A stretch of 64,000 nucleotides of DNA from assembly GCF_030149505.1 (NCBI RefSeq), contig NZ_JASBRN010000067.1, forward strand, positions 1 to 64,000, in the 5' to 3' direction. The notes beneath the pieces were generated by a model. It had not been told where the DNA came from. It ran no database searches and saw only the letters and a list, made by a program, of their open reading frames with translations. The stretch comes from Nocardioides sp. GTDB taxonomy: Bacteria; Actinomycetota; Actinomycetes; Propionibacteriales; Nocardioidaceae. A program made the translations under genes and the position numbers. This document shows positions 1 through 64,000 of the stretch, one piece after another; within the stretch, counting starts at the first letter, position 1, and every line of letters starts with the position of its first letter.

Positions 1-135
1 CCTACCGAGGCCATCAACGGCCGCCTCGAACACCTACGCGGATCAGCCCTCGGCTTCCGCAACCTGACCAACTACATCGCCAGGAGCCTGCTCGAGACCG
101 GCGGCTTCAGACCCCAACTACACCCCGGTCTGTGA
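1..135 (+). pseudogene. ISL3-family transposase, C-terminal fragment
   Basis: The reading frame is open from the first base and ends at the TGA at 133-135. Its 44 residues, including TEAINGRLEHLRGSALGFRN and ending LLETGGFRPQLHPGL, have the look of the C-terminus of ISL3-type transposases. The rest of the gene lies outside the window, so it may be intact there. The stop is followed directly by TGTGAAGAGCC (131-141), which resembles an ISL3 terminal inverted repeat (outer end GGCTCTT) and marks the end of the element just before the polysaccharide genes. Family recognition is from memory of these transposases; intact versus decayed cannot be decided here. Confidence 0.7.
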
Positions 136-141
136 AGAGCC
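131..141. repeat. ISL3 terminal inverted repeat, outer end
   Basis: TGTGAAGAGCC overlaps the transposase stop. A related GTGTAAGAGCC lies at 8023-8033 at the end of the other ISL3 relic, in the orientation expected for the opposite end of an element. Together they bracket the polysaccharide operon. Confidence 0.5.
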
Positions 142-262
142 CATAAAGGTCTCAGCGTGCGTGTCATGTCACTCGACAATCTCACGGAACGGGCGGCGGG
201 TGGCGCGCGCTGCCCTACCATGGGCGAGGACCTTGCCAGGAGTCTTGTATCGAGGGAGTGAA

Positions 263-1231
263 ATGAAGATGCCTAGGCGACTGCGTCTATTCTTCCAACT
301 TGTTTTCTCGTATTGGGCGGACGGCGTGCGTTTCGGTGCAAACTCTGGCGTTTTTAGATCCATGCAGCCTCAGGTTCTTGAAGCTCGCCTCATTAAAGAT
401 TACCACCGAGTCGAGAAGGGTCTCGCGCTGCCAGAACCTCGTCCCTGGTTCGGACAGGCTGTGCTGCAGCGGATCGCTGCGGACGTGGAGCGGTACGTGA
501 TGAGCGCGGAAGCGGACGACCAAGTTCTGCGGTCATTGCGTGCTGCCACGAATGTTTACGCGTCGAGTTGGTCCGAACCGCCCCCGTGGGTCAAGGATCT
601 GGTGATCCGCATCAACTCTGCGACCGGCGCAGCAGTGCTCCACGAGGGAGACGGTGTCGCCGGAATCGAGGACTACGAGCCGTTGGTGGACCCCAACGCC
701 AGCGACGTCGTCCGTCGGGCGCTACGGTCGAGGAGTAGTCTACGGAACTTCTCGGAGTGTCCCGTGCCGCGAGAATTGCTGGCGAGTGCGGTCAGCGATG
801 CTCTGTTCTCGCCAAGTGTCTGCAATCGACAAGCGACCCGAACGCGGTGGTTTCACCGTGACGACCCGCAGTTCCTCGTATGCCTCAAGCACCAGAACGG
901 AAACCGCGGTTTCGGTGATACGGCTCAATGGGTCGGACTTATCACCTACGACAACCGCTGCTTCCTGACGCCCGGCGAGAGGAATCAGGGCTATATCGAT
1001 GCTGGTCTCTTCACGATGACGCTGCAGTACTCCCTTCATGCCCAGGGTGTGGGAGCCTGCTGCCTGAACTGGAGCATGAACGCCCGCCAGGACCGGCGAC
1101 TCCGAGCGGACGTGACAATCCCGGATCACGAGACCGTCGTGATGATGCTCGCGGTCGGCTACCCCGCTCCAATGGCAAGGGCGACCGTGTCTCCTCGTCG
1201 GAGCTCCGCGACCGTTTTTCTGAACCAGTGA
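263..1231 (+). CDS. nitroreductase-fold protein of the polysaccharide cluster
   Basis: This 322-residue protein has an N-terminal part of unknown role (through LIKDYHRVEKGLALPEPRPW) and a C-terminal nitroreductase-like half. The C-terminal half starts at SSLRNFSE, includes SPSVCNRQATR and GYIDAGLFTMTLQYSLHAQG, and ends in MMLAVGYP, which are typical flavin-nitroreductase blocks. Such proteins usually bind FMN and use NAD(P)H; the substrate is unknown. Similar proteins occur in exopolysaccharide clusters beside pyruvyl transferases, where a role in modifying the glycan or carrier has not been defined. I chose the ATG at 263 because AGGGAG lies just upstream; the frame is open back to 161 and the ATG at 269 is equally possible. 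The stop overlaps the next start by 4 bases, so it is the first gene of the coupled operon. Confidence 0.7.
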   Translation: MKMPRRLRLFFQLVFSYWADGVRFGANSGVFRSMQPQVLEARLIKDYHRVEKGLALPEPRPWFGQAVLQRIAADVERYVMSAEADDQVLRSLRAATNVYASSWSEPPPWVKDLVIRINSATGAAVLHEGDGVAGIEDYEPLVDPNASDVVRRALRSRSSLRNFSECPVPRELLASAVSDALFSPSVCNRQATRTRWFHRDDPQFLVCLKHQNGNRGFGDTAQWVGLITYDNRCFLTPGERNQGYIDAGLFTMTLQYSLHAQGVGACCLNWSMNARQDRRLRADVTIPDHETVVMMLAVGYPAPMARATVSPRRSSATVFLNQ

Positions 1232-2247
1232 CCGCTGCCACTCCGGCTAGAGATGTGCCGCGAATCACCGTTCTCGTGTCGATGCCCGGTCCGGACGGGA
1301 CCACTCGCTTTGTCGACCAACTTGCGGACAGAGCGGACCCTTCAGTTCGTTACCTCTACTTTTCGTGGTTGAACGCCCTATTCCGCAGATATGACATCTT
1401 TCACGCACACTGGCCCGAGTTCCTTCTGCGAGCGAGCAGTCGTCGGGCCCGCATGGTTAAGCGCGCGCTTTTTGCTGCGCTTTTACTTAAACTCCGCTTC
1501 GGCCGGGTCTCGGTGGTGCGAACGCTTCACAACGAGACTCCTCACGAGTCCGGCGGTGCCCTCGAGGTAAGGCTCTTGCAGTGGCTGGACGGTCGAGTTG
1601 CTCATTACATCGCCCTTAATCCGTTCACGCGAGCTCCAAGATCGGCGGTGCCGACCACGGTTATCGCTCACGGCCACTATCGCGGCAGGTACCCCGCCGT
1701 AAGCCGGGACTCGATCAAGCCGGGGCGCATCCTGTATGCGGGGATGATCCGTGACTACAAGGGACTCGACATCCTGCTGCATGAGTTTGTTGCCTTGGCC
1801 CATGACGACCTAAGCCTTCGCATCGTCGGCAACCCGACGACGTCAGGGTGGCGCCGCACGATCGAGGATGCCTGTCGAGATGACGACCGGATTTCCGCCC
1901 ATCTGGGATTTGTTCCTGACGCGGACTTGGCGAAAGAGATCGGCGAAGCCGAGGTTCTCGTGTTGCCCTACCGTACTATGCACAACTCCGGGATCCTTAT
2001 GCTTGCCCTGTCGCTGGACCGATGCGTCGTGGTCCCGCGCACCCCCGTCAACGAGTGGCTCGCGGCAGAGGCCGGGCCGCAATGGGTCAGGTGTTTCGAC
2101 CCCCCGTTCAAGATGTCAGTCGTCCTTGACGTGATGCGGGACCGCGGTCGCTACGAGGGCTCCTCGCCACGGCTGACCGGACGCGATTGGGACACTGTGG
2201 CGATGAGGCACGCGACTGTCTATCGGGAGGCACTCAGTGGCCACTAG
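1228..2247 (+). CDS. glycosyltransferase, GT4/GT-B type
   Basis: A 339-residue predicted cytoplasmic glycosyltransferase. The N-terminal half contains YDIFHAHWPE and VRTLHNETPHESGG, a layout seen in GT-B enzymes. The C-terminal half has GRILYAGMIRDYKGLDILL and SLRIVGNPT, and then EVLVLPYRTMHNSGILMLAL, which matches the donor-binding E-x7-E region of GT4-type enzymes. It probably adds a sugar from a nucleotide-sugar donor to the growing lipid-linked repeat unit; donor and acceptor are unknown. The start is the GTG at 1228, which overlaps the preceding TGA. The frame is open further upstream to 928, but that part is a shadow of the nitroreductase gene. Confidence 0.8.
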   Translation: MTAATPARDVPRITVLVSMPGPDGTTRFVDQLADRADPSVRYLYFSWLNALFRRYDIFHAHWPEFLLRASSRRARMVKRALFAALLLKLRFGRVSVVRTLHNETPHESGGALEVRLLQWLDGRVAHYIALNPFTRAPRSAVPTTVIAHGHYRGRYPAVSRDSIKPGRILYAGMIRDYKGLDILLHEFVALAHDDLSLRIVGNPTTSGWRRTIEDACRDDDRISAHLGFVPDADLAKEIGEAEVLVLPYRTMHNSGILMLALSLDRCVVVPRTPVNEWLAAEAGPQWVRCFDPPFKMSVVLDVMRDRGRYEGSSPRLTGRDWDTVAMRHATVYREALSGH

Positions 2248-3694
2248 CCTGGGTAGCGCTGCGCGTTCCGGTCTCATCTCCACGGCTCTTACCCAGGCGC
2301 TCCGGGTCGCCGTGCAGTTGGTTTCGCTTGTCGCCTTATCGCGTATGGTCGCACCCTCCGCGTTCGGCGTGTTCGCCATCTGCCTAGTCGTCGTTGGTCT
2401 GGCGGAAGCGATGCGCGAGCTCGGGCTGTCTTCGGCCGCGATTCAGGCGGGCAGAATTACCGAAGACCAGCAATCATTTCTTTTTTGGCTCAATGTCGCG
2501 GCAGCCACCGTGCTTTCGGCCGTCACCTGCCTGCTGGCCGCACCCATCTCGTGGCTCTACGGCATGCCTGAACTCAAATGGCTGCTAGTTGCTTCGACGG
2601 TCATTTTCATCGCGAACGGCGCGGCAGCTCAATTCCGGGCCCGGCTGACCCGCGAGCTCCGCTTCCGGGCGATAGGCCTCGTTGACGTAACTAGCGTTCT
2701 ACTCGGGAGCCTGGCTGGGATTGTGGCCGCCAGCATGGGCGCTGGCGTGTGGGCGCTCTGGCTGCAACAGGCGGTCACCTTTGTGTGTTCCATGCTCGGA
2801 CTGGTATGTGCCAGCCGATGGCTACCCGCGTGGAGGTGGCGCGTCGAGGGTCGTCGCGACCTCCTAGGCGTGGGCGCGAACTTCGCCGGCATCCAGGTCG
2901 TCAACTACGTCGCGCGTAACGCGGACACGGCGGCGCTCGGACTCTTCGCAAGTTCTGGGACCGTTGGCCAGTACTCCCGAGCGTTCCAAATCATCTCCCT
3001 ACCCATTAGCCAGTTGAACGGGCCCGCTACGAAGGTCGCGTTCCCGGTGCTCTCCCGGCTTCGCGACGATCCCGCCCGCTTTCAAAGATTCCACATTGTG
3101 GGATCGATGGCGCTGGTGAACACAGTCGGTTCGCTCCTAGTATTCATCGCTTGCTTCTCGACAACGCTCGTCCCTTTCGTGCTGGGCCCAGGATGGGACC
3201 GCGCAGCGAGCTTGGCCGGTATTCTGGCTATTGCTGGCTTCAGCCAAACAGTCGGCTACGGGCTGTACTGGGTCTTTTTGGGGCAAGCGTGGAGTGGTGC
3301 GAACCTGCGGTACACCTTATGGAGCCGTGGTCTGCTGCTTGTAGCCGTCGTGGCTGCGGCTCCCAGCGGTGCCACCGGCGTCGCGATAGCCTTCTCGACG
3401 GTCTCCGTGTTGTCCGTCCCGTTCGCCATGTGGTGGCTGTCGACCCGGTGCGGCTATTCGATTCGGTACTTCGCGACGGCTGTCCTCCGATCGTTGTCGG
3501 TCTGCGTCGCAGCCGGTCTCGCGGCAGTGGGGGTGAGCTCGGTTTCGGTAGACGGAGCCGCCGCGACCCTCGCTGTGGGCGCGGCCGTCTATCTGGCGTG
3601 CATAAGTTTGGCTATAGCTGCCATCGGCCCCTACAGAGAAGACTTCATCCAGCTGTGGAAGATCGCACGCCCCACGACTACCGCAAAGGTTTGA
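2237..3694 (+). CDS. polysaccharide flippase, Wzx/MOP type
   Basis: A 485-residue integral membrane protein with about twelve to fourteen hydrophobic segments. It begins with the amphipathic start usual for lipopolysaccharide/oligosaccharide flippases (SGLISTALTQALRVAVQLVSLVALSRMVAPSAFGVFA). The motif NADTAALGLFASSGTVGQYSRAFQI followed by PATKVAFPVLSRLRDD is characteristic of the WzxC-like branch. It should move the undecaprenyl-linked repeat unit across the membrane. The GTG start at 2237 has GGGAGG at 2225-2230 and overlaps the glycosyltransferase stop by 11 bases. It is the only flippase in the window, so it is likely dedicated to this locus. A gap of 3 bases separates it from the next gene. 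Confidence 0.85.
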   Translation: MATSLGSAARSGLISTALTQALRVAVQLVSLVALSRMVAPSAFGVFAICLVVVGLAEAMRELGLSSAAIQAGRITEDQQSFLFWLNVAAATVLSAVTCLLAAPISWLYGMPELKWLLVASTVIFIANGAAAQFRARLTRELRFRAIGLVDVTSVLLGSLAGIVAASMGAGVWALWLQQAVTFVCSMLGLVCASRWLPAWRWRVEGRRDLLGVGANFAGIQVVNYVARNADTAALGLFASSGTVGQYSRAFQIISLPISQLNGPATKVAFPVLSRLRDDPARFQRFHIVGSMALVNTVGSLLVFIACFSTTLVPFVLGPGWDRAASLAGILAIAGFSQTVGYGLYWVFLGQAWSGANLRYTLWSRGLLLVAVVAAAPSGATGVAIAFSTVSVLSVPFAMWWLSTRCGYSIRYFATAVLRSLSVCVAAGLAAVGVSSVSVDGAAATLAVGAAVYLACISLAIAAIGPYREDFIQLWKIARPTTTAKV

Positions 3695-3697
3695 CAT

Positions 3698-4774
3698 ATG
3701 TCAGAGATTTACTATCTGTGTCGCGGGCAGGATGACAACATCGGAGACGTCGTCCTGCGAAGGGTGCTGGCGCGCTGGTCGGCCGAATGCGGGCGTATAC
3801 ACGTCTTTATGGGAGCCGCATCGGAGACTTTCGTCGCCTCAACCCTCGCGAGCGTGGGCGGTGACGTGAAGGTCTACACCTCAAAGCGGAAGTGGATGAT
3901 CGGACTCTTCCGCGACACGCTGCGAGGGAGAGGAGTACTGGTCTTCAATCCCGGTGAGCAGCGGCTAGAGATGAGGACGGCCTTTTCCCTCGTGCCCCTC
4001 CTGACCATCCAGGCCCTAGCTCGACTGAAGGGGGGCCGTCCGGCTCTGCGGGTCGGGGTCTGTCTGAAGCGGACCGTCGGTCTCGGCAGCCGCCTGAGTG
4101 AGACCTTGGTGCGGCAAAGCGTTCGGATGTCCGCGGTTAACGCATGGCGCGACACCGAGACCACCGTTCGGTTCCCGGGTCGGCCGTCCTGCGACCTAGC
4201 CTTTGCCGAGGGTTTGCAAGAGCGCGAGGTGTCGATCGCGCGCAAGCGCCAGATCCTTGCCGTGTCCTTGAGGCCTGACAGGCCCTTGGATCTGGCGTTT
4301 GCTGCTGACGTGATCTCCAGCTTCGCGCACGCTCACCAGTTAGTCGTCGTCTTCGTGGTTCAGGTAAGGCGAGACGCCGACCTAGCGCGTCGTATGTCGA
4401 AGCTCGTGCCTGAATCACGCGTTCTCGATTGGCCACGCCAGGTCGGTCACGGAGAACAGGAAGCGGCAGTGCGCGCCCTCTACCGCGAATCCCGGTACGT
4501 GGTGAGTGACCGGATCCATGCTCTCATCGTCGCCGTGACCGAGGGCTCGATCCCGATCGGTTTCGCGAGCGCCAGCGACAGCAAGACTCGCACGCACCTA
4601 TCTGCGGCCGGAATGCTGCATCCGGAGTGGTCGCGCGAGGAGGCGAACGCAGAGGATCTCACAGAATTCGCCGCGTTTGCATCCGAGACTCCAGCCTGGG
4701 GGGACCCGCTGCGGGCCGCCCGCGCCGAGTTGGCCGTTGTGCACGAGAAGTTCGTGGAGGCTGCACGTGGTTGA
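3698..4774 (+). CDS. polysaccharide pyruvyl transferase family protein (first copy)
   Basis: This 358-residue protein belongs to the WcaK/AmsJ/CsaB-like pyruvyl transferase family. The N-terminus has the family pattern of a short strand followed by DNIGDVVLRRVLARW, matching the usual N-x-GD block. The C-terminal half has RYVVSDRIHALIVAVTEGSIPIGFA, equivalent to the conserved SxRxH-A motif of the donor (phosphoenolpyruvate) site. Members add ketal-linked pyruvate to sugars, giving the polymer negative charge; some act on other acceptors, so the exact reaction is inferred. It starts 3 bases after the flippase stop, and its stop overlaps the following gene. A second family member lies at 6382-7578. 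Confidence 0.8.
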   Translation: MSEIYYLCRGQDDNIGDVVLRRVLARWSAECGRIHVFMGAASETFVASTLASVGGDVKVYTSKRKWMIGLFRDTLRGRGVLVFNPGEQRLEMRTAFSLVPLLTIQALARLKGGRPALRVGVCLKRTVGLGSRLSETLVRQSVRMSAVNAWRDTETTVRFPGRPSCDLAFAEGLQEREVSIARKRQILAVSLRPDRPLDLAFAADVISSFAHAHQLVVVFVVQVRRDADLARRMSKLVPESRVLDWPRQVGHGEQEAAVRALYRESRYVVSDRIHALIVAVTEGSIPIGFASASDSKTRTHLSAAGMLHPEWSREEANAEDLTEFAAFASETPAWGDPLRAARAELAVVHEKFVEAARG

Positions 4775-5507
4775 ACGCAGGTTCCTCGGTCCCTGGCGCC
4801 TTCCTGTCGACCCGTACTCGGCCGAGGAGATTGTTGCCTGGGTGAACGATCCGACAAAGACTGGCACCATCACCGGGTGCAACCTGCACAGCCTCTACCT
4901 GTACTGCGTCGACCCGGTTTTCCGGCGGGTCTACGACAAGTCCGCGGTGAGTCTGGCTGATGGTTCTCCGATCGCGTGGTTGGCGTCGCTGGCGTTCAGG
5001 AAACGGGTGCAGAAGGTGGGTTCGACGGACTGGTTGAGGATTCTTCCCCCGTCTCGCGCCCCGATCGTTGTGATCGGGGGATCGCCATCAGTGAACGCGG
5101 AGTTCTGTCGCCAGCTCCACGACCGCGAGGTCGGGACGTCGGGGATCGAGGGGATCGACGGGTACGATGGGCTCGCCGAGCTGCTCGCCGGCCGCCACCC
5201 GATAGGGGGGCCTTCGGCGGAGGCCAACCTTGTGATCGTGGGTCTCGGTATGCCCCTTCAGGAACACTTGGAGGCCAAGTTTCGCGCCTTCTTCCCCCGG
5301 TCGAAGATCGCGCTGGTCGGCGGTGCCCTGGATCAGTTGGTCGGTTACCAGCAACTCGCTCCCGCGTGGATGCGGTCTTCAGGGCTGGAGTGGATGTGGC
5401 GGCTCGTGCGTGACCCCAAGCGCCTGGCCTATCGGTATTTGATCGAACCCTTGAAACTGCCTGTCGCGACTTGGCGTTTGCTGCGCGAGAGGAGAGCAAG
5501 CTCATGA
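4767..5507 (+). CDS. WecG/TagA/CpsF family glycosyltransferase (GT26)
   Basis: A 246-residue protein with the GT26 layout: TGCNLHSLYLYCVDPVFRRV, then SVSLADGSP-like SAVSLADGSPIAWLA, then ANLVIVGLGMPLQEHLE, the conserved VGLGxPxQE motif. Members transfer N-acetylmannosamine(-uronate) or related sugars from a UDP donor to a lipid-linked acceptor early in the build-up of surface polymers. The Asp in LADGSP corresponds to the proposed catalytic base. The GTG start at 4767 follows GTGGAGG (4754-4760) and overlaps the previous stop by 8 bases. The upstream extension of the frame to 4677 is a shadow. The C-terminus ends in a basic stretch (VATWRLLRERRASS), consistent with membrane association. Confidence 0.85.
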   Translation: MVERRFLGPWRLPVDPYSAEEIVAWVNDPTKTGTITGCNLHSLYLYCVDPVFRRVYDKSAVSLADGSPIAWLASLAFRKRVQKVGSTDWLRILPPSRAPIVVIGGSPSVNAEFCRQLHDREVGTSGIEGIDGYDGLAELLAGRHPIGGPSAEANLVIVGLGMPLQEHLEAKFRAFFPRSKIALVGGALDQLVGYQQLAPAWMRSSGLEWMWRLVRDPKRLAYRYLIEPLKLPVATWRLLRERRASS

Positions 5508-6385
5508 CTGCCTCTTTGACCGTCATCATTCCGTCAGTGGGGCGGCCCGAGCTGTCGCGGGCGATCTCGTCGGTCCGCGACCAGACGGTTCGCGTAGAGG
5601 TCATCGTCGTTCTCGACGACCCCAGCGCACAGAATGCCGTGAGGTCGATGCTGCGCGAGGACGAGCGCCTGGTGATCACACCTGGCCGGCGCGGCGGAGG
5701 CTTCGCCAGAGCCGCCGGCACTGAGTTGGTTGAGACCATCTACGTGGCCTATCTGGACGACGACGATTGGTGGGAGCCGGACAAGGCTGCCGAGATGGTC
5801 CAAGCGATGGAGGACGCTCACGCCGAAATTGGCTGGAGCTCCGTGCGGTTCCGTGCCAACGGTAAGGCCGACCGCATCCTCCCTGAACAACCGTTCGAGC
5901 CGGGGCAGCGGATGCTGGACTATTTGGTTCTCCGACCCGGCCTCCGACACGGCTACGGCTACGTCCAATCCTCAGCGTTGGTCTGCAGGACGGACCTAGC
6001 GGCTTCGGTGGGCTGGGATCCAGGTCTGCGGAAACACCAAGACTGGGACTTCGTCTCTCGGGTCTTCGATGAGGCCCACGGCCACGTCTTCGTGGATCGG
6101 CCACTTGTGAACGTCGCGCAGGACAGCGCAGGATCCATTTCCCGGCGACGCGACTGGCGCGACAGTCTGCCATTCTACAAGCGTCACGCGGCGGGAATGG
6201 GGCGCCGCGCCCGGGGTGACTTCGTGATGGTGCACCTAGCGCGCTCAGCGTTCGCCTCAGGCGAATTCGCGCGAGGAGTGAGCTTCGCACTGCGCGGGGT
6301 GGGGTCCGTGCCGCACGTTGCGGCGGTGATTAGTGCCATGTTCGGCGTTGTTGAGTGGTCTCGAAGAAGGAGGATCGGTCGGTGA
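5504..6385 (+). CDS. glycosyltransferase family 2
   Basis: This 293-residue protein is a GT-A fold glycosyltransferase. It starts with the classic strand-loop TVIIPSVGRPELSRAISSV, has a nucleotide-sugar/metal-binding acidic run YLDDDDWWEPDKA, and later GYVQSSALVCR and HQDWDFVSRVF, which occupy the usual acceptor-side positions. It would add one sugar of the repeat unit on the cytoplasmic face. ATG 5504 overlaps the previous TGA (ATGA) and has GAGAGGAGAG upstream; residues before it in the open frame are a shadow. It overlaps the next gene by 4 bases. The sugar specificity cannot be read from the sequence. Confidence 0.85.
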   Translation: MTASLTVIIPSVGRPELSRAISSVRDQTVRVEVIVVLDDPSAQNAVRSMLREDERLVITPGRRGGGFARAAGTELVETIYVAYLDDDDWWEPDKAAEMVQAMEDAHAEIGWSSVRFRANGKADRILPEQPFEPGQRMLDYLVLRPGLRHGYGYVQSSALVCRTDLAASVGWDPGLRKHQDWDFVSRVFDEAHGHVFVDRPLVNVAQDSAGSISRRRDWRDSLPFYKRHAAGMGRRARGDFVMVHLARSAFASGEFARGVSFALRGVGSVPHVAAVISAMFGVVEWSRRRRIGR

Positions 6386-7578
6386 GTCCAAAGGCGATGG
6401 TGTTGCGGGTACTGAGCGTGCCGGCCGCAATCGCGCTACTTGTCGCCCGGCTCCTCCCGTCCCGCTCGGCCAGTCCCGGGGCTGCGAACACCGCGAGCGC
6501 GCCGGCAGTCCTCCTTGCCCCGCCAGGCGGCGGGAACATTGGCGACGAGGCCATGGTGGCGTCGTTCATCAAAAACACGCCTGGCGAGGTTCTTGTCGTC
6601 GTGCGAAGGCGAGCCGATATCCGAATCCTGAGTACGGTCGAAAACAGGGTATCGGTGGTCGAGATGCCCCACCTGTTCTACCGCCGCTCCCTCAGGGCAC
6701 TCGTCGACCTGGGGCGTTATTGGAGGCTGTTAGGGCACGCTCGCAGCGTTGCGCTCGTCGGTGCCGACATCATGGACGGGGCGTACAACGAGGACGCGTC
6801 CGTCGCTCGCGCTCAGGCCCTTGAACTCGCTCGGCGCCGAGGATTGGACGTCCGAGTCCTCGGCTTCAGCTGGAATGGAACCGCGAGTGCCCGTGCAACG
6901 CACCATCTTCGGCGCGCTTCCGAAAGCGGCGTAATCATGTGCGTCCGAGACGAGTTCTCGCTCGCGCGTATCGTGCGTGACGGAATCTCATCTACAAGGC
7001 AGGTTTCCGATGTCGTGTTCGCCCTCTTTGGGGATCCAAGTGAGCAGGATCTTCCTCAGCGGGATCGGGTCATCGTGAACGCCAGCGGGCTCGTCGCCAG
7101 AGATGGGAACATGACATCGACGTACGCCAATGTGTGCTCGGATTTGGTGTCTCGCGGCTACTCAGTCACACTCCTCCCCCACGTGATTCGTGGCGGCGGT
7201 GACGACCTCGCGGCCTGCCGTGCTGTCGCGGGTCGGCTACCGGCCGGAACCGTGGAGGTGGTCGAGGGGCTGCTGTCGCCCTTCGAGGTCTACGACCTGT
7301 GTCGAAGAGCCGCACTCGTCGTCTCAGGACGGATGCATCTTGGGGTCATTGGGCTGTGTGCCGGAGCGGTGCCAGTCCTCATCTCGACGCAGGGGAAGGT
7401 AGAGGGGCTGATGAAGTTCTTCGGTCTGGAGGTTAACGCTGTTCCGATCGTGAGCGGCCAGGTGGCCACTCTTCCGGCGGTCGTGGAGGCCGCGCTTGAT
7501 TCCCTAGACGAGATGTCGGCCCGCGTGGACAGAGAGTTGGCGCGCGTACGTCACCTCGCGAGCGGCAACTTCGAATGA
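6382..7578 (+). CDS. polysaccharide pyruvyl transferase family protein (second copy)
   Basis: A 398-residue relative of the protein at 3698-4774. After a hydrophobic N-terminus (LRVLSVPAAIALLVARLLP, a possible membrane anchor) comes APPGGGNIGDEAMVASFI, the family N-x-GDE block. Near the C-terminus RAALVVSGRMHLGVIGLCAGAVPVLIS corresponds to the SxRxH-x-A donor-site motif. It is longer than the first copy, mainly in the N-terminal anchor and the central RDEFSLARIVRDG segment. The start is the GTG at 6382, overlapping the previous TGA and preceded by GAAGGAGG (6366-6373). It is the last gene of the coupled operon. Two pyruvyl transferases in one locus suggest two modification sites, or that one acts on a different acceptor. 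Confidence 0.8.
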   Translation: MSPKAMVLRVLSVPAAIALLVARLLPSRSASPGAANTASAPAVLLAPPGGGNIGDEAMVASFIKNTPGEVLVVVRRRADIRILSTVENRVSVVEMPHLFYRRSLRALVDLGRYWRLLGHARSVALVGADIMDGAYNEDASVARAQALELARRRGLDVRVLGFSWNGTASARATHHLRRASESGVIMCVRDEFSLARIVRDGISSTRQVSDVVFALFGDPSEQDLPQRDRVIVNASGLVARDGNMTSTYANVCSDLVSRGYSVTLLPHVIRGGGDDLAACRAVAGRLPAGTVEVVEGLLSPFEVYDLCRRAALVVSGRMHLGVIGLCAGAVPVLISTQGKVEGLMKFFGLEVNAVPIVSGQVATLPAVVEAALDSLDEMSARVDRELARVRHLASGNFE

Positions 7579-8122
7579 GAATGCCCGGTACGAGCGACCT
7601 TCCAGTCATGGATTTGATCGACAGTATCGGGTCAAGGCGACGAGCGCGTCCTGAGGCTCGATCCGGGTCGCGGGCATCCAACGGCTGAATACCGGCAGCG
7701 CCTTGGCCTACCGCCAGGGCACTGTCGTCCGCGACCTCTGTGCTGCCCACGGCACCAAGCAGAAGTTCATCGAGTCCCACGGCCCTTAGCAGTGAATCGC
7801 CCCGGGTCTGATGGCGCCTTCGCGGGCGCAGCGGCGACACCACCGCTCGAGCGAACCTTCAGAGTCGACGACCTTAAAAGCCAGGACCGCTCGGTCGGGG
7901 TCGAGGCGTTGAGCGGTCACCACCAGCCCTAGTTCGTTGAGGCGGCAGAAGGTGTCAGATCAGCGCAGGCGAAGGCCGCCACGCGGGTAGCGTCAGGCAC
8001 GTCGAGGTCTTTCGAGATGAGCGTGTAAGAGCCTCCATGTTCGAAAGACCTCGATCCTTCTCACCACACCTAGGCCGTCCGACCAGCGACCCCCAGCTAC
8101 ACCCTCATCTGCGAAAGCCTGA
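7579..8122. other. decayed insertion-sequence DNA, no intact gene
   Basis: No intact gene is visible. A short open stretch on + (7655-7789, containing NTGSALAYRQGTVVRDLCAA and ending IESHGP) is unrecognised and has no start. The rest matches pieces of ISL3 elements, given as separate entries. The operon probably ends here; I see no clear intrinsic terminator. Confidence 0.55.
7809..8033 (-). pseudogene. ISL3-family transposase, decayed N-terminal fragment
   Basis: Read on the minus strand, the stretch has TFCRLNELGLVVTAQRLDPD, AVLAFKVVDSEG and ERWCRRCAREG, the N-terminal zinc-ribbon part of ISL3 transposases. It is preceded by ISKDLDVPDATRVAAFACAD in another frame, so at least one small indel separates the two parts. 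There is no intact start, and the frame stops matching after about 55 residues. Its outer end carries GTGTAAGAGCC (8023-8033), an ISL3-type end. With the fragment at 1-135 it bounds the polysaccharide operon. Confidence 0.55.
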
Positions 8123-8127
8123 CTAGT
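8083..8127 (+). pseudogene. ISL3-family transposase, last codons only
   Basis: A few codons reading [12 protein letters not shown] before a stop resemble the C-terminal RPQLHPGL of the transposase fragment at the left edge. The following CTGCGAAAGCC again looks like an ISL3 end. It overlaps the 3' end of the sugar transferase by a few bases. This is a short match and could be chance, but the same motif twice near ISL3 ends argues for a relic. Confidence 0.35.
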
Positions 8128-9595
8128 ACGCGCCACGACTCCCTAAGACGGCGCCTAAGGTGCGTCCCAGGATCGAAAGGTCTTGAAGCATCGACCAGTT
8201 GTCTACGTAGTAGAGGTCCAAGCGGATCGCTTCGTCCCAGGGCAAATCCGAGCGCCCCGACACCTGCCACAGGCCAGTCATTCCGGGACGTACATGCAGT
8301 CGACGGCTTGCGCTGTCGTCGTACTTCTCCACTTCGATAGGGAGCGGCGGTCGCGGTCCTACAAGGCTCATCTCGCCGGTAAGGACGTTGAACAGCTGCG
8401 GGAGCTCGTCGATCGAGTAGCGGCGGAGCCAGCGGCCGGGGCGCGTGACGCGGGGATCGCACTCCATCTTGAAGAGCCCCTGCGTGTACCCGACTTGGGC
8501 GTGGAGTTCAGTCAGGCGAGCTTCGGCGTCAACGACCATGGTGCGGAACTTGCGGCAGGCGAACTCCTCTCCGTTGCGCCCGATGCGGGTCTGATGGAAG
8601 AAGACGGGCCCCCGGTCATGGAGCCACACGCCCAGGGCTGCGAAGACCAGGAGAGGTGTAAACGCCAGGATGAGGGCGCTCGAGCCCACCACGTCGAAGG
8701 TGCGCTTGCCCCATCGGGAGGCGTCAGTCCACGTCGGGGGATCAATGTGGATGAGCGGCAGACCGCCCACGGGACGGATCTTGATCCGCTCGCCGGAGAT
8801 GTCGCTCACGGAGGGAGCGACCACGACCTGGATGTTGTGCCGCTCCAGGTCCCATAGCGCCTTGCGGAGCTGACTGGAGGCGCCGATTGATCCGCCGGCG
8901 AAGAAGATGACGTCGGCGTCCATGACTACGGCTAGTGCCGTCACCTCGTTGGCGTTGCCGACGACGGGGACTCCGGTCGCCGTCTCCTCGCTGAGGTCGT
9001 ACTCTGGGGTGAGCGCTCCCACCACTTGGTAGCCGAGCCAGGATTCGCGTCTCAGGACCACAGCGATCTCGTCGACATGGGAGCGGGACCCGGCGATAAG
9101 GACGCGCTGCCGCAGCACTCCACGGGTGCGAGCCGTCTGGATGGCGCGCCGGAGCACCAGCCGTCCTGTCAACAGGGCGGGGACCCCGAGGAAGAACGCC
9201 ATGAGGAAGAAGCCTCGGGAGAGCGAGAAGTTCGCGAGGTAGCACCCGACCCCAGCGAGGCCTGCCGCGAGGAGGCTGGCGTTGAAGACCCGCTTGTACT
9301 CATCGAGGCCGGCGCCGAAGACATCGGTGCGGTAGCCGCCAGCGACTGCAATAGTGGCCACCCAGCCGAGGATCATCAGCGGGCCGGCGAAGGTCAGCGT
9401 GCTCTCGACGTCTGCCGAGGCGGTGAAGATGGCCAACTCGCGACGCCCGACGATGGCCACCAGGCCCACGACGAGCATGATGGTGAGGTCGATGACCAGG
9501 GCGGTGAGCGGCAGTGCCCGGAGGTAGCGGCTGCGGGCGCCCGCAGCCCAGCGAGTCGTGGTGTCCGACAACAGCGTCATTTCAGCTGATCCCAT
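8123..9595 (-). CDS. polyprenyl-phosphate sugar phosphotransferase (exopolysaccharide priming enzyme)
   Basis: A 490-residue membrane protein of the WbaP/CpsE type. Residues about 25-150 hold four to five membrane spans. A nucleotide-binding-like cytoplasmic domain follows ([17 protein letters not shown], then [10 protein letters not shown]). A further span ([21 protein letters not shown]) leads into the catalytic domain with [45 protein letters not shown] and [15 protein letters not shown], all hallmark bacterial sugar-transferase motifs. It transfers a sugar-1-phosphate from UDP-sugar to undecaprenyl phosphate, starting synthesis of the polymer encoded next door. I chose the ATG at 9595 with GGGCGGAG just upstream; the ATG at 9580 is possible. 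The frame is open back to 10690 only as a shadow. Confidence 0.9.
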
Positions 9596-9877
9596 GTCTC
9601 CGCCCAGGGGCGGGTTTCGCCGTTGCCCCTCCGCACTGAGTGGCTTATCCCGTCCGCGCCGCATCTGAAGCGCGAAGCGCACTTTACGTTTCGCCGTGCT
9701 GATCTGCATCTCCTCGGCGTTACACCTTGATGAACACCCTGAGGGGTGAGAGGCCTTCATTGCACCACGGCAGGCGCCCCTTGCGGTCTGGTCCAGACAC
9801 ATCATCCGGGGGTCGCAGGCGAGCGCGTTCGCGCGCCTGAGACGCTGGTGTCCACGACTTCCGGTGATGAGGTGGAG

Positions 9878-10564
9878 ATGCGAGTCCTGACCGGCGCCGA
9901 GCCGACCGAGAACATCAGCGACGAGGACCTGGCCGCGCTCTATGCGCCGCCTGCCGGGGAGGCGTTCCTCCGGGTCAACATGGTGAGCACCGTCGACGGG
10001 TCGTCGACCGGCGAGGACGCACTCACCGGTTCCATCAACAACGCCGCCGACCAGAGGGTCTTCGCCATGCTGCGGACGCTCGCCGACGTCGTCATCGTCG
10101 GCGCCGGCACCGCCAAGGCGGAGCGCTACTCGCCGATCAAGGGAACCCCGATCGTCCTGGTGTCCCGCAAGGCGCAGATACCCCAGTCCCTCCAGGGCGC
10201 GCCCGAGGGCTCGGTCTACCTGGCCACCTGCTCCCGGTCGGACGGCCTGGAGTCGGCCAAGGAGATCCTCGGCGCCGACCACGTGCTCGAGCTCGGGTCG
10301 CACCGGGTGGACCTGCCGCTGCTGAAGCAGACGCTTGCTGAGCGGGGCTGGACCTCGCAGCTGTGCGAGGGCGGGCCGCATCTCCTGCGTGACCTGGTCT
10401 TCCAGGGCTGCGTCGACGAGCTGACCGAGACCACCGTGCCGCGCCTCGTGGCCGGTGCTTACCCCCGGATCACCGAAGGCGCGCCGATCGACGTGCCGCT
10501 GCGGCTCACCATGCTGCTGGAGGACGAGGGGACGCTGTTCGGGCGCTGGGCGCTGGGGCAGTGA
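9878..10564 (+). CDS. pyrimidine reductase family protein, RibD C-terminal-like (first copy)
   Basis: This 228-residue protein has the dihydrofolate-reductase-like fold of the RibD reductase domain: FLRVNMVSTVDGSSTGEDALTGSINNAADQRVF, ADVVIVGAGTAKAERYSPI, then SQLCEGGPHLLRDLVFQGCVDEL with the conserved EGGP. RibD-type reductases use NADPH to reduce the ribosyl chain of a pyrimidine in riboflavin synthesis, but stand-alone relatives in actinobacteria often have unknown substrates. Start ATG 9878 has GGTGATGAGG upstream; GTG 9848 is an alternative. The stop overlaps the metalloprotease start. A paralogue lies at 25764-26564. Confidence 0.75.
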   Translation: MRVLTGAEPTENISDEDLAALYAPPAGEAFLRVNMVSTVDGSSTGEDALTGSINNAADQRVFAMLRTLADVVIVGAGTAKAERYSPIKGTPIVLVSRKAQIPQSLQGAPEGSVYLATCSRSDGLESAKEILGADHVLELGSHRVDLPLLKQTLAERGWTSQLCEGGPHLLRDLVFQGCVDELTETTVPRLVAGAYPRITEGAPIDVPLRLTMLLEDEGTLFGRWALGQ

Positions 10565-13077
10565 ACATCCTGCGGGCGGGCCTCGCGGCGGCGTGTGCTG
10601 TTGCGGTGGTGGCGCCTGCGGTGGTGCAGGCCGCTTCTCCCTCACTCGGTCTCGACGACGCCCTCGCTGGCGCTCGGGCTGCTCGACCATCAGTGACGGG
10701 GCAGGGCGACGAGGTCGTCCGGTTGTCGCTGCGGGAGATCAGGCGGGACCTGCGGGCAGATGTGCTGGAACTGCCGGACCTTGATGGTGGGATCACCGAG
10801 TTCACGGTCGAGCCGATCCCGGTCATGGAGGCGGTGCTCGCGGCTGAGCACCCGGAGCTGAGGTCCTACGTCGGGCGAGCCGTCGAGGACCCCAGTTCGA
10901 CCGTTGCGGTCTCGGTCACGCCGCTCGGGGTCTCGGCTTCGGTGCGCGGGAGTAGGTCATGGGTCGTCGAACCCGCCGGTCGTGCTGGGGGTGCTCGGCA
11001 CGTCGTGTCGGCTTCTGGCGACGACGCTCCGGCGACGCCTGGGGCGGTCGGCCTGCAGGAGCCGCTGGTCTCCGATGGTTTCGACGGACGTTCGGCGCTG
11101 GCGCGCCTCTCTGCTCAACCATCTTCAGCTTCCGGAGAGGTGGTGCGGCGGACGTACCGGCTGGCGCTGCTGAACGACACGACTTACGCGGCGTACTTCG
11201 GGAGCGAGAACGTGCTGGCGGCCAAGGTGGCGCTGGTGACGCGGCTCAACCAGATCTACAACGACGACCTCGGGGTCCGGTTCCTGCTCGTCGACGACAC
11301 CGAGAAGCTGAACCTCGACACCGACGCGGAGGCGACCGGCGCGGACGGGCCGTGCGGTGCCAGCCCGTGCTTCGAGCCCGGCGTCGGGAACCAGCCGGGG
11401 ATGCTCGACCGCTGCGACATCGACACCCTCGGACGTGCGCGGCTGGTGCTGGGCAACCTGATCGGCGCCTCGGCGTACGACGTCGGCCACGTCATGCTGG
11501 GCGTCAACGGTGGGGGTGTCGCCTGGCTCGGTGTCGCCGGGCGCGACTACGCCGCCGGCGGGTGCACCGGGCTGGCCGAGCCGCAGGGGGACTTCTACTA
11601 CGTCGACTACGTGGCGCACGAGCTGGGGCACCAGTTCGCCGCGCAGCACACCTTCAACGGTGCAGGCGACTTCTGCGGCGCGAACGGCTCCAATGCCTCG
11701 GTCGAGCCGGGCTCGGGGTCCTCGATCATGGCCTACGCCGGCATCTGCGGCGCCGACGACCTGCAGCCGCACACGGATCCCTACTTCTCCCAGCACACGA
11801 TCGGCGAGATCGGTGGGTTTGTCAGCGGCGACGTCGGCGACCTGCCGGACGTGACCGAGGTGCAGCAGGTCTCCTTGAGCGGGTTCGACACCGACGGCGA
11901 CACCGTGACGCTCACGCTCGACGGCCGCTCGATCACGCTCACTCGCGGCCCGGCGTACGACCGGGACGACGTGCAGGACGCGATCTCGGCGCTCGTCGGC
12001 AGCCGGGTGCCGATCGCGCGCTGGGACTACGACCCCTACCTCGGACAGCAGTCGCCGCGGGCGGCAGGGATCGGACGGCCGTCGGATGCTGGCTTCCAGA
12101 TCGTCTACAGCGGCTCGCTGAACCCCGACCAGGGCGGTGACCGGTCCGATCGGCCCGAGCTCACCGCGGTGGGTGGCCCGGGCGTCGAGGCCAGCGTGGT
12201 CGAGATCGCCCGTGGTGGTGAGCCGCGGTCCGGGGGTACCGAGGCGGCGTCGGGCAACCAGCCGCCGACCGCGACCGCACCGAAGCGCAAGACCATCCCC
12301 ATCCGGACGCCCTTCCGGTTGACGGGCTCCGCGACCGACCCCGACGGCGACGCCCTGACCTACTCCTGGGAGCAGGACGACCCGGGGGTGGGGACGGCGC
12401 TCTTCGACAACCGCAAGGTCCTCGGGCCACTCTTCCGCCAGTTCGGCGACAACGCCCGGGTGACGCGTGCTGGAGCGCTCCAGAGCCCGTCGCCGGGGCA
12501 GAACAGCGCTTCCTCGGAGCCGACGCGGTGGTTCCCCGACCTCGAGCAGGTGCTGCGCGGACGCACGAACGCCGCGACCGGCCGCTGCCCGGCGGTCCGT
12601 GGGTCGCGGGTGCGGGACCGGGTGCTGGACTGCTACTCGGAGTTCCTGCCGACCGAGGTCTACCGCGGAGGTGCCGGCGTCGGTCGGCGGACCATGCACT
12701 TCCGCCTGACGGCACGGGACGCGTCTGCCGGCGGTGGCGGCACCGGGCACGCCGACGTGGCGCTGCGAGTCCGGCGCTCGGCCGGGCCGTTCCTGGTGCG
12801 GTCGCAGCGGACCGGTCGTGACGTCGCGGCCGGCTCCACGGTCGGGGTGCGCTGGGCGGTCAACGGCACGCGTGACCTGGCGAAGAAGGTCCGGATCCTG
12901 CTGTCGACCGATGACGGAGCGACCTGGTCGACGGTGCTGGCCAACAACACCCGCAACAAGGGCAAGAAGAAGGTGCTGATCCCTGAGGGGATCACTGCCG
13001 ACTCGGCGTGGATGATGGTCGAGGCGCGTGGGAACTACTTCTACGACGTGAGCGACAAGCCGTTCCAGATCCGCTGA
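10561..13077 (+). CDS. secreted zinc metalloprotease, reprolysin-like
   Basis: An 838-residue exported protein. Residues 1-28 form a Sec signal peptide (positively charged start, AAACAVAVVAPAVVQA). The metzincin active site HELGHQFAAQH is at residues 353-363 and the Met-turn SIMAYAG has its Met at 390, so the three zinc-binding His (353, 357, 363) and the catalytic Glu (354) are present. The pre-domain 45-200 looks like a propeptide. After about 420 come low-complexity and Ig/PKD-like segments (TGSATDPDGDALTYSWEQDD, VRILLSTDDGATWSTVL). Two interspersed-repeat copies are read through in frame, at residues about 30-43 just after the signal peptide and about 173-187. The start is the GTG at 10561 overlapping the previous stop. 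It likely degrades extracellular proteins. Confidence 0.85.
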   Translation: MNILRAGLAAACAVAVVAPAVVQAASPSLGLDDALAGARAARPSVTGQGDEVVRLSLREIRRDLRADVLELPDLDGGITEFTVEPIPVMEAVLAAEHPELRSYVGRAVEDPSSTVAVSVTPLGVSASVRGSRSWVVEPAGRAGGARHVVSASGDDAPATPGAVGLQEPLVSDGFDGRSALARLSAQPSSASGEVVRRTYRLALLNDTTYAAYFGSENVLAAKVALVTRLNQIYNDDLGVRFLLVDDTEKLNLDTDAEATGADGPCGASPCFEPGVGNQPGMLDRCDIDTLGRARLVLGNLIGASAYDVGHVMLGVNGGGVAWLGVAGRDYAAGGCTGLAEPQGDFYYVDYVAHELGHQFAAQHTFNGAGDFCGANGSNASVEPGSGSSIMAYAGICGADDLQPHTDPYFSQHTIGEIGGFVSGDVGDLPDVTEVQQVSLSGFDTDGDTVTLTLDGRSITLTRGPAYDRDDVQDAISALVGSRVPIARWDYDPYLGQQSPRAAGIGRPSDAGFQIVYSGSLNPDQGGDRSDRPELTAVGGPGVEASVVEIARGGEPRSGGTEAASGNQPPTATAPKRKTIPIRTPFRLTGSATDPDGDALTYSWEQDDPGVGTALFDNRKVLGPLFRQFGDNARVTRAGALQSPSPGQNSASSEPTRWFPDLEQVLRGRTNAATGRCPAVRGSRVRDRVLDCYSEFLPTEVYRGGAGVGRRTMHFRLTARDASAGGGGTGHADVALRVRRSAGPFLVRSQRTGRDVAAGSTVGVRWAVNGTRDLAKKVRILLSTDDGATWSTVLANNTRNKGKKKVLIPEGITADSAWMMVEARGNYFYDVSDKPFQIR
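10648..10688 (+). repeat. interspersed repeat copy inside the metalloprotease gene
   Basis: Begins GGTCTCGACGACGCCCTCGC and ends GGCTGCTCGACC, 41 bases. It is almost the same as the intergenic copy at 28140-28180. Here it is translated as LGLDDALAGARAARPS directly after the signal peptide. Confidence 0.75.
11077..11120 (+). repeat. interspersed repeat copy (variant) inside the metalloprotease gene
   Basis: Begins GGTTTCGACGGACGTTCGGC and ends CTCTGCTCAACC. It is closest to the variant at 60839-60881. It is translated as GFDGRSALARLSAQPS in the propeptide region. Confidence 0.6.
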
Positions 13078-13116
13078 TCAGAGGCTGAGGCTCGCGGTGG
13101 CATGGGAATCTTGGCC

Positions 13117-14250
13117 ATGACCAGCACGCGGCCAAGGATCTTCGTCGCGGAGCTGGACTCGGTGGCGACCCGTCGGCTCTACAGCGACCACCAGCTGGCC
13201 GACGTCGAGGTGGAGGCGCGGCTGGTGGGCGCGCTGCGGCTGGCGCACCTGGTCGGCGGCGAGATCCTGGTGACCGACGCGATGCTCCTCGACAGCCGCT
13301 TCTTCACCGAGCTGGAGCCGGGCGAGCTGGCGACGCTGCTCGGGGCCTCGCCGCAGCGGCTGCCGCTGACGGTGCTGCACCGCGAGCCGACCCTCGCCGA
13401 GGCGCTCGAGGCGAAGGTCGCCCGCGGTCCGGGCTTCCGCTGGCAGCTGGCTGGGCCCACTCCGGCTGAGGACTGGATCGGCCCGGACCTGCGGGCCGCG
13501 TGGGCGCGGTGGGTCCGTGCCTCCGAGCGCGGGCAGATCGGCAGCGAGCCGCTGCTGACCTGGCCGGACGGCACCGCCAAGCCGGCGTTCCGGGTCGACC
13601 TGGACCTCTCGTCGACCTCGGAGGCGGCCGAGGTCGACGAGCTGATCGCGTCGACGTCGCGGGGCGACCGGTCGGCGGTCTTCGACGCCTACGATCGCGG
13701 TCTCGCGAGCGCGACCGACCCGGCGGTCCGCGAGGAGCTCCGGCGGCTGCGGAGCGCGTACAACACGGCGTACTTCGATGCGATGGCGCGCCAGCACCGG
13801 GCGGAGTGGGTGACCTTCACCGACACCGGCCAAGCGGGCGCGCAGGCGCCGGGCCGGGAGATGATGCGGGTCTCCGGGCACCTGCTCGAGACGGCCACCA
13901 CCGCGCCGCCTCCGGTCTTCGCGCAGATCGTGCACGCCACCACGGCGGAGCGTGAGGCGTTCTTCGACGGCCGGCGACGGCGTCACCTGCTCGCCCTCGC
14001 CTTCCGGGCCGACGCCGCCACCAGCGTCGCCAGCCTGTGGCAGGAGGTGCGAGGGGTGGCGCGCTCGATCGTCTTCGCCCTCCTGGCCGTGCTCATCGCC
14101 GTGCCTGGTCTCGGTGACCAGGCGGGGTGGCTCGCGTGGTCGGTCTTCGCCGTCAGCGTGCTGCTCGCGGTGCCGTGGGACGCGCCCGCCGTCATCAGGA
14201 ACGTGCTGCCTAGCCGGCTCGACGCGATGTTGTCGGTGAGCAGGTCGTGA
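13117..14250 (+). CDS. hypothetical protein with C-terminal membrane pair
   Basis: A 377-residue protein that I do not recognise. The first 300 residues are hydrophilic and predicted cytoplasmic: an N-terminal segment, RIFVAELDSVATRRLYSDHQ, may recall a sensor of secondary structure but gives no named motif, and the middle is helical and charged (VREELRRLRSAYNTAYFDAM). The C-terminus has two close transmembrane segments (SIVFALLAVLIAVPGLGDQ and WLAWSVFAVSVLLAVPW). Start: ATG 13117 or the in-frame ATG at 13102; neither has a good ribosome site. Its stop overlaps the GTG of the Nudix gene, so the two are coupled, but this gives little hint of function. Confidence 0.6.
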   Translation: MTSTRPRIFVAELDSVATRRLYSDHQLADVEVEARLVGALRLAHLVGGEILVTDAMLLDSRFFTELEPGELATLLGASPQRLPLTVLHREPTLAEALEAKVARGPGFRWQLAGPTPAEDWIGPDLRAAWARWVRASERGQIGSEPLLTWPDGTAKPAFRVDLDLSSTSEAAEVDELIASTSRGDRSAVFDAYDRGLASATDPAVREELRRLRSAYNTAYFDAMARQHRAEWVTFTDTGQAGAQAPGREMMRVSGHLLETATTAPPPVFAQIVHATTAEREAFFDGRRRRHLLALAFRADAATSVASLWQEVRGVARSIVFALLAVLIAVPGLGDQAGWLAWSVFAVSVLLAVPWDAPAVIRNVLPSRLDAMLSVSRS

Positions 14251-14774
14251 GCGACTTCGTAGAGGTGTGGCGGTCCTCGCCGCCGTTCCTCGCCGTCGAG
14301 AGCGCCGAGGTCGAGCACCACGGCCGCGCCTGGACCCAGCACCGCGTGGTCGTCGGGGACGATGCCGGCGGCGTGGTGATGGTCGCGTTGCGCGGTGGCA
14401 CCGTCGGGTTGGTCAGGGTCTGGCGCCCTGCCGTGGGGGAGTCGCGACTCGAGCTCCCGCGCGGCATGCGGGAGGGGGCGGATCCCGAGGACGACGCGCG
14501 CCGCGAGCTGCTGGAGGAGACCGGGCACGCTGCGGTGTCCGCGCGGAAGCTGGGTGAGCTCGACCTCGACACCTCCCTGGTCCCCACGAGGATCCACGTC
14601 TTCAAGGTCGTCATCGGCGAGGGCAGCCCCGGGCCGAGCGACGGAGAAGTCGACGAGGTCGTCTGGGTGGAGGCGTCCGAGCTGCCGCGGCTGGTCGCCG
14701 AAGGGGTCGTGCGGGACGGCATCAGCCTCGCGGCACTGGCGATGTGGGCTGCCTCAGGTGGGTCCTCGGGCTGA
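14247..14774 (+). CDS. Nudix hydrolase, ADP-ribose pyrophosphatase-like
   Basis: A 175-residue protein with ELPRGMREGADPEDDARREL followed by LEETGH, the core of a Nudix box. The REx2EExG part that binds Mg2+ is complete, but the upstream G and E sit one residue off the usual spacing, so the box has a one-residue shortening. The family hydrolyses nucleoside diphosphates linked to another group. Overall shape (strand-rich N-terminus, box at about residues 70-95, then DEVVWVEASELPRLVAEGVV) resembles ADP-ribose pyrophosphatases. The GTG start overlaps the previous TGA. Confidence 0.8.
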   Translation: MSDFVEVWRSSPPFLAVESAEVEHHGRAWTQHRVVVGDDAGGVVMVALRGGTVGLVRVWRPAVGESRLELPRGMREGADPEDDARRELLEETGHAAVSARKLGELDLDTSLVPTRIHVFKVVIGEGSPGPSDGEVDEVVWVEASELPRLVAEGVVRDGISLAALAMWAASGGSSG

Positions 14775-14786
14775 GCCGGTGCTGCG

Positions 14787-15026
14787 GTGATGTTCCCGGA
14801 CGTTCACACCGGGGCGTCATCGCTCTTTACCTACAGGCTCGATGCTGGCGGGGTGACGACCTCCGAGCGGTGCCCGCGGTGCGGCCACGACGTGCGGCAT
14901 CCCGTGCCCGTCGCGGACCGGGTCAAGAAGGCGGTGCCGGGGATGAAGCCGGCGCGGCAGCAGTGCGCCGCTCCTGGGGTCGAGGGGTGGCCGTGCCACT
15001 GCTGGTCGCGGTGGCACGTGCGGTAG
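14787..15026 (+). CDS. small putative zinc-ribbon protein
   Basis: A 79-residue frame starting GTG 14787 or ATG 14790, 12 bases after the Nudix gene. It contains CPRCGHDVRHPVP, a zinc-ribbon knuckle, and later two more Cys (CAAPGVEGWPCHCW), which together could bind one zinc ion. It resembles no family I know. Coding is plausible because of the ordered Cys pairs and its position, but it is short and GC-rich, so chance is possible. Confidence 0.4.
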   Translation: MMFPDVHTGASSLFTYRLDAGGVTTSERCPRCGHDVRHPVPVADRVKKAVPGMKPARQQCAAPGVEGWPCHCWSRWHVR

Positions 15027-15034
15027 GTGGCCGG

Positions 15035-15073
15035 GGTCTCGACGACGGCTTGCTGGCGCTCGCCTGCTCGACC
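15035..15073 (+). repeat. interspersed repeat copy, intergenic
   Basis: A 39-base copy starting GGTCTCGACGACGGCTTGCT and ending CCTGCTCGACC. It lies between the small zinc-ribbon frame and the convergent SGNH-like gene. Confidence 0.85.
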
Positions 15074-15093
15074 GCCGGCGAGGCCGCAGATCG

Positions 15094-15924
15094 TCAGGGG
15101 GCGAGGCCGGCGGTGCGGAGGGCGGTGACCAGCTCGGTGGCGATGAGCTCGTGGCCGGCGTCGTCCGGGCTGGGGTCGGACCAGCCGTCGAGCTGGGGGC
15201 GCAGCACCAGGACGTCGGGGTCCTCGCGCCAGGCGCGGGCGATGGTGCGCTCGCGGGTCTCGAGCTGCTCGGTGATGCCGTCGGGGGCGAAGGCGGTGAC
15301 GGCGACGACCGGCACGTCGCCGTACCGCCTCTCCAACGTCGTCCGGAGCTCCTCGACCGCGGCCTTGGCGCCGTCGTTGGGGGCGTCGGCGCCGTAGCCG
15401 CCCTGGACGATGACCAGGTCGGGGGCGAGGTCCGGTGGGGACTGGACGAGCAGGTCGAGCAGGGTCGGGGGTGCGGAGACGTAGCCGGCGCCGGTCGCGG
15501 TGGCCAGCCGTACGTCCCAGCCGAGGTCGCGCGCCAGGAGACTGGAGTAGGCGGTGCCGGCGTTCGAGGCGCCGCGGCCGTCGGCGTACCCGTCGCCCAC
15601 GAGCAGGACGACCGGCTGCGGGCGGTTCTCGGTGGGCTCGAGGACCTCGAAGGTCGGGTCCTCGTAGGCGGGCTCCTCAGGCTCCTCGACCAGCTCGTCG
15701 GGGGAGTCCGGGGCGGCGGGGAGGTCGTCGTCCCTCTCGTCTGCCGCGTCGGCGGTGTCCGAGCCCGCGGGATCGATGGCCGTGTCGGTGGCGGCGGCGA
15801 TGTCGGACTGCCACCGCGCGTACCCGACGGCGGTGCCGCCGATCACGACGATGGCCAGCAGGACGACGAGGAAGCCGGCGAGGGAGAAGCCGGCCGAGGC
15901 TGAGGTACCGGGAGCACGGCGCAC
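15094..15924 (-). CDS. SGNH/GDSL-hydrolase-like exported protein with altered active site
   Basis: A 276-residue protein. An N-terminal membrane anchor or signal (FSLAGFLVVLLAIVVIGGTAVGYA) is followed by an acidic linker rich in D, E and P (about 45-95), then an SGNH-type domain. Block I reads VVLLVGDGYADG where the family has GDS; the catalytic Ser is replaced by Gly. Block V, SPDDAGHELIA, keeps Asp and His. The region LVIVQGGYGADAPNDG corresponds to the G/N blocks. It may be a catalytically dead or differently acting member; the usual role is an extracellular esterase or lipase-like enzyme. The start is GTG 15924 with a weak ribosome site. Confidence 0.7.
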   Translation of the reverse strand: MRRAPGTSASAGFSLAGFLVVLLAIVVIGGTAVGYARWQSDIAAATDTAIDPAGSDTADAADERDDDLPAAPDSPDELVEEPEEPAYEDPTFEVLEPTENRPQPVVLLVGDGYADGRGASNAGTAYSSLLARDLGWDVRLATATGAGYVSAPPTLLDLLVQSPPDLAPDLVIVQGGYGADAPNDGAKAAVEELRTTLERRYGDVPVVAVTAFAPDGITEQLETRERTIARAWREDPDVLVLRPQLDGWSDPSPDDAGHELIATELVTALRTAGLAP

Positions 15925-15987
15925 GGGCGCGAGTGTAGGGGTGCGGGGCTCTCCGGGCTTGGGGAACGGTGAGTGGTCGGGTCACGC

Positions 15988-16066
15988 GGTTTCGACGACG
16001 GCTCGCTGGCGCTCGCCTGCTCAACCAGCGGTGGTGGGCGCGCACCCGGCGCTCGCCTGCTCGACC
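15988..16066 (+). repeat. interspersed repeat: one full and one partial copy
   Basis: 15988-16026 is a full copy (starts GGTTTCGACGACGGCTCGCT, ends GCTCAACC). 16048-16066 is the right half of another (GGCGCTCGCCTGCTCGACC). Both lie just upstream of the membrane protein gene at 16094, between divergently transcribed genes. Confidence 0.8.
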
Positions 16067-16093
16067 AGCGACCGGGGGGGGCCATCCGGGGGG

Positions 16094-16756
16094 ATGAGTG
16101 GACAGGTGCAGCCTGACTGGAAGAGTGTGCGGCTTGTGAGGGTCCACGACTGGTTGCCCGTGAGTGCCGCTGCCCTGGTGACCGGGGCGATGGCGTTGCT
16201 GCTCGCGAGCGTGCTGACCCAGGGCGGTGACACCGCGGCCGACACGTTGATGACGGTCCAGGAGGAGAGCGGGCGTTGGCTGGGCGGCTCGCTGATGTAC
16301 CTCCTGGCCTCCGTCGGCCTGATCCTCGGACTGCCCTCGATCATCGTGCTGGTGCGTGGACCGGGGCGCCGCACGACGATGGCGGCCTGCTCGGTGCTGG
16401 CGGTCGGGTACGTCGGGACGGCCGGGTTCGCGGCGCTGCTGGTGTTCCTGCGGGCACTCGTGCTCACCGACGGGGTCGACGCCGCGGCGATCCAGGACGT
16501 CTCGGGCGAGGCCGGCCTGGTCACGTTCCTGGCGATCTGGATCTCGGCGTTCTACGTGGGCGAGCTGCTGCTGGCGCTCGCGCTCTTCCGTGCCGGGCCC
16601 GAGGTGATCGGGCGGTGGGTGCCGGCGATGCTCCTCGCCCACGTCGCCGTCTCGGCCGGCTCCTCGCTCGCGCCCGACTGGGTAGGGCAGGTGTCGGTGG
16701 TGCTCGCGGCGCTGCCACTGTGCGCGATCGGGATCCGGGTCACGCAGCCGACGTAG
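16094..16756 (+). CDS. hypothetical integral membrane protein
   Basis: A 220-residue protein with about six transmembrane segments (for example SAAALVTGAMALLLASVL, LMYLLASVGLILGLPSIIVL, GTAGFAALLVFLRALVL). ATG 16094 has a GGGGGG run upstream; the longer open frame to 15755 is shadow. The arrangement recalls actinobacterial DUF4386-like proteins, but I cannot name a function. It converges on the metallophosphoesterase gene; the two stops are 12 bases apart. Confidence 0.65.
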   Translation: MSGQVQPDWKSVRLVRVHDWLPVSAAALVTGAMALLLASVLTQGGDTAADTLMTVQEESGRWLGGSLMYLLASVGLILGLPSIIVLVRGPGRRTTMAACSVLAVGYVGTAGFAALLVFLRALVLTDGVDAAAIQDVSGEAGLVTFLAIWISAFYVGELLLALALFRAGPEVIGRWVPAMLLAHVAVSAGSSLAPDWVGQVSVVLAALPLCAIGIRVTQPT

Positions 16757-16768
16757 GCGTGCGCCCGT

Positions 16769-18133
16769 TCAGCCGCGGAACGGGATGCCGGAGATCCCGC
16801 GCTTCGCGGCGACCCGGTTGCCGTCGGCGGGCCTGCCGCGGCGCTCGAGGACGTAGGCGCCGACCACCCGCGAGGGCCGGTCGTAGGTGACCCGCATCGG
16901 CCCGTTGCCGCCCTCGGTCGACCACAGCTTGCCGCCGCCGAAGCGGGGACGGCCGTCGAGGTAGCGGGTCTCCAGGAGCAGCCGGTCGCGGGTCGCCTGC
17001 CCGACGACGTACGACGACTCCCCGCGGTAGAACAGCCCGCCGTGCGCGACCTGCACCAGCCCGCGGCGGCGGGTGACGGTGTGGTCGTGCACCTCGCCAG
17101 TGAGGTAGACGTCGACGTCGTGGCGGCGCATGAGGCCGAGCAGGTCGCTGCCGCCGTACGTCAGCGCCGAGGAGAACCGCGTGCGCACCGGACCCATCAC
17201 CGGGGTGTGGCCCTGCACGACCACCCACGGGACGCGCTGCTTCTTCGCACGGCGCAGGGTCGTGGACAGCCAGCGGCGCTGGTCCTCGTCGAGGAGCACG
17301 GTGACCCCGCCGCCGGGGCGCGGGCGGAAGACGTCGACGGAGACGAGCAGCAGGTCCGGGCTGAGCCGGGTCGCGTACGCCGTGTGCCGCGCCTGCCCGC
17401 GCGGCGGATGCGAGACCGCGCCGACCCGGCGCAGGTCGCTGCCCGCTCGGGCGGCGGCGGCGCGGACGTCGGGGTAGAGCCAACGGGCCGCGACGCCCTT
17501 CCAGAGCCACAGGTGCTTGCTTTTGAACCGCAGCCAGGCGTCCTGGTCGGGGTTGCCGGTCGGGCGCCACGGGTCGTCGCCGATCTCGTGGTCGCCGATC
17601 GCGGGGTAGACGGGGAGCCCTCGCTCTGCGAACCGTGCGTGCCACTGCTTGAGGTAGACCTTCGCGGCCTCGCGGACGGCTCGGCGTCGCTGGTCGACCG
17701 TGCGGGTGGGGCCGAAGACGCCCGCCCCGGTCACGTCCTGACCCCAGGCGCCCTCGACCATGTCGCCGGCCACCAGCAGCGACTGCGGGTCGTGGCGGAG
17801 CATCTGGCCGATGACGTGGTCGAGGGAGGCCTCGTAGCTGTCGTTGGTGCTGGTGGGCATGCCCCGGCGCCAGAACGAGCTGGTCCGCACGTCGCCGACG
17901 TCCTGGTTGAGGAAGTCGGGGTGGGAGACGAAGCGGTAGGCGCCGTCGATCCTGGGCAGGCCCCTCACCGTCGGCCGGTCACCGGGGTTGGCCGCGGCGC
18001 GTGCGCTGGTCTCGGCGGCGAGGGCGACCTGGGCCGTCGTGCTCTGGTCGCCGGGAGCCAGGGTCAGCAGCAGGGCGGCCGCCGCGCCCGTCGCGGTGGT
18101 CCGGACGGCAGCGCGCAGCCGCCGTGTCCCCAT
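16769..18133 (-). CDS. exported calcineurin-like metallophosphoesterase
   Basis: A 454-residue protein with an N-terminal signal (VRTTATGAAAALLLTLAPGD). The dimetal phosphoesterase motifs are in order: GDMVEG, then YPAIGDHEIGDD (the GDHE block), VVVQGHTPVMG, and TGEVHDHT. These supply the Asp, Asn/His and His metal ligands. The first D-x-H motif is less clear around FVSHPDF. It is probably an extracellular phosphodiesterase or phosphatase; the substrate is unknown. ATG 18133 is the first start after the shadow part of the frame. It is divergent from the small membrane gene at 18236, with about 100 bases between. Confidence 0.8.
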   Translation of the reverse strand: MGTRRLRAAVRTTATGAAAALLLTLAPGDQSTTAQVALAAETSARAAANPGDRPTVRGLPRIDGAYRFVSHPDFLNQDVGDVRTSSFWRRGMPTSTNDSYEASLDHVIGQMLRHDPQSLLVAGDMVEGAWGQDVTGAGVFGPTRTVDQRRRAVREAAKVYLKQWHARFAERGLPVYPAIGDHEIGDDPWRPTGNPDQDAWLRFKSKHLWLWKGVAARWLYPDVRAAAARAGSDLRRVGAVSHPPRGQARHTAYATRLSPDLLLVSVDVFRPRPGGGVTVLLDEDQRRWLSTTLRRAKKQRVPWVVVQGHTPVMGPVRTRFSSALTYGGSDLLGLMRRHDVDVYLTGEVHDHTVTRRRGLVQVAHGGLFYRGESSYVVGQATRDRLLLETRYLDGRPRFGGGKLWSTEGGNGPMRVTYDRPSRVVGAYVLERRGRPADGNRVAAKRGISGIPFRG

Positions 18134-18223
18134 GACCCGAGCGTGCACGGGGTCGAGTGAAGCACGGAGGGTTTGCCTGGGCCGAAGTGACGGCTGCCCG
18201 GTCCGGGGCTCGTGGGGGCTCCC

Positions 18224-18229
18224 TAGGGT
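18224..18229 (+). promoter_or_regulatory. -10 box of a leaderless promoter
   Basis: TAGGGT fits TANNNT, with 6 bases to the GTG at 18236, as in the other leaderless promoters listed here. Transcription would start at or next to the start codon. Confidence 0.5.
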
Positions 18230-18235
18230 GTTCGC

Positions 18236-18445
18236 GTGACCGCCCACCGCCTCGTGCTGCTCGTCGCCGGGGCGTGCCTCACCGTGCTGACCCTGATGTT
18301 GCTCGTCATGCCGTCCGCGGCGATGGGGCGGGTGCTCGTTGACTTCCGGGGGCACGGGTTGCACCAGGGCGACGTCCCGGTGCTCGGGGTGTGGGCGATC
18401 GGGGTCGGGGCGCTGGCGTGGGGGTGGCGGCGGGGGTGGGGGTAA
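18236..18445 (+). CDS. small two-span membrane protein
   Basis: A 69-residue protein, starting GTG 18236, with two hydrophobic segments: LVLLVAGACLTVLTLMLLVM and VLGVWAIGVGALAWGW. There is no ribosome site, but a TANNNT box lies 6 bases upstream, which fits a leaderless message and supports the start. The function is unknown. Confidence 0.5.
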   Translation: MTAHRLVLLVAGACLTVLTLMLLVMPSAAMGRVLVDFRGHGLHQGDVPVLGVWAIGVGALAWGWRRGWG

Positions 18446-18501
18446 GTCTCTCCCGCCCGAGTGAGCGGCAGGCTCGGCTCGGCGCCGCTACCCTTGGCCG
18501 G

Positions 18502-18642
18502 GTGTTGGACGCCGTGTTGATCTTGCTAGCGGTCGTGGCGCTGTGGGCGGCCTTCGAGTTCGGTCCAGAGCCGTGGCCCAAGGTGGTGCTGGGCCTCGCG
18601 TGCGCCCTTCTCGTCATCGGCTTGTTCCGAGTGGCGTTCTGA
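18502..18642 (+). CDS. very small membrane protein
   Basis: A 46-residue frame from GTG 18502, with two hydrophobic stretches (VLILLAVVALWAAFEF and VVLGLACALLVIGLFRVAF). TACCCT at 18489-18494 sits 7 bases before the GTG, again a leaderless layout. The frame is open further upstream (to 18391), but that part is low-complexity. It ends 11 bases before the polymerase-like gene. Confidence 0.4.
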   Translation: MLDAVLILLAVVALWAAFEFGPEPWPKVVLGLACALLVIGLFRVAF

Positions 18643-18653
18643 GCCGCCCCGCA

Positions 18654-20042
18654 GTGTCCGAGCGCGAGGTGCCGAACCTGCTGAGTCGCGGGCTCTACGC
18701 CTTCCTGCTGGTCGCGGGCGCTCTCGGCGTCGTGACCATCGGCGGGTTCAGCCCGCTTCCGGTGACGACCCTTCTCGACGGCTGGATCATCTTGCTCATC
18801 CTTGCCGCGATCGTGAGAAGTCGCATTAGCCACCTCCGAGCCCTGATGCTGCTCGGCGGGTACGCGCTGACGCGAGCCGTGCCTATCTACTTCAATGGCG
18901 CGCCAATGGAGGACTTCCTCCAGGCGTACCGATGGCTGCTGTACCTCGTGGCGTTCGTGCTGGCCACCGGAATGCGATGGGGGCAAGATCGGATGCTGCG
19001 ACGCGTGATTCTCGCCCTGATCGGCATGGCGCTGGCGAAGGCATCGCTGTCCTTCGTGATCCTGGGGGCCCGGGAGCGCCCCGGCTTGCTGATCGAGAAC
19101 AACTTCGAGATCGCCATGTTCTGCGGGCTCACCCTGGTGATCTACCGCAGCTTGACGCAGACGCAGCGATTCCTGGCGCTCGCCATGCTGGCCGCGCTGA
19201 TGGTCCTCTCGGGCTCTCGGAGCGGCGCGGTGGCCTTCGCGGTGCTGGTGATCTACGCCCTGTCTCAGACCAAGGCAACGACTGCCACCAAGTCTGTCGC
19301 CGGGCTGTATGCCCTGCCGGTGATCGCCGCCGTCCCGATCCTCGTCTTCGTCGAGCGGTCCCGGGGAGCAACCCAGATCGACCGCCTGAACTTCCTCGAC
19401 GTGTTCCGGTTCGAGACCCGCAACTGGGACGCGGTGTCGTGGCTCATCGGCACCGAGCCGATCACACCGCTGTCTCAGGCATCGTGCATCCGACTGTCCT
19501 ACTACGAGCTACTGTTCTCCTCGACTGGGGACGGGAACTGCTACTCGGTGATCATGCACGCCTTCGTGCTACGAGTCCTGTTCGACGCCGGGCTGATCGG
19601 ACTGGTCGTCGCGTTCGCGGTTCCGTGGATCGCCATGCACTGGGCCAAGGTGCCCACGGCAACGGCGCTGGGGCTGCTCGGGATCGCCGCCAGCAACAGT
19701 CTGTCGGTCAGCGGCCTGAACAACCCCTACGTCGCGCTGCCGATCCTCCTTGCCATCACGCTCGGGCCGTCAGTTCGCCGAGCGACTCAGTTCATACCAG
19801 TTGATGCCGTCGCTTACGAGCGTCAGCGTGTCGTTGGTCGTGGGCGTGAAGTCGCCGTTGAGGTTCAAGGTTGTGCCGTTGTCTCGGATCGGCTGAGGGG
19901 ATGCGTTCGTCCAGATGATGCGAACGACGCGCCCGGGGCGGTGGCCCAGCACGGAGGTGATCTCCTGCGAGGCCGAGACGATGATCGTGTCCGAGTTCGA
20001 GGGCGCTCGCACGGCGCCCGTGACGACCGAGCGCGTAGGTAG
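18654..20042 (+). CDS. O-antigen polymerase/ligase-like membrane protein
   Basis: A 462-residue frame with about ten to eleven transmembrane segments up to residue about 380. It has the layout of Wzy/WaaL proteins: repeated spans, VLSGSRSGAVAFAVLVIYAL (the usual SGSRS-x-G motif), a large loop (about 225-290, RLNFLDVFRFETRNWDAVSW and ASCIRLSYYELLFSSTGDGN), and more spans. It would polymerise or ligate a lipid-linked glycan outside the membrane. GTG 18654 is the probable start; earlier codons in the frame are shadow. The last about 80 residues are hydrophilic and read antisense through the 3' end of the next gene, so the original stop was probably lost. Visible GC is lower than in neighbours, suggesting transfer. 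Confidence 0.7.
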   Translation: MSEREVPNLLSRGLYAFLLVAGALGVVTIGGFSPLPVTTLLDGWIILLILAAIVRSRISHLRALMLLGGYALTRAVPIYFNGAPMEDFLQAYRWLLYLVAFVLATGMRWGQDRMLRRVILALIGMALAKASLSFVILGARERPGLLIENNFEIAMFCGLTLVIYRSLTQTQRFLALAMLAALMVLSGSRSGAVAFAVLVIYALSQTKATTATKSVAGLYALPVIAAVPILVFVERSRGATQIDRLNFLDVFRFETRNWDAVSWLIGTEPITPLSQASCIRLSYYELLFSSTGDGNCYSVIMHAFVLRVLFDAGLIGLVVAFAVPWIAMHWAKVPTATALGLLGIAASNSLSVSGLNNPYVALPILLAITLGPSVRRATQFIPVDAVAYERQRVVGRGREVAVEVQGCAVVSDRLRGCVRPDDANDAPGAVAQHGGDLLRGRDDDRVRVRGRSHGARDDRARR

Positions 20043-21305
20043 AGACTCGCTGCCGAGGTCGTTGCCACTGACGACGTTGCTGTTCCCGACGAGTCCGGTT
20101 GATGGCCCAAGCGCCCCGCTAAGTACCCGTTGTCGACGGAAGTTGTTTCCCGAGATGGTGTTGTTGTCGGCAGACCCTGCTTCGGAGTAGGCGTAGGAAG
20201 TGGTTAGGGCACCGCCCGCCCTGCCTGGGTAGGGGATGGCCGGAGCGGTAACGTAGGAGCCAGCAGAGACGGCGGTGGTGTCGTCCCACACGATGTTCCC
20301 GGTGATGGTCCACTCGGTGCCGCCATCGTTTCGGATCCCGGAGAAGGACAGGCTGTTGGTGCCGGTGTTGGTGACGCCGTTGCGGAAGAACTGGTTGCCG
20401 ACCAGCGCGCCCTGGGGGGCGTTCAAGATGCTGAGTCCGCAGGCGGCGTTGCCCCAGGACTTGCCGCCCGTGAGCACGTTGCCCCGGCTGCCGGAACCAT
20501 TCACGTAGACGCCGTGGACGTTGTTGGTCTCGGCCTGCCAGTTAGCGAGTTGGTTGCTGCCAGAGTTGAGGTAGAAGCCGTGGCCGTCGGTGGCGTCCTC
20601 TATGCCGTTGCCCCACGAGTGGACGTTGGTGAGGTTCTGAGAGCCCTCATCAAGGCGGATGCCGGACTTGCCGCACTGTCCAACGTCGATGTTGGACCAC
20701 ATGCCGTCGGTGGAAGACGAGGAGGCGGTGGTCTGGATGCCGTAGTTCTTGCAGAGTCGGATGATCAGGTCAGAGAGGTGAGTGGCGAGCGCCCCGGCTG
20801 CCTTACCGATGGTGACGCCGTTCGCTGCCGACTTAGTGAGGAAGCAGTCCACGACCGTGGTGTAGCCCGCGTTGAGGACGATGAGGTCTCCACCGGACGG
20901 GGCGTTGGTGACGTTCCCGTCGATACCCAGGTGCGCCACCCCGGACTTTGCGGCGGCCAGGGTCAGAAGGTCGGCGGTCGCGCCTGCCTTGCGGAAGAGG
21001 ATCGCCTGGTCCTTGCCCGTGCCCTGAACCGTGCAGCGACTGTTGATGGTATGTCCACCACTGGTGACGTACCGCCCTGGCGGGAAGAACAGGATGCCGG
21101 TGGTGTCACCGAATACGTTGACGACGGCCATAGCGGCAATGGCTGCGTTGATGGCTGCGGTGTCGTCAGTGCTGCCGTCGCCGAGAGCGCCGTAGTCCTT
21201 GACGTTGTAGAGCAGTGACCCCTTCCCGACGAAAGAGGCCGACTGACGAGATTTCTGCGTGAGTTCCCGAGAGCCGACCTGTGGATGACGGGGGCCGCAG
21301 ATCAC
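19770..21305 (-). CDS. right-handed beta-helix protein, pectate-lyase/phage-tailspike-like
   Basis: About 511 residues. NVKDYGALGDGSTDDTAAINAAI is the entry motif of the pectate-lyase-3/GH28-type beta-helix found in phage tailspikes and depolymerases. Next come PPGRYVTSGG and many NxxxNxxxG repeats (for example GNVLTGGKSWGNAACGLSIL, NNTISGNNFRRQ), typical of the helix rungs. The C-terminal NLNGDFTPTTNDTLTLVSDG resembles tail-fibre ends. GTG 21305 is one possible start (ATG 21341 is another), both of which overlap the next gene's 5' region. Base content is visibly less GC-rich. It converges on, and overlaps by 273 bases, the polymerase-like gene. It is probably of phage or horizontally moved origin and may cut or bind surface polysaccharide; I cannot see catalytic residues with certainty. 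Confidence 0.75.
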   Translation of the reverse strand: MICGPRHPQVGSRELTQKSRQSASFVGKGSLLYNVKDYGALGDGSTDDTAAINAAIAAMAVVNVFGDTTGILFFPPGRYVTSGGHTINSRCTVQGTGKDQAILFRKAGATADLLTLAAAKSGVAHLGIDGNVTNAPSGGDLIVLNAGYTTVVDCFLTKSAANGVTIGKAAGALATHLSDLIIRLCKNYGIQTTASSSSTDGMWSNIDVGQCGKSGIRLDEGSQNLTNVHSWGNGIEDATDGHGFYLNSGSNQLANWQAETNNVHGVYVNGSGSRGNVLTGGKSWGNAACGLSILNAPQGALVGNQFFRNGVTNTGTNSLSFSGIRNDGGTEWTITGNIVWDDTTAVSAGSYVTAPAIPYPGRAGGALTTSYAYSEAGSADNNTISGNNFRRQRVLSGALGPSTGLVGNSNVVSGNDLGSESLPTRSVVTGAVRAPSNSDTIIVSASQEITSVLGHRPGRVVRIIWTNASPQPIRDNGTTLNLNGDFTPTTNDTLTLVSDGINWYELSRSAN

Positions 21306-21317
21306 GGTCGGGTAACG

Positions 21318-22672
21318 GTGTCCCGGTGGCCTGTGGAGCACCCTCTATCCGGCCCAGAACTGTCGGTGCTCGCTGGTTGTCTGGACCACATGGAAGTTCT
21401 CGGGCAGCACGTCGTGGACCGCGGTGTCGCGGTCGCGGGTGCTGCCCTGGCCGAGCTCGGTGAGGCCTCCCTGCTGGGGCTGGACCAGGCGGCGGTGGCC
21501 GGATCGCTCGTGGCGCTGTCGGCGCTCGAGGCACAGGTAGCCGAGCTCAAGCACCGGGTGGTCGCACACGCGGTGGACGTGCGGGTCGAGGAGCCGACGG
21601 GTGCGACCACGACCGCTACCTGGCTGGCGCGCGCGACGCGGACCACGCGACGGTCCGCGCGTCGTGCGGTGCACCTGGCCGAGGCGCTGGAGCGGTTCGC
21701 GCTGGTGCGCAGGGCGATGGCCGCGGGCGGGGTCAACCTCGAGCAGGCCACGGTGGTCGTGCGGGCACTAGAGGAACTGCCCTCGGACCTGCCGACCTGG
21801 GTGATCGCCGAGGCGGAGCGGGCGCTGGTCGAGCTCGCCGCGTCCCACGACGCCGACGACCTCCGGGTGCTGGGCGACCGGGTGCTCGCCCTCGTCGCCC
21901 CCGAGGTCGGGGAGGCCCACGAAGCCGCGCAGCTGGCTGCGGCCGAGAAGGACGCGGAGCGAGCCACGAAGCTGACGCTGACACCGGACGGGTCGGGGCG
22001 GGTGCACGGCCGGTTCGTCGTCCCCGAGCTGCACGCCGCGATGCTGCGCAAGATGCTGATGGCGCTGGTCGTGCATGACCGGCCGGCGGCCGACGCGGCC
22101 GCCGAGGCGCAGGGGGCCGACTGTGCCGATGGGGCTGTGCCGGGCGGCGGCCCGGTCCGGCGTGCGTCGGCGGACGAGCTCGGCCGGGCAGTCTGCGAGC
22201 TGCTGGAGCGGCTCGACGGGCGCGAGGCGCCGAAGGTCGGCGGCACCGGCGCGACGGTCGTGGTGACGATGACGCTGGAGACGTTGCAGGGCGGGCTGGC
22301 CTCGGCGGTGCTCGATACCGGCGACCGGGTCGCCGCCAGACGGCCCGCCGGCTCGCCTGCGAGGCCGGGATCGTTCCCGTCGTGCTCGGTGGGAAGGGCC
22401 AGGTGCTCGACCAAGGGCGGAAGCAGCGCTTCTTCACCACAGCGCAGGTCATCGCGTTAGGAGCGCGGGACGGCGGGTGCACCGCGGAGGGCTGCCGTAC
22501 GGCGGCGTGGTTCTGCCACGCCCACCACGACGATCCCTGGTCGACCGGCGGGCGGACCGACCTGGCGCGCGGCCGGTTGCTGTGTCCCAGTCACCACCGG
22601 CGGGTGCACGACCCGGCGTACGAGCATCGGGTCACGGGGGACAACCGGGTGCTCTTCACCAGGCGGACGTGA
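21318..22672 (+). pseudogene. DUF222-HNH endonuclease gene split by a frameshift
   Basis: The first part (about 340 residues, to about 22337) is a DUF222 domain: helical, with VAAGG-type AMAAGGVNLEQATVVVRALEELP and SGRVHGRFVVPELHAAMLRKML. The HNH part continues in another frame at about 22338: QTARRLACEAGIVPVVLGGK, CTAEGCRTAAWFCHAHH, then LLCPSHHRRVHD, a complete Cys4/His HNH site. Inserting one C into GCCGCCAGA (22332-22340) would restore one frame, so a single-base deletion is the simplest cause. These genes are common, repeated and often decayed in actinobacteria; they may be restriction-like or mobile. GTG 21318 is a guess for the start. A sequencing error cannot be excluded. Confidence 0.75.
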
Positions 22673-22795
22673 GTCGCGTGTCGTGATCGATCCAGTCCAG
22701 ACCGGTTGAGCCGTCGCGGGACTCCGAGGAGACCTCCTCGTTGCCCGGTCAGGAGCGCGCCCATGCGGTCCGCACGACCGAAGGAGGACTCCCGG

Positions 22796-24040
22796 GTGAC
22801 GATCATGCGACGCATCTTCGGTGCCGTGGTGGCACTGCTGCTCCTGGGCGGGCCGAGCGCGGCGTACGGCGTCGCGTCGTTGACCGCGCGGGATGCGGAG
22901 GCGGAGCCGGACCCGTCGATCAAGTCGTGGGTGATCACCGACGGCACGCTGAACGCGACCTGGGCGGTGCCGCCGGAGCGAGCATCCGATGTCGTGCGCT
23001 TCATGAGCTACGTCTGGCTGGGCGACGACGACTCCATCGTGACGGAGCGCGGCCCCTACGTCCGGGAGGAGAGCGTCGACCTGTCGCACGTTCCTGACGG
23101 CACGCGCGTGGGCTATCTCCTGGAGGTGACATGGACGTCGGGCATGACGACCCGTGCCAGCGCTGCCGGCACCAAGGGCGACGCACCCGAGCTGACGTTC
23201 GAGGCGATAAGTCACTCCGAGGACGACCTGCTCGAGCTGCGCTGGGTCCTGCCGCCGAGCGAAGCGGAGGTCCTCGGCTACGAGGTCGAGCTGATGATGT
23301 CCTCGATCCCACCGGACCAGGAGGAGACCTCGTTCCACGAGACGACCGAGCCGGTGCTGCTGGTGCCCTTCCCGTATGGCCGGTCCTTCGGGACCTTCCG
23401 CCTCCGTCCGCTCACGAACGACGGGCCGGGGACGTGGTCGAAGCGGTTGTCCTTCTACTACGAGGACGTGCTTCCCGCACCGACACGGCTCACCGTGAAG
23501 CCCCGTGCAGGAGGGTTCCAGGTGGGCTGGAGGTTCAACGCCGGCGCCGGTACTCCGTCGTCGTGGCTGGTCTCGCTCGACGGCGAGCCGGTGCAGGTGA
23601 AGGTGAAGCGCTACAACTACGGGCACAAGGCACTGCTGCTCGGGCTCCCGTCGGACTCCGAGCACACCGTCACGGTGCAGTCGGTCGGTCCGGATGGACC
23701 GGGACTGCCCGCGTCGCTGACGGCCAGGACCGCGGGAGGGCCCCGGCAGATGCCGGCCCCGGGGGTGTCGCCCGGGTCGGCTGGTGGCTCGCTCTCGGTG
23801 ATGGTGTCCTGGCGGGACCCGGACTGGGGCGGGGCTTCACCGTGCTGCTTTCGGATCACAGCCATCGGTCGTTCCGGCTCGGGGGAGAAGGCACGGGTCC
23901 AGCGCTTCGCGGACGCCTCGACCCGGCGGCTGGACTTCGCGGTGGGCGCCGTGGGCCCGTGGCGGTTCGTGGTCGAGGCCAAGACCGGAGCCGGGTTCTC
24001 GCCGCTGTCGGCCGCGAGCACGAGAGTGCGCGCCCGCTGA
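22796..24040 (+). CDS. secreted fibronectin-type-III-like protein
   Basis: A 414-residue exported protein. After GTG 22796 comes MRRIFGAVVALLLLGGPSAAYG, a signal peptide. AAGGAGG (22781-22787) is 8 bases upstream and fixes the start. The rest is beta-strand-rich, with three or four Fn3-like modules: LELRWVLPPSEAEVLGYEVEL, PTRLTVKPRAGGFQVGWRF, and SLSVMVSWRDPDWGG. Such proteins act at the surface in binding or adhesion; no catalytic motif is visible. The open frame upstream of 22796 is shadow. Confidence 0.7.
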   Translation: MTIMRRIFGAVVALLLLGGPSAAYGVASLTARDAEAEPDPSIKSWVITDGTLNATWAVPPERASDVVRFMSYVWLGDDDSIVTERGPYVREESVDLSHVPDGTRVGYLLEVTWTSGMTTRASAAGTKGDAPELTFEAISHSEDDLLELRWVLPPSEAEVLGYEVELMMSSIPPDQEETSFHETTEPVLLVPFPYGRSFGTFRLRPLTNDGPGTWSKRLSFYYEDVLPAPTRLTVKPRAGGFQVGWRFNAGAGTPSSWLVSLDGEPVQVKVKRYNYGHKALLLGLPSDSEHTVTVQSVGPDGPGLPASLTARTAGGPRQMPAPGVSPGSAGGSLSVMVSWRDPDWGGASPCCFRITAIGRSGSGEKARVQRFADASTRRLDFAVGAVGPWRFVVEAKTGAGFSPLSAASTRVRAR

Positions 24041-24116
24041 ACCACGACCCGGTGCGCGGTGCGACTCACCGGGGGCCTCTGGTTGAAACGGCCGTCGGTG
24101 GGGCAGAGTCGCGCCC

Positions 24117-24221
24117 ATGACCACCGCCGGAGCCGAGCCGATCGCTGTCGTCGCGTCCGTCGTCGCCTGCGACGACGTCTGGTGCCGGGTGTGCCAGGCG
24201 GGGAACTTCGCCGAGGACTGA
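24117..24221 (+). CDS. possible 34-residue peptide
   Basis: An ATG frame reading MTTAGAEPIAVVASVVACDD then VWCRVCQAG before its stop. It lies in an otherwise gene-free stretch, with a Cys-x2-Cys. No ribosome site is seen, and function and even coding status are unknown. Confidence 0.2.
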   Translation: MTTAGAEPIAVVASVVACDDVWCRVCQAGNFAED

Positions 24222-24291
24222 GCGCGGCTCCGGTCTCTTCGTGGACCAGCGGATGGCACACAAGGCGGCTGCGAGCCCGCTAGACGGGTGA

Positions 24292-24516
24292 CTAGCGTTT
24301 CCACAGGGCGTCGATCTGCGCGTTGCGCCGACCTACCGAAGCCGCGAAGGTCTGCGAGTCAGCTCCAAGGCGCTCAAGAAGCCGAGCAAGGTCGTGATCG
24401 GTTGCGGTGGTATCGCGGTGATGAGCTATTTCTCTGCGGGTACTGCCGGGCCAGTAGCGGCAGCGGTGGCCGGCGGGTCAATCTGCTCGTGGGGCATGGC
24501 TGTCGATGCTTGGTAA
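24292..24516 (+). CDS. possible small membrane protein
   Basis: An open frame after a stop at 24289-24291, ending TAA at 24514-24516. The C-terminal part is hydrophobic and Gly/Ala-rich (VVIGCGGIAVMSYFSAGTAG, then PVAAAVAGGSICSWGMAV), like a single or double membrane span. Usable starts are GTG 24394 or ATG 24421. It overlaps the start of the next small gene by 11 bases. It is unrecognised and too short for a firm call. Confidence 0.3.
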   Translation, partial: LAFPQGVDLRVAPTYRSREGLRVSSKALKKPSKVVIGCGGIAVMSYFSAGTAGPVAAAVAGGSICSWGMAVDAW

Positions 24517-24736
24517 GTTCACGAAAGTGAAGGCTCGTCGCTCGTCGCCGCCTACGCCCATCAGCAACGTCGCGCTCGTCGCCGGCGTCGGGTTCGTACC
24601 ACCGGTGGCTTGGGGCCTGTTCCGTGGGACTCTCGACCTGGCTGAATTCTTGCTCATCACGGCGATCGTTCTTCTTGCTGCAGTCATCACCTGCGTGCTC
24701 AGCGTCAGGGCCTACCGAGAGCGCGAACAGGACTGA
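24506..24736 (+). CDS. small two-span membrane protein
   Basis: A 76-residue protein from ATG 24506 with a basic N-terminus and two spans (ISNVALVAGVGFVPPVAWGLF and FLLITAIVLLAAVITCVLSV), then a charged tail. No family is recognised. The following 128 bases to the convergent gene hold nothing I can name. Confidence 0.45.
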   Translation: MLGKFTKVKARRSSPPTPISNVALVAGVGFVPPVAWGLFRGTLDLAEFLLITAIVLLAAVITCVLSVRAYREREQD

Positions 24737-24864
24737 GCCGAGCCATCGTCCGAGCATCCTAGGACGGTGACTCGCGGCCCGCCGTCGCCGACGTTCCTCG
24801 TTGCTCGACAACCGACGGCCTCGAGTTCAGAGCGGCCCGTAGAGCCCCTTGCCGTTCGTTTTCG

Positions 24865-25767
24865 TCAGACGGTGTGGAGGGTCTTGAGGGCGGCGCGGGT
24901 GCGGGCGACCTCGTGGACGCGGTAGATGCCGGTGCGGCCGAGGTGGGCGAGGGTGGCGAAGAAGTGCTCCGCGGAGCGGACCTCCTCGCCGAAGACGTGG
25001 CGGGCGCTCGGGAGCGCGTGGCACAGCGGCAGCCCGAGGGCGCGGAGTCGGAAGGTCTCCAGCAGCACCTGGGTCTGGTAGGCCAACCGCTGGTCCATCG
25101 TCGGGGCCCAGCGGAACCCGAAGCCGATGCCCGGGTCGAGCGCGAGCGAGGGGACGCCGGCGTCGCGGGCGGCCTTCATCCGGGCCTCGAACTGCGGGGT
25201 CATGTGGGCGATCGGGTCCGAGCCGGGGTCGGCGTCGGGGTCCAGGTCGCGCGGGTGGGTGCCGCCGACGTGGCAGAGGATCACGCTGGCGCCGTACTGC
25301 GCGGCGAGCGCGAACATCTCCTCGTCGTGCGCTGAGCCGGTGAGGTTGAGGACGCGGGCGCCGGCCTCGAAGGAGGCCTTCACGACGCTGGGGTGGTACG
25401 CCTCGACGGAGGTGACGATCCCGTCCTCGGTCAGCGCCGAGATCACCGGCACGAGCTGCTCGATCTGCTGCTCGGCGGCGACGTCGTCGGCGTACTCCTG
25501 GATCGTCTCCGCGCCCACGTCGATGAAGTGCGCGCCCTGCGCGACCTGGAGCCGGCCGAGCCGGACGGCGTTGTCGGTGCCGATGGCGACCGACTCGCGG
25601 TACCAGCTGTCCTTGGACAGGTTCAGCACGCCCATGATCGCCGGGTCGGTGTCGGTGTCGACCTCGCGCGAGGTGCCGCCGACCGTGAGGCGGAAGGGCG
25701 CGACCGAGGCGTCGAGGAGGTCGCCGTGCTCGGTGACGAGGGCAGCCAGGCGGCGCAGGTCGATCAC
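24865..25767 (-). CDS. dihydropteroate synthase-like protein (FolP paralogue)
   Basis: A 300-residue TIM-barrel protein of the pterin-binding family. The first block reads PAIMGVLNLSKDSWYRES where true DHPS has G-(I/V)-(I/L)-N-V-T-P-D-S-F; the N and DS are kept but the T-P loop is changed. GAHFIDVGAETI lacks the usual GGxSTRPG loop that binds pABA. LALDPGIGFGFR keeps the DPGxGF pterin motif. A role other than ordinary folate synthesis is therefore likely. The GTG at 25767 overlaps the stop of the pyrimidine reductase gene (GTGA), so both are made together; a shared pterin- or flavin-like pathway is an inference. Confidence 0.75.
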   Translation of the reverse strand: MIDLRRLAALVTEHGDLLDASVAPFRLTVGGTSREVDTDTDPAIMGVLNLSKDSWYRESVAIGTDNAVRLGRLQVAQGAHFIDVGAETIQEYADDVAAEQQIEQLVPVISALTEDGIVTSVEAYHPSVVKASFEAGARVLNLTGSAHDEEMFALAAQYGASVILCHVGGTHPRDLDPDADPGSDPIAHMTPQFEARMKAARDAGVPSLALDPGIGFGFRWAPTMDQRLAYQTQVLLETFRLRALGLPLCHALPSARHVFGEEVRSAEHFFATLAHLGRTGIYRVHEVARTRAALKTLHTV

Positions 25768-26564
25768 GACGCGGCCCCCTGCTCGGCCGAGGGGACGTCG
25801 TCGGCAGTCGGCTCCGCGTCGCCGGTGCCGGCAGTGGTGCGGGTGTAGCGCAGCATCAGGAACTCCTCGGCGGTCAGCACGTGCTGCAGCGTCATCGTGC
25901 CGGGGTCGCTGACCATCGGCGTGCTCGGCGTCTTGTCGGTGCCGACCAGCATCGGCGCGATCGTGATGTCGGCCTCGTCGAGCAGCCCGGACTGGGTGAC
26001 CTGGTGCAGCAGGCCCGGCCCGCCCTCGCAGACGATCCGGCCCAGCCCACGGTGGTGCAGCTGCTGCACGACCTGCTCGGCGTCGACCTTCTCGCCCGGC
26101 AGCTGCACGACCTCGCAGCGCTTCCGGACGTCCTCGACGCGGGCCGGGTCCGCGGACTCGGTCGTGAACACGATGGGGGTGACGTCGGAGTCGGTGAACC
26201 CGCCCGGGTCCAGCGGCAGGTCGAGGCTGCCGGAGACCACCGCGAGGACGGGGGCCGGGGCCTGGCCGGCGTCGCGGCGTACGTCGGCGTCCTCGGGCCG
26301 TGCCTTGAGCGGGCCGTAGCCCTCGGCCTTCATCGTGCCGCCGCCCACCAGGACCACGTCGGCGAAGCGGCGTACGGCGCGCAGCACCGACCGGTCCGCG
26401 CCGCCGGAGACTGAGCCGGAGAGGCCATCGTCGCCCGCAGCGGCGCCGTCGAGGGTGCAGACCATCATCGCCCGCACGTAGGGCTTGTCGGTCGTGTCGG
26501 GCCACGGGTAGACCGCGGAGAGGGCGTCGTCGTCGACCGGGCCCGGCTGGGGGCCGTGGAGCAT
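25764..26564 (-). CDS. pyrimidine reductase family protein, RibD C-terminal-like (second copy)
   Basis: This 266-residue protein shares the fold of the gene at 9878: YVRAMMVCTLDGAAAGDDGLSGSVSGGADR, ADVVLVGGGTMKAEGYGPL, and IVCEGGPGLLHQVTQSGLLDEADI with the EGGP motif. It ends in an unusual hydrophilic tail (TAGTGDAEPTADDVPSAEQGAAS). It would bind NADPH and reduce a pyrimidine-type sugar adduct or a pterin. Start ATG 26564 has AGGG five bases upstream; GTG 26570 is an alternative. It is coupled to the FolP-like gene downstream. No other riboflavin or folate gene is nearby. Confidence 0.75.
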   Translation of the reverse strand: MLHGPQPGPVDDDALSAVYPWPDTTDKPYVRAMMVCTLDGAAAGDDGLSGSVSGGADRSVLRAVRRFADVVLVGGGTMKAEGYGPLKARPEDADVRRDAGQAPAPVLAVVSGSLDLPLDPGGFTDSDVTPIVFTTESADPARVEDVRKRCEVVQLPGEKVDAEQVVQQLHHRGLGRIVCEGGPGLLHQVTQSGLLDEADITIAPMLVGTDKTPSTPMVSDPGTMTLQHVLTAEEFLMLRYTRTTAGTGDAEPTADDVPSAEQGAAS

Positions 26565-26667
26565 CAGCACCCTGCGAATCTACGGTCCGCCTTCATGCCC
26601 GGCGGGGTGATCTCGACGCCCGCTCGCTGCTCGATCATCGAGCGTGGCAGGAAGTGCTACGCAGCGC

Positions 26668-26673
26668 TACGCT
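26668..26673 (+). promoter_or_regulatory. -10 box of a leaderless promoter (vapBC)
   Basis: TACGCT, with 6 bases before the ATG at 26680. The same layout precedes the second VapBC pair (60088). Autoregulation by the antitoxin would be expected at this promoter. Confidence 0.55.
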
Positions 26674-26679
26674 CTGGGG

Positions 26680-26928
26680 ATGCGGATCATCACCCAGCGG
26701 GAGCTGCGCAACGACAATGCGGCGGTGATGCGTGACGTCGAGGCGGGGGAGTCGTTCCTGGTGACCAAGCACGGCAAGCCGGTGGCGCGGGTCGTGCCGG
26801 TGGGGGCCGAGGAGCTGCCGGTGGCGAAGCCGGCCACGAGGTCCGGTGGGTTCGGTCGCCTCGCCAGGGTGCGGATCGAGGGCGCCACGACGCGTGAGGT
26901 GCTCGACGACCTGCGCGGCGACAGGTGA
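26680..26928 (+). CDS. Phd/YefM-type antitoxin of VapBC module 1
   Basis: An 82-residue protein. The N-terminal half has the Phd/YefM pattern: RIITQRELRNDNAAVMRDVEAGESFLVTKHGKPVARVVPVG, a dimeric DNA-binding fold. The C-terminal tail (REVLDDLRGDR) should fold onto and block the toxin. The TANNNT box 6 bases before ATG 26680 supports this start without a ribosome site. It overlaps the toxin gene by 4 bases. A second related pair is at 60100-60743, whose antitoxin has the same QRELRN-SGEVLR arrangement. Confidence 0.85.
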   Translation: MRIITQRELRNDNAAVMRDVEAGESFLVTKHGKPVARVVPVGAEELPVAKPATRSGGFGRLARVRIEGATTREVLDDLRGDR

Positions 26929-27308
26929 GCTCGTACATCGACTCCTCAGCGGCTGTGAAGCTCCTGGTCGAGGAGCCCGAGTTGAGCGCGCTGGTCCGCT
27001 GGCTCGACGGGCATCCGCAGATCGTCGGCACCCTGCTCCTCGAGACCGAGGTCAGGCGGGCGGCTCGCCGCATGGGTGTCTCACAGTCATCCGTCACCGA
27101 GATGCTCGAAGGCATCACGCTCCACGACGTCACGCCTGGCACCTTCCGCGAGGCGGGGGCACTGCCGGGCGACCACCTCCGCTCGCTGGACGCCCTGCAC
27201 CTCGCGGCCGCCCTGCGCCTTGGATGCCGTGTGGTCGTGACGTACGACGAGCGGATGGCCGAGGCGGCTCGGGAGCTGGGGTTCGACGTGGTGGCGCCGG
27301 TCGACTGA
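26925..27308 (+). CDS. PIN-domain toxin (VapC-like), module 1
   Basis: A 127-residue PIN ribonuclease. The acidic Mg2+ site is present: YIDSSAAVKLL (first Asp), LLLETEVRRA (Glu), RSLDALHLAAAL (Asp after the S-L-D-A-x-H motif) and VVVTYDERMAEAA (final Asp). VapC toxins cut tRNA or rRNA when free of antitoxin. GTG 26925 overlaps the antitoxin stop. It is followed by an interspersed repeat copy and the TetR gene. Confidence 0.85.
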   Translation: MSSYIDSSAAVKLLVEEPELSALVRWLDGHPQIVGTLLLETEVRRAARRMGVSQSSVTEMLEGITLHDVTPGTFREAGALPGDHLRSLDALHLAAALRLGCRVVVTYDERMAEAARELGFDVVAPVD

Positions 27309-27359
27309 GCAGGGCGCCGGTGTGGTCTCGCCGCTCCTCGCGAGCGGCCGTGGCGGAGG

Positions 27360-27398
27360 GGTCTCGACGACGGCTCGCTGGCGCTCGCCTGCTCGACC
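27360..27398 (+). repeat. interspersed repeat copy, intergenic
   Basis: A full 39-base consensus-like copy, starting GGTCTCGACGACGGCTCGCT and ending CCTGCTCGACC, between the VapC and TetR genes. It is the best copy to use as a reference. Confidence 0.9.
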
Positions 27399-27478
27399 GC
27401 CGGTGGAGCTCGACCTGTGCTGCCTGGGCTCGCGCGCTCATGTGTCGCAGGTGGGGACAGTGGAGGCCTGGCTGTCGG

Positions 27479-27484
27479 TAGCCT
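27479..27484 (+). promoter_or_regulatory. -10 box of a leaderless promoter (TetR gene)
   Basis: TAGCCT, with 7 bases to GTG 27492. Confidence 0.45.
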
Positions 27485-27491
27485 GGGTGGC

Positions 27492-28052
27492 GTGAGCGTG
27501 CCATCCTTCTACGCCGAGCTGCGCGAGCTGCGGCTCGAGCGGCTGCTGGACGCCTCGGCCTCGATCGTGGCCGAGGTCGGGTGGGACGCGCTGAGCATGA
27601 CCGAGGTGTCGAAGCGGTCGGGTGTGCCGCGGCAGAGCATCTACAAGGAGGTCGGCGCCAAGGCCGACCTGGGCCGGGCGCTCGTCGACCGGGAGGTCGG
27701 ACGGTTCCTCGCGAAGGCGAGCGAGGAGCTGGCGGCGCACCCCGACCTCGAGCAGGGCATCCCGGCGGCCGTGCGAGGGGTGCTGCAGCTGGGGCGGGCC
27801 AACCCGGTGCTGCAAGCAGTGCTGCAGCCAGGGCAGGACGCCGGGCTGCTGGCGCTGCTGACCGTGCACCCCGATGCCGTGCTCGGGCAGGTCACCGAGG
27901 CCGTCACGGCGCTGCTGGGGGACGTGGCGAGCGAGGCGATGGTGGACACGCTCGTGCGGCTCACCGTCAGCCACGTCGTGCAGCCGACCGTGGAGCTCGA
28001 CGAGGCGGTCGAGCGGATCGGTGTGGCGGCGCGGGCGTTCCTCCAGGCCTAG
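27492..28052 (+). CDS. TetR-family transcriptional regulator
   Basis: A 186-residue regulator. Residues about 10-60 form the TetR helix-turn-helix: LLDASASIVAEVGWDALSMTEVSKRSGVPRQSIYKEVGAKADLGRAL. The C-terminal domain is helical, as usual for ligand binding and dimerisation, and ends AVERIGVAARAFLQA. GTG 27492 is supported by the upstream -10 box (leaderless); GTG 27498 is also in frame. It may control the neighbouring P450 or its own gene; no operator was recognised. Interspersed repeats lie on both sides. Confidence 0.85.
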   Translation: MSVPSFYAELRELRLERLLDASASIVAEVGWDALSMTEVSKRSGVPRQSIYKEVGAKADLGRALVDREVGRFLAKASEELAAHPDLEQGIPAAVRGVLQLGRANPVLQAVLQPGQDAGLLALLTVHPDAVLGQVTEAVTALLGDVASEAMVDTLVRLTVSHVVQPTVELDEAVERIGVAARAFLQA

Positions 28053-28062
28053 CGCTGGGCGG

Positions 28063-28105
28063 GTCTCGTGGCTCGCTTCGCTCGCACCTCGCCCGGCGGT
28101 GGGGT
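28063..28105 (+). repeat. second repeat type
   Basis: Starts GGTCTCGTGGCTCGCTTCGC and continues CACCTCGCCCGG. A related copy is at 62274-62315. The first seven bases match the main repeat, but the inner part differs. Confidence 0.5.
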
Positions 28106-28139
28106 GCGGCCGTAGTCGCCGACCAGAGGCAGCTCGCGC

Positions 28140-28180
28140 GGTCTCGACGACGCCCTCGCTGGCGCTCCGGCTGCTCGACC
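28140..28180 (+). repeat. interspersed repeat copy, intergenic
   Basis: 41 bases, starting GGTCTCGACGACGCCCTCGC and ending CCGGCTGCTCGACC. It is nearly identical to the copy inside the metalloprotease gene (10648-10688). It lies just past the 3' end of the P450 fusion gene. Confidence 0.85.
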
Positions 28181-28209
28181 ACCCAGCTCCTGCTCGATCG
28201 GCGCCAGCC

Positions 28210-30750
28210 TCAGAGGTCGAGGACCAGGCGCGGGGTCATCGAGCGGGAGACGCAGGTCATCATCGTCCTCCCGCAGGCCCGCTCCTCGCTGTTGAGCACC
28301 GAGTCGCGGTGGTCGGGGACGCCCTCGACGACGTCGGCCTCGCACGTGCCGCAGATGCCCTCCAGGCACGAGCCGAGCACGTCGACGCCGGCCTCCTCGA
28401 GGACGTCGAAGACCGTCCGGTCCTCGGTGACGGTCAGCGTCACGCCCGACTGCACGCACTCGACCTCGAAGGTCGCCAGGGCGTCCTCGGGGGCCTCGAC
28501 CGTGGCGGCCTCGAACCGCTCCAGGTGCAGGGCGCCCTCGGGCCAGGTGGCGCAGCGGGACTGGACGGCGTCGAGCAGCGGGCCGGGGCCGCAGACGTAG
28601 ACGTGGGTGTCCTCGCGCGGGGTGCCGAGCACGGAGTCGAGGTCGAGGAGACCGTGCTCGTCCTGCGGCCAGATCGTCACGCGGTCGGCGCCGCCGAGCT
28701 CACGGAGCTCGTCGAGGTAGGCCATCGAGGCGCGGGAGCGCCCGCCGTACAACAGCTGCCAGTCCGCACCGCTCGCCTGCGCGGCCCGCACCATCGCCAG
28801 GATCGGGGTGATGCCGATGCCGCCGGCGATGAACTGGTACCGCGGCGACTCCTCCAGCGCGAAGTGGTTGCGGGGGCCCCGGACCTGCAGGGTCGTGCCC
28901 TCGGCGAGCTTGTCGTGCACGAAGGCCGAGCCGCCGCGGCCGTCGCGCTCGAGCAGGACCGCGACCTTCCACTCGGAGGGGGTCGCGGGGTCGCCGCAGA
29001 GGGAGTACTGCCGGGTCAGGCCGTCCTCGAGCAGCAGGTCGACGTGGGCGCCGGGCTGCCACGCGGGCAGGGCCGAGCCGTCGGGGGAGGCCAGCGTCAG
29101 CTCGACGACGCCCTCTGCCGGCGTACGGCGGTGGGCGAGGGTCACCGTGTGGAGCTCAGTGCCGGGGCGGGGTGTGCGCGGGGCGGGCTGGGCGGGTCGC
29201 TCACCGGGTCTCGACGACGGCTCGCCGGAGCTCGCCTGCTCGACCAGCGGTGAGGTCTCGGCGGCCGCCTCCTCGGCGGCGCGGCGGTCGAGCCACATCT
29301 GTCGGTAGGGGCCGGGCTCGGGGCGCTCGGCGCCCTTCGGGGTGACGCGGACCATCATCCGGCTGTAGCCGCGGACGAAGTTGGACTGGACCCGCTCGGG
29401 CTCGGCCATGACCTCGATGTCGTCGAAGCGGGCGAGCAGCTCCTCCCAGAGGATGCGCAGCTGGAGCTCGGCGAGCCGGCTGCCCATGCAGCGGTGGGTG
29501 CCGATGCCGAAGGCGAGGTGATGGCGGGCGTTGCGGCGGTCGATGACGAAGCGGTCGGGGTCCTCGAAGCGGCGCTCGTCGCGGTTGGCGGCGGCGTACC
29601 ACATCACCACCTTGTCGCCCTTGCGGATGAACTGCCCGTTGAGGACGGTGTCCTTCGTGGCGACGCGGCGCATGTAGGCCAGCGGGGTCTGCCAGCGCAG
29701 GACCTCGTGGATCATCTTCGGCACCAGCGACGGCTCGGCGCGCAGCCGGTCGAACTGGTCGGGGAACTGGTTGAGCGCCAGCACGCCGCCGCTCATGGAG
29801 TTGCGGGTGGTGTCGTTGCCGCCGACGACCAGGAGAGTCAGGTCGCCGAGGAACTCCATCGGCCGGTCGATGATGTCCTTGCTGTCCTCGGAGAGCTGCA
29901 TGAGCGTGATGAGGTCGTAGCCGGGCTGCTCGCCGGCCGCGAGCCGGGCGGCCTTGTCGTGCCAGAGCTGACTGAAGGCGCGGGCGACCTCGGCAGCCGA
30001 GCGGTAGATCTGGTCGACGTCGGGTTCGCCGCCGGTGGCCCCGGCGCTGCCGGCCATCATGTCGGTCCACTCCGCGAGCTTGCGGCGCTGGTCGTAGGGG
30101 AAGTCGAGCAGGGTCGCGAGCATCCGCGAGGTCAGCTCGATGCTGACCCGATCGACCCAGTCGAACGGCTCCCCGACGGGCAGGGAGTCGAGGACCTCCC
30201 CCACCCGCTCGCGGATGAGGGCCTCCATCTCCTCGAGGTTCTTCGGGGCCACGACGTCCTGGACCGCCGCGCGGCGGTCGTCGTGACGCGGCGGGTCCAG
30301 CGCGATGAACATCTCGAGGTCGAGGCCCTCCGGGGGCGCGCCGAGCACGATCTGCGGCTCGGCGGAGAAGGTCTCGAAGTCCTTGTCGACGGTGACGATG
30401 TCGTCGTACCTCGTCACCGACCAGAACGGCCCGAACGGGCTCTCGGCGCGGAAGTGCACCGGCGCCTCGTCGCGCAACCGGCGGAAGTAGGACTCCCACT
30501 TGCCCTGGCGCCACAGGAACGGGTTGCTCGTGTCGATCTCGGTCAGGTCGAGGTCGTCGACGTCCGGGACCGGCGCCTCGGTGAAGCGCGGCTGGTCGTC
30601 ACCGACCACCAGGCGCTTGCCGCGCTGGTAGAGGTGCAGCGCCTGGACCTGGCGCTGCATCGGCACGGTCTTCTGGGCCTGCTGGACGGCCTGCTGGACG
30701 GCGGGCCGGACGGAGCCGACCACCGAATCGAGGATGCGCACGACGACCAC
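28210..30750 (-). CDS. self-sufficient cytochrome P450: haem domain fused to FMN/NADH reductase and 2Fe-2S ferredoxin
   Basis: An 846-residue fusion. Haem domain: I-helix GGNDTT at 310-315, ExxR at 349-352, and FGIGTHRC with the haem-ligand Cys at 421. Residues about 499-530 are a linker that includes the translated repeat SPLVEQASSGEPSSRPG. Then comes a phthalate-oxygenase-reductase-like module: RQYSLCGDP (flavin), GGIGITPILAMVRAA (NAD) and YVCGPGPLL, ending in a plant-type ferredoxin with Cys at 795, 800, 803 and 833. This is the domain order of class VII (CYP116B-like) P450s: NAD(P)H to FMN to 2Fe-2S to haem. The GTG start at 30750 follows a TACTTT box (30782-30787) by about 30 bases. It would hydroxylate an unknown, probably lipid-like, substrate. 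Confidence 0.9.
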   Translation of the reverse strand: MVVVRILDSVVGSVRPAVQQAVQQAQKTVPMQRQVQALHLYQRGKRLVVGDDQPRFTEAPVPDVDDLDLTEIDTSNPFLWRQGKWESYFRRLRDEAPVHFRAESPFGPFWSVTRYDDIVTVDKDFETFSAEPQIVLGAPPEGLDLEMFIALDPPRHDDRRAAVQDVVAPKNLEEMEALIRERVGEVLDSLPVGEPFDWVDRVSIELTSRMLATLLDFPYDQRRKLAEWTDMMAGSAGATGGEPDVDQIYRSAAEVARAFSQLWHDKAARLAAGEQPGYDLITLMQLSEDSKDIIDRPMEFLGDLTLLVVGGNDTTRNSMSGGVLALNQFPDQFDRLRAEPSLVPKMIHEVLRWQTPLAYMRRVATKDTVLNGQFIRKGDKVVMWYAAANRDERRFEDPDRFVIDRRNARHHLAFGIGTHRCMGSRLAELQLRILWEELLARFDDIEVMAEPERVQSNFVRGYSRMMVRVTPKGAERPEPGPYRQMWLDRRAAEEAAAETSPLVEQASSGEPSSRPGERPAQPAPRTPRPGTELHTVTLAHRRTPAEGVVELTLASPDGSALPAWQPGAHVDLLLEDGLTRQYSLCGDPATPSEWKVAVLLERDGRGGSAFVHDKLAEGTTLQVRGPRNHFALEESPRYQFIAGGIGITPILAMVRAAQASGADWQLLYGGRSRASMAYLDELRELGGADRVTIWPQDEHGLLDLDSVLGTPREDTHVYVCGPGPLLDAVQSRCATWPEGALHLERFEAATVEAPEDALATFEVECVQSGVTLTVTEDRTVFDVLEEAGVDVLGSCLEGICGTCEADVVEGVPDHRDSVLNSEERACGRTMMTCVSRSMTPRLVLDL
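29207..29245 (+). repeat. interspersed repeat copy inside the P450 fusion gene (linker)
   Basis: A 39-base copy, starting GGTCTCGACGACGGCTCGCC and ending CCTGCTCGACC. The gene runs on the minus strand, so it is read as LVEQASSGEPSSRPG. It falls exactly between the haem and reductase domains. Confidence 0.85.
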
Positions 30751-30781
30751 CTACGCGGGGAGAGAGGGAGCGAGTACGACG

Positions 30782-30787
30782 AAAGTA
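30782..30787 (-). promoter_or_regulatory. -10 box of the P450 promoter
   Basis: TACTTT on the minus strand, about 30 bases before the GTG. The corresponding position in the duplicated remnant (49643-49648) reads TCCTTC and has lost the box, in line with decay there. Confidence 0.4.
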
Positions 30788-30865
30788 GAACAGACGTCGC
30801 CGCTGACGACAATCCCTTTCTGTTTGTCGCCGAGGTGGTGCGCGTCACCTTCTGCGTTCGGCCGT

Positions 30866-30898
30866 GGTCTCGAGACAGGACTTCGTCCTTCCTCGACC
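30866..30898 (+). repeat. third repeat type
   Basis: Starts GGTCTCGAGACAGGACTTCG and ends CTTCCTCGACC, sharing only the outer ends with the main repeat. It is in the same orientation as the other copies. It lies between the P450 and F420-oxidoreductase genes. Confidence 0.5.
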
Positions 30899-30910
30899 GA
30901 CGGCTGTGTG

Positions 30911-31912
30911 TCAGGCGAGGGCGGTGACGAGGTCCCGGACCTGCTGGACGCCCGGGTCGTAACCGGGGAAGTAGGCGCACACGCGCTCGGCGACGTCGCC
31001 GAACCGGCGCTGCAGCTCCGCGGCGCACTCCTCCGGGGTGCCTCGGACGGCGAGGGTCTCGAGCATCCGCTCATCGACCTTGCCGATCATCGCCATGATG
31101 TCGCCGGTCTTGGACAGCGCGTTCAGCTCGGGCTGCAGGTCGCCCCAGCCCTCGGCGTCGAGGACCGGCCGGTACGCCGGGGTCGAGCCGTAGAAGGCCA
31201 ACAGTCCGCGCACCCCGAGGTCGGCGCGCTCCTGCTCCTCGGGCGTGCGGCCCATCGCGAGGATCGCCTGGGGGTAGACCTTGAGCTCGCCGGGGGTCTC
31301 GCGCTCGCGCAAGCCCTCCTCGACCGCGGGCAGCGTGTTGGTGCGGATGTGCTTGTGGGAGTGGAACGGCATGACCAGCAGGCCGTCGGCGACCTGGGCG
31401 GCGGTGCGAGTCATGAGTGGGCCGAGCGCGCCCATCAGCACCGGCGGGAGCCCGTGCGGGTTCGGGCCGGGGACGAACGTCGGCGGCATGAGCGTGTGCC
31501 GGGTGAACTCCCCGCGGAAGTCCAGCCGGGTGCCGTCCTGCCACGCCGTGAGGATCGCCTTGGTCGCCAGCACCGCCTCGCGCATCCGCGCCGCCGGGCG
31601 CGACCAGGTGGCGCCGTACCGGTTCTCCACGTGGGGCTTGATCTGGCTGCCCAGCCCCAGCCGGAACCGGCCCTTGCTGAGCAGCTGCAGGTCGTACGCC
31701 GCGTGCGCCAGGTGCATCGGGCTGCGCGGCGTCGCGATCGCGACGTTGGTCATCAGGTCGACGTCGACGCCCGCCGTCGCGGCCGCGACCAGCGGGAAGA
31801 ACACGTCGTGCGGGCCCTCGAAGGTGAACAGTCCCTCCACGCCGGTCGTGGCGAGCTCGGCCGCGCGGGCGGCGGCGTCGGGGCGGGCGTCGAGCTGGAT
31901 GTCGAGGAGCAC
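30911..31912 (-). CDS. LLM-class F420-dependent oxidoreductase (copy A)
   Basis: A 333-residue protein with the bacterial-luciferase-like TIM-barrel of F420-dependent LLM enzymes: GVEGLFTFEGPHDVFFPLVA, LMTNVAIATPRSPMHLAHAA, GRFRLGLGSQIKPHVENRYG, and VRGTPEECAAELQRRFGDVA. F420 rather than FMN use is inferred from actinobacterial relatives. These enzymes carry out hydride transfers to diverse lipids and ketones. The GTG start at 31912 is shared with copy B (50446-51462); the proteins differ at about 20 positions. It is transcribed toward the P450 gene, 160 bases away, and divergently from the lipid island. Confidence 0.85.
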   Translation of the reverse strand: MLLDIQLDARPDAAARAAELATTGVEGLFTFEGPHDVFFPLVAAATAGVDVDLMTNVAIATPRSPMHLAHAAYDLQLLSKGRFRLGLGSQIKPHVENRYGATWSRPAARMREAVLATKAILTAWQDGTRLDFRGEFTRHTLMPPTFVPGPNPHGLPPVLMGALGPLMTRTAAQVADGLLVMPFHSHKHIRTNTLPAVEEGLRERETPGELKVYPQAILAMGRTPEEQERADLGVRGLLAFYGSTPAYRPVLDAEGWGDLQPELNALSKTGDIMAMIGKVDERMLETLAVRGTPEECAAELQRRFGDVAERVCAYFPGYDPGVQQVRDLVTALA

Positions 31913-32023
31913 GGGGTGATGGTGGCAGGAGACGGACGCTGCCGCGACGCCGAACGGACGGCGACCGGCGCGTCCAAGCGGTCGACGCCGATGACCGACA
32001 CCCCACTAGATACCCCCGAATCA

Positions 32024-32060
32024 TGTGACGTTGTTTTGTGGTACGTTGTCTCGCGTCATA
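32024..32060 (+). promoter_or_regulatory. 37-bp dyad element 1 with embedded -10 (monooxygenase promoter)
   Basis: Starts TGTGAC and ends GTCATA; its centre holds TTTTGTGGTACGTT. TACGTT at 32042-32047 fits a -10 box and gives a leader of about 26 bases. The element matches 38236-38272 (reversed) over its whole length and 38320-38356 more loosely. It is a candidate operator shared by the island. Confidence 0.55.
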
Positions 32061-32079
32061 AGTCGAGGACGGAGATCAG

Positions 32080-33582
32080 ATGCCTACCGAACTGCCCCCG
32101 CGCAGCCGTGTGACCATCATCGGCAGCGGCTTCGCCGGCTTGGCCACCGCCGTGCGCCTGAAGCAGGAAGGCCGACACGACTTCATCGTGCTGGAGAAGT
32201 CGCACGACGTGGGAGGTACGTGGCGCGACAACGACTACCCGGGCTGTGCCTGCGACGTCCCCTCGAACCTGTACTCCTTCTCGTTCGCTCCCAACCCGCG
32301 GTGGAGCCGAGCCTTCTCGCAGCAAGCCGAGTTGCACCGCTACCTGCGTGACACCGCTGTGCGGTTCGGCGTGATGCCCCACATCGTGTTCGACGCGGAG
32401 GTCCTCGGGGCGACGTGGATGGAAGACGACCAGGAGTGGGAGATCGAGACGCGCGCCGGAACTATCCGGAGCCAGTTCCTGATCTCGGGTGCCGGGCCTC
32501 TCAGCGAGCCGTCCTACCCGGACGTTCCCGGGATCGAGGACTTCCAGGGCACGATGTTCCACAGCGCCCAGTGGAACCACGACCACGACCTGAGCGGCGA
32601 GCGCGTGGCGGTCTTGGGCACGGGGGCCTCCGCGGTGCAGTTCGTCCCGCACGTGGCGGAAGCGGCCCGTGAGCTCACCGTCTTCCAACGTACGCCGCCG
32701 TGGATCCTCCCGCGTCCGGACCGGAACGTCCCGGAGCTCCAGAAGCGGCTGTACAACACGGTCCCTGCCTTGCAGAAGGCAGTGCGGATCGCGGTCTACT
32801 GGCGGCAGGAGGCCATGCTGCCGGGGCTCGTTCACCGACCTGGACTGCTACGAGCGGTCGAGAAGCTGGCCCTTGCCCACATGCACTGGAAGGTCAAGGA
32901 CCCCGAGCTCCGCCGCAAGCTGACACCGGACTACAAGATCGGCTGCAAGCGGATCCTGATCGCGAACGACTACTACCCGGCGCTCACCCGGCCCAACGTC
33001 TCCGTGGTCACCGAGTCCGTCGAGCGGATCAACCCCCACAGCATCACCACCCGGGACGGTCGAGAGCACGCCATCGACACCCTCATTTTCGGGACCGGCT
33101 TCCACGTCACCGACACCTCGATCTCCGATCGGATTCGCGGTCGAGCAGGGGAGACGCTGTCCGAACGGTGGAAGGGAAGTCCTCAGGCCTATCTGGGGAC
33201 CTCGGTGAGCGGCTTTCCGAACTTCTTCCTCCTGGTCGGACCGAACACGGGACCGGGTCACACGTCGGTGGTCTTCTACATCGAGTCCCAGGTCGCGTTC
33301 GTTCTCGATGCGCTGCGGACCGTCGATCGATCGCGCCTCTCGAGCATCGACGTGCGTCGAGAGGTCGAGGACGACTTCAATCGCGAGATCGAGGATCGGA
33401 TGGAGGGCACGGTGTGGACGACCGGTGGATGCGGGTCGTGGTACCTCGACGCGAACGGCAAGAACTCCACCCTGTGGCCGGGCTTCAGCTTCGAGCTGCG
33501 CTGGCGGACACGCAAGTTCGATGTTGCTGCCTACACCACCCAGTCCGAGTCGTCCGCCACGGCAGTGGCGCGCGCCTCCTGA
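32080..33582 (+). CDS. flavin monooxygenase, Baeyer-Villiger type
   Basis: A 500-residue class B flavoprotein monooxygenase. FAD motif GSGFAG is at 15-20, the Baeyer-Villiger fingerprint FQGTMFHSAQW (F-x-G-x3-H-x3-W) at 155-165, and the NADPH motif GTGASA at 180-185. VGGTWRDNDYPGCACDVPS is also typical. Such enzymes insert oxygen next to a carbonyl in ketones, steroids and fatty derivatives. ATG 32080 has GAGGACGGAG six bases upstream. Together with the SDR and the hydrolase it resembles the content of the mymA operon of M. tuberculosis (monooxygenase, LipR, SDR), so lipid or wax-type conversion is a good guess. Confidence 0.9.
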   Translation: MPTELPPRSRVTIIGSGFAGLATAVRLKQEGRHDFIVLEKSHDVGGTWRDNDYPGCACDVPSNLYSFSFAPNPRWSRAFSQQAELHRYLRDTAVRFGVMPHIVFDAEVLGATWMEDDQEWEIETRAGTIRSQFLISGAGPLSEPSYPDVPGIEDFQGTMFHSAQWNHDHDLSGERVAVLGTGASAVQFVPHVAEAARELTVFQRTPPWILPRPDRNVPELQKRLYNTVPALQKAVRIAVYWRQEAMLPGLVHRPGLLRAVEKLALAHMHWKVKDPELRRKLTPDYKIGCKRILIANDYYPALTRPNVSVVTESVERINPHSITTRDGREHAIDTLIFGTGFHVTDTSISDRIRGRAGETLSERWKGSPQAYLGTSVSGFPNFFLLVGPNTGPGHTSVVFYIESQVAFVLDALRTVDRSRLSSIDVRREVEDDFNREIEDRMEGTVWTTGGCGSWYLDANGKNSTLWPGFSFELRWRTRKFDVAAYTTQSESSATAVARAS

Positions 33583-33626
33583 CACCTCTGGCGCTGGGCT
33601 CGCCGGCGCGCAGAAAGGACGTTGTG

Positions 33627-34469
33627 ATGAGGACTTTCGATGGCAAGGTGGCGGCAATCACGGGCGCCGCGTCGGGGATCGGCCGTGCACTGGCTGTCGA
33701 CCTGTCCCGACGGGGTTGCGCCCTGGCGTTGTCCGACGTCGACGCGGCGGGGCTTGCGCAGACCCAAGCGCTGTGTCGCGAGGGCACGGCGGAGGGCACG
33801 GCTCTGGTGACCAGCGATGTCGTGGACGTGGCGAACCGAGCAGAGATGTCGGCCTGGGCCGAGTCCGTCGTGGGAGCGCACGGCAAGGCCAACCTGATCT
33901 TCAACAACGCCGGAGTCGCTCTGGGCTCGACGGTGGAAGCCATGACGTGGGAGGACATGGACTGGTTGATGGGGATCAACTTCTGGGGCGTCGTCCACGG
34001 GACCAAGGCGTTCCTGCCCCACTTGATCAGGTCGGGCGAGGGGCACGTCGTGAACGTCTCCAGCGTCTTCGGGTTGATCTCGGTGCCGACGCAGTCCGCC
34101 TACAACGCCGCCAAGTTCGGCGTCCGAGGCTTCACCGACGCGTTGTACATGGAACTGAAGGTCGCGCGGCATCCCGTATCGGCGACCACGGTCCATCCTG
34201 GCGGCATCAAGACGAACATCGTCAAGAATGCACGCCTCCACGAGTCGTTGGGTGCCGCCGCTGACCTGGAGTCGACGCATGGGCGGTTCCAGAGCATCTC
34301 CATGACCTCGCCCGAGAAGGCGGCGAGCGCCATCCTCACGGCTGTCCGACGCGATCGCCGCAGGGTCACCGTCGGCCCCGACGCCAAGGTGATCGATCTG
34401 TTGTCGCGGCTGCCCGCACCGCTTTACCAGCAAGCCCTCGTGCTCGGAGCACGGCGCGAGCTGACGTGA
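33627..34469 (+). CDS. short-chain dehydrogenase/reductase
   Basis: A 280-residue SDR. The TGAASGIG nucleotide-binding motif is at 12-19, NNAG at about 93-96, catalytic Ser at about 146, and YNAAK with Tyr159 and Lys163. It oxidises or reduces an alcohol/ketone with NAD(P)(H); it could make the ketone used by the monooxygenase at 32080. AAAGGA lies 7 bases before the ATG at 33627. The 44-base gap suggests one transcript with the monooxygenase. Confidence 0.9.
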   Translation: MRTFDGKVAAITGAASGIGRALAVDLSRRGCALALSDVDAAGLAQTQALCREGTAEGTALVTSDVVDVANRAEMSAWAESVVGAHGKANLIFNNAGVALGSTVEAMTWEDMDWLMGINFWGVVHGTKAFLPHLIRSGEGHVVNVSSVFGLISVPTQSAYNAAKFGVRGFTDALYMELKVARHPVSATTVHPGGIKTNIVKNARLHESLGAAADLESTHGRFQSISMTSPEKAASAILTAVRRDRRRVTVGPDAKVIDLLSRLPAPLYQQALVLGARRELT

Positions 34470-34603
34470 TCGCGAGGAGCCGCATGTCGGGTTCGCGACG
34501 ACCACGGTGCCGCGCGCGACAGTCAGCCCCGGCGCTCAGTCTGCTGGGGAGTCGGTGTCGCTCGCTGCCAGGCCCGCGGTGGGCCGGACATCTCCGCCGT
34601 CCC

Positions 34604-34609
34604 TACAAT
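34604..34609 (+). promoter_or_regulatory. -10 box of the MerR gene (leaderless)
   Basis: TACAAT is the best -10 match in the window. It covers the ATG at 34608, so that ATG cannot be the start. It lies 7 bases before GTG 34617. Confidence 0.6.
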
Positions 34610-34616
34610 GGCTGAC

Positions 34617-35402
34617 GTGAAGAGTGGCAGCAACGGCCTGATGACCATCGACGCATTGGCGCTCGCATCGGGCATGACGGTACGGACTCTCCGATCGCAC
34701 GCCTCCCGGGGCTTGTTGCCCTCGCCGATCATGCAAGGCCGCGTCGGCTACTACAACGGGTCACATCTGGCACGGTTGACCTTCATCAGGGAGATGCAGT
34801 CCGCTGGCTTCAGCCTGTCCAGCATCGAGCAGATCCTCTCCGGAGTGCCCGATGACGCCGGCGAGGCCATGTTGCACATCATTCGCGGGCTGTTGGCTCC
34901 CTGGGATGCCGAGCCGACGACGACCTACACCCCAGAACAGATCCTGAGCCTGTTCGGAGCCAGCGCCACGCTCGAGTCGTTGACCGAGTTCGCGGACCTG
35001 GTCGGGGCGGAGTTCGATCCCGACGGGAACGTCACGGTCACGGCCCCGGGGCTGCTGACGGCCGCAGCCGAGGCAATGAAAGTGGGCCTGACGCCTCAGG
35101 GGGTCGCCGCAGCCGGCGAAGTCGTCGTCAACTCAGCGCGCGAGGTCGCGGCATGCTTCGTCCAGCTGTTCCGCGACAGCGTCTGGAGCCAGTTCGTCGA
35201 GGCTGGCATGCCCGAGGAGGACTGGAATCGGATCACCGGGATCCACGCGCGGCTGCAGCCGCTGGCCGTCCAGGCCTTCCTCAGCGCCTTCCAGGGTGCG
35301 ATGACCCAGGAGGTCAGCTCGGCGCTCAGCGAGGAGCTGGGGTCGGGTGCCCACGATGTGGTGCAGCGGCTGCTGAGGGCCGATCTCGGCGCCAGCAACT
35401 AG
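34617..35402 (+). CDS. MerR-family transcriptional regulator
   Basis: A 261-residue protein. Residues about 9-75 are a MerR-type winged HTH: MTIDALALASGMTVRTLRSH, LPSPIMQGRVGYYN, and LARLTFIREMQSAGFSLSSI. The C-terminal part is helical and unusually long (about 180 residues, ending VVQRLLRADLGASN), without recognisable metal ligands, so it may sense a lipid or other effector. GTG 34617 is chosen from the -10 box. It sits inside the lipid island between the SDR and the ferredoxin-reductase gene, so it is the obvious candidate to act at the 37-bp dyad elements; this is not shown. Confidence 0.8.
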   Translation: MKSGSNGLMTIDALALASGMTVRTLRSHASRGLLPSPIMQGRVGYYNGSHLARLTFIREMQSAGFSLSSIEQILSGVPDDAGEAMLHIIRGLLAPWDAEPTTTYTPEQILSLFGASATLESLTEFADLVGAEFDPDGNVTVTAPGLLTAAAEAMKVGLTPQGVAAAGEVVVNSAREVAACFVQLFRDSVWSQFVEAGMPEEDWNRITGIHARLQPLAVQAFLSAFQGAMTQEVSSALSEELGSGAHDVVQRLLRADLGASN

Positions 35403-35545
35403 CAGAACCGGGGTTCCGGGTCTCGGTCGGCGGCACCGACTGTGGACGGGGGAAGCCCCTCGCTCTGTCGCCTATGACTGACCACGACAGGGACGGGGAC
35501 GACGGGCGCGCTGCCGAAGCGTGCCCGTCGTCCCCGCGATCCCGC

Positions 35546-37135
35546 TCAGATCGCGCTCGTCAGCTTCACACGCGGCCGCCCTGCTGACAGGCCGTGTGCG
35601 ATCTCTGCCTCGTCGATGCGACGCCATGCCGGAAGATCCACGGAGTCGGGATGCCACTGGCGGAGCAGCTGACCCAAGTCCCCTGCAGGCGACACGGGTT
35701 CGAGAACGCCTGACGTCGCATCCTCGAGCACGCTGTTGACCGTCTCGCGCGCACACGTCTTGTTGGTGCCGATGAACCCGCGAGGTCCGCGCTTGATCCA
35801 TCCGACGACGTAGGCCCCTGGCAGACCCTCGACCCGGCCGCGCACATGCGGCACGACGCCTCGGTCCGGGTCGAAGGGGAGACTCGCGATCGGCGAGCCC
35901 TGGTAGCCGATGGAGGAGAGGACCAGACCGGCGGGCAGGTGATCGGATGTGCCACCGGGCGGTGATCCGGGGCCGGCGCTGCGGATCTCGACCTCCTCCA
36001 CCTGGTCTTGGCCGACGAACCGGTGCGGCGAGGACCAGAACCGAAGCACGATCCGCCTGGAGCTCGGCGCGGCCTGATATTCGGTCGGCAGGCTCCGCAG
36101 CAGGTCAAGCTTGTGGCGAAGCTGCACGTCGGCCCACTCCGGGGCAGGCGGGATATCGCCGGCGACGACGACCTCGAGATCGCGTCGAGCCATGAGGCCC
36201 ACCAGCTCGGGCAGCGTGAACGCCGCGTGCTCCGGCCCTCTGCGCCCCAGCACCACGACCTCTTCGACCTTGCTCTGGCGAAGGGCGGCCAAGGCATGGT
36301 CAGCGATGTCGGTGCGGGCCAACGCGTCCGGATCGGTCGTGAGGATGCGCGCCGCATCGATCGCGACGTTGCCGTTGCCGACGATCACCACCCGGCGATG
36401 GCTCAGATCGACGTGGGCATCGCCATGGTCAGGGTGGCCGTTGTACCAGGCGACGAAGCGAGTCGCGCTGCTCACGCCCGGGAGATCGGCACCGGGTACC
36501 TGCAGGACACGGTCCTGCGACGCCCCGGTGGCGTAGATGACCGCGGAGTAGCGCGCCGCCAACTCCTCGTGGTGCACCGAGGTGCCCACGTCCACGCCCA
36601 AGGCGTAGTGAAACCCCGGCAGGTCCTCGATGTCGCGGAAGAGCTTGTCGACCGCCTTGGTCATCTGGTGATCCGGTGCCACCCCCGATCTGACCAGTCC
36701 GTAGGGGACGCTCAGACGGTCGTAGACGGCGACCTCCACCCCCTCCTGCTTGAGCAGCTCGTCCGCAGCGTAGAGACCTGCGGGGCCAGAGCCCACGATG
36801 GCCACACGCAACGGCTTGTTCGGGGGGTTCAGCCGGATCAATGTGGGGACGATGGCTTGGACTCGCCGCTGGGTGGCCGGATGCACCTCGTGGAAGAGCC
36901 GGTTGATCTCCACGAAGGGCAACTGGTCGACCGGGAGCCTGGTGTCGCGAGTGATCGCTCCGACCGGGCACGCCGCGACGCACGCGCCGCAGTCCACACA
37001 GGTCTTGGGGTCGATGTACAGCATCTCGGCCGACTCGAACAGCTCGTCATCAGGGTTCGGCTGGATGGCGTTGACCGGGCAGGCGAAGACGCAAGCGGCA
37101 TCTCCACAGCACGCCTGGGTGATGACGTGGGTCAC
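35546..37135 (-). CDS. ferredoxin/ferredoxin-NADP+ reductase fusion, FprB-like
   Basis: A 529-residue protein. The N-terminus is a two-cluster ferredoxin: CCGDAACVFACP and CVDCGACVAACP, about residues 9-60. Then comes an adrenodoxin-reductase-type FAD/NADP reductase: VAIVGSGPAGLYAADELL, GLVRSGVAPDH, VVIVGNGNVAIDAARIL, and VVGWIKRGPRGFIGTNK. It takes electrons from NADPH to iron-sulfur clusters. It is 4 bases after the diiron oxygenase gene and starts at GTG 37135, so it is the likely electron donor for that enzyme. FprB is the M. tuberculosis name for this architecture. Confidence 0.85.
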   Translation of the reverse strand: MTHVITQACCGDAACVFACPVNAIQPNPDDELFESAEMLYIDPKTCVDCGACVAACPVGAITRDTRLPVDQLPFVEINRLFHEVHPATQRRVQAIVPTLIRLNPPNKPLRVAIVGSGPAGLYAADELLKQEGVEVAVYDRLSVPYGLVRSGVAPDHQMTKAVDKLFRDIEDLPGFHYALGVDVGTSVHHEELAARYSAVIYATGASQDRVLQVPGADLPGVSSATRFVAWYNGHPDHGDAHVDLSHRRVVIVGNGNVAIDAARILTTDPDALARTDIADHALAALRQSKVEEVVVLGRRGPEHAAFTLPELVGLMARRDLEVVVAGDIPPAPEWADVQLRHKLDLLRSLPTEYQAAPSSRRIVLRFWSSPHRFVGQDQVEEVEIRSAGPGSPPGGTSDHLPAGLVLSSIGYQGSPIASLPFDPDRGVVPHVRGRVEGLPGAYVVGWIKRGPRGFIGTNKTCARETVNSVLEDATSGVLEPVSPAGDLGQLLRQWHPDSVDLPAWRRIDEAEIAHGLSAGRPRVKLTSAI

Positions 37136-37139
37136 CGGC

Positions 37140-38210
37140 TCACGCCGCTCGGCGGAAGACGACCGCAGGCTCGCTGCGGAAACGTGACGGCCGGCCGTCG
37201 ATCTTGCACCAGCGCCACAACCGGCGAGACACCGGCGTCATGAGGCCACTGTCCTCGGCCAGCATCCGCACGTCGGCGAAGAGGTCGCGCAGTCGCTCCC
37301 GGGACTCCGGCGCCTGCCAGTACAGCTCCTTCATCACGTGGTCGGGGATGTCGAAGCGATCCCGGAAAGCCTTGGGCGGGACGAGGATGGCGTCGCCGAG
37401 GAACCGCATGATGAGCGGCAGAAGGGCCGCCGTGATGTGCCGCGCCTTCCGGCTGAGGTGGGGTGCACGAAGGCGCACGGCCTCGTGAGCGAAGGAGATG
37501 TGGCGGGCTTCCTCAGCGATATGGATCTCCATGACGCGTGACAGGACGGGCGGGAGCTCGGCGCCAGCCCTGAAGATCGACTTCTGCGTGTGGTCGATCG
37601 GCTCCTCGCCCGCAAGCACGCCCAAGAAGAAGACCACCGGATACCGCGTGACCAGCATCGGCAGGACCGGTGCCAGCTTCCGCAGGATCCACGGCATGCC
37701 GTCGACGTCGGCGCCGATGCGGTTGACGACCTCTTGGAACATCTGCGTGTGGTGGCACTCTTCGGTGGCCTCGTGCATCAGGTACCGGTACTCCACCGAG
37801 CCGTTGGGCAGTGCGAAGACGTACTGCATGATGGACCGGATGAGCACGTTCTCGAACTGAAGGCCGACCTTGAGGATGTTCGCCTGGCGCCAGAGTCCGA
37901 TCTCGATCTGCCGCTCCAGCGGCTGCTTGAGGTACCACTCGTGGCCGCCGAGCGGGTCCACCGCGGCAGGCAGGACCCATCGCTCGTCGTCCTGCCTGAC
38001 CTGGAAGTCCTCGTCGTCCCACGGGATGTCCGCGAAGGCATCGAAGTGGCGGTCCACCGAGGCCTGGCTCAGCGTGCGCAGCACGTCCTCGTAGTTCTCC
38101 TGGGTGACCTCAGTGCTGAGTGCCTCGTTGAGACTCATGGGCGTGAGACCGCGCCCGCTCTCAGGTGACGAAGAGCCGGGGGCGTGGTTGGCCAACTCGT
38201 GAGTTGACAT
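37140..38210 (-). CDS. AurF-like diiron oxygenase
   Basis: A 356-residue helical protein of the AurF/ferritin-like superfamily. Ligand-type motifs are EATEECHHTQMF and MEIHIAEEARHISFAHEAV, which give the Glu and His for a two-iron site. AurF oxidises amines to nitro compounds, but relatives near lipid genes hydroxylate other substrates, so the reaction is unknown. ATG 38210 has GAGGAGGAAGACC immediately upstream, a strong ribosome site. Its promoter region contains dyad element 2. Coupled to the ferredoxin reductase at 35546. Confidence 0.8.
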   Translation of the reverse strand: MSTHELANHAPGSSSPESGRGLTPMSLNEALSTEVTQENYEDVLRTLSQASVDRHFDAFADIPWDDEDFQVRQDDERWVLPAAVDPLGGHEWYLKQPLERQIEIGLWRQANILKVGLQFENVLIRSIMQYVFALPNGSVEYRYLMHEATEECHHTQMFQEVVNRIGADVDGMPWILRKLAPVLPMLVTRYPVVFFLGVLAGEEPIDHTQKSIFRAGAELPPVLSRVMEIHIAEEARHISFAHEAVRLRAPHLSRKARHITAALLPLIMRFLGDAILVPPKAFRDRFDIPDHVMKELYWQAPESRERLRDLFADVRMLAEDSGLMTPVSRRLWRWCKIDGRPSRFRSEPAVVFRRAA

Positions 38211-38235
38211 GGTCTTCCTCCTCTGGGGACAGGTC

Positions 38236-38272
38236 TATGACGTGTTCGAACGTACCGCTAAATACTGTCACG
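38236..38272 (-). promoter_or_regulatory. 37-bp dyad element 2 (diiron oxygenase promoter)
   Basis: Read on the minus strand, it starts CGTGACA and ends CGTCATA, with GGTACGTT (38249-38256 on +) in the middle. It aligns with element 1 base for base along its length, including the -10 TACGTT. Leader to ATG 38210 is about 32 bases. Confidence 0.55.
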
Positions 38273-38319
38273 CACAATGCTGACTAGTTTGTGGGAGGTG
38301 ATTGACGTCTCTCCAGGCG

Positions 38320-38356
38320 TGTGACACCTTTTGGCGTCGCACTAGAAGTCGTCACG
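38320..38356 (+). promoter_or_regulatory. 37-bp dyad element 3 (hydrolase/Mce promoter side)
   Basis: Starts TGTGACACCTTTTGG and ends TCGTCACG. It has the same length and end sequences as elements 1 and 2, but the centre (GCGTCGCACTAG) is less alike. It lies 42 bases before the hydrolase GTG 38398, downstream of TTGACG at 38302. Confidence 0.45.
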
Positions 38357-38397
38357 TTCTGACGGGCGCACGAGGTTGCAAGGAAGGGACGGCACAC

Positions 38398-39441
38398 GTG
38401 AAGACGCAGGTGGCTCTCGCCGGCTTGGGGATCGCGGTGGCACATCGTGCGGCGCGCGGCAAGGTGCTCCGGGCCAGGACGCAGCCGGACAGGGATCTCG
38501 TGAGCCACGGCGCTGGTCGTCCTGTGAGGCAGTCCTTCGTCCACGCGCCCGACGGAGCGCGGCTGGCGGTCAACGAGTGGGGTGATCCTCACGCCCCCGT
38601 CACTGTCGTGCTGCTGCACGGGTGGACCCTGTCGTCGCGCCTGTGGTCACGACAGATCGCCGTGCTCAGTCAGCATGCACGTGTCGTCGCCTACGACCAT
38701 CGCGGCCACGGCCGGTCGGACCGTGGCCTCGCGGAGAGTTGCACGCTCGACCAGCTCGGGGCGGATCTCGCCGCCGTCGTTGACACGGTGGCGCCGGAGG
38801 GGCGGCTGGTGCTCGCGGGTCACTCGATGGGGGGCATGACCCTCATGCACCTGGCTGAGCAACGGCCTGCTCTCGTGGCCGAGCGCGTGGACGGAGTCGT
38901 GATCGTCAGCTCCAGCGCCGGGGAGTTGTCCAGGTCGGACTTCGGCCTCCCAGGCCCCTTGGGAGTCGGCGTACGCGTCCTGGGACCCAGTGTCATGGCG
39001 ATGCTCGGTCGCCTCGAGTCCTGGGCAGAACGACACGACGCTCTCGCCCCAGAGCTGTGGCTCGCCATCCGAGCGCTGTGCTTCGGACGAGGAGCCCCTG
39101 CCCATCTCGTGGACGAGATGCTAGCGGTGGTCCAGGACGTTCCGCTCGGGGTCGTCTCGGCGTTCTACGCCGGGTTGGCGCTGCATGACGGCACTCCCGG
39201 TCTGCGCGCACTGATGGACACCCCCACCACGATCCTGGTCGGAACCGAGGACCGGCTGACGCCGGTGTCCCACAGCATGCGGATCGCGAAGGCACTGCCC
39301 CAGGCCGAGCTGACGACCTTCGAGGGCGCGGGGCACATGCTCACCCTGGAGCGAGCCGACGAGGTGGCCGACGCGATCTGTCGACACGTCAGCCGCAGGC
39401 CGGCGGCGGACGAGGCCGGTGACCACCTTGTCGCGCGATGA
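38398..39441 (+). CDS. alpha/beta hydrolase
   Basis: A 347-residue hydrolase. The nucleophile elbow GHSMGG has Ser143, the acid is Asp285 in VGTEDRLTP, and the base is His313 in GAGHM. HGWTLSSRLW forms the oxyanion hole. A short hydrophobic N-terminus may reach the membrane. It likely cleaves an ester of a lipid product of the monooxygenase, or releases imported esters; this is an inference. GTG 38398 has AAGGAAGGGA upstream (38380-38389). It is followed, 129 bases later, by the Mce operon. Confidence 0.85.
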   Translation: MKTQVALAGLGIAVAHRAARGKVLRARTQPDRDLVSHGAGRPVRQSFVHAPDGARLAVNEWGDPHAPVTVVLLHGWTLSSRLWSRQIAVLSQHARVVAYDHRGHGRSDRGLAESCTLDQLGADLAAVVDTVAPEGRLVLAGHSMGGMTLMHLAEQRPALVAERVDGVVIVSSSAGELSRSDFGLPGPLGVGVRVLGPSVMAMLGRLESWAERHDALAPELWLAIRALCFGRGAPAHLVDEMLAVVQDVPLGVVSAFYAGLALHDGTPGLRALMDTPTTILVGTEDRLTPVSHSMRIAKALPQAELTTFEGAGHMLTLERADEVADAICRHVSRRPAADEAGDHLVAR

Positions 39442-39570
39442 CGGCGAGCCGATGGACGCTCGCCGGTGGGGGACGGTCCCGCTGCTGGCGGGCCCCGTGG
39501 GGGGACCTGGCCTGGTCTCGGCGGCGATGACTGCCACGCTCCGTGGCGTCGAGCCGGCGCGGTGGGACCG

Positions 39571-40344
39571 GTGACGCACCTCGTGCTGGCGCCGCTCGCC
39601 GGCGCCGGAGGGCTGTTCGCCATGTTCGTGGACGTCGCCCGTGCCACCTTCCGACGCCCCTTCGCCGCACGGGAGTACGTCGACCAGACGTGGTTCGTGG
39701 CGCGAGTCACCACCCTGCCCACCGCCTTGGTGGCCATCCCCTTCGGTGCGGTCATCGCCCTGCAACTGGGCAGCCTCACCAGACAGCTGGGGGCGCAGTC
39801 CTACACCGGTGCAGCCTCCGCATTGGCCATCATCCGGGAGGCGGCGCCGATCGCCACCGCGCTCCTCGTCGCCGGTGCGGCCGGGACCGCGATCTGCTCC
39901 GACCTGGGAGCCCGAAGGGTCCGAGAGGAGATCGATGCCCTCGAAGTCCTCGGGATCGACCCCGTCCAACGCCTGGTGGTGCCCCGGGTGCTCGCGGCCA
40001 TCACGGTGGCGGTGCTGCTCAACGGCTTCGTTGCCTTCGTCGGCATCGTGGGCGGGTACTTCTTCAGTGTAGGACTACAGGGCAGCAGCGCAGGCTCGTA
40101 CTTCGCCGGATTCGCCACGCTGGCTCAGTCCAGCGACCTCTACGTCGGAGCTCTCAAGGCGGCGATCTTCGGCCTGATCGCGGGTGTGGTGGCTTCCTAC
40201 AAGGGCCTCACCGCCAGTGGGGGGCCCCAGGGCGTCGGTGATGCGGTCAACGCCGCGGTGGTGCAGACCTTCCTGTTGCTGTTCTCCGTCAATTTCCTGA
40301 TCACAGCCGTGTACACCGAGATCGTGCCCCCGAGAGGTCGATGA
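39571..40344 (+). CDS. YrbE/MlaE-type permease subunit A
   Basis: A 257-residue MlaE-family membrane protein with about five or six spans. DLGARRVREEIDALEVLGIDPVQRLVVPRV is the conserved motif by which these permeases couple to the ATPase. It works with YrbEB as the inner part of an Mce lipid importer. The GTG at 39571 is the most likely start; another GTG is at 39562. It begins the yrbEAB-mceABCDEF operon. The ATPase (MceG/Mkl) is not in the window and is often encoded elsewhere. Confidence 0.85.
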   Translation: MTHLVLAPLAGAGGLFAMFVDVARATFRRPFAAREYVDQTWFVARVTTLPTALVAIPFGAVIALQLGSLTRQLGAQSYTGAASALAIIREAAPIATALLVAGAAGTAICSDLGARRVREEIDALEVLGIDPVQRLVVPRVLAAITVAVLLNGFVAFVGIVGGYFFSVGLQGSSAGSYFAGFATLAQSSDLYVGALKAAIFGLIAGVVASYKGLTASGGPQGVGDAVNAAVVQTFLLLFSVNFLITAVYTEIVPPRGR

Positions 40345-40347
40345 CCC

Positions 40348-41202
40348 ATGGTCAGCGCTACTCCTGCTCGCTCGAGACCAGGCATCCCCCGAGTCGCACG
40401 CCGAGCGATCGGAGGACTGGACGAGCTGGGAAGACTGACATCCTTCACCTGGGCGGTCGTGCGTGCCATGCCCCTCTCCATCACGCGCTATCGCATGGAG
40501 ACCCTCCGCCTGGTGGGAGACGTCGCACTGGGCAGAGGCGCTCTGGCGGCTCTGGGCGGGAGCGTGGGTGTCGTGGTGGCGATGTCCTTCTTCACCGGCA
40601 TCGAGGTCGGTCTCCAAGGCTACGAGGGGCTGGAGCAGATCGGAGCCTCCGCCCTGACGGGCTTCATCTCGGCCTACTTCAACACCCGGGAGATCTCGCC
40701 GCTGGTCGCCGGCGTCGCACTCTCGGCGACGGTGGGCTGCGGGTTCACCGCGCAGCTCGGAGCGATGAGGATCTCGGAGGAGATCGACGCTCTCGAGGTG
40801 ATGGCAGTCTCCCCGATCCCGTTCCTCGTCGCCTCCCGCGTGTGGGCCGGGATGCTGGCGGTGGTCCCGCTGTACTTTGTTGGCCTCCTCGCGTCGTACC
40901 TGAGCACACGATCGGTGGTGACGCTGGTCTACGGCCAGTCCGAGGGAACCTATGACCACTACTTCCACCTGTTCCTTCCGCCCGAGGACATCGCCTGGTC
41001 GGTCTTTAAGGTCCTGGTCTTCGCGGTGATGGTCATCCTCGTGCACTGTTGGTACGGCTTCACCGCCTCAGGTGGACCTGCGGGCGTGGGGATGTCCGTG
41101 GGACGCTCGGTCCGCTTCGCCATCGTCGCCATCGTCGTGCTCGACTTCCTTCTCAGCATGGCCATCTGGGGATCGACGACCACCGTCAGGATCGCCGGAT
41201 GA
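40348..41202 (+). CDS. YrbE/MlaE-type permease subunit B
   Basis: A 284-residue partner of the preceding gene. QLGAMRISEEIDALEVMAVSPIPFLVASRVWAGM is the matching MlaE motif. It has the long N-terminal cytoplasmic part common in YrbEB proteins (about residues 1-45). ATG 40348 is 3 bases after the YrbEA stop, and its own stop overlaps mceA (ATGA). Confidence 0.9.
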   Translation: MVSATPARSRPGIPRVARRAIGGLDELGRLTSFTWAVVRAMPLSITRYRMETLRLVGDVALGRGALAALGGSVGVVVAMSFFTGIEVGLQGYEGLEQIGASALTGFISAYFNTREISPLVAGVALSATVGCGFTAQLGAMRISEEIDALEVMAVSPIPFLVASRVWAGMLAVVPLYFVGLLASYLSTRSVVTLVYGQSEGTYDHYFHLFLPPEDIAWSVFKVLVFAVMVILVHCWYGFTASGGPAGVGMSVGRSVRFAIVAIVVLDFLLSMAIWGSTTTVRIAG

Positions 41203-42575
41203 GCAACTCCCGAGGCTCGATCCGCTACCCGCTGCTCGGACTTCTGGCTCTGTCCATGGGTGTCGCCGGAGTCGGCCTGACGTTCGCCAGCTACCAGAAG
41301 GTCTTCGCCGACACCGTCATGGTGGAGGTCCGACTGGAGAGGGCCGAGGAGCAGCTGGACCGGCAGGCGGACGTCAAGGTCAACGGCGTTCGGGTGGGCG
41401 AGGTCAAGGAGCTGTCACCCACCGCGGAGGGTGATGTCCTGCTGTCCGTCGCCCTCGACCGGGAGCTCGCCGCGAAGGTGCCCGCCGACGTCACAGCCAG
41501 GCTGGTGCCCAAGACCCTGTTCGGTGAGAAGTACGTCGAGCTCGTGCCCCAGGGCGCCGACGACTCCATCCGCGCCGGCACGGTCATCGCCCAGGACATG
41601 ACTCGTCGTTCGGTCCGCCTCCAAGAGGTGTTCGACTCCCTCGACCCGCTCCTGCGCACCGTCAGGCCGGCGGATCTCAACGCTGCGACGTCGAGCCTCG
41701 CCTTCGCCCTCGCCGGCAACGGAGCCGACCTGGGCAGGACCCTGGACTCGGTGGCCGCGTACGCCGGCAGCGCCCGCACGTTCCTTCCCGATCTCGAGGC
41801 GGATCTCACGCTGCTGGCTGACGTGGCGGCCGTCTACGCACGAGTGGCTCCGCGTCTGCTCGGCATCACCGGGGACGCGGTCACCACGATCAGCACCGTG
41901 CGGGACGAGATCGGCGATGTGGCGGCCGCGCTCCGCGGAACCAGCGACGTCTCCGGGCGGGTGCGGGTCCTGCTGGAGGAGAACGAGGAGACGCTGGTAG
42001 GTCTGATGGAGAGTCTTCGTCCGACGTTGGCGCTGCTGGAGGAGTACTCCCCGGAGTTCGACTGCGTCTTCAACGGCGCCAAGCTGGCCATCCAGCGCAT
42101 CTACGACGTCTTCGGGGGTGACGACGGCCCGTTCGTCATCCGCGGACGGCTGCGTCTCGGCCAGACCCGCGGCGTGTATCCCCGAGGCTTCGCTCCCAAC
42201 GAGCCCCTGCAGGCCAAGCTGCTGGAGGAGCTCAAGGCCTTCGGGCCATCGTGTCCGGTCGTGACCGACGAGGCGATCGGGGGCACACCCAACGCGGACA
42301 TCCCCGCGCCGGCGTTGGCGTTGATCGGTTCCTATCGCGGACTGCTCGGACTCCCCGCTACTCCGCTTGATACGGGGCAGCAGCAGGAGCAGGAGCAGGA
42401 GCAGGACGGCGAGCGCGATCCTCTCCCCGGGCTCGATCTTCCTCAAGGCCTTCTCGACAGCCTCGACCTCCCACTGCCCGAGAGCAGCGCAGAGACCAGC
42501 GACGGCCTGCTCTCGCCCTTCTTCGACATGGTGGCGAACGTCACCTCCGGCCTGAGGACGAAGGAGGACCAGTGA
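41199..42575 (+). CDS. Mce family protein A (lipid-transport tunnel subunit)
   Basis: A 458-residue protein: one N-terminal membrane anchor (YPLLGLLALSMGVAGVGLTF), the MCE beta-barrel domain at about 40-115 (DVKVNGVRVGEVKEL and VPKTLFGEKYVELVP), then a long helical region that forms the tunnel with the other five subunits, and a Gln/Glu repeat stretch (QQQEQEQEQEQ) near 405. The C-terminus is low-complexity. Mce complexes bring lipids or sterols across the cell envelope. ATG 41199 overlaps the YrbEB stop. Confidence 0.9.
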   Translation: MSNSRGSIRYPLLGLLALSMGVAGVGLTFASYQKVFADTVMVEVRLERAEEQLDRQADVKVNGVRVGEVKELSPTAEGDVLLSVALDRELAAKVPADVTARLVPKTLFGEKYVELVPQGADDSIRAGTVIAQDMTRRSVRLQEVFDSLDPLLRTVRPADLNAATSSLAFALAGNGADLGRTLDSVAAYAGSARTFLPDLEADLTLLADVAAVYARVAPRLLGITGDAVTTISTVRDEIGDVAAALRGTSDVSGRVRVLLEENEETLVGLMESLRPTLALLEEYSPEFDCVFNGAKLAIQRIYDVFGGDDGPFVIRGRLRLGQTRGVYPRGFAPNEPLQAKLLEELKAFGPSCPVVTDEAIGGTPNADIPAPALALIGSYRGLLGLPATPLDTGQQQEQEQEQDGERDPLPGLDLPQGLLDSLDLPLPESSAETSDGLLSPFFDMVANVTSGLRTKEDQ

Positions 42576-43612
42576 GACCCCGCTTCCGGAGACCGCCGGC
42601 ATCGACCTTGGGACTGATCGGCTTCCTCGCCCTGACCTTGGGGACGACGGGCATCCTGTTCTCCACCATCGCCGGCACCAATCCGAGAGACCCAGTTCCC
42701 TACCGTGCCGTGTTCGCCGACGCCACCCGGGTGGTTCCCGGCGACGAGGTGAGGATGTCCGGCGTCCGGGTGGGCCGGGTCCACGACGTGGTGCTCGACG
42801 CCGACCAACGTGCCGTGGTCGAGTTCACGGTCGATGAATCAGTGCAGTTGCCCCTGCAGACGCGCGCCGAGCTGCGCTACCGCGATCTGGTCGGAGCCCG
42901 ATACCTGAGCCTGGTCGTCACGCCAGGCACCGCGGCTGACGACCTGCTGCAGCCGGGCGGGACCATCCCGCTGGGCAGGACCAAGGCGGCCCTCGACCTG
43001 ACCGTCCTGCTCGACGGTTTCCGACCGATCTTCAACGTCCTCGACCCGGAGCAGGTGAACCAGTTGGCCCTCCAGGTGGTGCGCACGCTGCAGGGTGAGG
43101 GCGGAACCGTCGCGTCGCTGGTCGCCAACACAGCCACCCTGACCCAAGATCTCGCTGAGCGCGACGTGGTGATCGGCCGCGTGATCGACAACCTGAACGT
43201 GGTGCTGGACACCGTGGACGATCGCGGTGACGGCCTGCGTGCCCTGGTCGACCAGCTGGGCCGATTGTCCTCCGGCCTCGCAGAGGACCGCGTCGTGATC
43301 GGGGGGGTCCTCGACGGGATCGCGGACCTGAGCACGTCCACTGCGGACCTGCTCCAAGAGGCACGTCCTCCCCTCACTCGAGACATCGCGTCGCTGCGTG
43401 CGGCAGCATCGGCCTTCGCCGACACCAAGGACCAATTGCAGGAGCTGGTGGACCTGCTCCCGATCAAGCTCAACTCGTTCACGCGGGCCGCGAGCTACGG
43501 CGGCTACCTCAACTTCTTCGTCTGCCAACTGGACATCACCTTGACACTGCCGAACACGCCGTCCATCACAGCCCCTGGACTCCGCAACAACGAAGCGCTG
43601 TGTCGGCCATGA
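42572..43612 (+). CDS. Mce family protein B
   Basis: A 346-residue subunit. Anchor LGLIGFLALTLGTTGILFSTI is followed by the MCE domain (VRMSGVRVGRVHDVVLD, YRDLVGARYLSLV) and the coiled-coil-like helical part (TVASLVANTATLTQDLAER, VIDNLNVVLDTVDDRG). Ends with a short tail including CQLDITLTL. GTG 42572 overlaps the mceA stop (GTGA). Confidence 0.9.
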   Translation: MRPRFRRPPASTLGLIGFLALTLGTTGILFSTIAGTNPRDPVPYRAVFADATRVVPGDEVRMSGVRVGRVHDVVLDADQRAVVEFTVDESVQLPLQTRAELRYRDLVGARYLSLVVTPGTAADDLLQPGGTIPLGRTKAALDLTVLLDGFRPIFNVLDPEQVNQLALQVVRTLQGEGGTVASLVANTATLTQDLAERDVVIGRVIDNLNVVLDTVDDRGDGLRALVDQLGRLSSGLAEDRVVIGGVLDGIADLSTSTADLLQEARPPLTRDIASLRAAASAFADTKDQLQELVDLLPIKLNSFTRAASYGGYLNFFVCQLDITLTLPNTPSITAPGLRNNEALCRP

Positions 43613-44586
43613 GGAGAAGGAGCCTGCCGCTGTTCGGTCTGGTCGGCATCATGGCGCTCGCCCTCATGGTGGGTGCTGGTCTGTCGGCTGGCCGGATCAA
43701 TGGTCTCTTCGGGAAGAGAGAGATCGTCGTGGAGCTGGCTCATGCTGCCGGATTGAAGACAGGCGACCCCGTCAGGATCTCCGGGGTGAAGGTTGGAACG
43801 GTCAAGGACCTCGCTCTCGCCGACGAGGTGGTGGCCGTCTCGCTCGAGGTCGACGACGGCGTCGAGCTGGGCGGCGCCACCCGCGCTGCCCTGAAGGTCG
43901 AGACGCTGCTGGGCACCGAGTACATCGCCTTGACGTCCGCAGGAACCGGCGAGCTCGAGGGCGACAGGGTGCCGATCGAGCGCACCGAGGTGCCCTTCGA
44001 CCTCCAAGCCGTTCTCGGTGGACTCACCCGGCGCGTGCAGGACATCGACACTGATGCCCTTGCATCCTCGTTCCGTGCCGTCACCGAGGTGCTGAATGGG
44101 GCCTCGCCCCAGACCCGGCAGGCGCTCGACGGTGTGGCGTCGTTGTCCCGCGTGGTCTCACGGCGCGACCAGGAGCTGCAGAACCTCGTACGCAAGTCTG
44201 CTTCCGTCACCCGGATCTTGGCGGATCGCTCGCAGACCATCAGCGCCTTGGTCCGCGACGCCGGCGCCTTCTTGTCGGTCTTGGAGCAGCGACGCCTGGC
44301 CATCGAGAGACTCCTCGACGCCACGCAGCGCCTTGCCCAGGAGATCACAGCCACGGTGAGGGCCACCCGTGAAGACCTCAGCCCTGCGCTGCAGGAGCTG
44401 CAGACCACGGTTGCCACGCTGCGACGCAACAAGGGCGACCTGGAGGAGAGCGTGCGTTTGTACGCCCCGCTGTTGCGCTACTACACGACCGTGCTGGGCA
44501 ACGGTCGCTGGTTCGACGCCGCCCTCTTCGGCCTGACCCCCCAGGTCGTCCCCGACCCCCCCCAGCAGGATGGAGCCGTCCGGTGA
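43609..44586 (+). CDS. Mce family protein C
   Basis: A 325-residue subunit. Anchor LFGLVGIMALALMVGAGLSA; MCE domain with VRISGVKVGTVKDLALAD and VETLLGTEYIALT; helical tail through LRRNKGDLEESVRLYAPLLR. ATG 43609 overlaps the previous stop; the GTG at 43600 is an alternative. The gene order A-B-C-D-E-F is preserved, as in mycobacterial mce operons. Confidence 0.9.
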   Translation: MRRRSLPLFGLVGIMALALMVGAGLSAGRINGLFGKREIVVELAHAAGLKTGDPVRISGVKVGTVKDLALADEVVAVSLEVDDGVELGGATRAALKVETLLGTEYIALTSAGTGELEGDRVPIERTEVPFDLQAVLGGLTRRVQDIDTDALASSFRAVTEVLNGASPQTRQALDGVASLSRVVSRRDQELQNLVRKSASVTRILADRSQTISALVRDAGAFLSVLEQRRLAIERLLDATQRLAQEITATVRATREDLSPALQELQTTVATLRRNKGDLEESVRLYAPLLRYYTTVLGNGRWFDAALFGLTPQVVPDPPQQDGAVR

Positions 44587-45737
44587 GCATGGAGGAGCGG
44601 TGGGCGCGAGGCCGCAGGATCGCCGTGTGGCTGGTCGTGGGTGTTCTCGCGACCGCCGGAGCTGTGGCAGCCGCCCCCGCCGTCACCGGCAGCGGCGCCG
44701 AGTACCGAGCCGTCTTCCCACGGACCGTCGGCCTGTACGTGGGCAGCCAGGTGAGTGTGCTGGGGGTCAAGGTCGGCGAGATCACCGGCCTCGAGCCCCA
44801 AGGGACTGCGGTCCAGGTGAGCTTCACCGTCGACGACGACCTGCGTATCCCGGCCCAGGCCCGGGCGGTCGTGGTCGCCCCCACGCTGGTCAGCGACCGT
44901 CGGCTGGAGCTGACGCCCGTCTACAGCGGTGGCCCGGCGCTCGAGCCGGACAGCGAGATCCCCTTGGAACGCACTGCTGTCCCGGTGGAGGTCGACGAGG
45001 TCCTGCAAGAGGTGCAGGACCTGTCCACAGCACTCGGCCCGCGTGGGGCGAACCGGGACGGAGCCCTCAACGATCTCCTCCAGGCGGGTTCACGGACGTT
45101 GAAGGGCAACGGTTCGCGACTCAACGACACCGTGACCGAGTTCAGCCGCGCCGTCGAGACTGCCTCGGGGACCGGCGATGACCTCGCCTCGACCCTCACC
45201 AATCTTGCTCAACTGACCCGGGCGTTGGCAGCCAGTGATGCCCCGGTGCGCCGACTGGCCTCCACGCTGGAGGCAGTCTCCGGCAGCCTGGCGGCGCAAC
45301 GTGACGCTCTGGTGGGAACGGTGGATGGACTTGCCGTCGCGATGCAGGAGGTCCGCTCGCTCGTGCGGGACAGCGGTCCGGCGCTGACGCGCAACACGGC
45401 TGGTCTCCTGGATGTCACCCGCACCATTCTCAAGGAGGAGCAGGCCCTGCGCGAGACACTCAACCTCGCGCCGGTGACACTGCAGAACTTCATCGGGACC
45501 TTTGACCCGCAGACGTCCGCGCTCACCGCGCGCATCGCCGTCAACGGCACCCTGACGACGGACCCGAGCCTGGTGCTCTGCCAGCTCATCTCCAGCAACG
45601 GCCTGGGTCGGCTGTGCCCCATCGTCAACACGCTCGTCGATCCGGTGGAACCGTTGCTCCAGGGGCTGCCCCAGCCCCTCGGTGAGGGCGCCGAGCTCGG
45701 TGACGGAGTCGTCGAAGGCTCGGGAGGACGACGATGA
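44583..45737 (+). CDS. Mce family protein D
   Basis: A 384-residue subunit. Anchor IAVWLVVGVLATAGAVAAAP; MCE domain with VSVLGVKVGEITGLEPQ and VVAPTLVSDRRLELTP; long helical section. GTG 44583 overlaps the mceC stop; ATG 44589 is an alternative. The stop overlaps mceE. Confidence 0.9.
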   Translation: MSMEERWARGRRIAVWLVVGVLATAGAVAAAPAVTGSGAEYRAVFPRTVGLYVGSQVSVLGVKVGEITGLEPQGTAVQVSFTVDDDLRIPAQARAVVVAPTLVSDRRLELTPVYSGGPALEPDSEIPLERTAVPVEVDEVLQEVQDLSTALGPRGANRDGALNDLLQAGSRTLKGNGSRLNDTVTEFSRAVETASGTGDDLASTLTNLAQLTRALAASDAPVRRLASTLEAVSGSLAAQRDALVGTVDGLAVAMQEVRSLVRDSGPALTRNTAGLLDVTRTILKEEQALRETLNLAPVTLQNFIGTFDPQTSALTARIAVNGTLTTDPSLVLCQLISSNGLGRLCPIVNTLVDPVEPLLQGLPQPLGEGAELGDGVVEGSGGRR

Positions 45738-46900
45738 GACGATGGCTGATGGTCGCCGTCGTGGCCGCGCTGACCACCAGCGGATGCTCACGGGCCCCCC
45801 AGCTCCAGGACGTGGGGCTACCGGGGTCGCGGGTCCAGGACGGCTACGAGATCTCCGCGGTCTTCGACGACGTCCTGGACCTGGTCCCGCTGGCGACGGT
45901 GAAGCTCGACGGCGTCAAGGTGGGAGTGGTCAGCTCCGTCGAGCTCGCCGATGACTACGCCGCCCGAGCGGTCCTGACGATCGAACCGGACGCGGAGATC
46001 CCTCGACAGGCCACGGCCAGCATCGAGCAGACCAGCCTGTTGGGCGAGAAGTACATCGAGCTCGAGAGTCCTGGAGACGGTCCGCCAGATGCGATGAGGG
46101 AGGGGGAGGTCATTCCTCTGTCCAGGACGGGCGCCGGGGTGGAGGTGGAGACACTTCTCAGCGGGGCATCGGCCCTACTCAACGGCGGCGGGATCGGCCA
46201 GCTGGAGGTCGTGACCCGCGAGCTGAACTTGGCGCTGCAAGGCCGCGAGAAGACGGTGCGGACCGGGCTGCGCGACCTGGACGCCGTGGTGGCCACCCTC
46301 AACCGCCGCCGGGGCGACATCGTGCGCGCCATCGACGGACTGGACCAGTTCAGCAGGACCGTGGCCGCCGACCGCGTGGTGGTCGAGAGCGCCCTCGATG
46401 AGCTGCCCTCGGGCATCGAGGCGCTGGCGGGACAGCGGCGCGCCCTGACCCAAGCCCTCGCCGAGCTCGACGGCCTCGGTCAGGTGGCGAGCCGGGTCAT
46501 CGGGCGCACGAAGGCCGACACGGTGGCCAACCTGCGCCTGCTGGACCCGATCCTCACTGAGATCGCCAAGGCAGCACCGTCGTTCTTCGACACCCTGGAC
46601 ACGTTGTTGACCTACCCGTTCGCCCGCAACATCTACGGCGGGATCGCCGGGGACTACGTGCAACTGTCGGGCGAGCTGGAGATCGACCTCGCCGCGCTGC
46701 TGCGCGATGGCTTCGGGCCCGGACCAGCGCTGGGTGACCCTGAGCCACGCATCCAGTGCGGCCAGTTCGGCCCCAACTGTGTGCGGGGACCCCTCACTCC
46801 GGTACCCGAATCAGCGGGTCGCACGAAGCAGTCGAGTCCGCCTCCCGACGTCATGGGCGGGCGCGAGCTGCTCGAAGGGCTTGGAGGTCTGGGGCGATGA
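45734..46900 (+). CDS. Mce family lipoprotein E
   Basis: A 388-residue subunit. The N-terminus MRRWLMVAVVAALTTSGC is a lipoprotein signal with the lipid-modified Cys at 18; MceE subunits are the lipoprotein member in mycobacteria (LprK type). The MCE domain has VKLDGVKVGVVSSVELAD and EQTSLLGEKYIELES. The helical region follows. A Pro/Ser tail ends the protein. ATG 45734 overlaps the mceD stop. Confidence 0.9.
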   Translation: MRRWLMVAVVAALTTSGCSRAPQLQDVGLPGSRVQDGYEISAVFDDVLDLVPLATVKLDGVKVGVVSSVELADDYAARAVLTIEPDAEIPRQATASIEQTSLLGEKYIELESPGDGPPDAMREGEVIPLSRTGAGVEVETLLSGASALLNGGGIGQLEVVTRELNLALQGREKTVRTGLRDLDAVVATLNRRRGDIVRAIDGLDQFSRTVAADRVVVESALDELPSGIEALAGQRRALTQALAELDGLGQVASRVIGRTKADTVANLRLLDPILTEIAKAAPSFFDTLDTLLTYPFARNIYGGIAGDYVQLSGELEIDLAALLRDGFGPGPALGDPEPRIQCGQFGPNCVRGPLTPVPESAGRTKQSSPPPDVMGGRELLEGLGGLGR

Positions 46901-48300
46901 GCCATGGTCGTTACCGCCTGCGTCTCCTGGTGTTCCTGGTGATCGCCTCGCTCGGTACCACCATCGTGGGCGTCCAGTACGTCGGGCTGGATCGCTACCT
47001 GTGGAACCGTCCCATCCAGGTGCGGGCCACCACCGCCCACGCCGGAGGCATCTTCCCCAACGCGGAGGTGACCTACCGGGGCGTGGCGGTCGGCCGGGTG
47101 GACGCTGTGGAGCTGACCGACGACGGGGTCTCGATCGTGATGGCGCTCGAGCCGGACAGCGAGGTCCCCCGCGATGTGCGAGCCGTGGTGGAGAACCGCT
47201 CCGCGATCGGGGAGCAGTACGTCGACCTGCAGCCGAACCAGGTCGGCGAACCGTTCCTGGCCGACGGCGATGTCATCGAGCGTGGGGAGACCGACATCCC
47301 GCCGCGTCTCGACGGGGTCCTGCTCAGCGTGCAGGAGCTCGTCGAGTCGGTGGACAGGCGGGCGCTGCGGACGGTGGTGGCCGAGGTCGGCAAGGGTCTG
47401 GGCGGGCTCGGCCCAGAGCTCAGGACCATCGTGGAGGAGACCGACAACATCGTCGAAGACCTCACCATCGCGCTGCCTGACACGCGTGAGGTCCTCAGTA
47501 ACGGCCGCACCGTCCTCGGTACCCAACGAGACACCTCACGCGCCCTCGAGGCGTGGGCCCGGGACCTGGAGCTGGTGACCGACGAGGTCGCAGCCGCCGA
47601 TGACTCGGTCCGGTCACTCATCCGGGAGACGTCGGCCACCCTCCCCGACGTCATCGACCTGGTGAAGGACAACGACCAGCAGCTACCGTTGCTCATGCAG
47701 GACCTGCTGACCGTCGGCGACATCGTCGAGGCGCGCCTGGACGGCGTGCGGGTCTTCCTCGTCGCCTTTCCCCGGCTCATCCAGGACACCTTCAACGTGG
47801 TGCAGGGCGACGGCTTCGTGCACTTCGACGTGGCCTTGGACTACTCCAGCGGCGTGTGCACCTCGGAGGGGTACTCCGGCACGGTCAAGTCCGTGCAGGC
47901 CGAGCCGGTCGAGCAGCTGGGCAACCCGGACAAGCGCGCGAACCTGAACGCCTACTGTGCCGAGCCGCCTGGCAGCAGCACCACGGTGCGTGGATCGCAG
48001 AACGTCCCGAAGCTCCCCGGCGACACCTACGACCCGGCAACCCAGAAGGTGGACAACCCACGCCTGGGCAAGCTCGGCCCCGACGACGTACCGACTCGGT
48101 CCTACGAGGACGGTGGCCGCTCGGAGAAGAGCACCTACGCCTCTCTCCCCGGGTCCGTGGTGCTCAACCAGCGGACGGGGGTCGTCAGCGGTCCCGACGG
48201 TCCCCTGCTCGTCCTGGGGAGGATGGATGCACCGGAGAGCCAGGCCGTCAGCTGGCAGGACCTGTTGGTCGGCTCCCTGTCCCGGCGGGGGTCCTCGTGA
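46897..48300 (+). CDS. Mce family protein F
   Basis: A 467-residue subunit with an N-terminal anchor (LRLLVFLVIASLGTTIVGVQ), MCE domain (AEVTYRGVAVGRVDAVELTD, VENRSAIGEQYVDLQ), helical part, and an extended C-terminal region of 110 residues with CTSEGYSGT and NLNAYCAEPP that could form a disulfide. ATG 46897 overlaps the mceE stop. It completes the hexamer of Mce subunits. Confidence 0.9.
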   Translation: MSHGRYRLRLLVFLVIASLGTTIVGVQYVGLDRYLWNRPIQVRATTAHAGGIFPNAEVTYRGVAVGRVDAVELTDDGVSIVMALEPDSEVPRDVRAVVENRSAIGEQYVDLQPNQVGEPFLADGDVIERGETDIPPRLDGVLLSVQELVESVDRRALRTVVAEVGKGLGGLGPELRTIVEETDNIVEDLTIALPDTREVLSNGRTVLGTQRDTSRALEAWARDLELVTDEVAAADDSVRSLIRETSATLPDVIDLVKDNDQQLPLLMQDLLTVGDIVEARLDGVRVFLVAFPRLIQDTFNVVQGDGFVHFDVALDYSSGVCTSEGYSGTVKSVQAEPVEQLGNPDKRANLNAYCAEPPGSSTTVRGSQNVPKLPGDTYDPATQKVDNPRLGKLGPDDVPTRSYEDGGRSEKSTYASLPGSVVLNQRTGVVSGPDGPLLVLGRMDAPESQAVSWQDLLVGSLSRRGSS

Positions 48301-48794
48301 GGTCGCCCAGGCTGCGTGCTCGACCGCTGGTGGTCCTGGTGGTGCTGGTGGTGGGGTCCTGCATGGTCGTCGCAGCGTGGAGTGGCCTCAGCCTGCGTTC
48401 CTCCACCCACGACTCCGACGACCGTGACGCCGCGCTCGAGGCTGCCCGCAGGGCTGCCCAGACCTTCACCACGTACGACTACCGAGAGCTCGACGGCAGC
48501 TTCGACGCTCTGCTGGCCCTGGGAACCGAGAACTTCCGTTCGAGCTTCGGCGAAGCGGTGAAGCAGCTGCGACCCATCATCAGGCGTGAGAAGGCGCGGT
48601 CGGCCGGCGAGGTCGTGGCGACAGCGCTCGGCGACTCCACTGGTGACGACTCCGTGATGGTGCTGGTGGCGATGGACGTCAGGGTGGACAACCGTTCGGC
48701 ACAGCAGGGTGAGGAACGCCGGTTCAGGCTGCGGCTCGCCTTGCAGCGCATCGAGGGCGAGTGGCTCCTGGACGAGATTGCGACGGTCACGTGA
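48297..48794 (+). CDS. Mce-associated membrane protein 1
   Basis: A 165-residue protein with an N-terminal span (PLVVLVVLVVGSCMVVAAWS) and an outer domain (AALEAARRAAQTFTTYDYRELDG, then WLLDEIATVT), which is the pattern of Mas proteins encoded after mceF. They help stabilise the Mce complex. GTG 48297 overlaps the mceF stop. Confidence 0.8.
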   Translation: MRSPRLRARPLVVLVVLVVGSCMVVAAWSGLSLRSSTHDSDDRDAALEAARRAAQTFTTYDYRELDGSFDALLALGTENFRSSFGEAVKQLRPIIRREKARSAGEVVATALGDSTGDDSVMVLVAMDVRVDNRSAQQGEERRFRLRLALQRIEGEWLLDEIATVT

Positions 48795-48835
48795 AGCGAG
48801 TGGCTCAGCACGACTCCGAGAAGGAGGTCCGCGAC

Positions 48836-49342
48836 ATGCCCGGCCCGGGGCCCAGACAGGCTCAGGTCCTGTCCACGTGGCGAGTGGTGGTGACACTCCT
48901 GCTGGCTCTGGCGTGCGTCGGCACCGGTCTCCTGGCGCGGACTGCCGTCGAGGCGTCCACGCGCGAGGACCGACGCCAGGACGCTCTGGAGGTCGCGGAG
49001 CAGGCTGCCGCGGCGATCTTGAGCTATGACCACGCCCGGCTGGACGAGGACGTCGAAGCAGCCCGGGCCTTTCTCACGCCGAGCTTCGCTCGGGAGTACG
49101 CCGAGTACACCGGGTCGACAGTCGAACCGAGGGCCAGGAGGTACCGCGCCGTGCTCACGACCGAGGTACTGGCCTCCGGGCTGGAGACGATCGAGGGCGA
49201 GGAGGCCACGGTCCTTCTCTATCTCAACCAGACGACTCGCAGCTCGCAGCTGGTGGCGCCCAGGCTGGACGTCAGCACGGTCGAGATCAGACTCGTCTGG
49301 ACCGACGGACAGTGGCTCGTGGCAGGTGTGGAACCGATCTGA
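48836..49342 (+). CDS. Mce-associated membrane protein 2
   Basis: A 168-residue second Mas-like protein: span VVVTLLLALACVGTGLLART, then DALEVAEQAAAAILSYDHAR and a beta-rich domain ending VDGQWLVAGVEPI-like (TDGQWLVAGVEPI). ATG 48836 is preferred because AAGGAGGT (48821-48828) lies 7 bases upstream; GTG 48791, which overlaps the previous stop, is the alternative. It ends the Mce operon. Confidence 0.8.
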   Translation: MPGPGPRQAQVLSTWRVVVTLLLALACVGTGLLARTAVEASTREDRRQDALEVAEQAAAAILSYDHARLDEDVEAARAFLTPSFAREYAEYTGSTVEPRARRYRAVLTTEVLASGLETIEGEEATVLLYLNQTTRSSQLVAPRLDVSTVEIRLVWTDGQWLVAGVEPI

Positions 49343-49394
49343 GCCACGGCGACAGACTCAGCCGGGACGACTCGCGGGTGGTGTCACGGGTGCG

Positions 49395-49478
49395 CTCGCC
49401 CGCTCGACCGTCGGGTGGGCGGAGGTCGAGGGCGATGGCGCCGACGATGGCGACGACCCAGATGCTCGCGATGGTGAC
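49395..49478 (-). pseudogene. MFS transporter C-terminal remnant
   Basis: The minus strand reads TIASIWVVAIVGAIALDLRP, strongly like the end of the exporter at 60876 (IAGIWVVAIAGALLLDRRP). Only about the last 30 codons remain. It abuts the P450 N-terminal remnant in another frame. A partial interspersed repeat (CGCTCGCCCGCTCGACC) lies at its edge (49390-49406). Confidence 0.5.
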
Positions 49479-49611
49479 CGCGCTGGTAGAGGTGCAGCGC
49501 CTGGACCTGGCGCTGCATGGGGACCGAGACCTGCGCCTGCTGGACGGCGGGCTGGACGGCGGGCCTGACGACGGCGTCGACGACCGTGTCGAGGATGCGC
49601 ACGACGACCAC
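49479..49611 (-). pseudogene. cytochrome P450 N-terminal remnant (copy B)
   Basis: About 45 codons beginning MVVVRILDTVVDAVVRPAVQ, through VPMQRQVQALHLYQR, match the first residues of the P450 fusion at 30750 (MVVVRILDSVVGSVRPAVQ). The flanking upstream bases to about 49710 also match 30751-30849. The haem domain is lost. The promoter -10 equivalent has mutated (TCCTTC). Confidence 0.7.
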
Positions 49612-49734
49612 CTACGCCGAGAGAGAGGGAGCGGGTACGACGGAAGGAGAACAGACGTCGTCGCTGACGACAATCCCTAGCAGTTTGTCGCAGAGGTGGT
49701 GCGCGTCACCGGCGCGTCCTGTGCTCAGGCGAAC

Positions 49735-50382
49735 TCAGTCGGGTCTAGTGAGGACGTCCAGCAGCTCGTGGTTGACGAACAGGAGCTCCCTGCCGACCTT
49801 GGTGTCACGAAGCAGGCCGGCGGTCACCAGGGCGTGCAGCCAGGTCGAGGCCGTCTGTCGCGAGACGTCGCAGCGCTCGGCGACGGTGTTGATGCGGCAG
49901 TAGGGCTGTTCGAACAGCACCGCCAGGAACTGAGCGTCGCGGCCGCCCGGTGTTGCAGTCCTGGCCCGCTCGGCGATGTCGTCCTGACAGGTGCGGATGG
50001 CGGAGATCTTCCGGGTGGTCGACGTGGCGGCGTCGTGCACAACATCGAGCATGTACAGGATCCACTCGATCCAGGCACCGTCTGCTGTGACGGCCCTGAA
50101 CAATCGGCAGTAGTCGTTCTTGCGGGCGATGATGGCGCGTGAGAGGTAGAGGATGGGGTCCTCGAGCAGGCCGGCCTCGATGAGCATGAGGATGTTGATG
50201 ACGCGGCCCGTGCGTCCGTTGCCGTCATAGAACGGGTGGATGGCTTCGAACTGGTGGTGCGCGACGGCCATGCGCACCAACGGGTCGAGGTCGTCGTCGG
50301 CGTGGACGAACCGCTCCCACTCCGCCAGCTTCTCGCGGATCAGGTCGGCGCCCTGGCTCCCTCGACGCCTTCCCTCATCGTG
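49735..50382 (-). pseudogene. Fic-domain protein, 5'-truncated
   Basis: About 215 codons are open, with no plausible start in front (TTG 50280 opens the longest start-based frame). FEAIHPFYDGNGRTGRVINI carries the full Fic motif (H-P-F-x2-G-N-G-R-x2-R), and upstream DLIREKLAEWERFVHADDDL is the usual lead-in. The C-terminus has a winged HTH (CDVSRQTASTWLHALVTAGLL). Fic proteins of this type are usually about 360-390 residues, so the N-terminal third is missing beyond about 50360. Fic enzymes AMP-ylate proteins. Its insertion separates the P450 remnant from the F420 oxidoreductase copy B. Confidence 0.7.
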
Positions 50383-50416
50383 TTAGAAAGCGCGAGAAAA
50401 CTTAACGCGTCCTGGG

Positions 50417-50441
50417 GATGTGTCACGTGACGTGACACATC
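50417..50441. promoter_or_regulatory. perfect 25-bp palindrome
   Basis: Arms of GATGTGTCACGT around a single central G (the other arm being ACGTGACACATC). It lies 5 bases past the stop of the F420 oxidoreductase copy B and before the truncated Fic frame. It could be a dimeric operator or, as a hairpin, a transcription terminator for copy B; on the minus strand a T-rich run (TTAAGTTTTC) follows after about 15 bases. Its CGTGACA half-sites recall the ends of the 37-bp elements. Confidence 0.5.
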
Positions 50442-50445
50442 ATGC

Positions 50446-51462
50446 TCACGCCGTGACCGTGCCCAGAGCAGTAACCAGGTCGCGGACCTGCTCGACGCCC
50501 GGGTCGTAGCCGGGGAAGTAGGTGCAGACCCGGTCGGTGAGGTCGCCGAAGCGCCGGTGCAGCTCGGCCGCGCACTCCTCGGGGGTGCCGCGCACCGCGA
50601 GGGTCTCGAGCATCCGCTCGTCGACCTTGGCGATCATCTCCATGATCGCGCCGGTCTTCGACAGGGCGTTGAGCTCGGGCTGGAGGTCGCCCCAGCCCTC
50701 GGCGTCGAGGACGGGCCGGTACGCCGGGGTCGAGCCGTAGAAGGCCAGCAGCCCGCGCACCCCGAGGTCGGCGCGCTCCTGCTCCTCGGGCGTGCGGCCC
50801 ATCGCGAGGATCGCCTGGGGGTAGATCGCGAGCTCGCTCGGGGTCTCGCGCTCGCGCAGGCCCTCCTCGACCGCGGGCAGGGTGTTCTGCCGGATGTGGG
50901 TGTGGGAGTGGAACGGCATGACCAGCAGCCCGTCGGCGACCTGCGCGGCGGTGCGCGTCATCAGCGGGCCGAGCGCGCCCATGAGCACGGGCGGGACGCC
51001 GTGCGGGTTCGGCCCGGGGACGAAGGTGGGGGGCATCAGCGTGTGCTTGGTGAACTCCCCGCGGAAGTCCAGCCGCGTGCCGTCCTGCCACGCCGTGAGG
51101 ATCGCCTTGGTCGCCAGCACCGCCTCGCGCATCCGCGCCGCCGGGCGCGACCAGGTGGCGCCGTACCGGTTCTCCACGTGCGGCTTGATCTGGCTGCCGA
51201 GCCCCAGCCGGAACCGCCCCTTGCTGAGCAGCTGGAGGTCGTACGCCGCGTGCGCCAGGTGCATCGGGCTGCGCGGCGTCGCGATCGCCACGTTGGTCAT
51301 CAGGTCGACGTCGACGCCCGCCGTCGCGGCCGCGACCAGGGGGAAGAAGACATCGTGGGGGCCCTCGAAGGTGAACAGGCCCTCCACCCCCGTCGTGGCG
51401 AGCTCGGCCGCGCGGGCGGCGGCGGCGTCGGGGCGGGCATCGAGCTGGATGTCGAGGAGCAC
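50446..51462 (-). CDS. LLM-class F420-dependent oxidoreductase (copy B)
   Basis: A 338-residue near-copy of the protein at 30911-31912, with one more Ala near residue 15 and a longer C-terminus (ALGTVTA). All family blocks are intact (GRFRLGLGSQIKPHVENRYG, VRGTPEECAAELHRRFG), so it is probably functional. GTG 51462 is the matching start; the longer open frame up to 51957 is shadow. The upstream identity with copy A stops about 15 bases before the start, so the two promoters differ and may be expressed differently. Confidence 0.85.
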   Translation of the reverse strand: MLLDIQLDARPDAAAARAAELATTGVEGLFTFEGPHDVFFPLVAAATAGVDVDLMTNVAIATPRSPMHLAHAAYDLQLLSKGRFRLGLGSQIKPHVENRYGATWSRPAARMREAVLATKAILTAWQDGTRLDFRGEFTKHTLMPPTFVPGPNPHGVPPVLMGALGPLMTRTAAQVADGLLVMPFHSHTHIRQNTLPAVEEGLRERETPSELAIYPQAILAMGRTPEEQERADLGVRGLLAFYGSTPAYRPVLDAEGWGDLQPELNALSKTGAIMEMIAKVDERMLETLAVRGTPEECAAELHRRFGDLTDRVCTYFPGYDPGVEQVRDLVTALGTVTA

Positions 51463-51532
51463 GGGGTGATGGTGGCAGAGGGGCGACGGATGGGGCTGTG
51501 GAAAGCCGGATGCTGCTCGTCCTGCTGCGGCG

Positions 51533-51538
51533 TACCGT
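51533..51538 (+). promoter_or_regulatory. -10 box of the Doc-module promoter (leaderless)
   Basis: TACCGT, 7 bases before ATG 51546. Confidence 0.5.
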
Positions 51539-51545
51539 GGAGGGC

Positions 51546-51695
51546 ATGAGCCACCGGGCGAGCGACGACGAGGTCCGCGACCAGGCGCGCCAGGAGCGCG
51601 ACGAGGTCGTGGACGTCGATCACGCCACGGCGATGGCTGCGCTGGACAAGATCCGTAAGCGGGACGCCGAGCTCCTCGAGCGCCTGGCCCGGTGA
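51546..51695 (+). CDS. putative antitoxin of a Doc-type module
   Basis: A 49-residue, highly charged, helical protein (DDEVRDQARQERDEVVDVDH and MAALDKIRKRDAELLERLAR). I do not recognise a family. It is encoded directly before a Doc-like gene with a GTGA overlap, and a TANNNT box at 51533 is placed 7 bases ahead of its ATG. The position makes it the likely antitoxin; it is short and lacks a DNA-binding domain. Confidence 0.55.
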   Translation: MSHRASDDEVRDQARQERDEVVDVDHATAMAALDKIRKRDAELLERLAR

Positions 51696-52099
51696 GTCGG
51701 CGGCTGACCGCCGGACTCGTCGTCGAGTACAACAAGGTGCTCTGCGCCGACACCGGCGAGAACCACGCGCTGCTCGACGCGGCAGGTCTCGACGCAGCTC
51801 TGGAGCGGCCCTGGTCGGGGTACGGCGACTTCGAGGCGTTCCCCCGCATCTTCGACAAGGCAGCGTCGCTGCTGCACGGGATGGCCGCGAGGCAGGTCTT
51901 CGAGAACGGCAACAAGCGCACCGCGTGGGCTGCCGCCGTCGCCTTCCTCGACTTCAACGGCGTGGACCTCGGCTACGTGCCGACGGTGCACGCGAACATG
52001 TTCGTCCGGGCAGTCGGGCTGGACCACAGCCTCGAGATCGCGGACGTCGCGGAGTGGTTCGAGGTGACCTACGAGCTGGGGCGCGGGCGGACAGGCTGA
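51692..52099 (+). CDS. Doc/Fic-type toxin with altered catalytic motif
   Basis: A 135-residue death-on-curing family protein. The conserved helix-loop reads RQVFENGNKRTAWAAAVAFL; the family has H-x-F-x-(D/N)-(A/G)-N-K-R. The loop and the NKRTA are intact, but the catalytic His position appears as Gln (by my alignment) in this copy. Doc kinases phosphorylate EF-Tu. A Gln at this place would alter or abolish activity unless the family tolerates it. GTG 51692 overlaps the antitoxin stop. It leads into the Wadjet operon, 58 bases away. Confidence 0.7.
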   Translation: MSRRLTAGLVVEYNKVLCADTGENHALLDAAGLDAALERPWSGYGDFEAFPRIFDKAASLLHGMAARQVFENGNKRTAWAAAVAFLDFNGVDLGYVPTVHANMFVRAVGLDHSLEIADVAEWFEVTYELGRGRTG

Positions 52100-52128
52100 C
52101 GGGCCCCGGGCCTGTCGGAGGCCGGCAC

Positions 52129-52134
52129 TACCCT
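52129..52134 (+). promoter_or_regulatory. -10 box of the Wadjet operon
   Basis: TACCCT; a start site about 7 bases further would be at about 52141, upstream of the AGGAGG at 52146-52151. This favours the GTG at 52157 as the JetA start. Confidence 0.45.
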
Positions 52135-52156
52135 CGTGCGCGAACAGGAGGTGCGC

Positions 52157-53587
52157 GTGGAGCTCGACGAGATCCGGATGCTGGCTGATACGAGCCCTGC
52201 CTGGCGTCTGCTCCGGGCCCGCAACGCCCCACTGGTGCTGGCCTTCCTGGGACGCCACTTCGTCGAGGACAACGCGGGCGCCCGATCGCAGTCCGAGCTC
52301 GTCGAGGCCCGCGACGAGCTGCTGCACGTCGTCAACGCCCGGCTGCCCGAGGGTGAGGGGTACGCCGCCGCGCCGGTCACCTACCTCGACGACTGGGCCG
52401 CGCCGGACTCCGCCTGGCTGCGACGGTTCTATCCCGCCGGCAGCGACGAGGTGCACTACGACGCCACGCCCGCCCTGGAGAAGGCCTATGCCTGGGTCAG
52501 CACCCTGCGCGCCCGTCCCAGCATCGGCACCGAGTCCCGGCTGCACCTGCTGGTCGACCTGCTACGTCAGATGGTCCACGGTGCCGAGGCCGACCCCGAG
52601 ACCCGACTCGCCGAGCTGCGCCGCCGCCGCGAGGAGATCGACGCCCAGATCGCCGATGTCGAGGCCGGCCGCGTGCAGGTGATGGAGGGCGCCGCTCTGC
52701 GCGAGCGGTACCAGTTCTTCTCCAGCACCGCCCGTGAGCTGCTCGCCGACTTCCGCGAGGTGGAGGAGAACTTCCGGGCGCTCGACCGCGCCGCCCGGGA
52801 GCGGATCGCGACCTGGGACGCCGGCAAGGGCGAGCTGTTGGCCAGCCTGGTCACCGACCGGGCCGACATCGCCGGCTCCGACCAGGGCCGCAGCTTCCAG
52901 GCGTTCTACGACTTCCTGCTCTCCCAGGACCGCCAGGAGGAGCTCGCCGACCTGCTGGAGCAGGTGCGCGCGTTGGAGGAGATCACTGTCGACCCGCGGG
53001 TCCGGCGGGTGCACCACGACTGGTACGACGCCGCCGAGCGCACGCAAACGGTCGTGCGGTCGCTGTCGGAGCAGCTGCGGCGCTTCCTCGACGACCAGGT
53101 CTGGGTCGAGAACCGGCGGGTCCTCGAGATCGTGCGCCAGATCGAGACGGCCGCCCTGGCCGTCCGCGGCGCTCCACCGAGCAGCGGGCTGGAGCTGGAC
53201 GAGACCCGCGTGGCGGTCAACCTGCCCTTCGAGCGGCCGCTCTACGACGTACGGCCGCCCAGCGCTGTCGACTCCACCGTCACCTCCGGGGACGTCAGCG
53301 ACCTCGACACCAGCGGCCTGTTCGCCCAGACCTTCGTCGACACCGCACGGCTGGCCGAGCAGGTCCGCACCGTCGTGCCCCCGCGCAGCTCCGCACTGTT
53401 GCACGAGGTCGTCGAGCTCTACCCGTTGCGCGACGGGCTGGCCGAGCTCGTCGGCTACCTCGCGCTCAGCGAGGAGGACCTGCGCGTCGACCTCGACGAG
53501 TCCCGCACGGTGATGGTGTCGTGGCAGGACCCGCGACTGGGAGAGCGGACGGTGCGGATGCCGGAGGCGACGGTGAGCCGCTCGTGA
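52157..53587 (+). CDS. jetA: Wadjet protein JetA (DUF3375)
   Basis: A 476-residue helical protein of the DUF3375 family: NAPLVLAFLGRHF, YLDDWAAPDSAWLRRFYPAGSDEVHYDATPALEKAYAWV, and RLHLLVDLLRQMVHGAEADP, which are typical opening blocks; coiled-coil segments follow. In Wadjet, JetA is the kleisin-like bridge of an SMC complex that extrudes loops and recognises small circular plasmids. Start GTG 52157 with AGGAGG 5 bases before; a GTG at 52136 is in frame but lies at the -10 box. First gene of the four-gene operon. Confidence 0.9.
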   Translation: MELDEIRMLADTSPAWRLLRARNAPLVLAFLGRHFVEDNAGARSQSELVEARDELLHVVNARLPEGEGYAAAPVTYLDDWAAPDSAWLRRFYPAGSDEVHYDATPALEKAYAWVSTLRARPSIGTESRLHLLVDLLRQMVHGAEADPETRLAELRRRREEIDAQIADVEAGRVQVMEGAALRERYQFFSSTARELLADFREVEENFRALDRAARERIATWDAGKGELLASLVTDRADIAGSDQGRSFQAFYDFLLSQDRQEELADLLEQVRALEEITVDPRVRRVHHDWYDAAERTQTVVRSLSEQLRRFLDDQVWVENRRVLEIVRQIETAALAVRGAPPSSGLELDETRVAVNLPFERPLYDVRPPSAVDSTVTSGDVSDLDTSGLFAQTFVDTARLAEQVRTVVPPRSSALLHEVVELYPLRDGLAELVGYLALSEEDLRVDLDESRTVMVSWQDPRLGERTVRMPEATVSRS

Positions 53588-53612
53588 GTCGCGAGTCAGG
53601 AGGAGGTGCCGC

Positions 53613-54194
53613 ATGAGGTCGGAGCAGGAGACCGCCACCTCGGTCGCGGTGATCACGCTGATGCGCGGCGTCGTGTACCGCGAGACCCACGAGGCCGCCT
53701 GGCAGACGCTGCTGCGTCACGGTGCGCCGGTCCGCGACCACTTCGACACCATCGGTGTCGACGTCGTGGTCGACGAGACCGAGGGCTACGCCTACCTGCG
53801 GGCGCGCGACGAGGACGACGGGTTGCCACGGTTGGTCAACCGGCGCAGCCTCTCCTACCCCGTCAGCCTGATGCTCGTCCTGCTGCGCAAGCGGATGGTC
53901 GAGTGGGAGTCCACCGGCCAGGAGGCGCGACTGATCCTGACCCGCGAGCAGATCGCCGAGATGGTCTCGCTCTTCCTCGCCGACTCCTCCAACCAGGCCC
54001 GGCAGCTCGACCAGGTCGACGCCACCATCACCAAGGTCGTCGACCTGGGGTTCCTGAGGCGGCTGCGGGGACAGCGCGACACCTTCGAGGTGCGCCGCAT
54101 CCTCAAGGCCTACGTCGACGCGCAGACGTTGGCCGACTTCGCGGGGCGACTCGAGGACTACCGCGCGTCCGCGGGGGCGGGTCGCGATGAGTGA
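53613..54194 (+). CDS. jetB: Wadjet protein JetB (DUF4194)
   Basis: A 193-residue DUF4194 protein: AVITLMRGVVYRETHEAAWQTLLRHGAPVRDHF, DDGLPRLVNRRSLSYPVSLML, and DATITKVVDLGFLRRL, a winged-helix (KITE-like) fold. It binds the JetC/JetA complex. ATG 53613 has AGGAGG 5 bases upstream (AGGAGGTGCCGCATG). Stop overlaps jetC by 8 bases. Confidence 0.9.
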   Translation: MRSEQETATSVAVITLMRGVVYRETHEAAWQTLLRHGAPVRDHFDTIGVDVVVDETEGYAYLRARDEDDGLPRLVNRRSLSYPVSLMLVLLRKRMVEWESTGQEARLILTREQIAEMVSLFLADSSNQARQLDQVDATITKVVDLGFLRRLRGQRDTFEVRRILKAYVDAQTLADFAGRLEDYRASAGAGRDE

Positions 54195-57100
54195 CGCGCT
54201 GTTCTCCGCCCTGGAGCTCGGTGGTTCCTCGGCGGCGCGCGTGGGATGGCGCCTGCACCGGGTGGAGGTGCTCAACTGGGGAACCTTCCACGGCCGGGTC
54301 TGGACGCTGCGCCTCGACGGGGAGAACACGTTGCTCACCGGCGACATCGGCAGCGGCAAGTCCACGCTCGTGGACGCGGTGACCACGCTGCTGCTGCCGG
54401 CCCACCGCATCGCTTACAACAAGGCCGCGGGCGCGGAGTCCAAGGAGCGCTCGCTGCGCTCCTACGTCGAGGGCCACTACAAGTCCGAGCGGATCGAGAG
54501 CAGCGGGACCTCCCGGCCGGTCGGGCTGCGCGACCACCGCTCCTACTCCGTCATCCTCGGCGTCTTCGCCAACGACGACGTGGACGAGCCCGTCACCCTG
54601 GCCCAGGTCTTCACCCAGCGGGACCGGGCGGGGCAGCCGGAGCGGTTCTTCGTCACCGCCGAGCGTGAGCTGGGCATCGAGACCGACTTCGCGGGCTTCG
54701 GCTCCGACCTCACCGCGCTGCGCAAGCGGCTGCGGGAGTCGGGCGCTCGCGTCGACAAGGACTTCCCGGCGTACGGCACCCAGGTCCGACGCCTGCTCGG
54801 CATCGCCTCCGAGCAGGCGATGGAGCTGTTCCACCAGACGGTGTCGATGAAGTCGGTCGGCAACCTCAACGACTTCGTCCGCACCCACATGCTCGAGCCT
54901 TCGGACCCCGGTGAGCGGATCGCCGGGATCGTTGCCCATGTCGAGGACCTCACTCGGGCCCACGACGCGGTGCGTCGTGCTCGCGACCAGCTCGCTGCCC
55001 TGGAGCCGCTGCTGGTCAACTGCGACAAGCACGCCGCCCTGGCAGCCGAGCGCGAGGCGACCCGGCGGCAACGTGACGCCGTGGGGCTGTTCTTCACCGA
55101 ACGCCGGCTGACCCTGCTCGAGGCGCTGCGCGCCGCCCTGGCCGCGGACCTGGAGTCCGTGCGCGCCGAGCGGGCCGGGACCGTCGAGGGGCTAGGCGCA
55201 GCTCGCGCCCGCCAGGAGCGGTTGATCGGCGAACGCGCTGCCGCCGGCGGCGACCGGGTCGCCGACCTCGAGCAGCAGGTCAAGGAGCTCCAGGGGCTGG
55301 TCGAGCAGCGCCGGACCCGTCTGGAGCGGTACGCCGCGCTGCTGGCCGAGGCCGGGCTCGAGCCGGTGGCCGACGCCGACGGGTTCCACGCCCGGTCGGT
55401 CCAGGCGCGCGCCGCTTACGACCGGACCACGCCTCGCCAGCGCGAGCTGGACGCCGCGTTCGCCGAGGCGATGGGGCACCGCTCCCGCCTGCACGAGCAG
55501 GCCGACGAGCTCGACGCCGACCTCGCCAGCCTCGCGGGACGCCGCACCAGCCTGCCTCGGGAGAGCCTGGCCCTGCGCGCCCGACTCTGTGCCGGGCTCG
55601 GCCTGGACGAGGACGAGGTGCCGTTCGTCGGTGAGCTGGTCGACGTCGCCGAGGAGCATGCGGCCTGGCGGGGTGCGGCCGAGCGGGTGCTGCGCGGCTT
55701 CGGGCTCTCGTTGCTCGTGCCGCAGCGGCACTACCGCGAGGTGGCGCGCTGGGTGAACGAGCACCACCTGCGAGCCAGGGTGGTCTACCACCGGGTCCCG
55801 GAGCGCCAGGTCCGGTTGCAGCCCGACGCCGGAGAAGAGCACCTGCGACTGCGGGACACCCTGGTCGTCGAGCCGGGGCCGTTCGCGACGTTCCTCGCCG
55901 GCGAGCTCGGTCGGCGAGCCGACCACCGCTGCGTCGAGACCGTGGCGGAGCTGGTGGAGGCCGACCGAGCCGTCACCCGCGAGGGACAGGTGCGCGCGGG
56001 GAGCCGACACGAGAAGGACGATCGCAGCCGGGTCGACGACCCGCGGTCGTGGATCCTCGGCCGCTCCAACGCCCGCAAGGTCGAAGCCCTCGAAGCCGAG
56101 CTCGAACGGCTGCGGAGCGAGGTCGTTGTCGCCGAGCGAGCGGTCGACGAGGTGGAGGTCGAGCGCGACGGCGTACGCCGCCGTGCTCAAGCCTTGAGCA
56201 ACCTGGCCCAGTTCGACACCTGGACCGACCTCGACGTCCTCACGCCGAGTCGGCAGGCCGAGGAGGCGGCCGAGGAGCGGCAGCGGCTCCTCGACGGGTC
56301 CTCCAGGTTGGCCGAGCTGGACCGCGCGCTGTCCGACCTGGCGCGGGAGATCGTCGCGCTCGAGGAGGCCCGCTCGGACGCCGACGGCCGGATCCGCGTG
56401 ACGGAGTCCGAGATCGACCGCGCGGACCGGGGAGTGGCGGCGGCTCGCGAGGTGCTGGCCGCTGCCGGTGAGGAGCTGGTGGGGCTGGCCCGTGAGGAGT
56501 ACGACGCGCTCGCGGTGCGGGCGGGGGACGTGACCGACCCCGAGTCGTGCGACCGCCTGGCCGCCGAGCTGGCCGGTGACCTGACCTCGACGATGGAGCG
56601 CCTGCAGCAGCAGATGAACGGGGTGGCGACCACCGCCCAGCTCCAGATGACGGCGATCAAGGCACAGTGGCCGGCGGTGACGACCGAGATGGACGCCTCG
56701 ATCGCTGCCGCTGGGGAGTTCCGCGCTCTCCACGATCGGGTACGCCGCGATGACCTGCCTCGTTTCGAGGCCGAGTTCAAGCAGCAGCTCAACACCAACG
56801 CGATCCGCGACCTCGCCGGGCTGAGCGCGTGGCTGCGCCGGGAGGCAGACGACATCCGTGACCGCGTGGAGCGGATCAACGAGTCGCTGGGTGCCATCGA
56901 CTACTCGCCGGGCCGGTTCATCCGGCTGGTGGTGGAGCCGACGACCAACTCCGACGTGCGCCAGTTCCGCGACGCCCTGCGCGCGGTGACGCGCGGTGCG
57001 CTGGACGGTGACGCCGACCAGTACTCCGAGCAGCGGTTCCTCGAGGTCAAGCGGATCGTCGACCGCTTCCGCGGTCGTGACGGACACACCGAGGCCGACC

Positions 57101-57555
57101 GTGCCTGGACCCGCCGAGTCACCGACGTCCGCACGTGGCACACCTTCTCCGCCGCCGAGCTGGACCGCGAGACCGGCGAGGAGCACGAGCACTACCGCGA
57201 CTCCGACGGGAAGTCCGGGGGGCAGAAGGAGAAGCTGGCCTACACGATCCTGGCGGCCTCCCTGGCCTACCAGTTCAAGCTCGAGTGGGGCACGACGGCT
57301 TCCCGCGACTTCCGGTTCGCCGTGATCGACGAGGCGTTCGGCCGCGGCTCGGACCTCTCCACCCGCTATGCGCTGTCGTTGTTCGCCCGGCTGGGGCTGC
57401 AGCTACTGATCGTCACGCCGTTGCAGAAGGTGCACGTGATCGAGCCCTACGTCGCGGCGATCGGGTTCGTCGACAACCGTGACGGGCGGGACTCACGGGT
57501 CCAGACGTTGACGATCGAGGAGTACCGCGCCCAGCGGGCTGCCGCCCATGGGTGA
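54187..57555 (+). CDS. jetC: Wadjet protein JetC (SMC-like ATPase)
   Basis: A 1122-residue ATPase of the MukB/SbcC type. Walker A GDIGSGKST is at 52-60, ABC signature SGGQKEK at 1010-1016, and Walker B with VIDEAF at 1046-1051. In between are long coiled-coil stretches (about 280-480 and 620-800) that make the SMC arm, with a hinge-like part in the middle. ATP-driven loop extrusion lets the complex find plasmids. The start overlaps the jetB stop, and its stop overlaps jetD by 8 bases. Confidence 0.95.
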   Translation: MSDALFSALELGGSSAARVGWRLHRVEVLNWGTFHGRVWTLRLDGENTLLTGDIGSGKSTLVDAVTTLLLPAHRIAYNKAAGAESKERSLRSYVEGHYKSERIESSGTSRPVGLRDHRSYSVILGVFANDDVDEPVTLAQVFTQRDRAGQPERFFVTAERELGIETDFAGFGSDLTALRKRLRESGARVDKDFPAYGTQVRRLLGIASEQAMELFHQTVSMKSVGNLNDFVRTHMLEPSDPGERIAGIVAHVEDLTRAHDAVRRARDQLAALEPLLVNCDKHAALAAEREATRRQRDAVGLFFTERRLTLLEALRAALAADLESVRAERAGTVEGLGAARARQERLIGERAAAGGDRVADLEQQVKELQGLVEQRRTRLERYAALLAEAGLEPVADADGFHARSVQARAAYDRTTPRQRELDAAFAEAMGHRSRLHEQADELDADLASLAGRRTSLPRESLALRARLCAGLGLDEDEVPFVGELVDVAEEHAAWRGAAERVLRGFGLSLLVPQRHYREVARWVNEHHLRARVVYHRVPERQVRLQPDAGEEHLRLRDTLVVEPGPFATFLAGELGRRADHRCVETVAELVEADRAVTREGQVRAGSRHEKDDRSRVDDPRSWILGRSNARKVEALEAELERLRSEVVVAERAVDEVEVERDGVRRRAQALSNLAQFDTWTDLDVLTPSRQAEEAAEERQRLLDGSSRLAELDRALSDLAREIVALEEARSDADGRIRVTESEIDRADRGVAAAREVLAAAGEELVGLAREEYDALAVRAGDVTDPESCDRLAAELAGDLTSTMERLQQQMNGVATTAQLQMTAIKAQWPAVTTEMDASIAAAGEFRALHDRVRRDDLPRFEAEFKQQLNTNAIRDLAGLSAWLRREADDIRDRVERINESLGAIDYSPGRFIRLVVEPTTNSDVRQFRDALRAVTRGALDGDADQYSEQRFLEVKRIVDRFRGRDGHTEADRAWTRRVTDVRTWHTFSAAELDRETGEEHEHYRDSDGKSGGQKEKLAYTILAASLAYQFKLEWGTTASRDFRFAVIDEAFGRGSDLSTRYALSLFARLGLQLLIVTPLQKVHVIEPYVAAIGFVDNRDGRDSRVQTLTIEEYRAQRAAAHG

Positions 57556-58735
57556 GCGGGGAGCCGTCCGCCCGGTCGGTGCGCGGGGGGAGGGCGCGTG
57601 GTCGACGGCCGAGGACGTCGCAGCCCGGCTCCGGCCGCGTTGGCTCTCGGGCGCGCTGCTGACGGCGTACGCCGAGGGCCTGCCCTTCGAGATGCTCGAT
57701 CTGCCACTGCGCGGGCCACGGGCGCGCGAGCTGGGCGAGGACCTGGCTGCGGCGCGGTCCTGGGCGTCCGCCTTGGAGCGTGCCGCCCCGGGCCGCTTCG
57801 ACCTCGTCCGGCGACCGGTCGGCGCGCGCACGATCGGCGCCTCCGAGCTGCCGGTCCGCGCGGTGGTGTCCTCCTACGATCAGGCCTGGCGGCTGCTCGG
57901 GGTCGAGGACGACGTCGCGCGGTGGGAAGCCCTGTGCGCGCGCGTGTCCGTCGACGCGGCCGTGCGTGCCTGGGTGATGGCCCACCCGCACGCATCGTTC
58001 GAGGTGGACGAGGCAGCCTGGCCGCCGCTGCTGGCTGCCGTCGAGTGGCTGCGGGGCGCACGCGGCAGTGGCCGGCACCTACGTGAGATCACCGCGCCGG
58101 GCGTGGACACCAAGCTGGTCGAGCGGCACCGGGGACTGATCGCGGGGGTGCTCGGGGTGCCGGGCTCGCCCGAGGGGTTCGTCGAGGCGCTCGGGCTGGC
58201 CACCAAGCCCGTACGGATGCGGCTGCGCCTGGGTGCGGACGTGGTGCCCGGGCTGGCCCTCCGCGACGTCACCGCGCCCGTCCAGGATCTGGCTGCGCTA
58301 CCTGCGTTGCTGTCCTCTGCGGTGGTGGTGGAGAACGAGACGACCTTCCTCTCTGCGCCCGTGCCGGGGGACGGAGTCGTGATCTTCGGTGAGGGATTCC
58401 GGGTCTCGAGGGCGGGACGGCTGCCGTGGCTCGCCGACGTGCCCGTCCACTACTGGGGCGACCTCGACACGCACGGCTTCGCGATCCTCGACCAGCTGCG
58501 GGCCTGGCTGCCGCAGACCCGGTCCTTCCTCATGGACCGGGACACGCTGCTGGAGCACCGGGACAGGTGGGTCGCCGAGCCCACCCCCACCTCGGCTGCG
58601 CTCACGCGGCTGACCGGGGTCGAGGCGTCGGTCTACGAGGACCTCGTCACCGACAGGTACGCCGACCGGGTCCGGCTCGAGCAGGAACGGGTCGACTGGG
58701 ACTGGGCGCTGGAGCGGTGGCCGGTGGAGCGCTGA
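57548..58735 (+). CDS. jetD: Wadjet protein JetD (nuclease subunit)
   Basis: A 395-residue protein with an N-terminal DUF3322-type half and a Toprim-like C-terminal nuclease domain (DUF2220). The Toprim acid residues are visible: Glu262/Glu264 in VVVENETT, and Asp305/Asp307 in YWGDLDTHG. JetD cuts DNA when the complex is trapped on a small circle. All four jet genes are therefore intact and the system should be active. ATG 57548 overlaps the jetC stop. Confidence 0.95.
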   Translation: MGERGAVRPVGARGEGAWSTAEDVAARLRPRWLSGALLTAYAEGLPFEMLDLPLRGPRARELGEDLAAARSWASALERAAPGRFDLVRRPVGARTIGASELPVRAVVSSYDQAWRLLGVEDDVARWEALCARVSVDAAVRAWVMAHPHASFEVDEAAWPPLLAAVEWLRGARGSGRHLREITAPGVDTKLVERHRGLIAGVLGVPGSPEGFVEALGLATKPVRMRLRLGADVVPGLALRDVTAPVQDLAALPALLSSAVVVENETTFLSAPVPGDGVVIFGEGFRVSRAGRLPWLADVPVHYWGDLDTHGFAILDQLRAWLPQTRSFLMDRDTLLEHRDRWVAEPTPTSAALTRLTGVEASVYEDLVTDRYADRVRLEQERVDWDWALERWPVER

Positions 58736-58758
58736 GTCGATTCTGCGGTACGAGAGGG

Positions 58759-59898
58759 TCAGCCCGTCGCGGGCAGCTCGCACCACAGCAGCATCTGCTC
58801 GACACGCGGACGTGCTCGGTCGGGGAGCGTCTCTGCGAGCACCTGCCAGCGGGGGGCCTTGCTGGGTGAGGCGTGCCGGGCGAGGCGCTCGAGCGTCAGA
58901 TGCGGGTCCAGCAGCAGGTCCGCGATCGTGTGTCGGAGCGGACGCACGTCGTCTGGGCCCCGGCTGGCCAGCCGCAGCGCCTCGTCGAGGGCTTGGCCCA
59001 CGAGCCGGCCGGGCTCCTGGTCGCCATTCCCTAGGTCATGGTCGTGCCCGCGGCCCAGCAATGCCGTCCACGACTGGTGGGGCAGGTCGCTGCAGGTGGC
59101 CGCCTCGGACAGAAAGGAGAAGTACTGGTGGATGCGCCCGGCGTGGCAGCGGATCTGCAGGATGTGCGACCACTCACGCGGGTTGCGCGCAACCGCGGTC
59201 GCCGTCGCCTCGTCGATCGGCAGGGGACGCCAGTCCAGGACCAGCCCCGGCTCGGCATCGGTGGGCACCAGCCTGCCGAGAACGTGCCGACCGACGGGCA
59301 CCTGCTCGGTGAGTCCGAGGTCGAGGACCTGGTGCTCCTCCCCGGTGTGGGCGTCGGTGAGGACGAGAACGTCGCCGGCGGCGGGACCGACACGGAACCC
59401 ACCCATGGGGGCGCCGATCCAGCGGCGTAACCCCGCGCGGTCGAGGAGGTCGGAGTCGGCGTCATGGAGCAGGTCGTCGAGGGCCCCCAGCTCGTGGACG
59501 TCGAGCTGGTGCGCCACCCAGTCCCGGCCGAAGAGCTGGGAGGGGACCTGCTCCGGCCAGCGGCAGCCCATGACGCTGATGTCGAAGCCGTCGGGGTACG
59601 CGATCGCGGCGGCCGTCCCGAGCGCCCGCCGCAGCTCGGCGTGCTCGCGCTGCGGACGCCGACGGGCGACGAGGGTGAGGTGGCGCGCCACCATCCAGGA
59701 CGGTGCGGAGTCCCCGAGCTCCACCAGCACACGGAGACGTTCTCCGTGACTGGAGTGCCGGAAGTAGGGGACCGACAGGTGGAGCCGGACTGCTTCGGCC
59801 CAGTCGCCGCGCAGCTCCGCCTCGTGCGAGTGGGCGACGGCGCGGTGGTCCGCCTCGGTCAGTCGGCTGGTGATGGAGCGGAAGGGTTCGCTGGTCAT
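58759..59898 (-). CDS. hypothetical protein
   Basis: A 379-residue predicted cytoplasmic protein that I do not recognise. It is rich in His and Asp; features include YPDGFDISVMGCRWPEQVPS, RRWIGAPMGGFRVGPAAGDV, and REWSHILQIRCHAGRIHQYF. No signal peptide, membrane span or known catalytic motif is seen. ATG 59898 is the first sensible start. It converges on the Wadjet operon (24 bases apart) and sits beside a toxin pair, so a defence role is possible but unsupported. Confidence 0.6.
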   Translation of the reverse strand: MTSEPFRSITSRLTEADHRAVAHSHEAELRGDWAEAVRLHLSVPYFRHSSHGERLRVLVELGDSAPSWMVARHLTLVARRRPQREHAELRRALGTAAAIAYPDGFDISVMGCRWPEQVPSQLFGRDWVAHQLDVHELGALDDLLHDADSDLLDRAGLRRWIGAPMGGFRVGPAAGDVLVLTDAHTGEEHQVLDLGLTEQVPVGRHVLGRLVPTDAEPGLVLDWRPLPIDEATATAVARNPREWSHILQIRCHAGRIHQYFSFLSEAATCSDLPHQSWTALLGRGHDHDLGNGDQEPGRLVGQALDEALRLASRGPDDVRPLRHTIADLLLDPHLTLERLARHASPSKAPRWQVLAETLPDRARPRVEQMLLWCELPATG

Positions 59899-60087
59899 GC
59901 CGGCAGCCTGCAGGCGAGCCGGCGGGGGAGGCGCGGGAGCGGGTTCGGCTGTGGACGACGGCCGTCCGCGGCGTACCTGTGGACGGCTCGCGGGCCCGCA
60001 GGTTTCCTGTGGACTGCGCGGTGCGAAGCGTCGGAGGGTCTCCGTAGCGTCCAGGGCATGAGCCAGATCGAGGTGTCGCACGGGTGC

Positions 60088-60093
60088 TACGGT
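60088..60093 (+). promoter_or_regulatory. -10 box of a leaderless promoter (second VapBC)
   Basis: TACGGT, 6 bases before ATG 60100, the same layout as at 26668. Confidence 0.55.
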
Positions 60094-60099
60094 GAGGGG

Positions 60100-60363
60100 A
60101 TGGACGAGGAGACGCTGTCCCAGCGCGAGCTGCGCAACCGCTCCGGCGAGGTGCTGCGGCGGGTCGTGGCGGGGGAGTCGTTCGTGCTGACCAACAACGG
60201 GGTGCCGGTGGGGCGGCTGGTGCCGCTCGACGAGCCCGAGCCGCCGGTCCGCTTCGATCGACCGGCGACGCGTGTGGGTGGGTGGGAGCAGTTCCTCGGG
60301 ATCGTGCCTGCGGACGTCGACCTCCAGGCCACGCTCCAGGAGCTGCGCGAGGACCGCGTGTGA
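60100..60363 (+). CDS. Phd/YefM-type antitoxin of VapBC module 2
   Basis: An 87-residue antitoxin. The fold motif is SQRELRNRSGEVLRRVVAGE followed by SFVLTNNGVPVGRLVPL, typical of Phd/YefM. The C-terminus (ATLQELREDRV) is the likely toxin-binding arm. ATG 60100 is supported by the -10 box. It overlaps the toxin by 4 bases. It is related to, but distinct from, the module at 26680. Confidence 0.85.
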   Translation: MDEETLSQRELRNRSGEVLRRVVAGESFVLTNNGVPVGRLVPLDEPEPPVRFDRPATRVGGWEQFLGIVPADVDLQATLQELREDRV

Positions 60364-60743
60364 GCGTCTACGTCGACAGCTCCGCGCTCGCCGTCATCCT
60401 CCGCGCGGAGCCGCAGGCGCCGACGCTTCTGTCCTGGCTGCGGGACCTGGCCGAGCCACTGGTCTCGACGCAGCTGCTGGAGACGGAGATGCGACGTGTC
60501 GGGCTGCGGCACGGACTCGACCAGTCCGTGGTGACCGACCTGCTGGCAGCCGTGTCCCTGACGGTGCTGCGCAAGGCGGACTTCACCGCCGGGGGCCTGC
60601 TGGGTGGTGCCGGTCTGAGGTCCCTCGACGCGCTGCACCTCCAGGGCGCGCTGCGGCTCGACGCCCGCACGATCCTGACGTATGACCGGCGGCTGGCCGA
60701 GGCGGCGGGGTCCATCGGGCTCGAGGTGGTCGCGCCGGCGTAG
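60360..60743 (+). CDS. PIN-domain toxin (VapC-like), module 2
   Basis: A 127-residue PIN RNase with YVDSSALAVIL (Asp), LLETEMRRV (Glu), RSLDALHLQGAL (Asp) and ILTYDRRLAEAA (Asp). It is clearly a paralogue of the toxin at 26925, with the same length. GTG 60360 overlaps the antitoxin stop. Confidence 0.85.
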   Translation: MSVYVDSSALAVILRAEPQAPTLLSWLRDLAEPLVSTQLLETEMRRVGLRHGLDQSVVTDLLAAVSLTVLRKADFTAGGLLGGAGLRSLDALHLQGALRLDARTILTYDRRLAEAAGSIGLEVVAPA

Positions 60744-60768
60744 GCCGGGGTCGGCGGACCGGTTGCGG

Positions 60769-60881
60769 GGTCTCGACGGCGGCGCGCTGGCGCTTGCCCG
60801 TTCGACGGGCGGTGGTGCGGGCCGCAGGTCGGTCACGCGGTTTCGACGACGCTCGTCGCTGGCGCTCCTCGCTGCTCAACC
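60769..60881 (+). repeat. two interspersed repeat copies
   Basis: 60769-60807 is a degenerate copy (GGTCTCGACGGCGGCGCGCT at its start). 60839-60881 is a variant copy (starts GGTTTCGACGACGCTCGTCG, ends CTGCTCAACC), like that at 11077 in the metalloprotease gene. The end of the second supplies the stop codon of the exporter read on the other strand (TGA at 60878-60876). Confidence 0.75.
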
Positions 60882-62459
60882 AGCAGCAGCAGCGGTGGGG
60901 GCCGGGCGGCGGTCGAGGAGGAGGGCGCCGGCGATGGCGACCACCCAGATCCCGGCGATCGTGAAGAGCGCCGCCTGGAAGCCGGTCTCGCCGCCGCCGT
61001 ACGCCGCCATCAGGGCGACCGAGACGGCCGAGCCGGTGGTGAAGCCGAGGTAGCGCAGCACCTGGTTGAAGGCCATCGCCGAGCCGGTCTCCGCGGCGGG
61101 CACGTGGGGGACCATCAGCACCGCGAGGCTGGAGAAGGTGAAGCCGGAGCCGAGCCCGCCGAGCGCCATCACGGCCAGCGCCTGCCACAGGTGGTCGTGC
61201 CAGACCGCCAGCGCGAGGGTGGCGCTCATGAACATCAGGCTGCCCGCGGGCAGCAGGGTGCGGCGGCCGACGCGGGCCAGCACGAGGCGGGCGAGCTGGT
61301 TGCCGAGGACCGACATGAGGGAGTACGGCACGAGCACCATGCCGGCGGCGAGCACGCTCTCGGCGAGGCCGAAGCCGGGCTCGTCCGCGCGGACGAGGAC
61401 GACGACGAGGGTGAGCAGGGAGTACATCCCGACGCCGGCGATGACCGCCACCAGGTTGGGCGCCGCGATGCCGGGACGGGTCGCGAGCCGGAGGTCGACG
61501 AGCGGGTGCCTGCTGCGGAGCGTGTACGCCGTCCAGCCGACGAGGCCGAGCAGGCCGACCGCCCCGAGGCCGAGCGTCCGCGGGTCGCCCCAGCCCCAGA
61601 CCTCGCCCTCGGAGACCGCGAGCAGCGTCGCGAGCATCGCGACCGTGAGGCCGGCAGCGCCGAGCCAGTCGACCCGCGCCGGCTCCACCCCGGGCGCGCC
61701 CGGCACGAACCGCAGCGCCAGCACCAGGCTGATCACCGTCAGGACCGCGCCCAGCGCATAGGCCGCGACCAGCCCGCCGAGCAGCGCCATGAGTGCCGTG
61801 AGCGGGTAGCCGAGCCCGGCGCCGGCCACCATCGTCACGCTCAGCCACGCGATCGCGCGGGACTGCCGCTCCCCGGCCAGCTCGTCGCGGGCGACCGCCA
61901 TGGCCAGCGGCACCAGGGACATCCCGACCCCCTGCAGGGTTCGGGCGGCGACCAGGAGCGCGAAGCTCTCCAGCGGCACCGCGGCGGCCGCGAGGACGGT
62001 GCCGAGCAGGACGGTCGCTAGGCCCGCGAGGATCGTCGGGCGGCGTACGCGCCCGGACGCGAAGCGTCCGACCACCGGCGTGCTGACGGCGCCCGCGAGC
62101 AGGGCCGCGGTCAGGCTCCACTGGGCGGTGGTGAGGCGGACGTCGAAGTGCTCCACCACGCTCGGCACCAGCGGGGCGCCGAGGCTGCTGGTGATCGCCG
62201 TGATGGTCGTCAGCAGGGCGAGGGTGGTGAGGAGGTAGGGGCGGGGTGGGCGGTCGCTGCTGTCGGGTGCGAGGGTCTCGTGGCTCGGCGCGGGCGCGCC
62301 TCGCACCTCGACCAGCGAGGGGTCGGCGGTCAGGTCGCCGGGTCTCGACGACGGCTCGCTGACGCTCGCCTGCTCGACCAGCGGTGGTGCGGGGTCGCTG
62401 GCGCTCGCCTGCTCGACCAGCGGAGGCTGGCCCGCGACCCGGTTGTCCACGTCAACCAC
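60876..62459 (-). CDS. MFS drug-exporter-like transporter with repeat-derived N-terminus
   Basis: A 527-residue MFS transporter (DHA2/EmrB type, fourteen spans). LLTTITAITSSLGAPLVPSV, then FDVRLTTAQWSLTAALLAGA, VGRFASGRVRRPT and AARTLQGVGMSLVPLAMAVARDE are characteristic. The first about 70 residues are not conserved family sequence: they read PPLVEQASASDPAPPLVEQA and SVSEPSSRPGDLTADPSLVE, direct translations of repeats on the other strand. GTG 62459 opens this long frame; GTG 62306 would remove most of the tail. It exports small molecules using the proton gradient; the substrate is unknown. Confidence 0.85.
   Translation of the reverse strand: MVDVDNRVAGQPPLVEQASASDPAPPLVEQASVSEPSSRPGDLTADPSLVEVRGAPAPSHETLAPDSSDRPPRPYLLTTLALLTTITAITSSLGAPLVPSVVEHFDVRLTTAQWSLTAALLAGAVSTPVVGRFASGRVRRPTILAGLATVLLGTVLAAAAVPLESFALLVAARTLQGVGMSLVPLAMAVARDELAGERQSRAIAWLSVTMVAGAGLGYPLTALMALLGGLVAAYALGAVLTVISLVLALRFVPGAPGVEPARVDWLGAAGLTVAMLATLLAVSEGEVWGWGDPRTLGLGAVGLLGLVGWTAYTLRSRHPLVDLRLATRPGIAAPNLVAVIAGVGMYSLLTLVVVLVRADEPGFGLAESVLAAGMVLVPYSLMSVLGNQLARLVLARVGRRTLLPAGSLMFMSATLALAVWHDHLWQALAVMALGGLGSGFTFSSLAVLMVPHVPAAETGSAMAFNQVLRYLGFTTGSAVSVALMAAYGGGETGFQAALFTIAGIWVVAIAGALLLDRRPAPTAAAAG
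62274..62418 (+). repeat. repeat cluster inside the exporter's N-terminal coding region
   Basis: 62274-62315 is the second type (like 28063). 62341-62379 is a full main copy (GGTCTCGACGACGGCTCGCT at its start). 62395-62418 is the right half of another. All run on + while the gene runs on minus. Confidence 0.75.
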
Positions 62460-62502
62460 GGTAGGTCGATCGGGGCCGGGACGTCGTGTCGGCGAGGCGC
62501 TC

Positions 62503-62508
62503 TAGGGT
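62503..62508 (+). promoter_or_regulatory. -10 box of a leaderless promoter (acetoacetyl-CoA synthetase)
   Basis: TAGGGT, 6 bases before GTG 62515. Confidence 0.5.
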
Positions 62509-62514
62509 GGCGGG

Positions 62515-64000
62515 GTGAGCGACGACACATCTCGGGACGCTGCGGCTCAGGACATCCCGCGGGTGCTGTGGGAGCCGGGGCCGTGGGAGGCCTCGCGGCT
62601 GGGGCGGTTCGCCCGGCGACTGGAGGCGGAGTACCACGTCGACTTCGGCGACGACTACGAGCAGCTGCGGCAGTGGAGCCTGGAGCACCTCGACACCTGG
62701 TGGCTCGAGGTCTGGCGCGAGCTGCGGCTGCCGGCCTTCCCCGAGCCGACGGTCGCGCTGGTGGAGCACCCGCCGCTGGCGCCGGGCAGCGCGACCTGGT
62801 TCCCCGAGGTCACGACCAACTACGCGCAGGCGGTGCTCGCGCTGCCGGAGCGGGCCGACGACGACGTCGTGGTCGTGTCGCGGTCGCAGTCCCGCGACGA
62901 GCGCACCTGGACCGCGGCCGAGCTGCGCGCCGACGTCGCGCGCGTCCGGGCCGGCCTCGTGCACCTCGGCGTCGAGCGGGGCGACCGCGTGGCGGCGTAC
63001 GCACCCAACGTGGGGGAGACCCTCGTCCTGCTGCTCGCCGCGGCCTCGCTGGGGGCGGTCTTCTGCTCGGTGGCGCCGGAGTTCGGCACCCAGTCGGTCG
63101 TCGACCGGCTCGGGCAGATCGAGCCGGTGGTGCTGCTGGCCGTCGACGGCTACCGGTACGGCGACAAGCCGGTCTCCCGCGAGGCCGAGGTCACCGAGGT
63201 GCTCGCGGCGCTGCCGTCGGTGCGGGCCGTGGTGCACCTGCCCTACCTCGACGCCACCTCGACCGGCCCCGCGAGCACCGACGCGCGGACCACGGTGCTC
63301 TGGGACGACCTGCACCCCGACCAGCGCGAGGTCGTGGCCTTCGAGGACGTGCCGTTCGACCACCCGCTCTACGTGCTGTTCTCCAGCGGCACCACGGGCC
63401 TGCCCAAGCCGATCGTCCACGGCCACGGCGGGATCGTCCTCGGCCACGCCGCCGCGCTCGGGCTCTTCACCGACCTCGGGCCCGACGACCGGTTCTCGTG
63501 GTTCTCCACGACCGGCTGGATGATGTGGAACTACCTCGTCTCCGGGCTGCTCGTCGGGTCGACCGTCGTGCTCTTCGACGGCAACCCCGCCCACCCCACG
63601 CTGATGTCGCAGTGGGAGCTGGCCGCCGAGGCGGAGCTGACCTACTACGGCACCTCGGCGCCGTTCCTCATGACCTGCCGCAAGGCCGGGCTGCGACCCG
63701 GCGACGAGCTCGACCTGTCGCGCCTGCGCGGGGTCGGCTCCACCGGCGCCCCGCTGCCGGCCGAGGGCTTCGCGTGGGTGCACGACGCGGTATCCCCGAC
63801 TGCGCAGGTCGGCTCCATCTCCGGCGGCACCGACGTCTGCAACGCCTTCGTCGGGCCGACCCCGCTCACCCCCGTCTGGGAGGGCGAGATCCCCGCGCGG
63901 CTGCCCGGGATCGGGGTCGAGGCCTATGTCGAGTCGGCGCTGGGCGCCGGCGACTGGCACCCGGTGACCGGCGAGGTCGGCGAGCTCGTGCTGACCCGGC
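62515..64000 (+). CDS. acetoacetyl-CoA synthetase, 3' end outside the window
   Basis: 495 residues of an AMP-forming acyl-CoA synthetase. YHVDFGDDYEQLRQWSLEHL and ERTWTAAELRADV belong to the N-terminal ACS part. The AMP-binding motif FSSGTTGLPKPIVHGHGG begins near residue 289. FSTTGWMMWNYLVSGLLVGS, then SISGGTDVCNAFVG and EVGELVLTR match acetoacetyl-CoA synthetase in particular. It converts acetoacetate, ATP and CoA to acetoacetyl-CoA. Full-length enzymes are about 650 residues, so about a quarter is missing. GTG 62515 is supported by the -10 box at 62503. The frame is open to the window edge. Confidence 0.9.
   Translation, partial: MSDDTSRDAAAQDIPRVLWEPGPWEASRLGRFARRLEAEYHVDFGDDYEQLRQWSLEHLDTWWLEVWRELRLPAFPEPTVALVEHPPLAPGSATWFPEVTTNYAQAVLALPERADDDVVVVSRSQSRDERTWTAAELRADVARVRAGLVHLGVERGDRVAAYAPNVGETLVLLLAAASLGAVFCSVAPEFGTQSVVDRLGQIEPVVLLAVDGYRYGDKPVSREAEVTEVLAALPSVRAVVHLPYLDATSTGPASTDARTTVLWDDLHPDQREVVAFEDVPFDHPLYVLFSSGTTGLPKPIVHGHGGIVLGHAAALGLFTDLGPDDRFSWFSTTGWMMWNYLVSGLLVGSTVVLFDGNPAHPTLMSQWELAAEAELTYYGTSAPFLMTCRKAGLRPGDELDLSRLRGVGSTGAPLPAEGFAWVHDAVSPTAQVGSISGGTDVCNAFVGPTPLTPVWEGEIPARLPGIGVEAYVESALGAGDWHPVTGEVGELVLTR

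Follow-up and report, generated by a model that had tools for sequence, protein, structure and literature searches.

The window analyzed here is a stretch of 64,000 nucleotides of a Nocardioides genome, in which a foreign insert of approximately 2.84 kb (18436..21273, no strand) interrupts host DNA. The content of the insert consists of three open reading frames (ORFs) only: a hydrophobic ORF of 46 aa (18502..18642, + strand), a Wzy/O-antigen-ligase-like polymerase gene directly downstream of it (conserved core 18654..19772, + strand) and, facing the polymerase, a phage tailspike-like beta-helix ORF (19770..21341, - strand). The 46-aa ORF, recognized from its sequence, yielded only Pfam matches under the cut-off and had no clear relative among the loci compared (tblastn, best foreign E 0.22). 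The insert was delimited by blastn of the window against a sister genome, G270, and by reading the junctions. In G270, both flanks are present around an empty site where about 50 other bases replace the insert, the left flank (18221-18441) corresponding to L099 3277-3057 and the right flank (21274-22678) to L099 3008-1581. The insert is absent from G270, G139, G296 and G189, G270 carries no copy at any other place, and the insert is single-copy in its own genome, which bears out the horizontal acquisition suggested by a first-pass annotation of this DNA. The polarity, an insertion in the window rather than a deletion in G270, is one that we infer, because the same junction was seen in no third genome. 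The annotation had further called the junction recent, a claim that holds only as a bound, set by the missing insert in the sister species and by a tailspike frame that has not yet closed.

Both junctions lie at host genes. The last codons of a small gene of 69 aa (18236..18445, + strand), 94% identical in G270, form the left junction, and a DUF222 gene (PF02720; 21345..22460, + strand) at the right junction is frame-disrupted ahead of its HNH-like part, the G270 copy being open further. The insert contains no integrase, att repeat or further phage gene. The idea of a single clean mobile element was rejected, as its two ends have no word of at least 8 bases in common, direct or inverted; the terminal 12-mer of an ISL3-family element found elsewhere in the window was likewise not seen around the insert, even when 2 mismatches were allowed. 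All six 500-base blocks from 18500 to 21499 had a GC content of 0.634-0.658; the region 10000-29999 has 34 further blocks, 29 at 0.70-0.76 and five at 0.658-0.694. These values confirm that the GC of the insert is below that of its surroundings, the immediate neighbors included. Codon-usage distances did not separate the insert, the EPS genes and the chromosome. The GC content of one block outside the insert, 24500-24999, is as low as that of the insert.

The full polymerase ORF spans 18543..20042 on the + strand, with a GTG at 18654 that is usable as a start, and its conserved core of 373 residues contains neither a stop nor a frameshift. The window polymerase had no Pfam match to PF04932 or PF14296, and the same was true of its relatives L113, L115, L122 and L123; L114 (PF14296, 8.1e-5; PF04932, 0.005) and L121 (PF04932, 0.017) gave matches under the cut-off. 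An earlier scan of genome contigs with the single polymerase sequence as query returned no match; an alignment-based scan retrieved 11 polymerase loci, and 394 genomes of the class held two clear relatives besides the window's own. The HX10G motif, described with a conserved His (PMC4815439), is present as H302-X10-G313, both residues being invariant in 11/11 sequences. The AF2 model (pTM 0.74) had the WaaL structure 7tpg_B as its nearest solved fold (Z 17.9, 335 aligned, rmsd 4.9; next best Z 9.7), and Foldseek matched the model to the WaaL fold at E 1.1e-4. On this evidence the gene looks genuine, a predicted polymerase that has the WaaL/Wzy fold and an unbroken core. Searches of 50,697 phage records and of plasmids, and pattern-based scanning of the viral contigs in IMG/VR, turned up no relative of it.

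As first annotated, the polymerase and tailspike-like ORFs overlap for 273 nt (19770-20042), the polymerase frame running on for 89 residues (19773..20042, + strand) antisense to the tailspike. Such a length, unusual for a convergent pair, could point to a selected overlapping-gene arrangement, an explanation that the remaining evidence contradicts and to which we assign next to no probability. Comparison of the C-termini showed that the tail is unconserved, 10 aligned relatives ending 8-47 residues past the core versus 89 in the window. GC at codon positions 1/2/3 was.88/.54/.53 in the tail versus.63/.45/.88 in the wzy core, a mirrored pattern that fits the earlier description of the tail as shadow-like, and pLDDT was below 50 nearly throughout from residue 374 of the polymerase model. 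Codons able to stop the in-register antisense frame (TTA, CTA, TCA) account for 4/524 in the tailspike, and 5000 synonymous shuffles of that gene gave a mean open run of 88.5 codons, with 89 or more in 45% (P = 0.45), so that the overlap has the length expected by chance once the polymerase frame runs on. A functional overlap is therefore ruled out by the shuffles, the codon-position GC and the relatives, and the antisense tail is accidental and meaningless.

The tailspike-like ORF encodes 523 aa with matches to PF12708 (1e-13) and phrog_33904 (4.8e-120). Its tblastn matches among phages are five records of three phages, Peregrin, ReqiPoco6 and ReqiPepy6, all of Rhodococcus, in agreement with the phage relation proposed earlier; identity to these tail fibers is 42-45% by tblastn and 42-46% in the alignments, over nearly the full length, C-terminal domain included. 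The phage proteins are annotated in their genomes as tail fiber or hypothetical proteins. Bases 19770-21272 lie within the insert and residues 1-23 are encoded by host DNA. The ORF has lost its own start and its N-terminus, the virion-attachment part, and its frame is still open; the first residues of the phage proteins, about 27 in Peregrin and about 42 in ReqiPoco6 by alignment position, have no counterpart in the insert. By its sequence, the ORF is a tailspike-derived fragment and no working tailspike. No relatives of it were found in plasmids, and the two viral contigs with nearly full-length relatives (L005 and L043) showed no adjoining multi-helix polymerase-like gene by crude hydropathy.

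The beta-helix protein could instead be an EPS-cluster enzyme, a lyase or an epimerase, making the pair a piece of an EPS cluster. Beta-helix genes lie directly upstream of wzy in Blastococcus (L111, L117, L118) and at most three genes from wzy in Raoultella (L119), and the best solved folds for the tailspike model are AlgE epimerases; this model is weak (pLDDT 58), so its fold matches serve as a sanity check only. The nearly full-length similarity to Rhodococcus phage tail fibers, compared with E 0.002 for the Blastococcus protein, makes the enzyme reading improbable, and we disfavor it. It is somewhat less improbable, though still unlikely, that neither gene is expressed or useful. The upstream start codons of the tailspike frame all lie in host DNA, with none inside the insert before residue 71, the polymerase carries its run-on tail, and no promoter-like site was seen near the polymerase gene in a search limited to the sigma-70 consensus. 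Dead DNA would nevertheless have to account for a Wzy core that has stayed open, keeps its invariant residues and is modeled like WaaL, in a genome without a second Wzy of the same family.

An EPS locus lies about 9 kb to the left of the insert. Its gene block (161..7578, + strand) comprises nitroreductase-like, GT4, Wzx, pyruvyltransferase-like, WecG, GT2 and pyruvyltransferase genes, the pyruvyltransferase-like ORF having been assigned by eye with no Pfam match, and includes no wzy; a WbaP-type priming sugar transferase (8123..9700, - strand) is the genome's only PF02397 match. The window begins with the right end of an ISL3-family element (1..141, + strand), consisting of a transposase C-terminus (PF01610, E 4.3e-5, 23.9 bits versus a cut-off of 23) and a terminal 12-mer. 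The presumed left end, which has no Pfam match, is on contig C44; the 12-mer is common to both ends, and the bases outside the two ends differ. It abuts a Wzy_C gene at the end of C44 (L231:86-880; PF04932, 2.3e-7, just under the cut-off), which is 5'-truncated at this ISL3-type end. On finding this gene, we dropped the idea that the EPS locus simply lacks wzy: except for one unsequenced assembly gap between C44 and C36, the locus appears to carry at its edge a Wzy_C gene severed by an ISL3-type end. Contig C36 starts inside the ISL3 element, and the gap could therefore conceal an intact wzy.

Relatives of the window polymerase occur mostly in EPS clusters, partly read by eye, which supports the surface-glycan link drawn in the first-pass annotation, and the three closest are all in EPS-type clusters. 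The closest, L113 (49%), belongs to a Serinibacter cluster in which five of the window's EPS genes have homologs: GT4, Wzx, the pyruvyltransferase-like ORF, WecG and GT2. Among the 11 polymerase loci, prophage context was shown for one only, L123 of Kineosporia babensis, where the wzy-family gene has an integrase on one side and, on the other, a convergent beta-helix gene within a run of tail-fiber genes, with a large terminase beyond; no portal (PF04860) was found in this genome, and PHROGs classes the convergent gene as 'pectin lyase activity', category moron, not tail. A predicted surface-modifying gene adjoins a tail-fiber gene in the window, and a similar pair exists in the Kineosporia prophage region. 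The window pair might alternatively be a composite scar, in which the displaced native wzy belonging to this type of EPS and a piece of an unrelated phage's tailspike were fused, tail to tail and with the chromosome, by illegitimate end joining. The repeat-free junctions, a wzy core whose end is no more than one or two codons from the tailspike stop, and closest relatives in EPS clusters, one with five of the window's EPS genes, would all fit such a scar; it leaves unexplained why a gene for making a polymer and one for binding polymers should be paired, and in the convergent arrangement also found in the Kineosporia prophage, and we consider it rather unlikely.

We tentatively propose that the insert is the remnant of a decayed prophage conversion module, tailspike plus wzy, with a Wzy that now acts for the EPS locus. 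The two facing genes would have reached the host together on a temperate phage, and the stop codon of the polymerase would have been lost where the genes meet tail to tail. In such phages, the tailspike would serve to bind or cut the polymer of the host; the Wzy from the phage would join the repeat units in a new way, and sister phages would then not fit. With the native wzy disrupted, the Wzy of phage origin could have taken over as polymerase of the EPS locus, and this recruitment would explain why wzy has stayed open despite loss of the prophage and of the tailspike start. The scrap may stand in for the cell's damaged polymer-making gene nearby. Possible, and more doubtful, is the stronger form of this proposal, that a phage-delivered Wzy is the sole polymerase of an actinobacterial EPS pathway, lysogenic conversion having become permanent after IS-mediated loss of the native polymerase and decay of the prophage.

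Phage-borne polymerases that rewire surface polysaccharides have been described in Gram-negative bacteria. Acinetobacter baumannii prophages carry a tailspike depolymerase together with wzy (wzy1Ph, wzy2Ph) and cause lysogenic capsule conversion (PMC13228068, PMC9241936), the depolymerase gene lying near wzy and in one case near the integrase too (PMC13228068). The window shares with them a wzy of the same polymerase kind, near a depolymerase gene and outside the polysaccharide locus. Those genes, however, belong to prophages that mostly have integrases, with two of the wzy1Ph prophages looking remnant-like, and the capsule structures have been determined, whereas what the window contains is an actinobacterial scrap of 2.84 kb with a predicted role. 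A. baumannii K loci with a missing or IS-interrupted wzy are supplied with wzy by the genomic islands GI-1/GI-2 (PMC9676051), likewise a broken polymerase gene in the locus and an intact wzy elsewhere on the chromosome; the content of these islands is different, and the window wzy is accompanied by a phage tailspike. Wzy-beta of Pseudomonas phage D3 is a phage-acquired polymerase with an essential His in HX10G (PMC4815439), a likeness to the window polymerase taken from its description; it acts on a Gram-negative O antigen as part of a three-gene converting unit. The Rhodococcus phages resemble the window tailspike in the beta-helix and C-terminal domain; they differ in their extra N-terminal residues, and no phage record has a wzy match. 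Within the open-licence literature, no paper among the matches listed describes a phage-encoded Wzy in actinobacteria. If the proposal is true, phages also shape actinobacterial exopolysaccharides, and a gene that outlasts prophage decay reveals what the host retained. The Kineosporia prophage region would provide a second testable case, its wzy being 69% identical to a second wzy in the same genome that adjoins glycosyltransferase-like genes.

The first-pass annotation had described an O-antigen-polymerase-like gene facing a tailspike-like gene with a 273-base antisense overlap, and we recovered both ORFs and the overlap exactly: a Wzy/O-antigen-ligase-like polymerase ORF on the forward strand (core 18654-19772, 373 residues, possible start GTG 18654, tail to 20042) and a beta-helix tailspike ORF on the reverse strand (21341-19770, 523 aa, first start codon GTG 21341). 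The pair also proved lower in GC than its surroundings, as proposed, lying in a block of ~65% GC (0.634-0.658 in 6/6 blocks of 500 bases) that is sharply bounded near 18500 and 21500. Elsewhere in 10000-29999, 29 of 34 such blocks were at 0.70-0.76 and five were lower. Comparison with sister genome G270, whose flanking phosphoesterase is the closest among 147 genomes of the genus (94% identical), revealed a left flank matching the window up to 18441 and a right flank from 21274, with ~50 bases between. The low-GC block reads from this alignment as an insert of ~2.84 kb (~18436-21273), present once in its own genome and absent by DNA search from G270, G139, G296 and G189; two G139 matches of only 30 to 42 bases were disregarded. 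No 8-base word is common to the two ends of the insert, which starts in the final codons of a small host gene and stops in the leader of a DUF222 gene.

The tailspike matches PF12708 and, over residues 38-523, phrog_33904 'tail fiber protein' (4.8e-120), while tblastn matched five records of three phages, all from Rhodococcus (42-45% identity; 46% and 42% in pairwise alignments), bearing out the suspected phage kinship. Its C-terminus coincides exactly with that of the phage proteins. It lacks the phage N-termini; codons 1-23 are host DNA common to G270 (and to G139 from 21296), and before residue 71 the frame offers no ATG, GTG or TTG other than GTG 21341 and GTG 21305, both in host DNA. The tailspike is thus a 5'-truncated gene fragment whose frame remains open. 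Among viral contigs, relatives were confirmed at 61 loci, mostly as short N-terminal stretches; at the two nearly full-length matches (L005, L043) no multi-helix polymerase-like gene adjoins the tailspike relative. Weak kin in 5 other family genomes (294 searched) and 22 other class genomes (394 searched) nearly all match the N-terminal part only.

The polymerase returned nothing of note from Pfam, NCBIfam, PHROGs, PDB sequences, phages, plasmids or viral contigs, and among 198 family genomes it was found in its own genome only (E 0.001). Besides its own copy, 394 class genomes yielded two clear (E 4e-58, 4e-46) and four doubtful relatives (E 0.003-0.08), and an alignment-based scan of genome contigs gave 11 loci, a count to be read with L116 apparently being the same contig as L111. 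Relatives occur in Serinibacter (L113, 49%), a contig labelled Stenotrophomonas (L115, 47%), Paeniglutamicibacter (45%), Blastococcus (three loci), Kineosporia babensis (two loci, L120 and L123), and Raoultella, Photobacterium and Halomonas (one each), most having glycosyltransferase, Wzx, WecG, acetyltransferase or priming transferase neighbours (by eye; L113 by Pfam). L115 is recorded as Stenotrophomonas maltophilia P13 and its wzy groups 100/100 with actinobacterial ones; contamination is possible. The AlphaFold model (pTM 0.74) best matched the O-antigen ligase WaaL (Z 17.9), followed by FtsW/RodA chains (Z 9.7 and below) amid unrelated helical proteins of similar Z. H302-X10-G313, invariant among the aligned family sequences, is the HX10G motif of Wzy-beta, whose His is essential (PMC4815439).

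With its core ending at most a codon or two from the tailspike stop (19770-19772), the polymerase has probably lost its original stop, the frame continuing to the first blocking tailspike codon; comparison of its C-terminus with relatives makes the previously suggested lost stop probable. The long tail is not conserved: 10 aligned relatives end 8 to 47 residues beyond the column of residue 373, versus 89 in the window ORF, and residues 374-462 have pLDDT under 50 nearly throughout. Four of the 524 tailspike codons can block the antisense frame, and 45% of 5000 synonymous tailspike shuffles kept an open run as long. The antisense overlap is an accident of the junction, which belongs to a phage-related insert.

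The EPS block (161 to about 9700, 60-67% GC) lies in the same window, as does the sole PF02397 priming transferase of the genome (8144-8707); the block's ORF 3698-4774, without a Pfam match, was called pyruvyltransferase-like by eye. The Serinibacter cluster with the closest wzy holds homologs of five window EPS genes (32-40%); among the other 11 wzy-family loci compared, homologs of GT2 were found in 3, WecG in 5 and WbaP in 5, and none held a homolog of GT4, Wzx or the pyruvyltransferase-like ORF. The sister genome shares WbaP (80%) but carries another EPS block, in which a 10-helix gene (crude hydropathy) adjoining WbaP had no match over the curated cut-off. Compared with sister-genome stretch L147, the window differs over 161-8118, from WbaP to the cysDN side, and its copy is flanked on either side by ISL3 pieces.

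Searching 80 contig-end stretches from 43 of 87 other contigs, we found the EPS-locus left flank on one, the end of contig C44 (85.7% to G270 over 2930 bases). This end encodes the C-terminal half of a Wzy_C protein (PF04932, E 2.3e-7, 31.1 bits, cut-off 31.7) with an in-frame stop upstream; its first 90 bases, reversed, had no Pfam match. Window 1-132 encodes the C-terminal end of a transposase of the ISL3 type (PF01610, 23.9 bits, cut-off 23), and an ISL3-like remnant lies at 7945-8014 by match (to about 8118 by eye). The 12-mer CTGTGAAGAGCC, common to both contig ends, directly follows the transposase stop in the window and stands at the start of the Wzy_C frame on C44 (chance expectation about 0.003 by simple counting). 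Since the bases outside the two ISL3-type ends differ, the 5' half of the Wzy_C gene seems to have been deleted rather than moved aside, with an assembly gap between the contigs; this leans on the target duplication habits of ISL3 elements. The insert polymerase plausibly replaces this broken polymerase.

A candidate second case for the phage-polymerase reading comes from Kineosporia babensis. Its L123 wzy lies in a prophage region, between an integrase (phrog_1, 1.8e-26), with a tailspike-like gene on its far side, and a convergent beta-helix gene (phrog_32881, 'pectin lyase activity', category moron), beyond which lie tail-fibre families and then a large terminase (1.1e-79). We called this beta-helix gene a tail fibre from its position and its N-terminal motif, which we take to be of tail-fibre type. 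The L123 wzy is 69% identical to the L120 wzy (tree 100/100), which adjoins glycosyltransferase-like genes. Because the window wzy groups instead with those of Serinibacter, Paeniglutamicibacter and the 'Stenotrophomonas' contig (100/100), the two polymerases associated with phages would have been captured separately. Beta-helix genes also lie beside or near wzy genes of this family in EPS clusters of Blastococcus and Raoultella (L111 8015-9535, L117, L118, L119 10808-11989), so the linkage recurs beyond phages.

Published work offers parallels. In A. baumannii, prophages with wzy close to a depolymerase gene change the capsule linkage; one such pair lies near the integrase and the other near the far end, and the authors speculate that prophage wzy protects against related phages (PMC13228068). 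Where a K locus lacks wzy or has it interrupted by an IS, a replacement lies elsewhere, and an additional wzy occurs in a prophage (PMC9676051); wzyPh1 is always prophage-borne, its independent acquisition by several phages being probable (PMC9241936). Curtobacterium prophage regions hold depolymerases and some polysaccharide genes, with no Wzy-type polymerase in the portions of PMC9862828 examined. The wzy/tailspike insert is known in kind and new in setting, and we infer both its prophage origin and its function.

Around the insert, the adjoining DUF222 gene (21345-22680) has its frame disrupted upstream of the HNH-like part, and the G270 copy is open further. A fibronectin-III-like gene next door (22678-24055) is lacking at the same site in G270, a second presence/absence event; a search of the 147 genus genomes placed relatives of it in 9 others. 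A ~46-base dispersed repeat, perhaps a REP-like element, occurs at 15033, 15986, 27358, 29205 and near 62320, and is present in G270 too.
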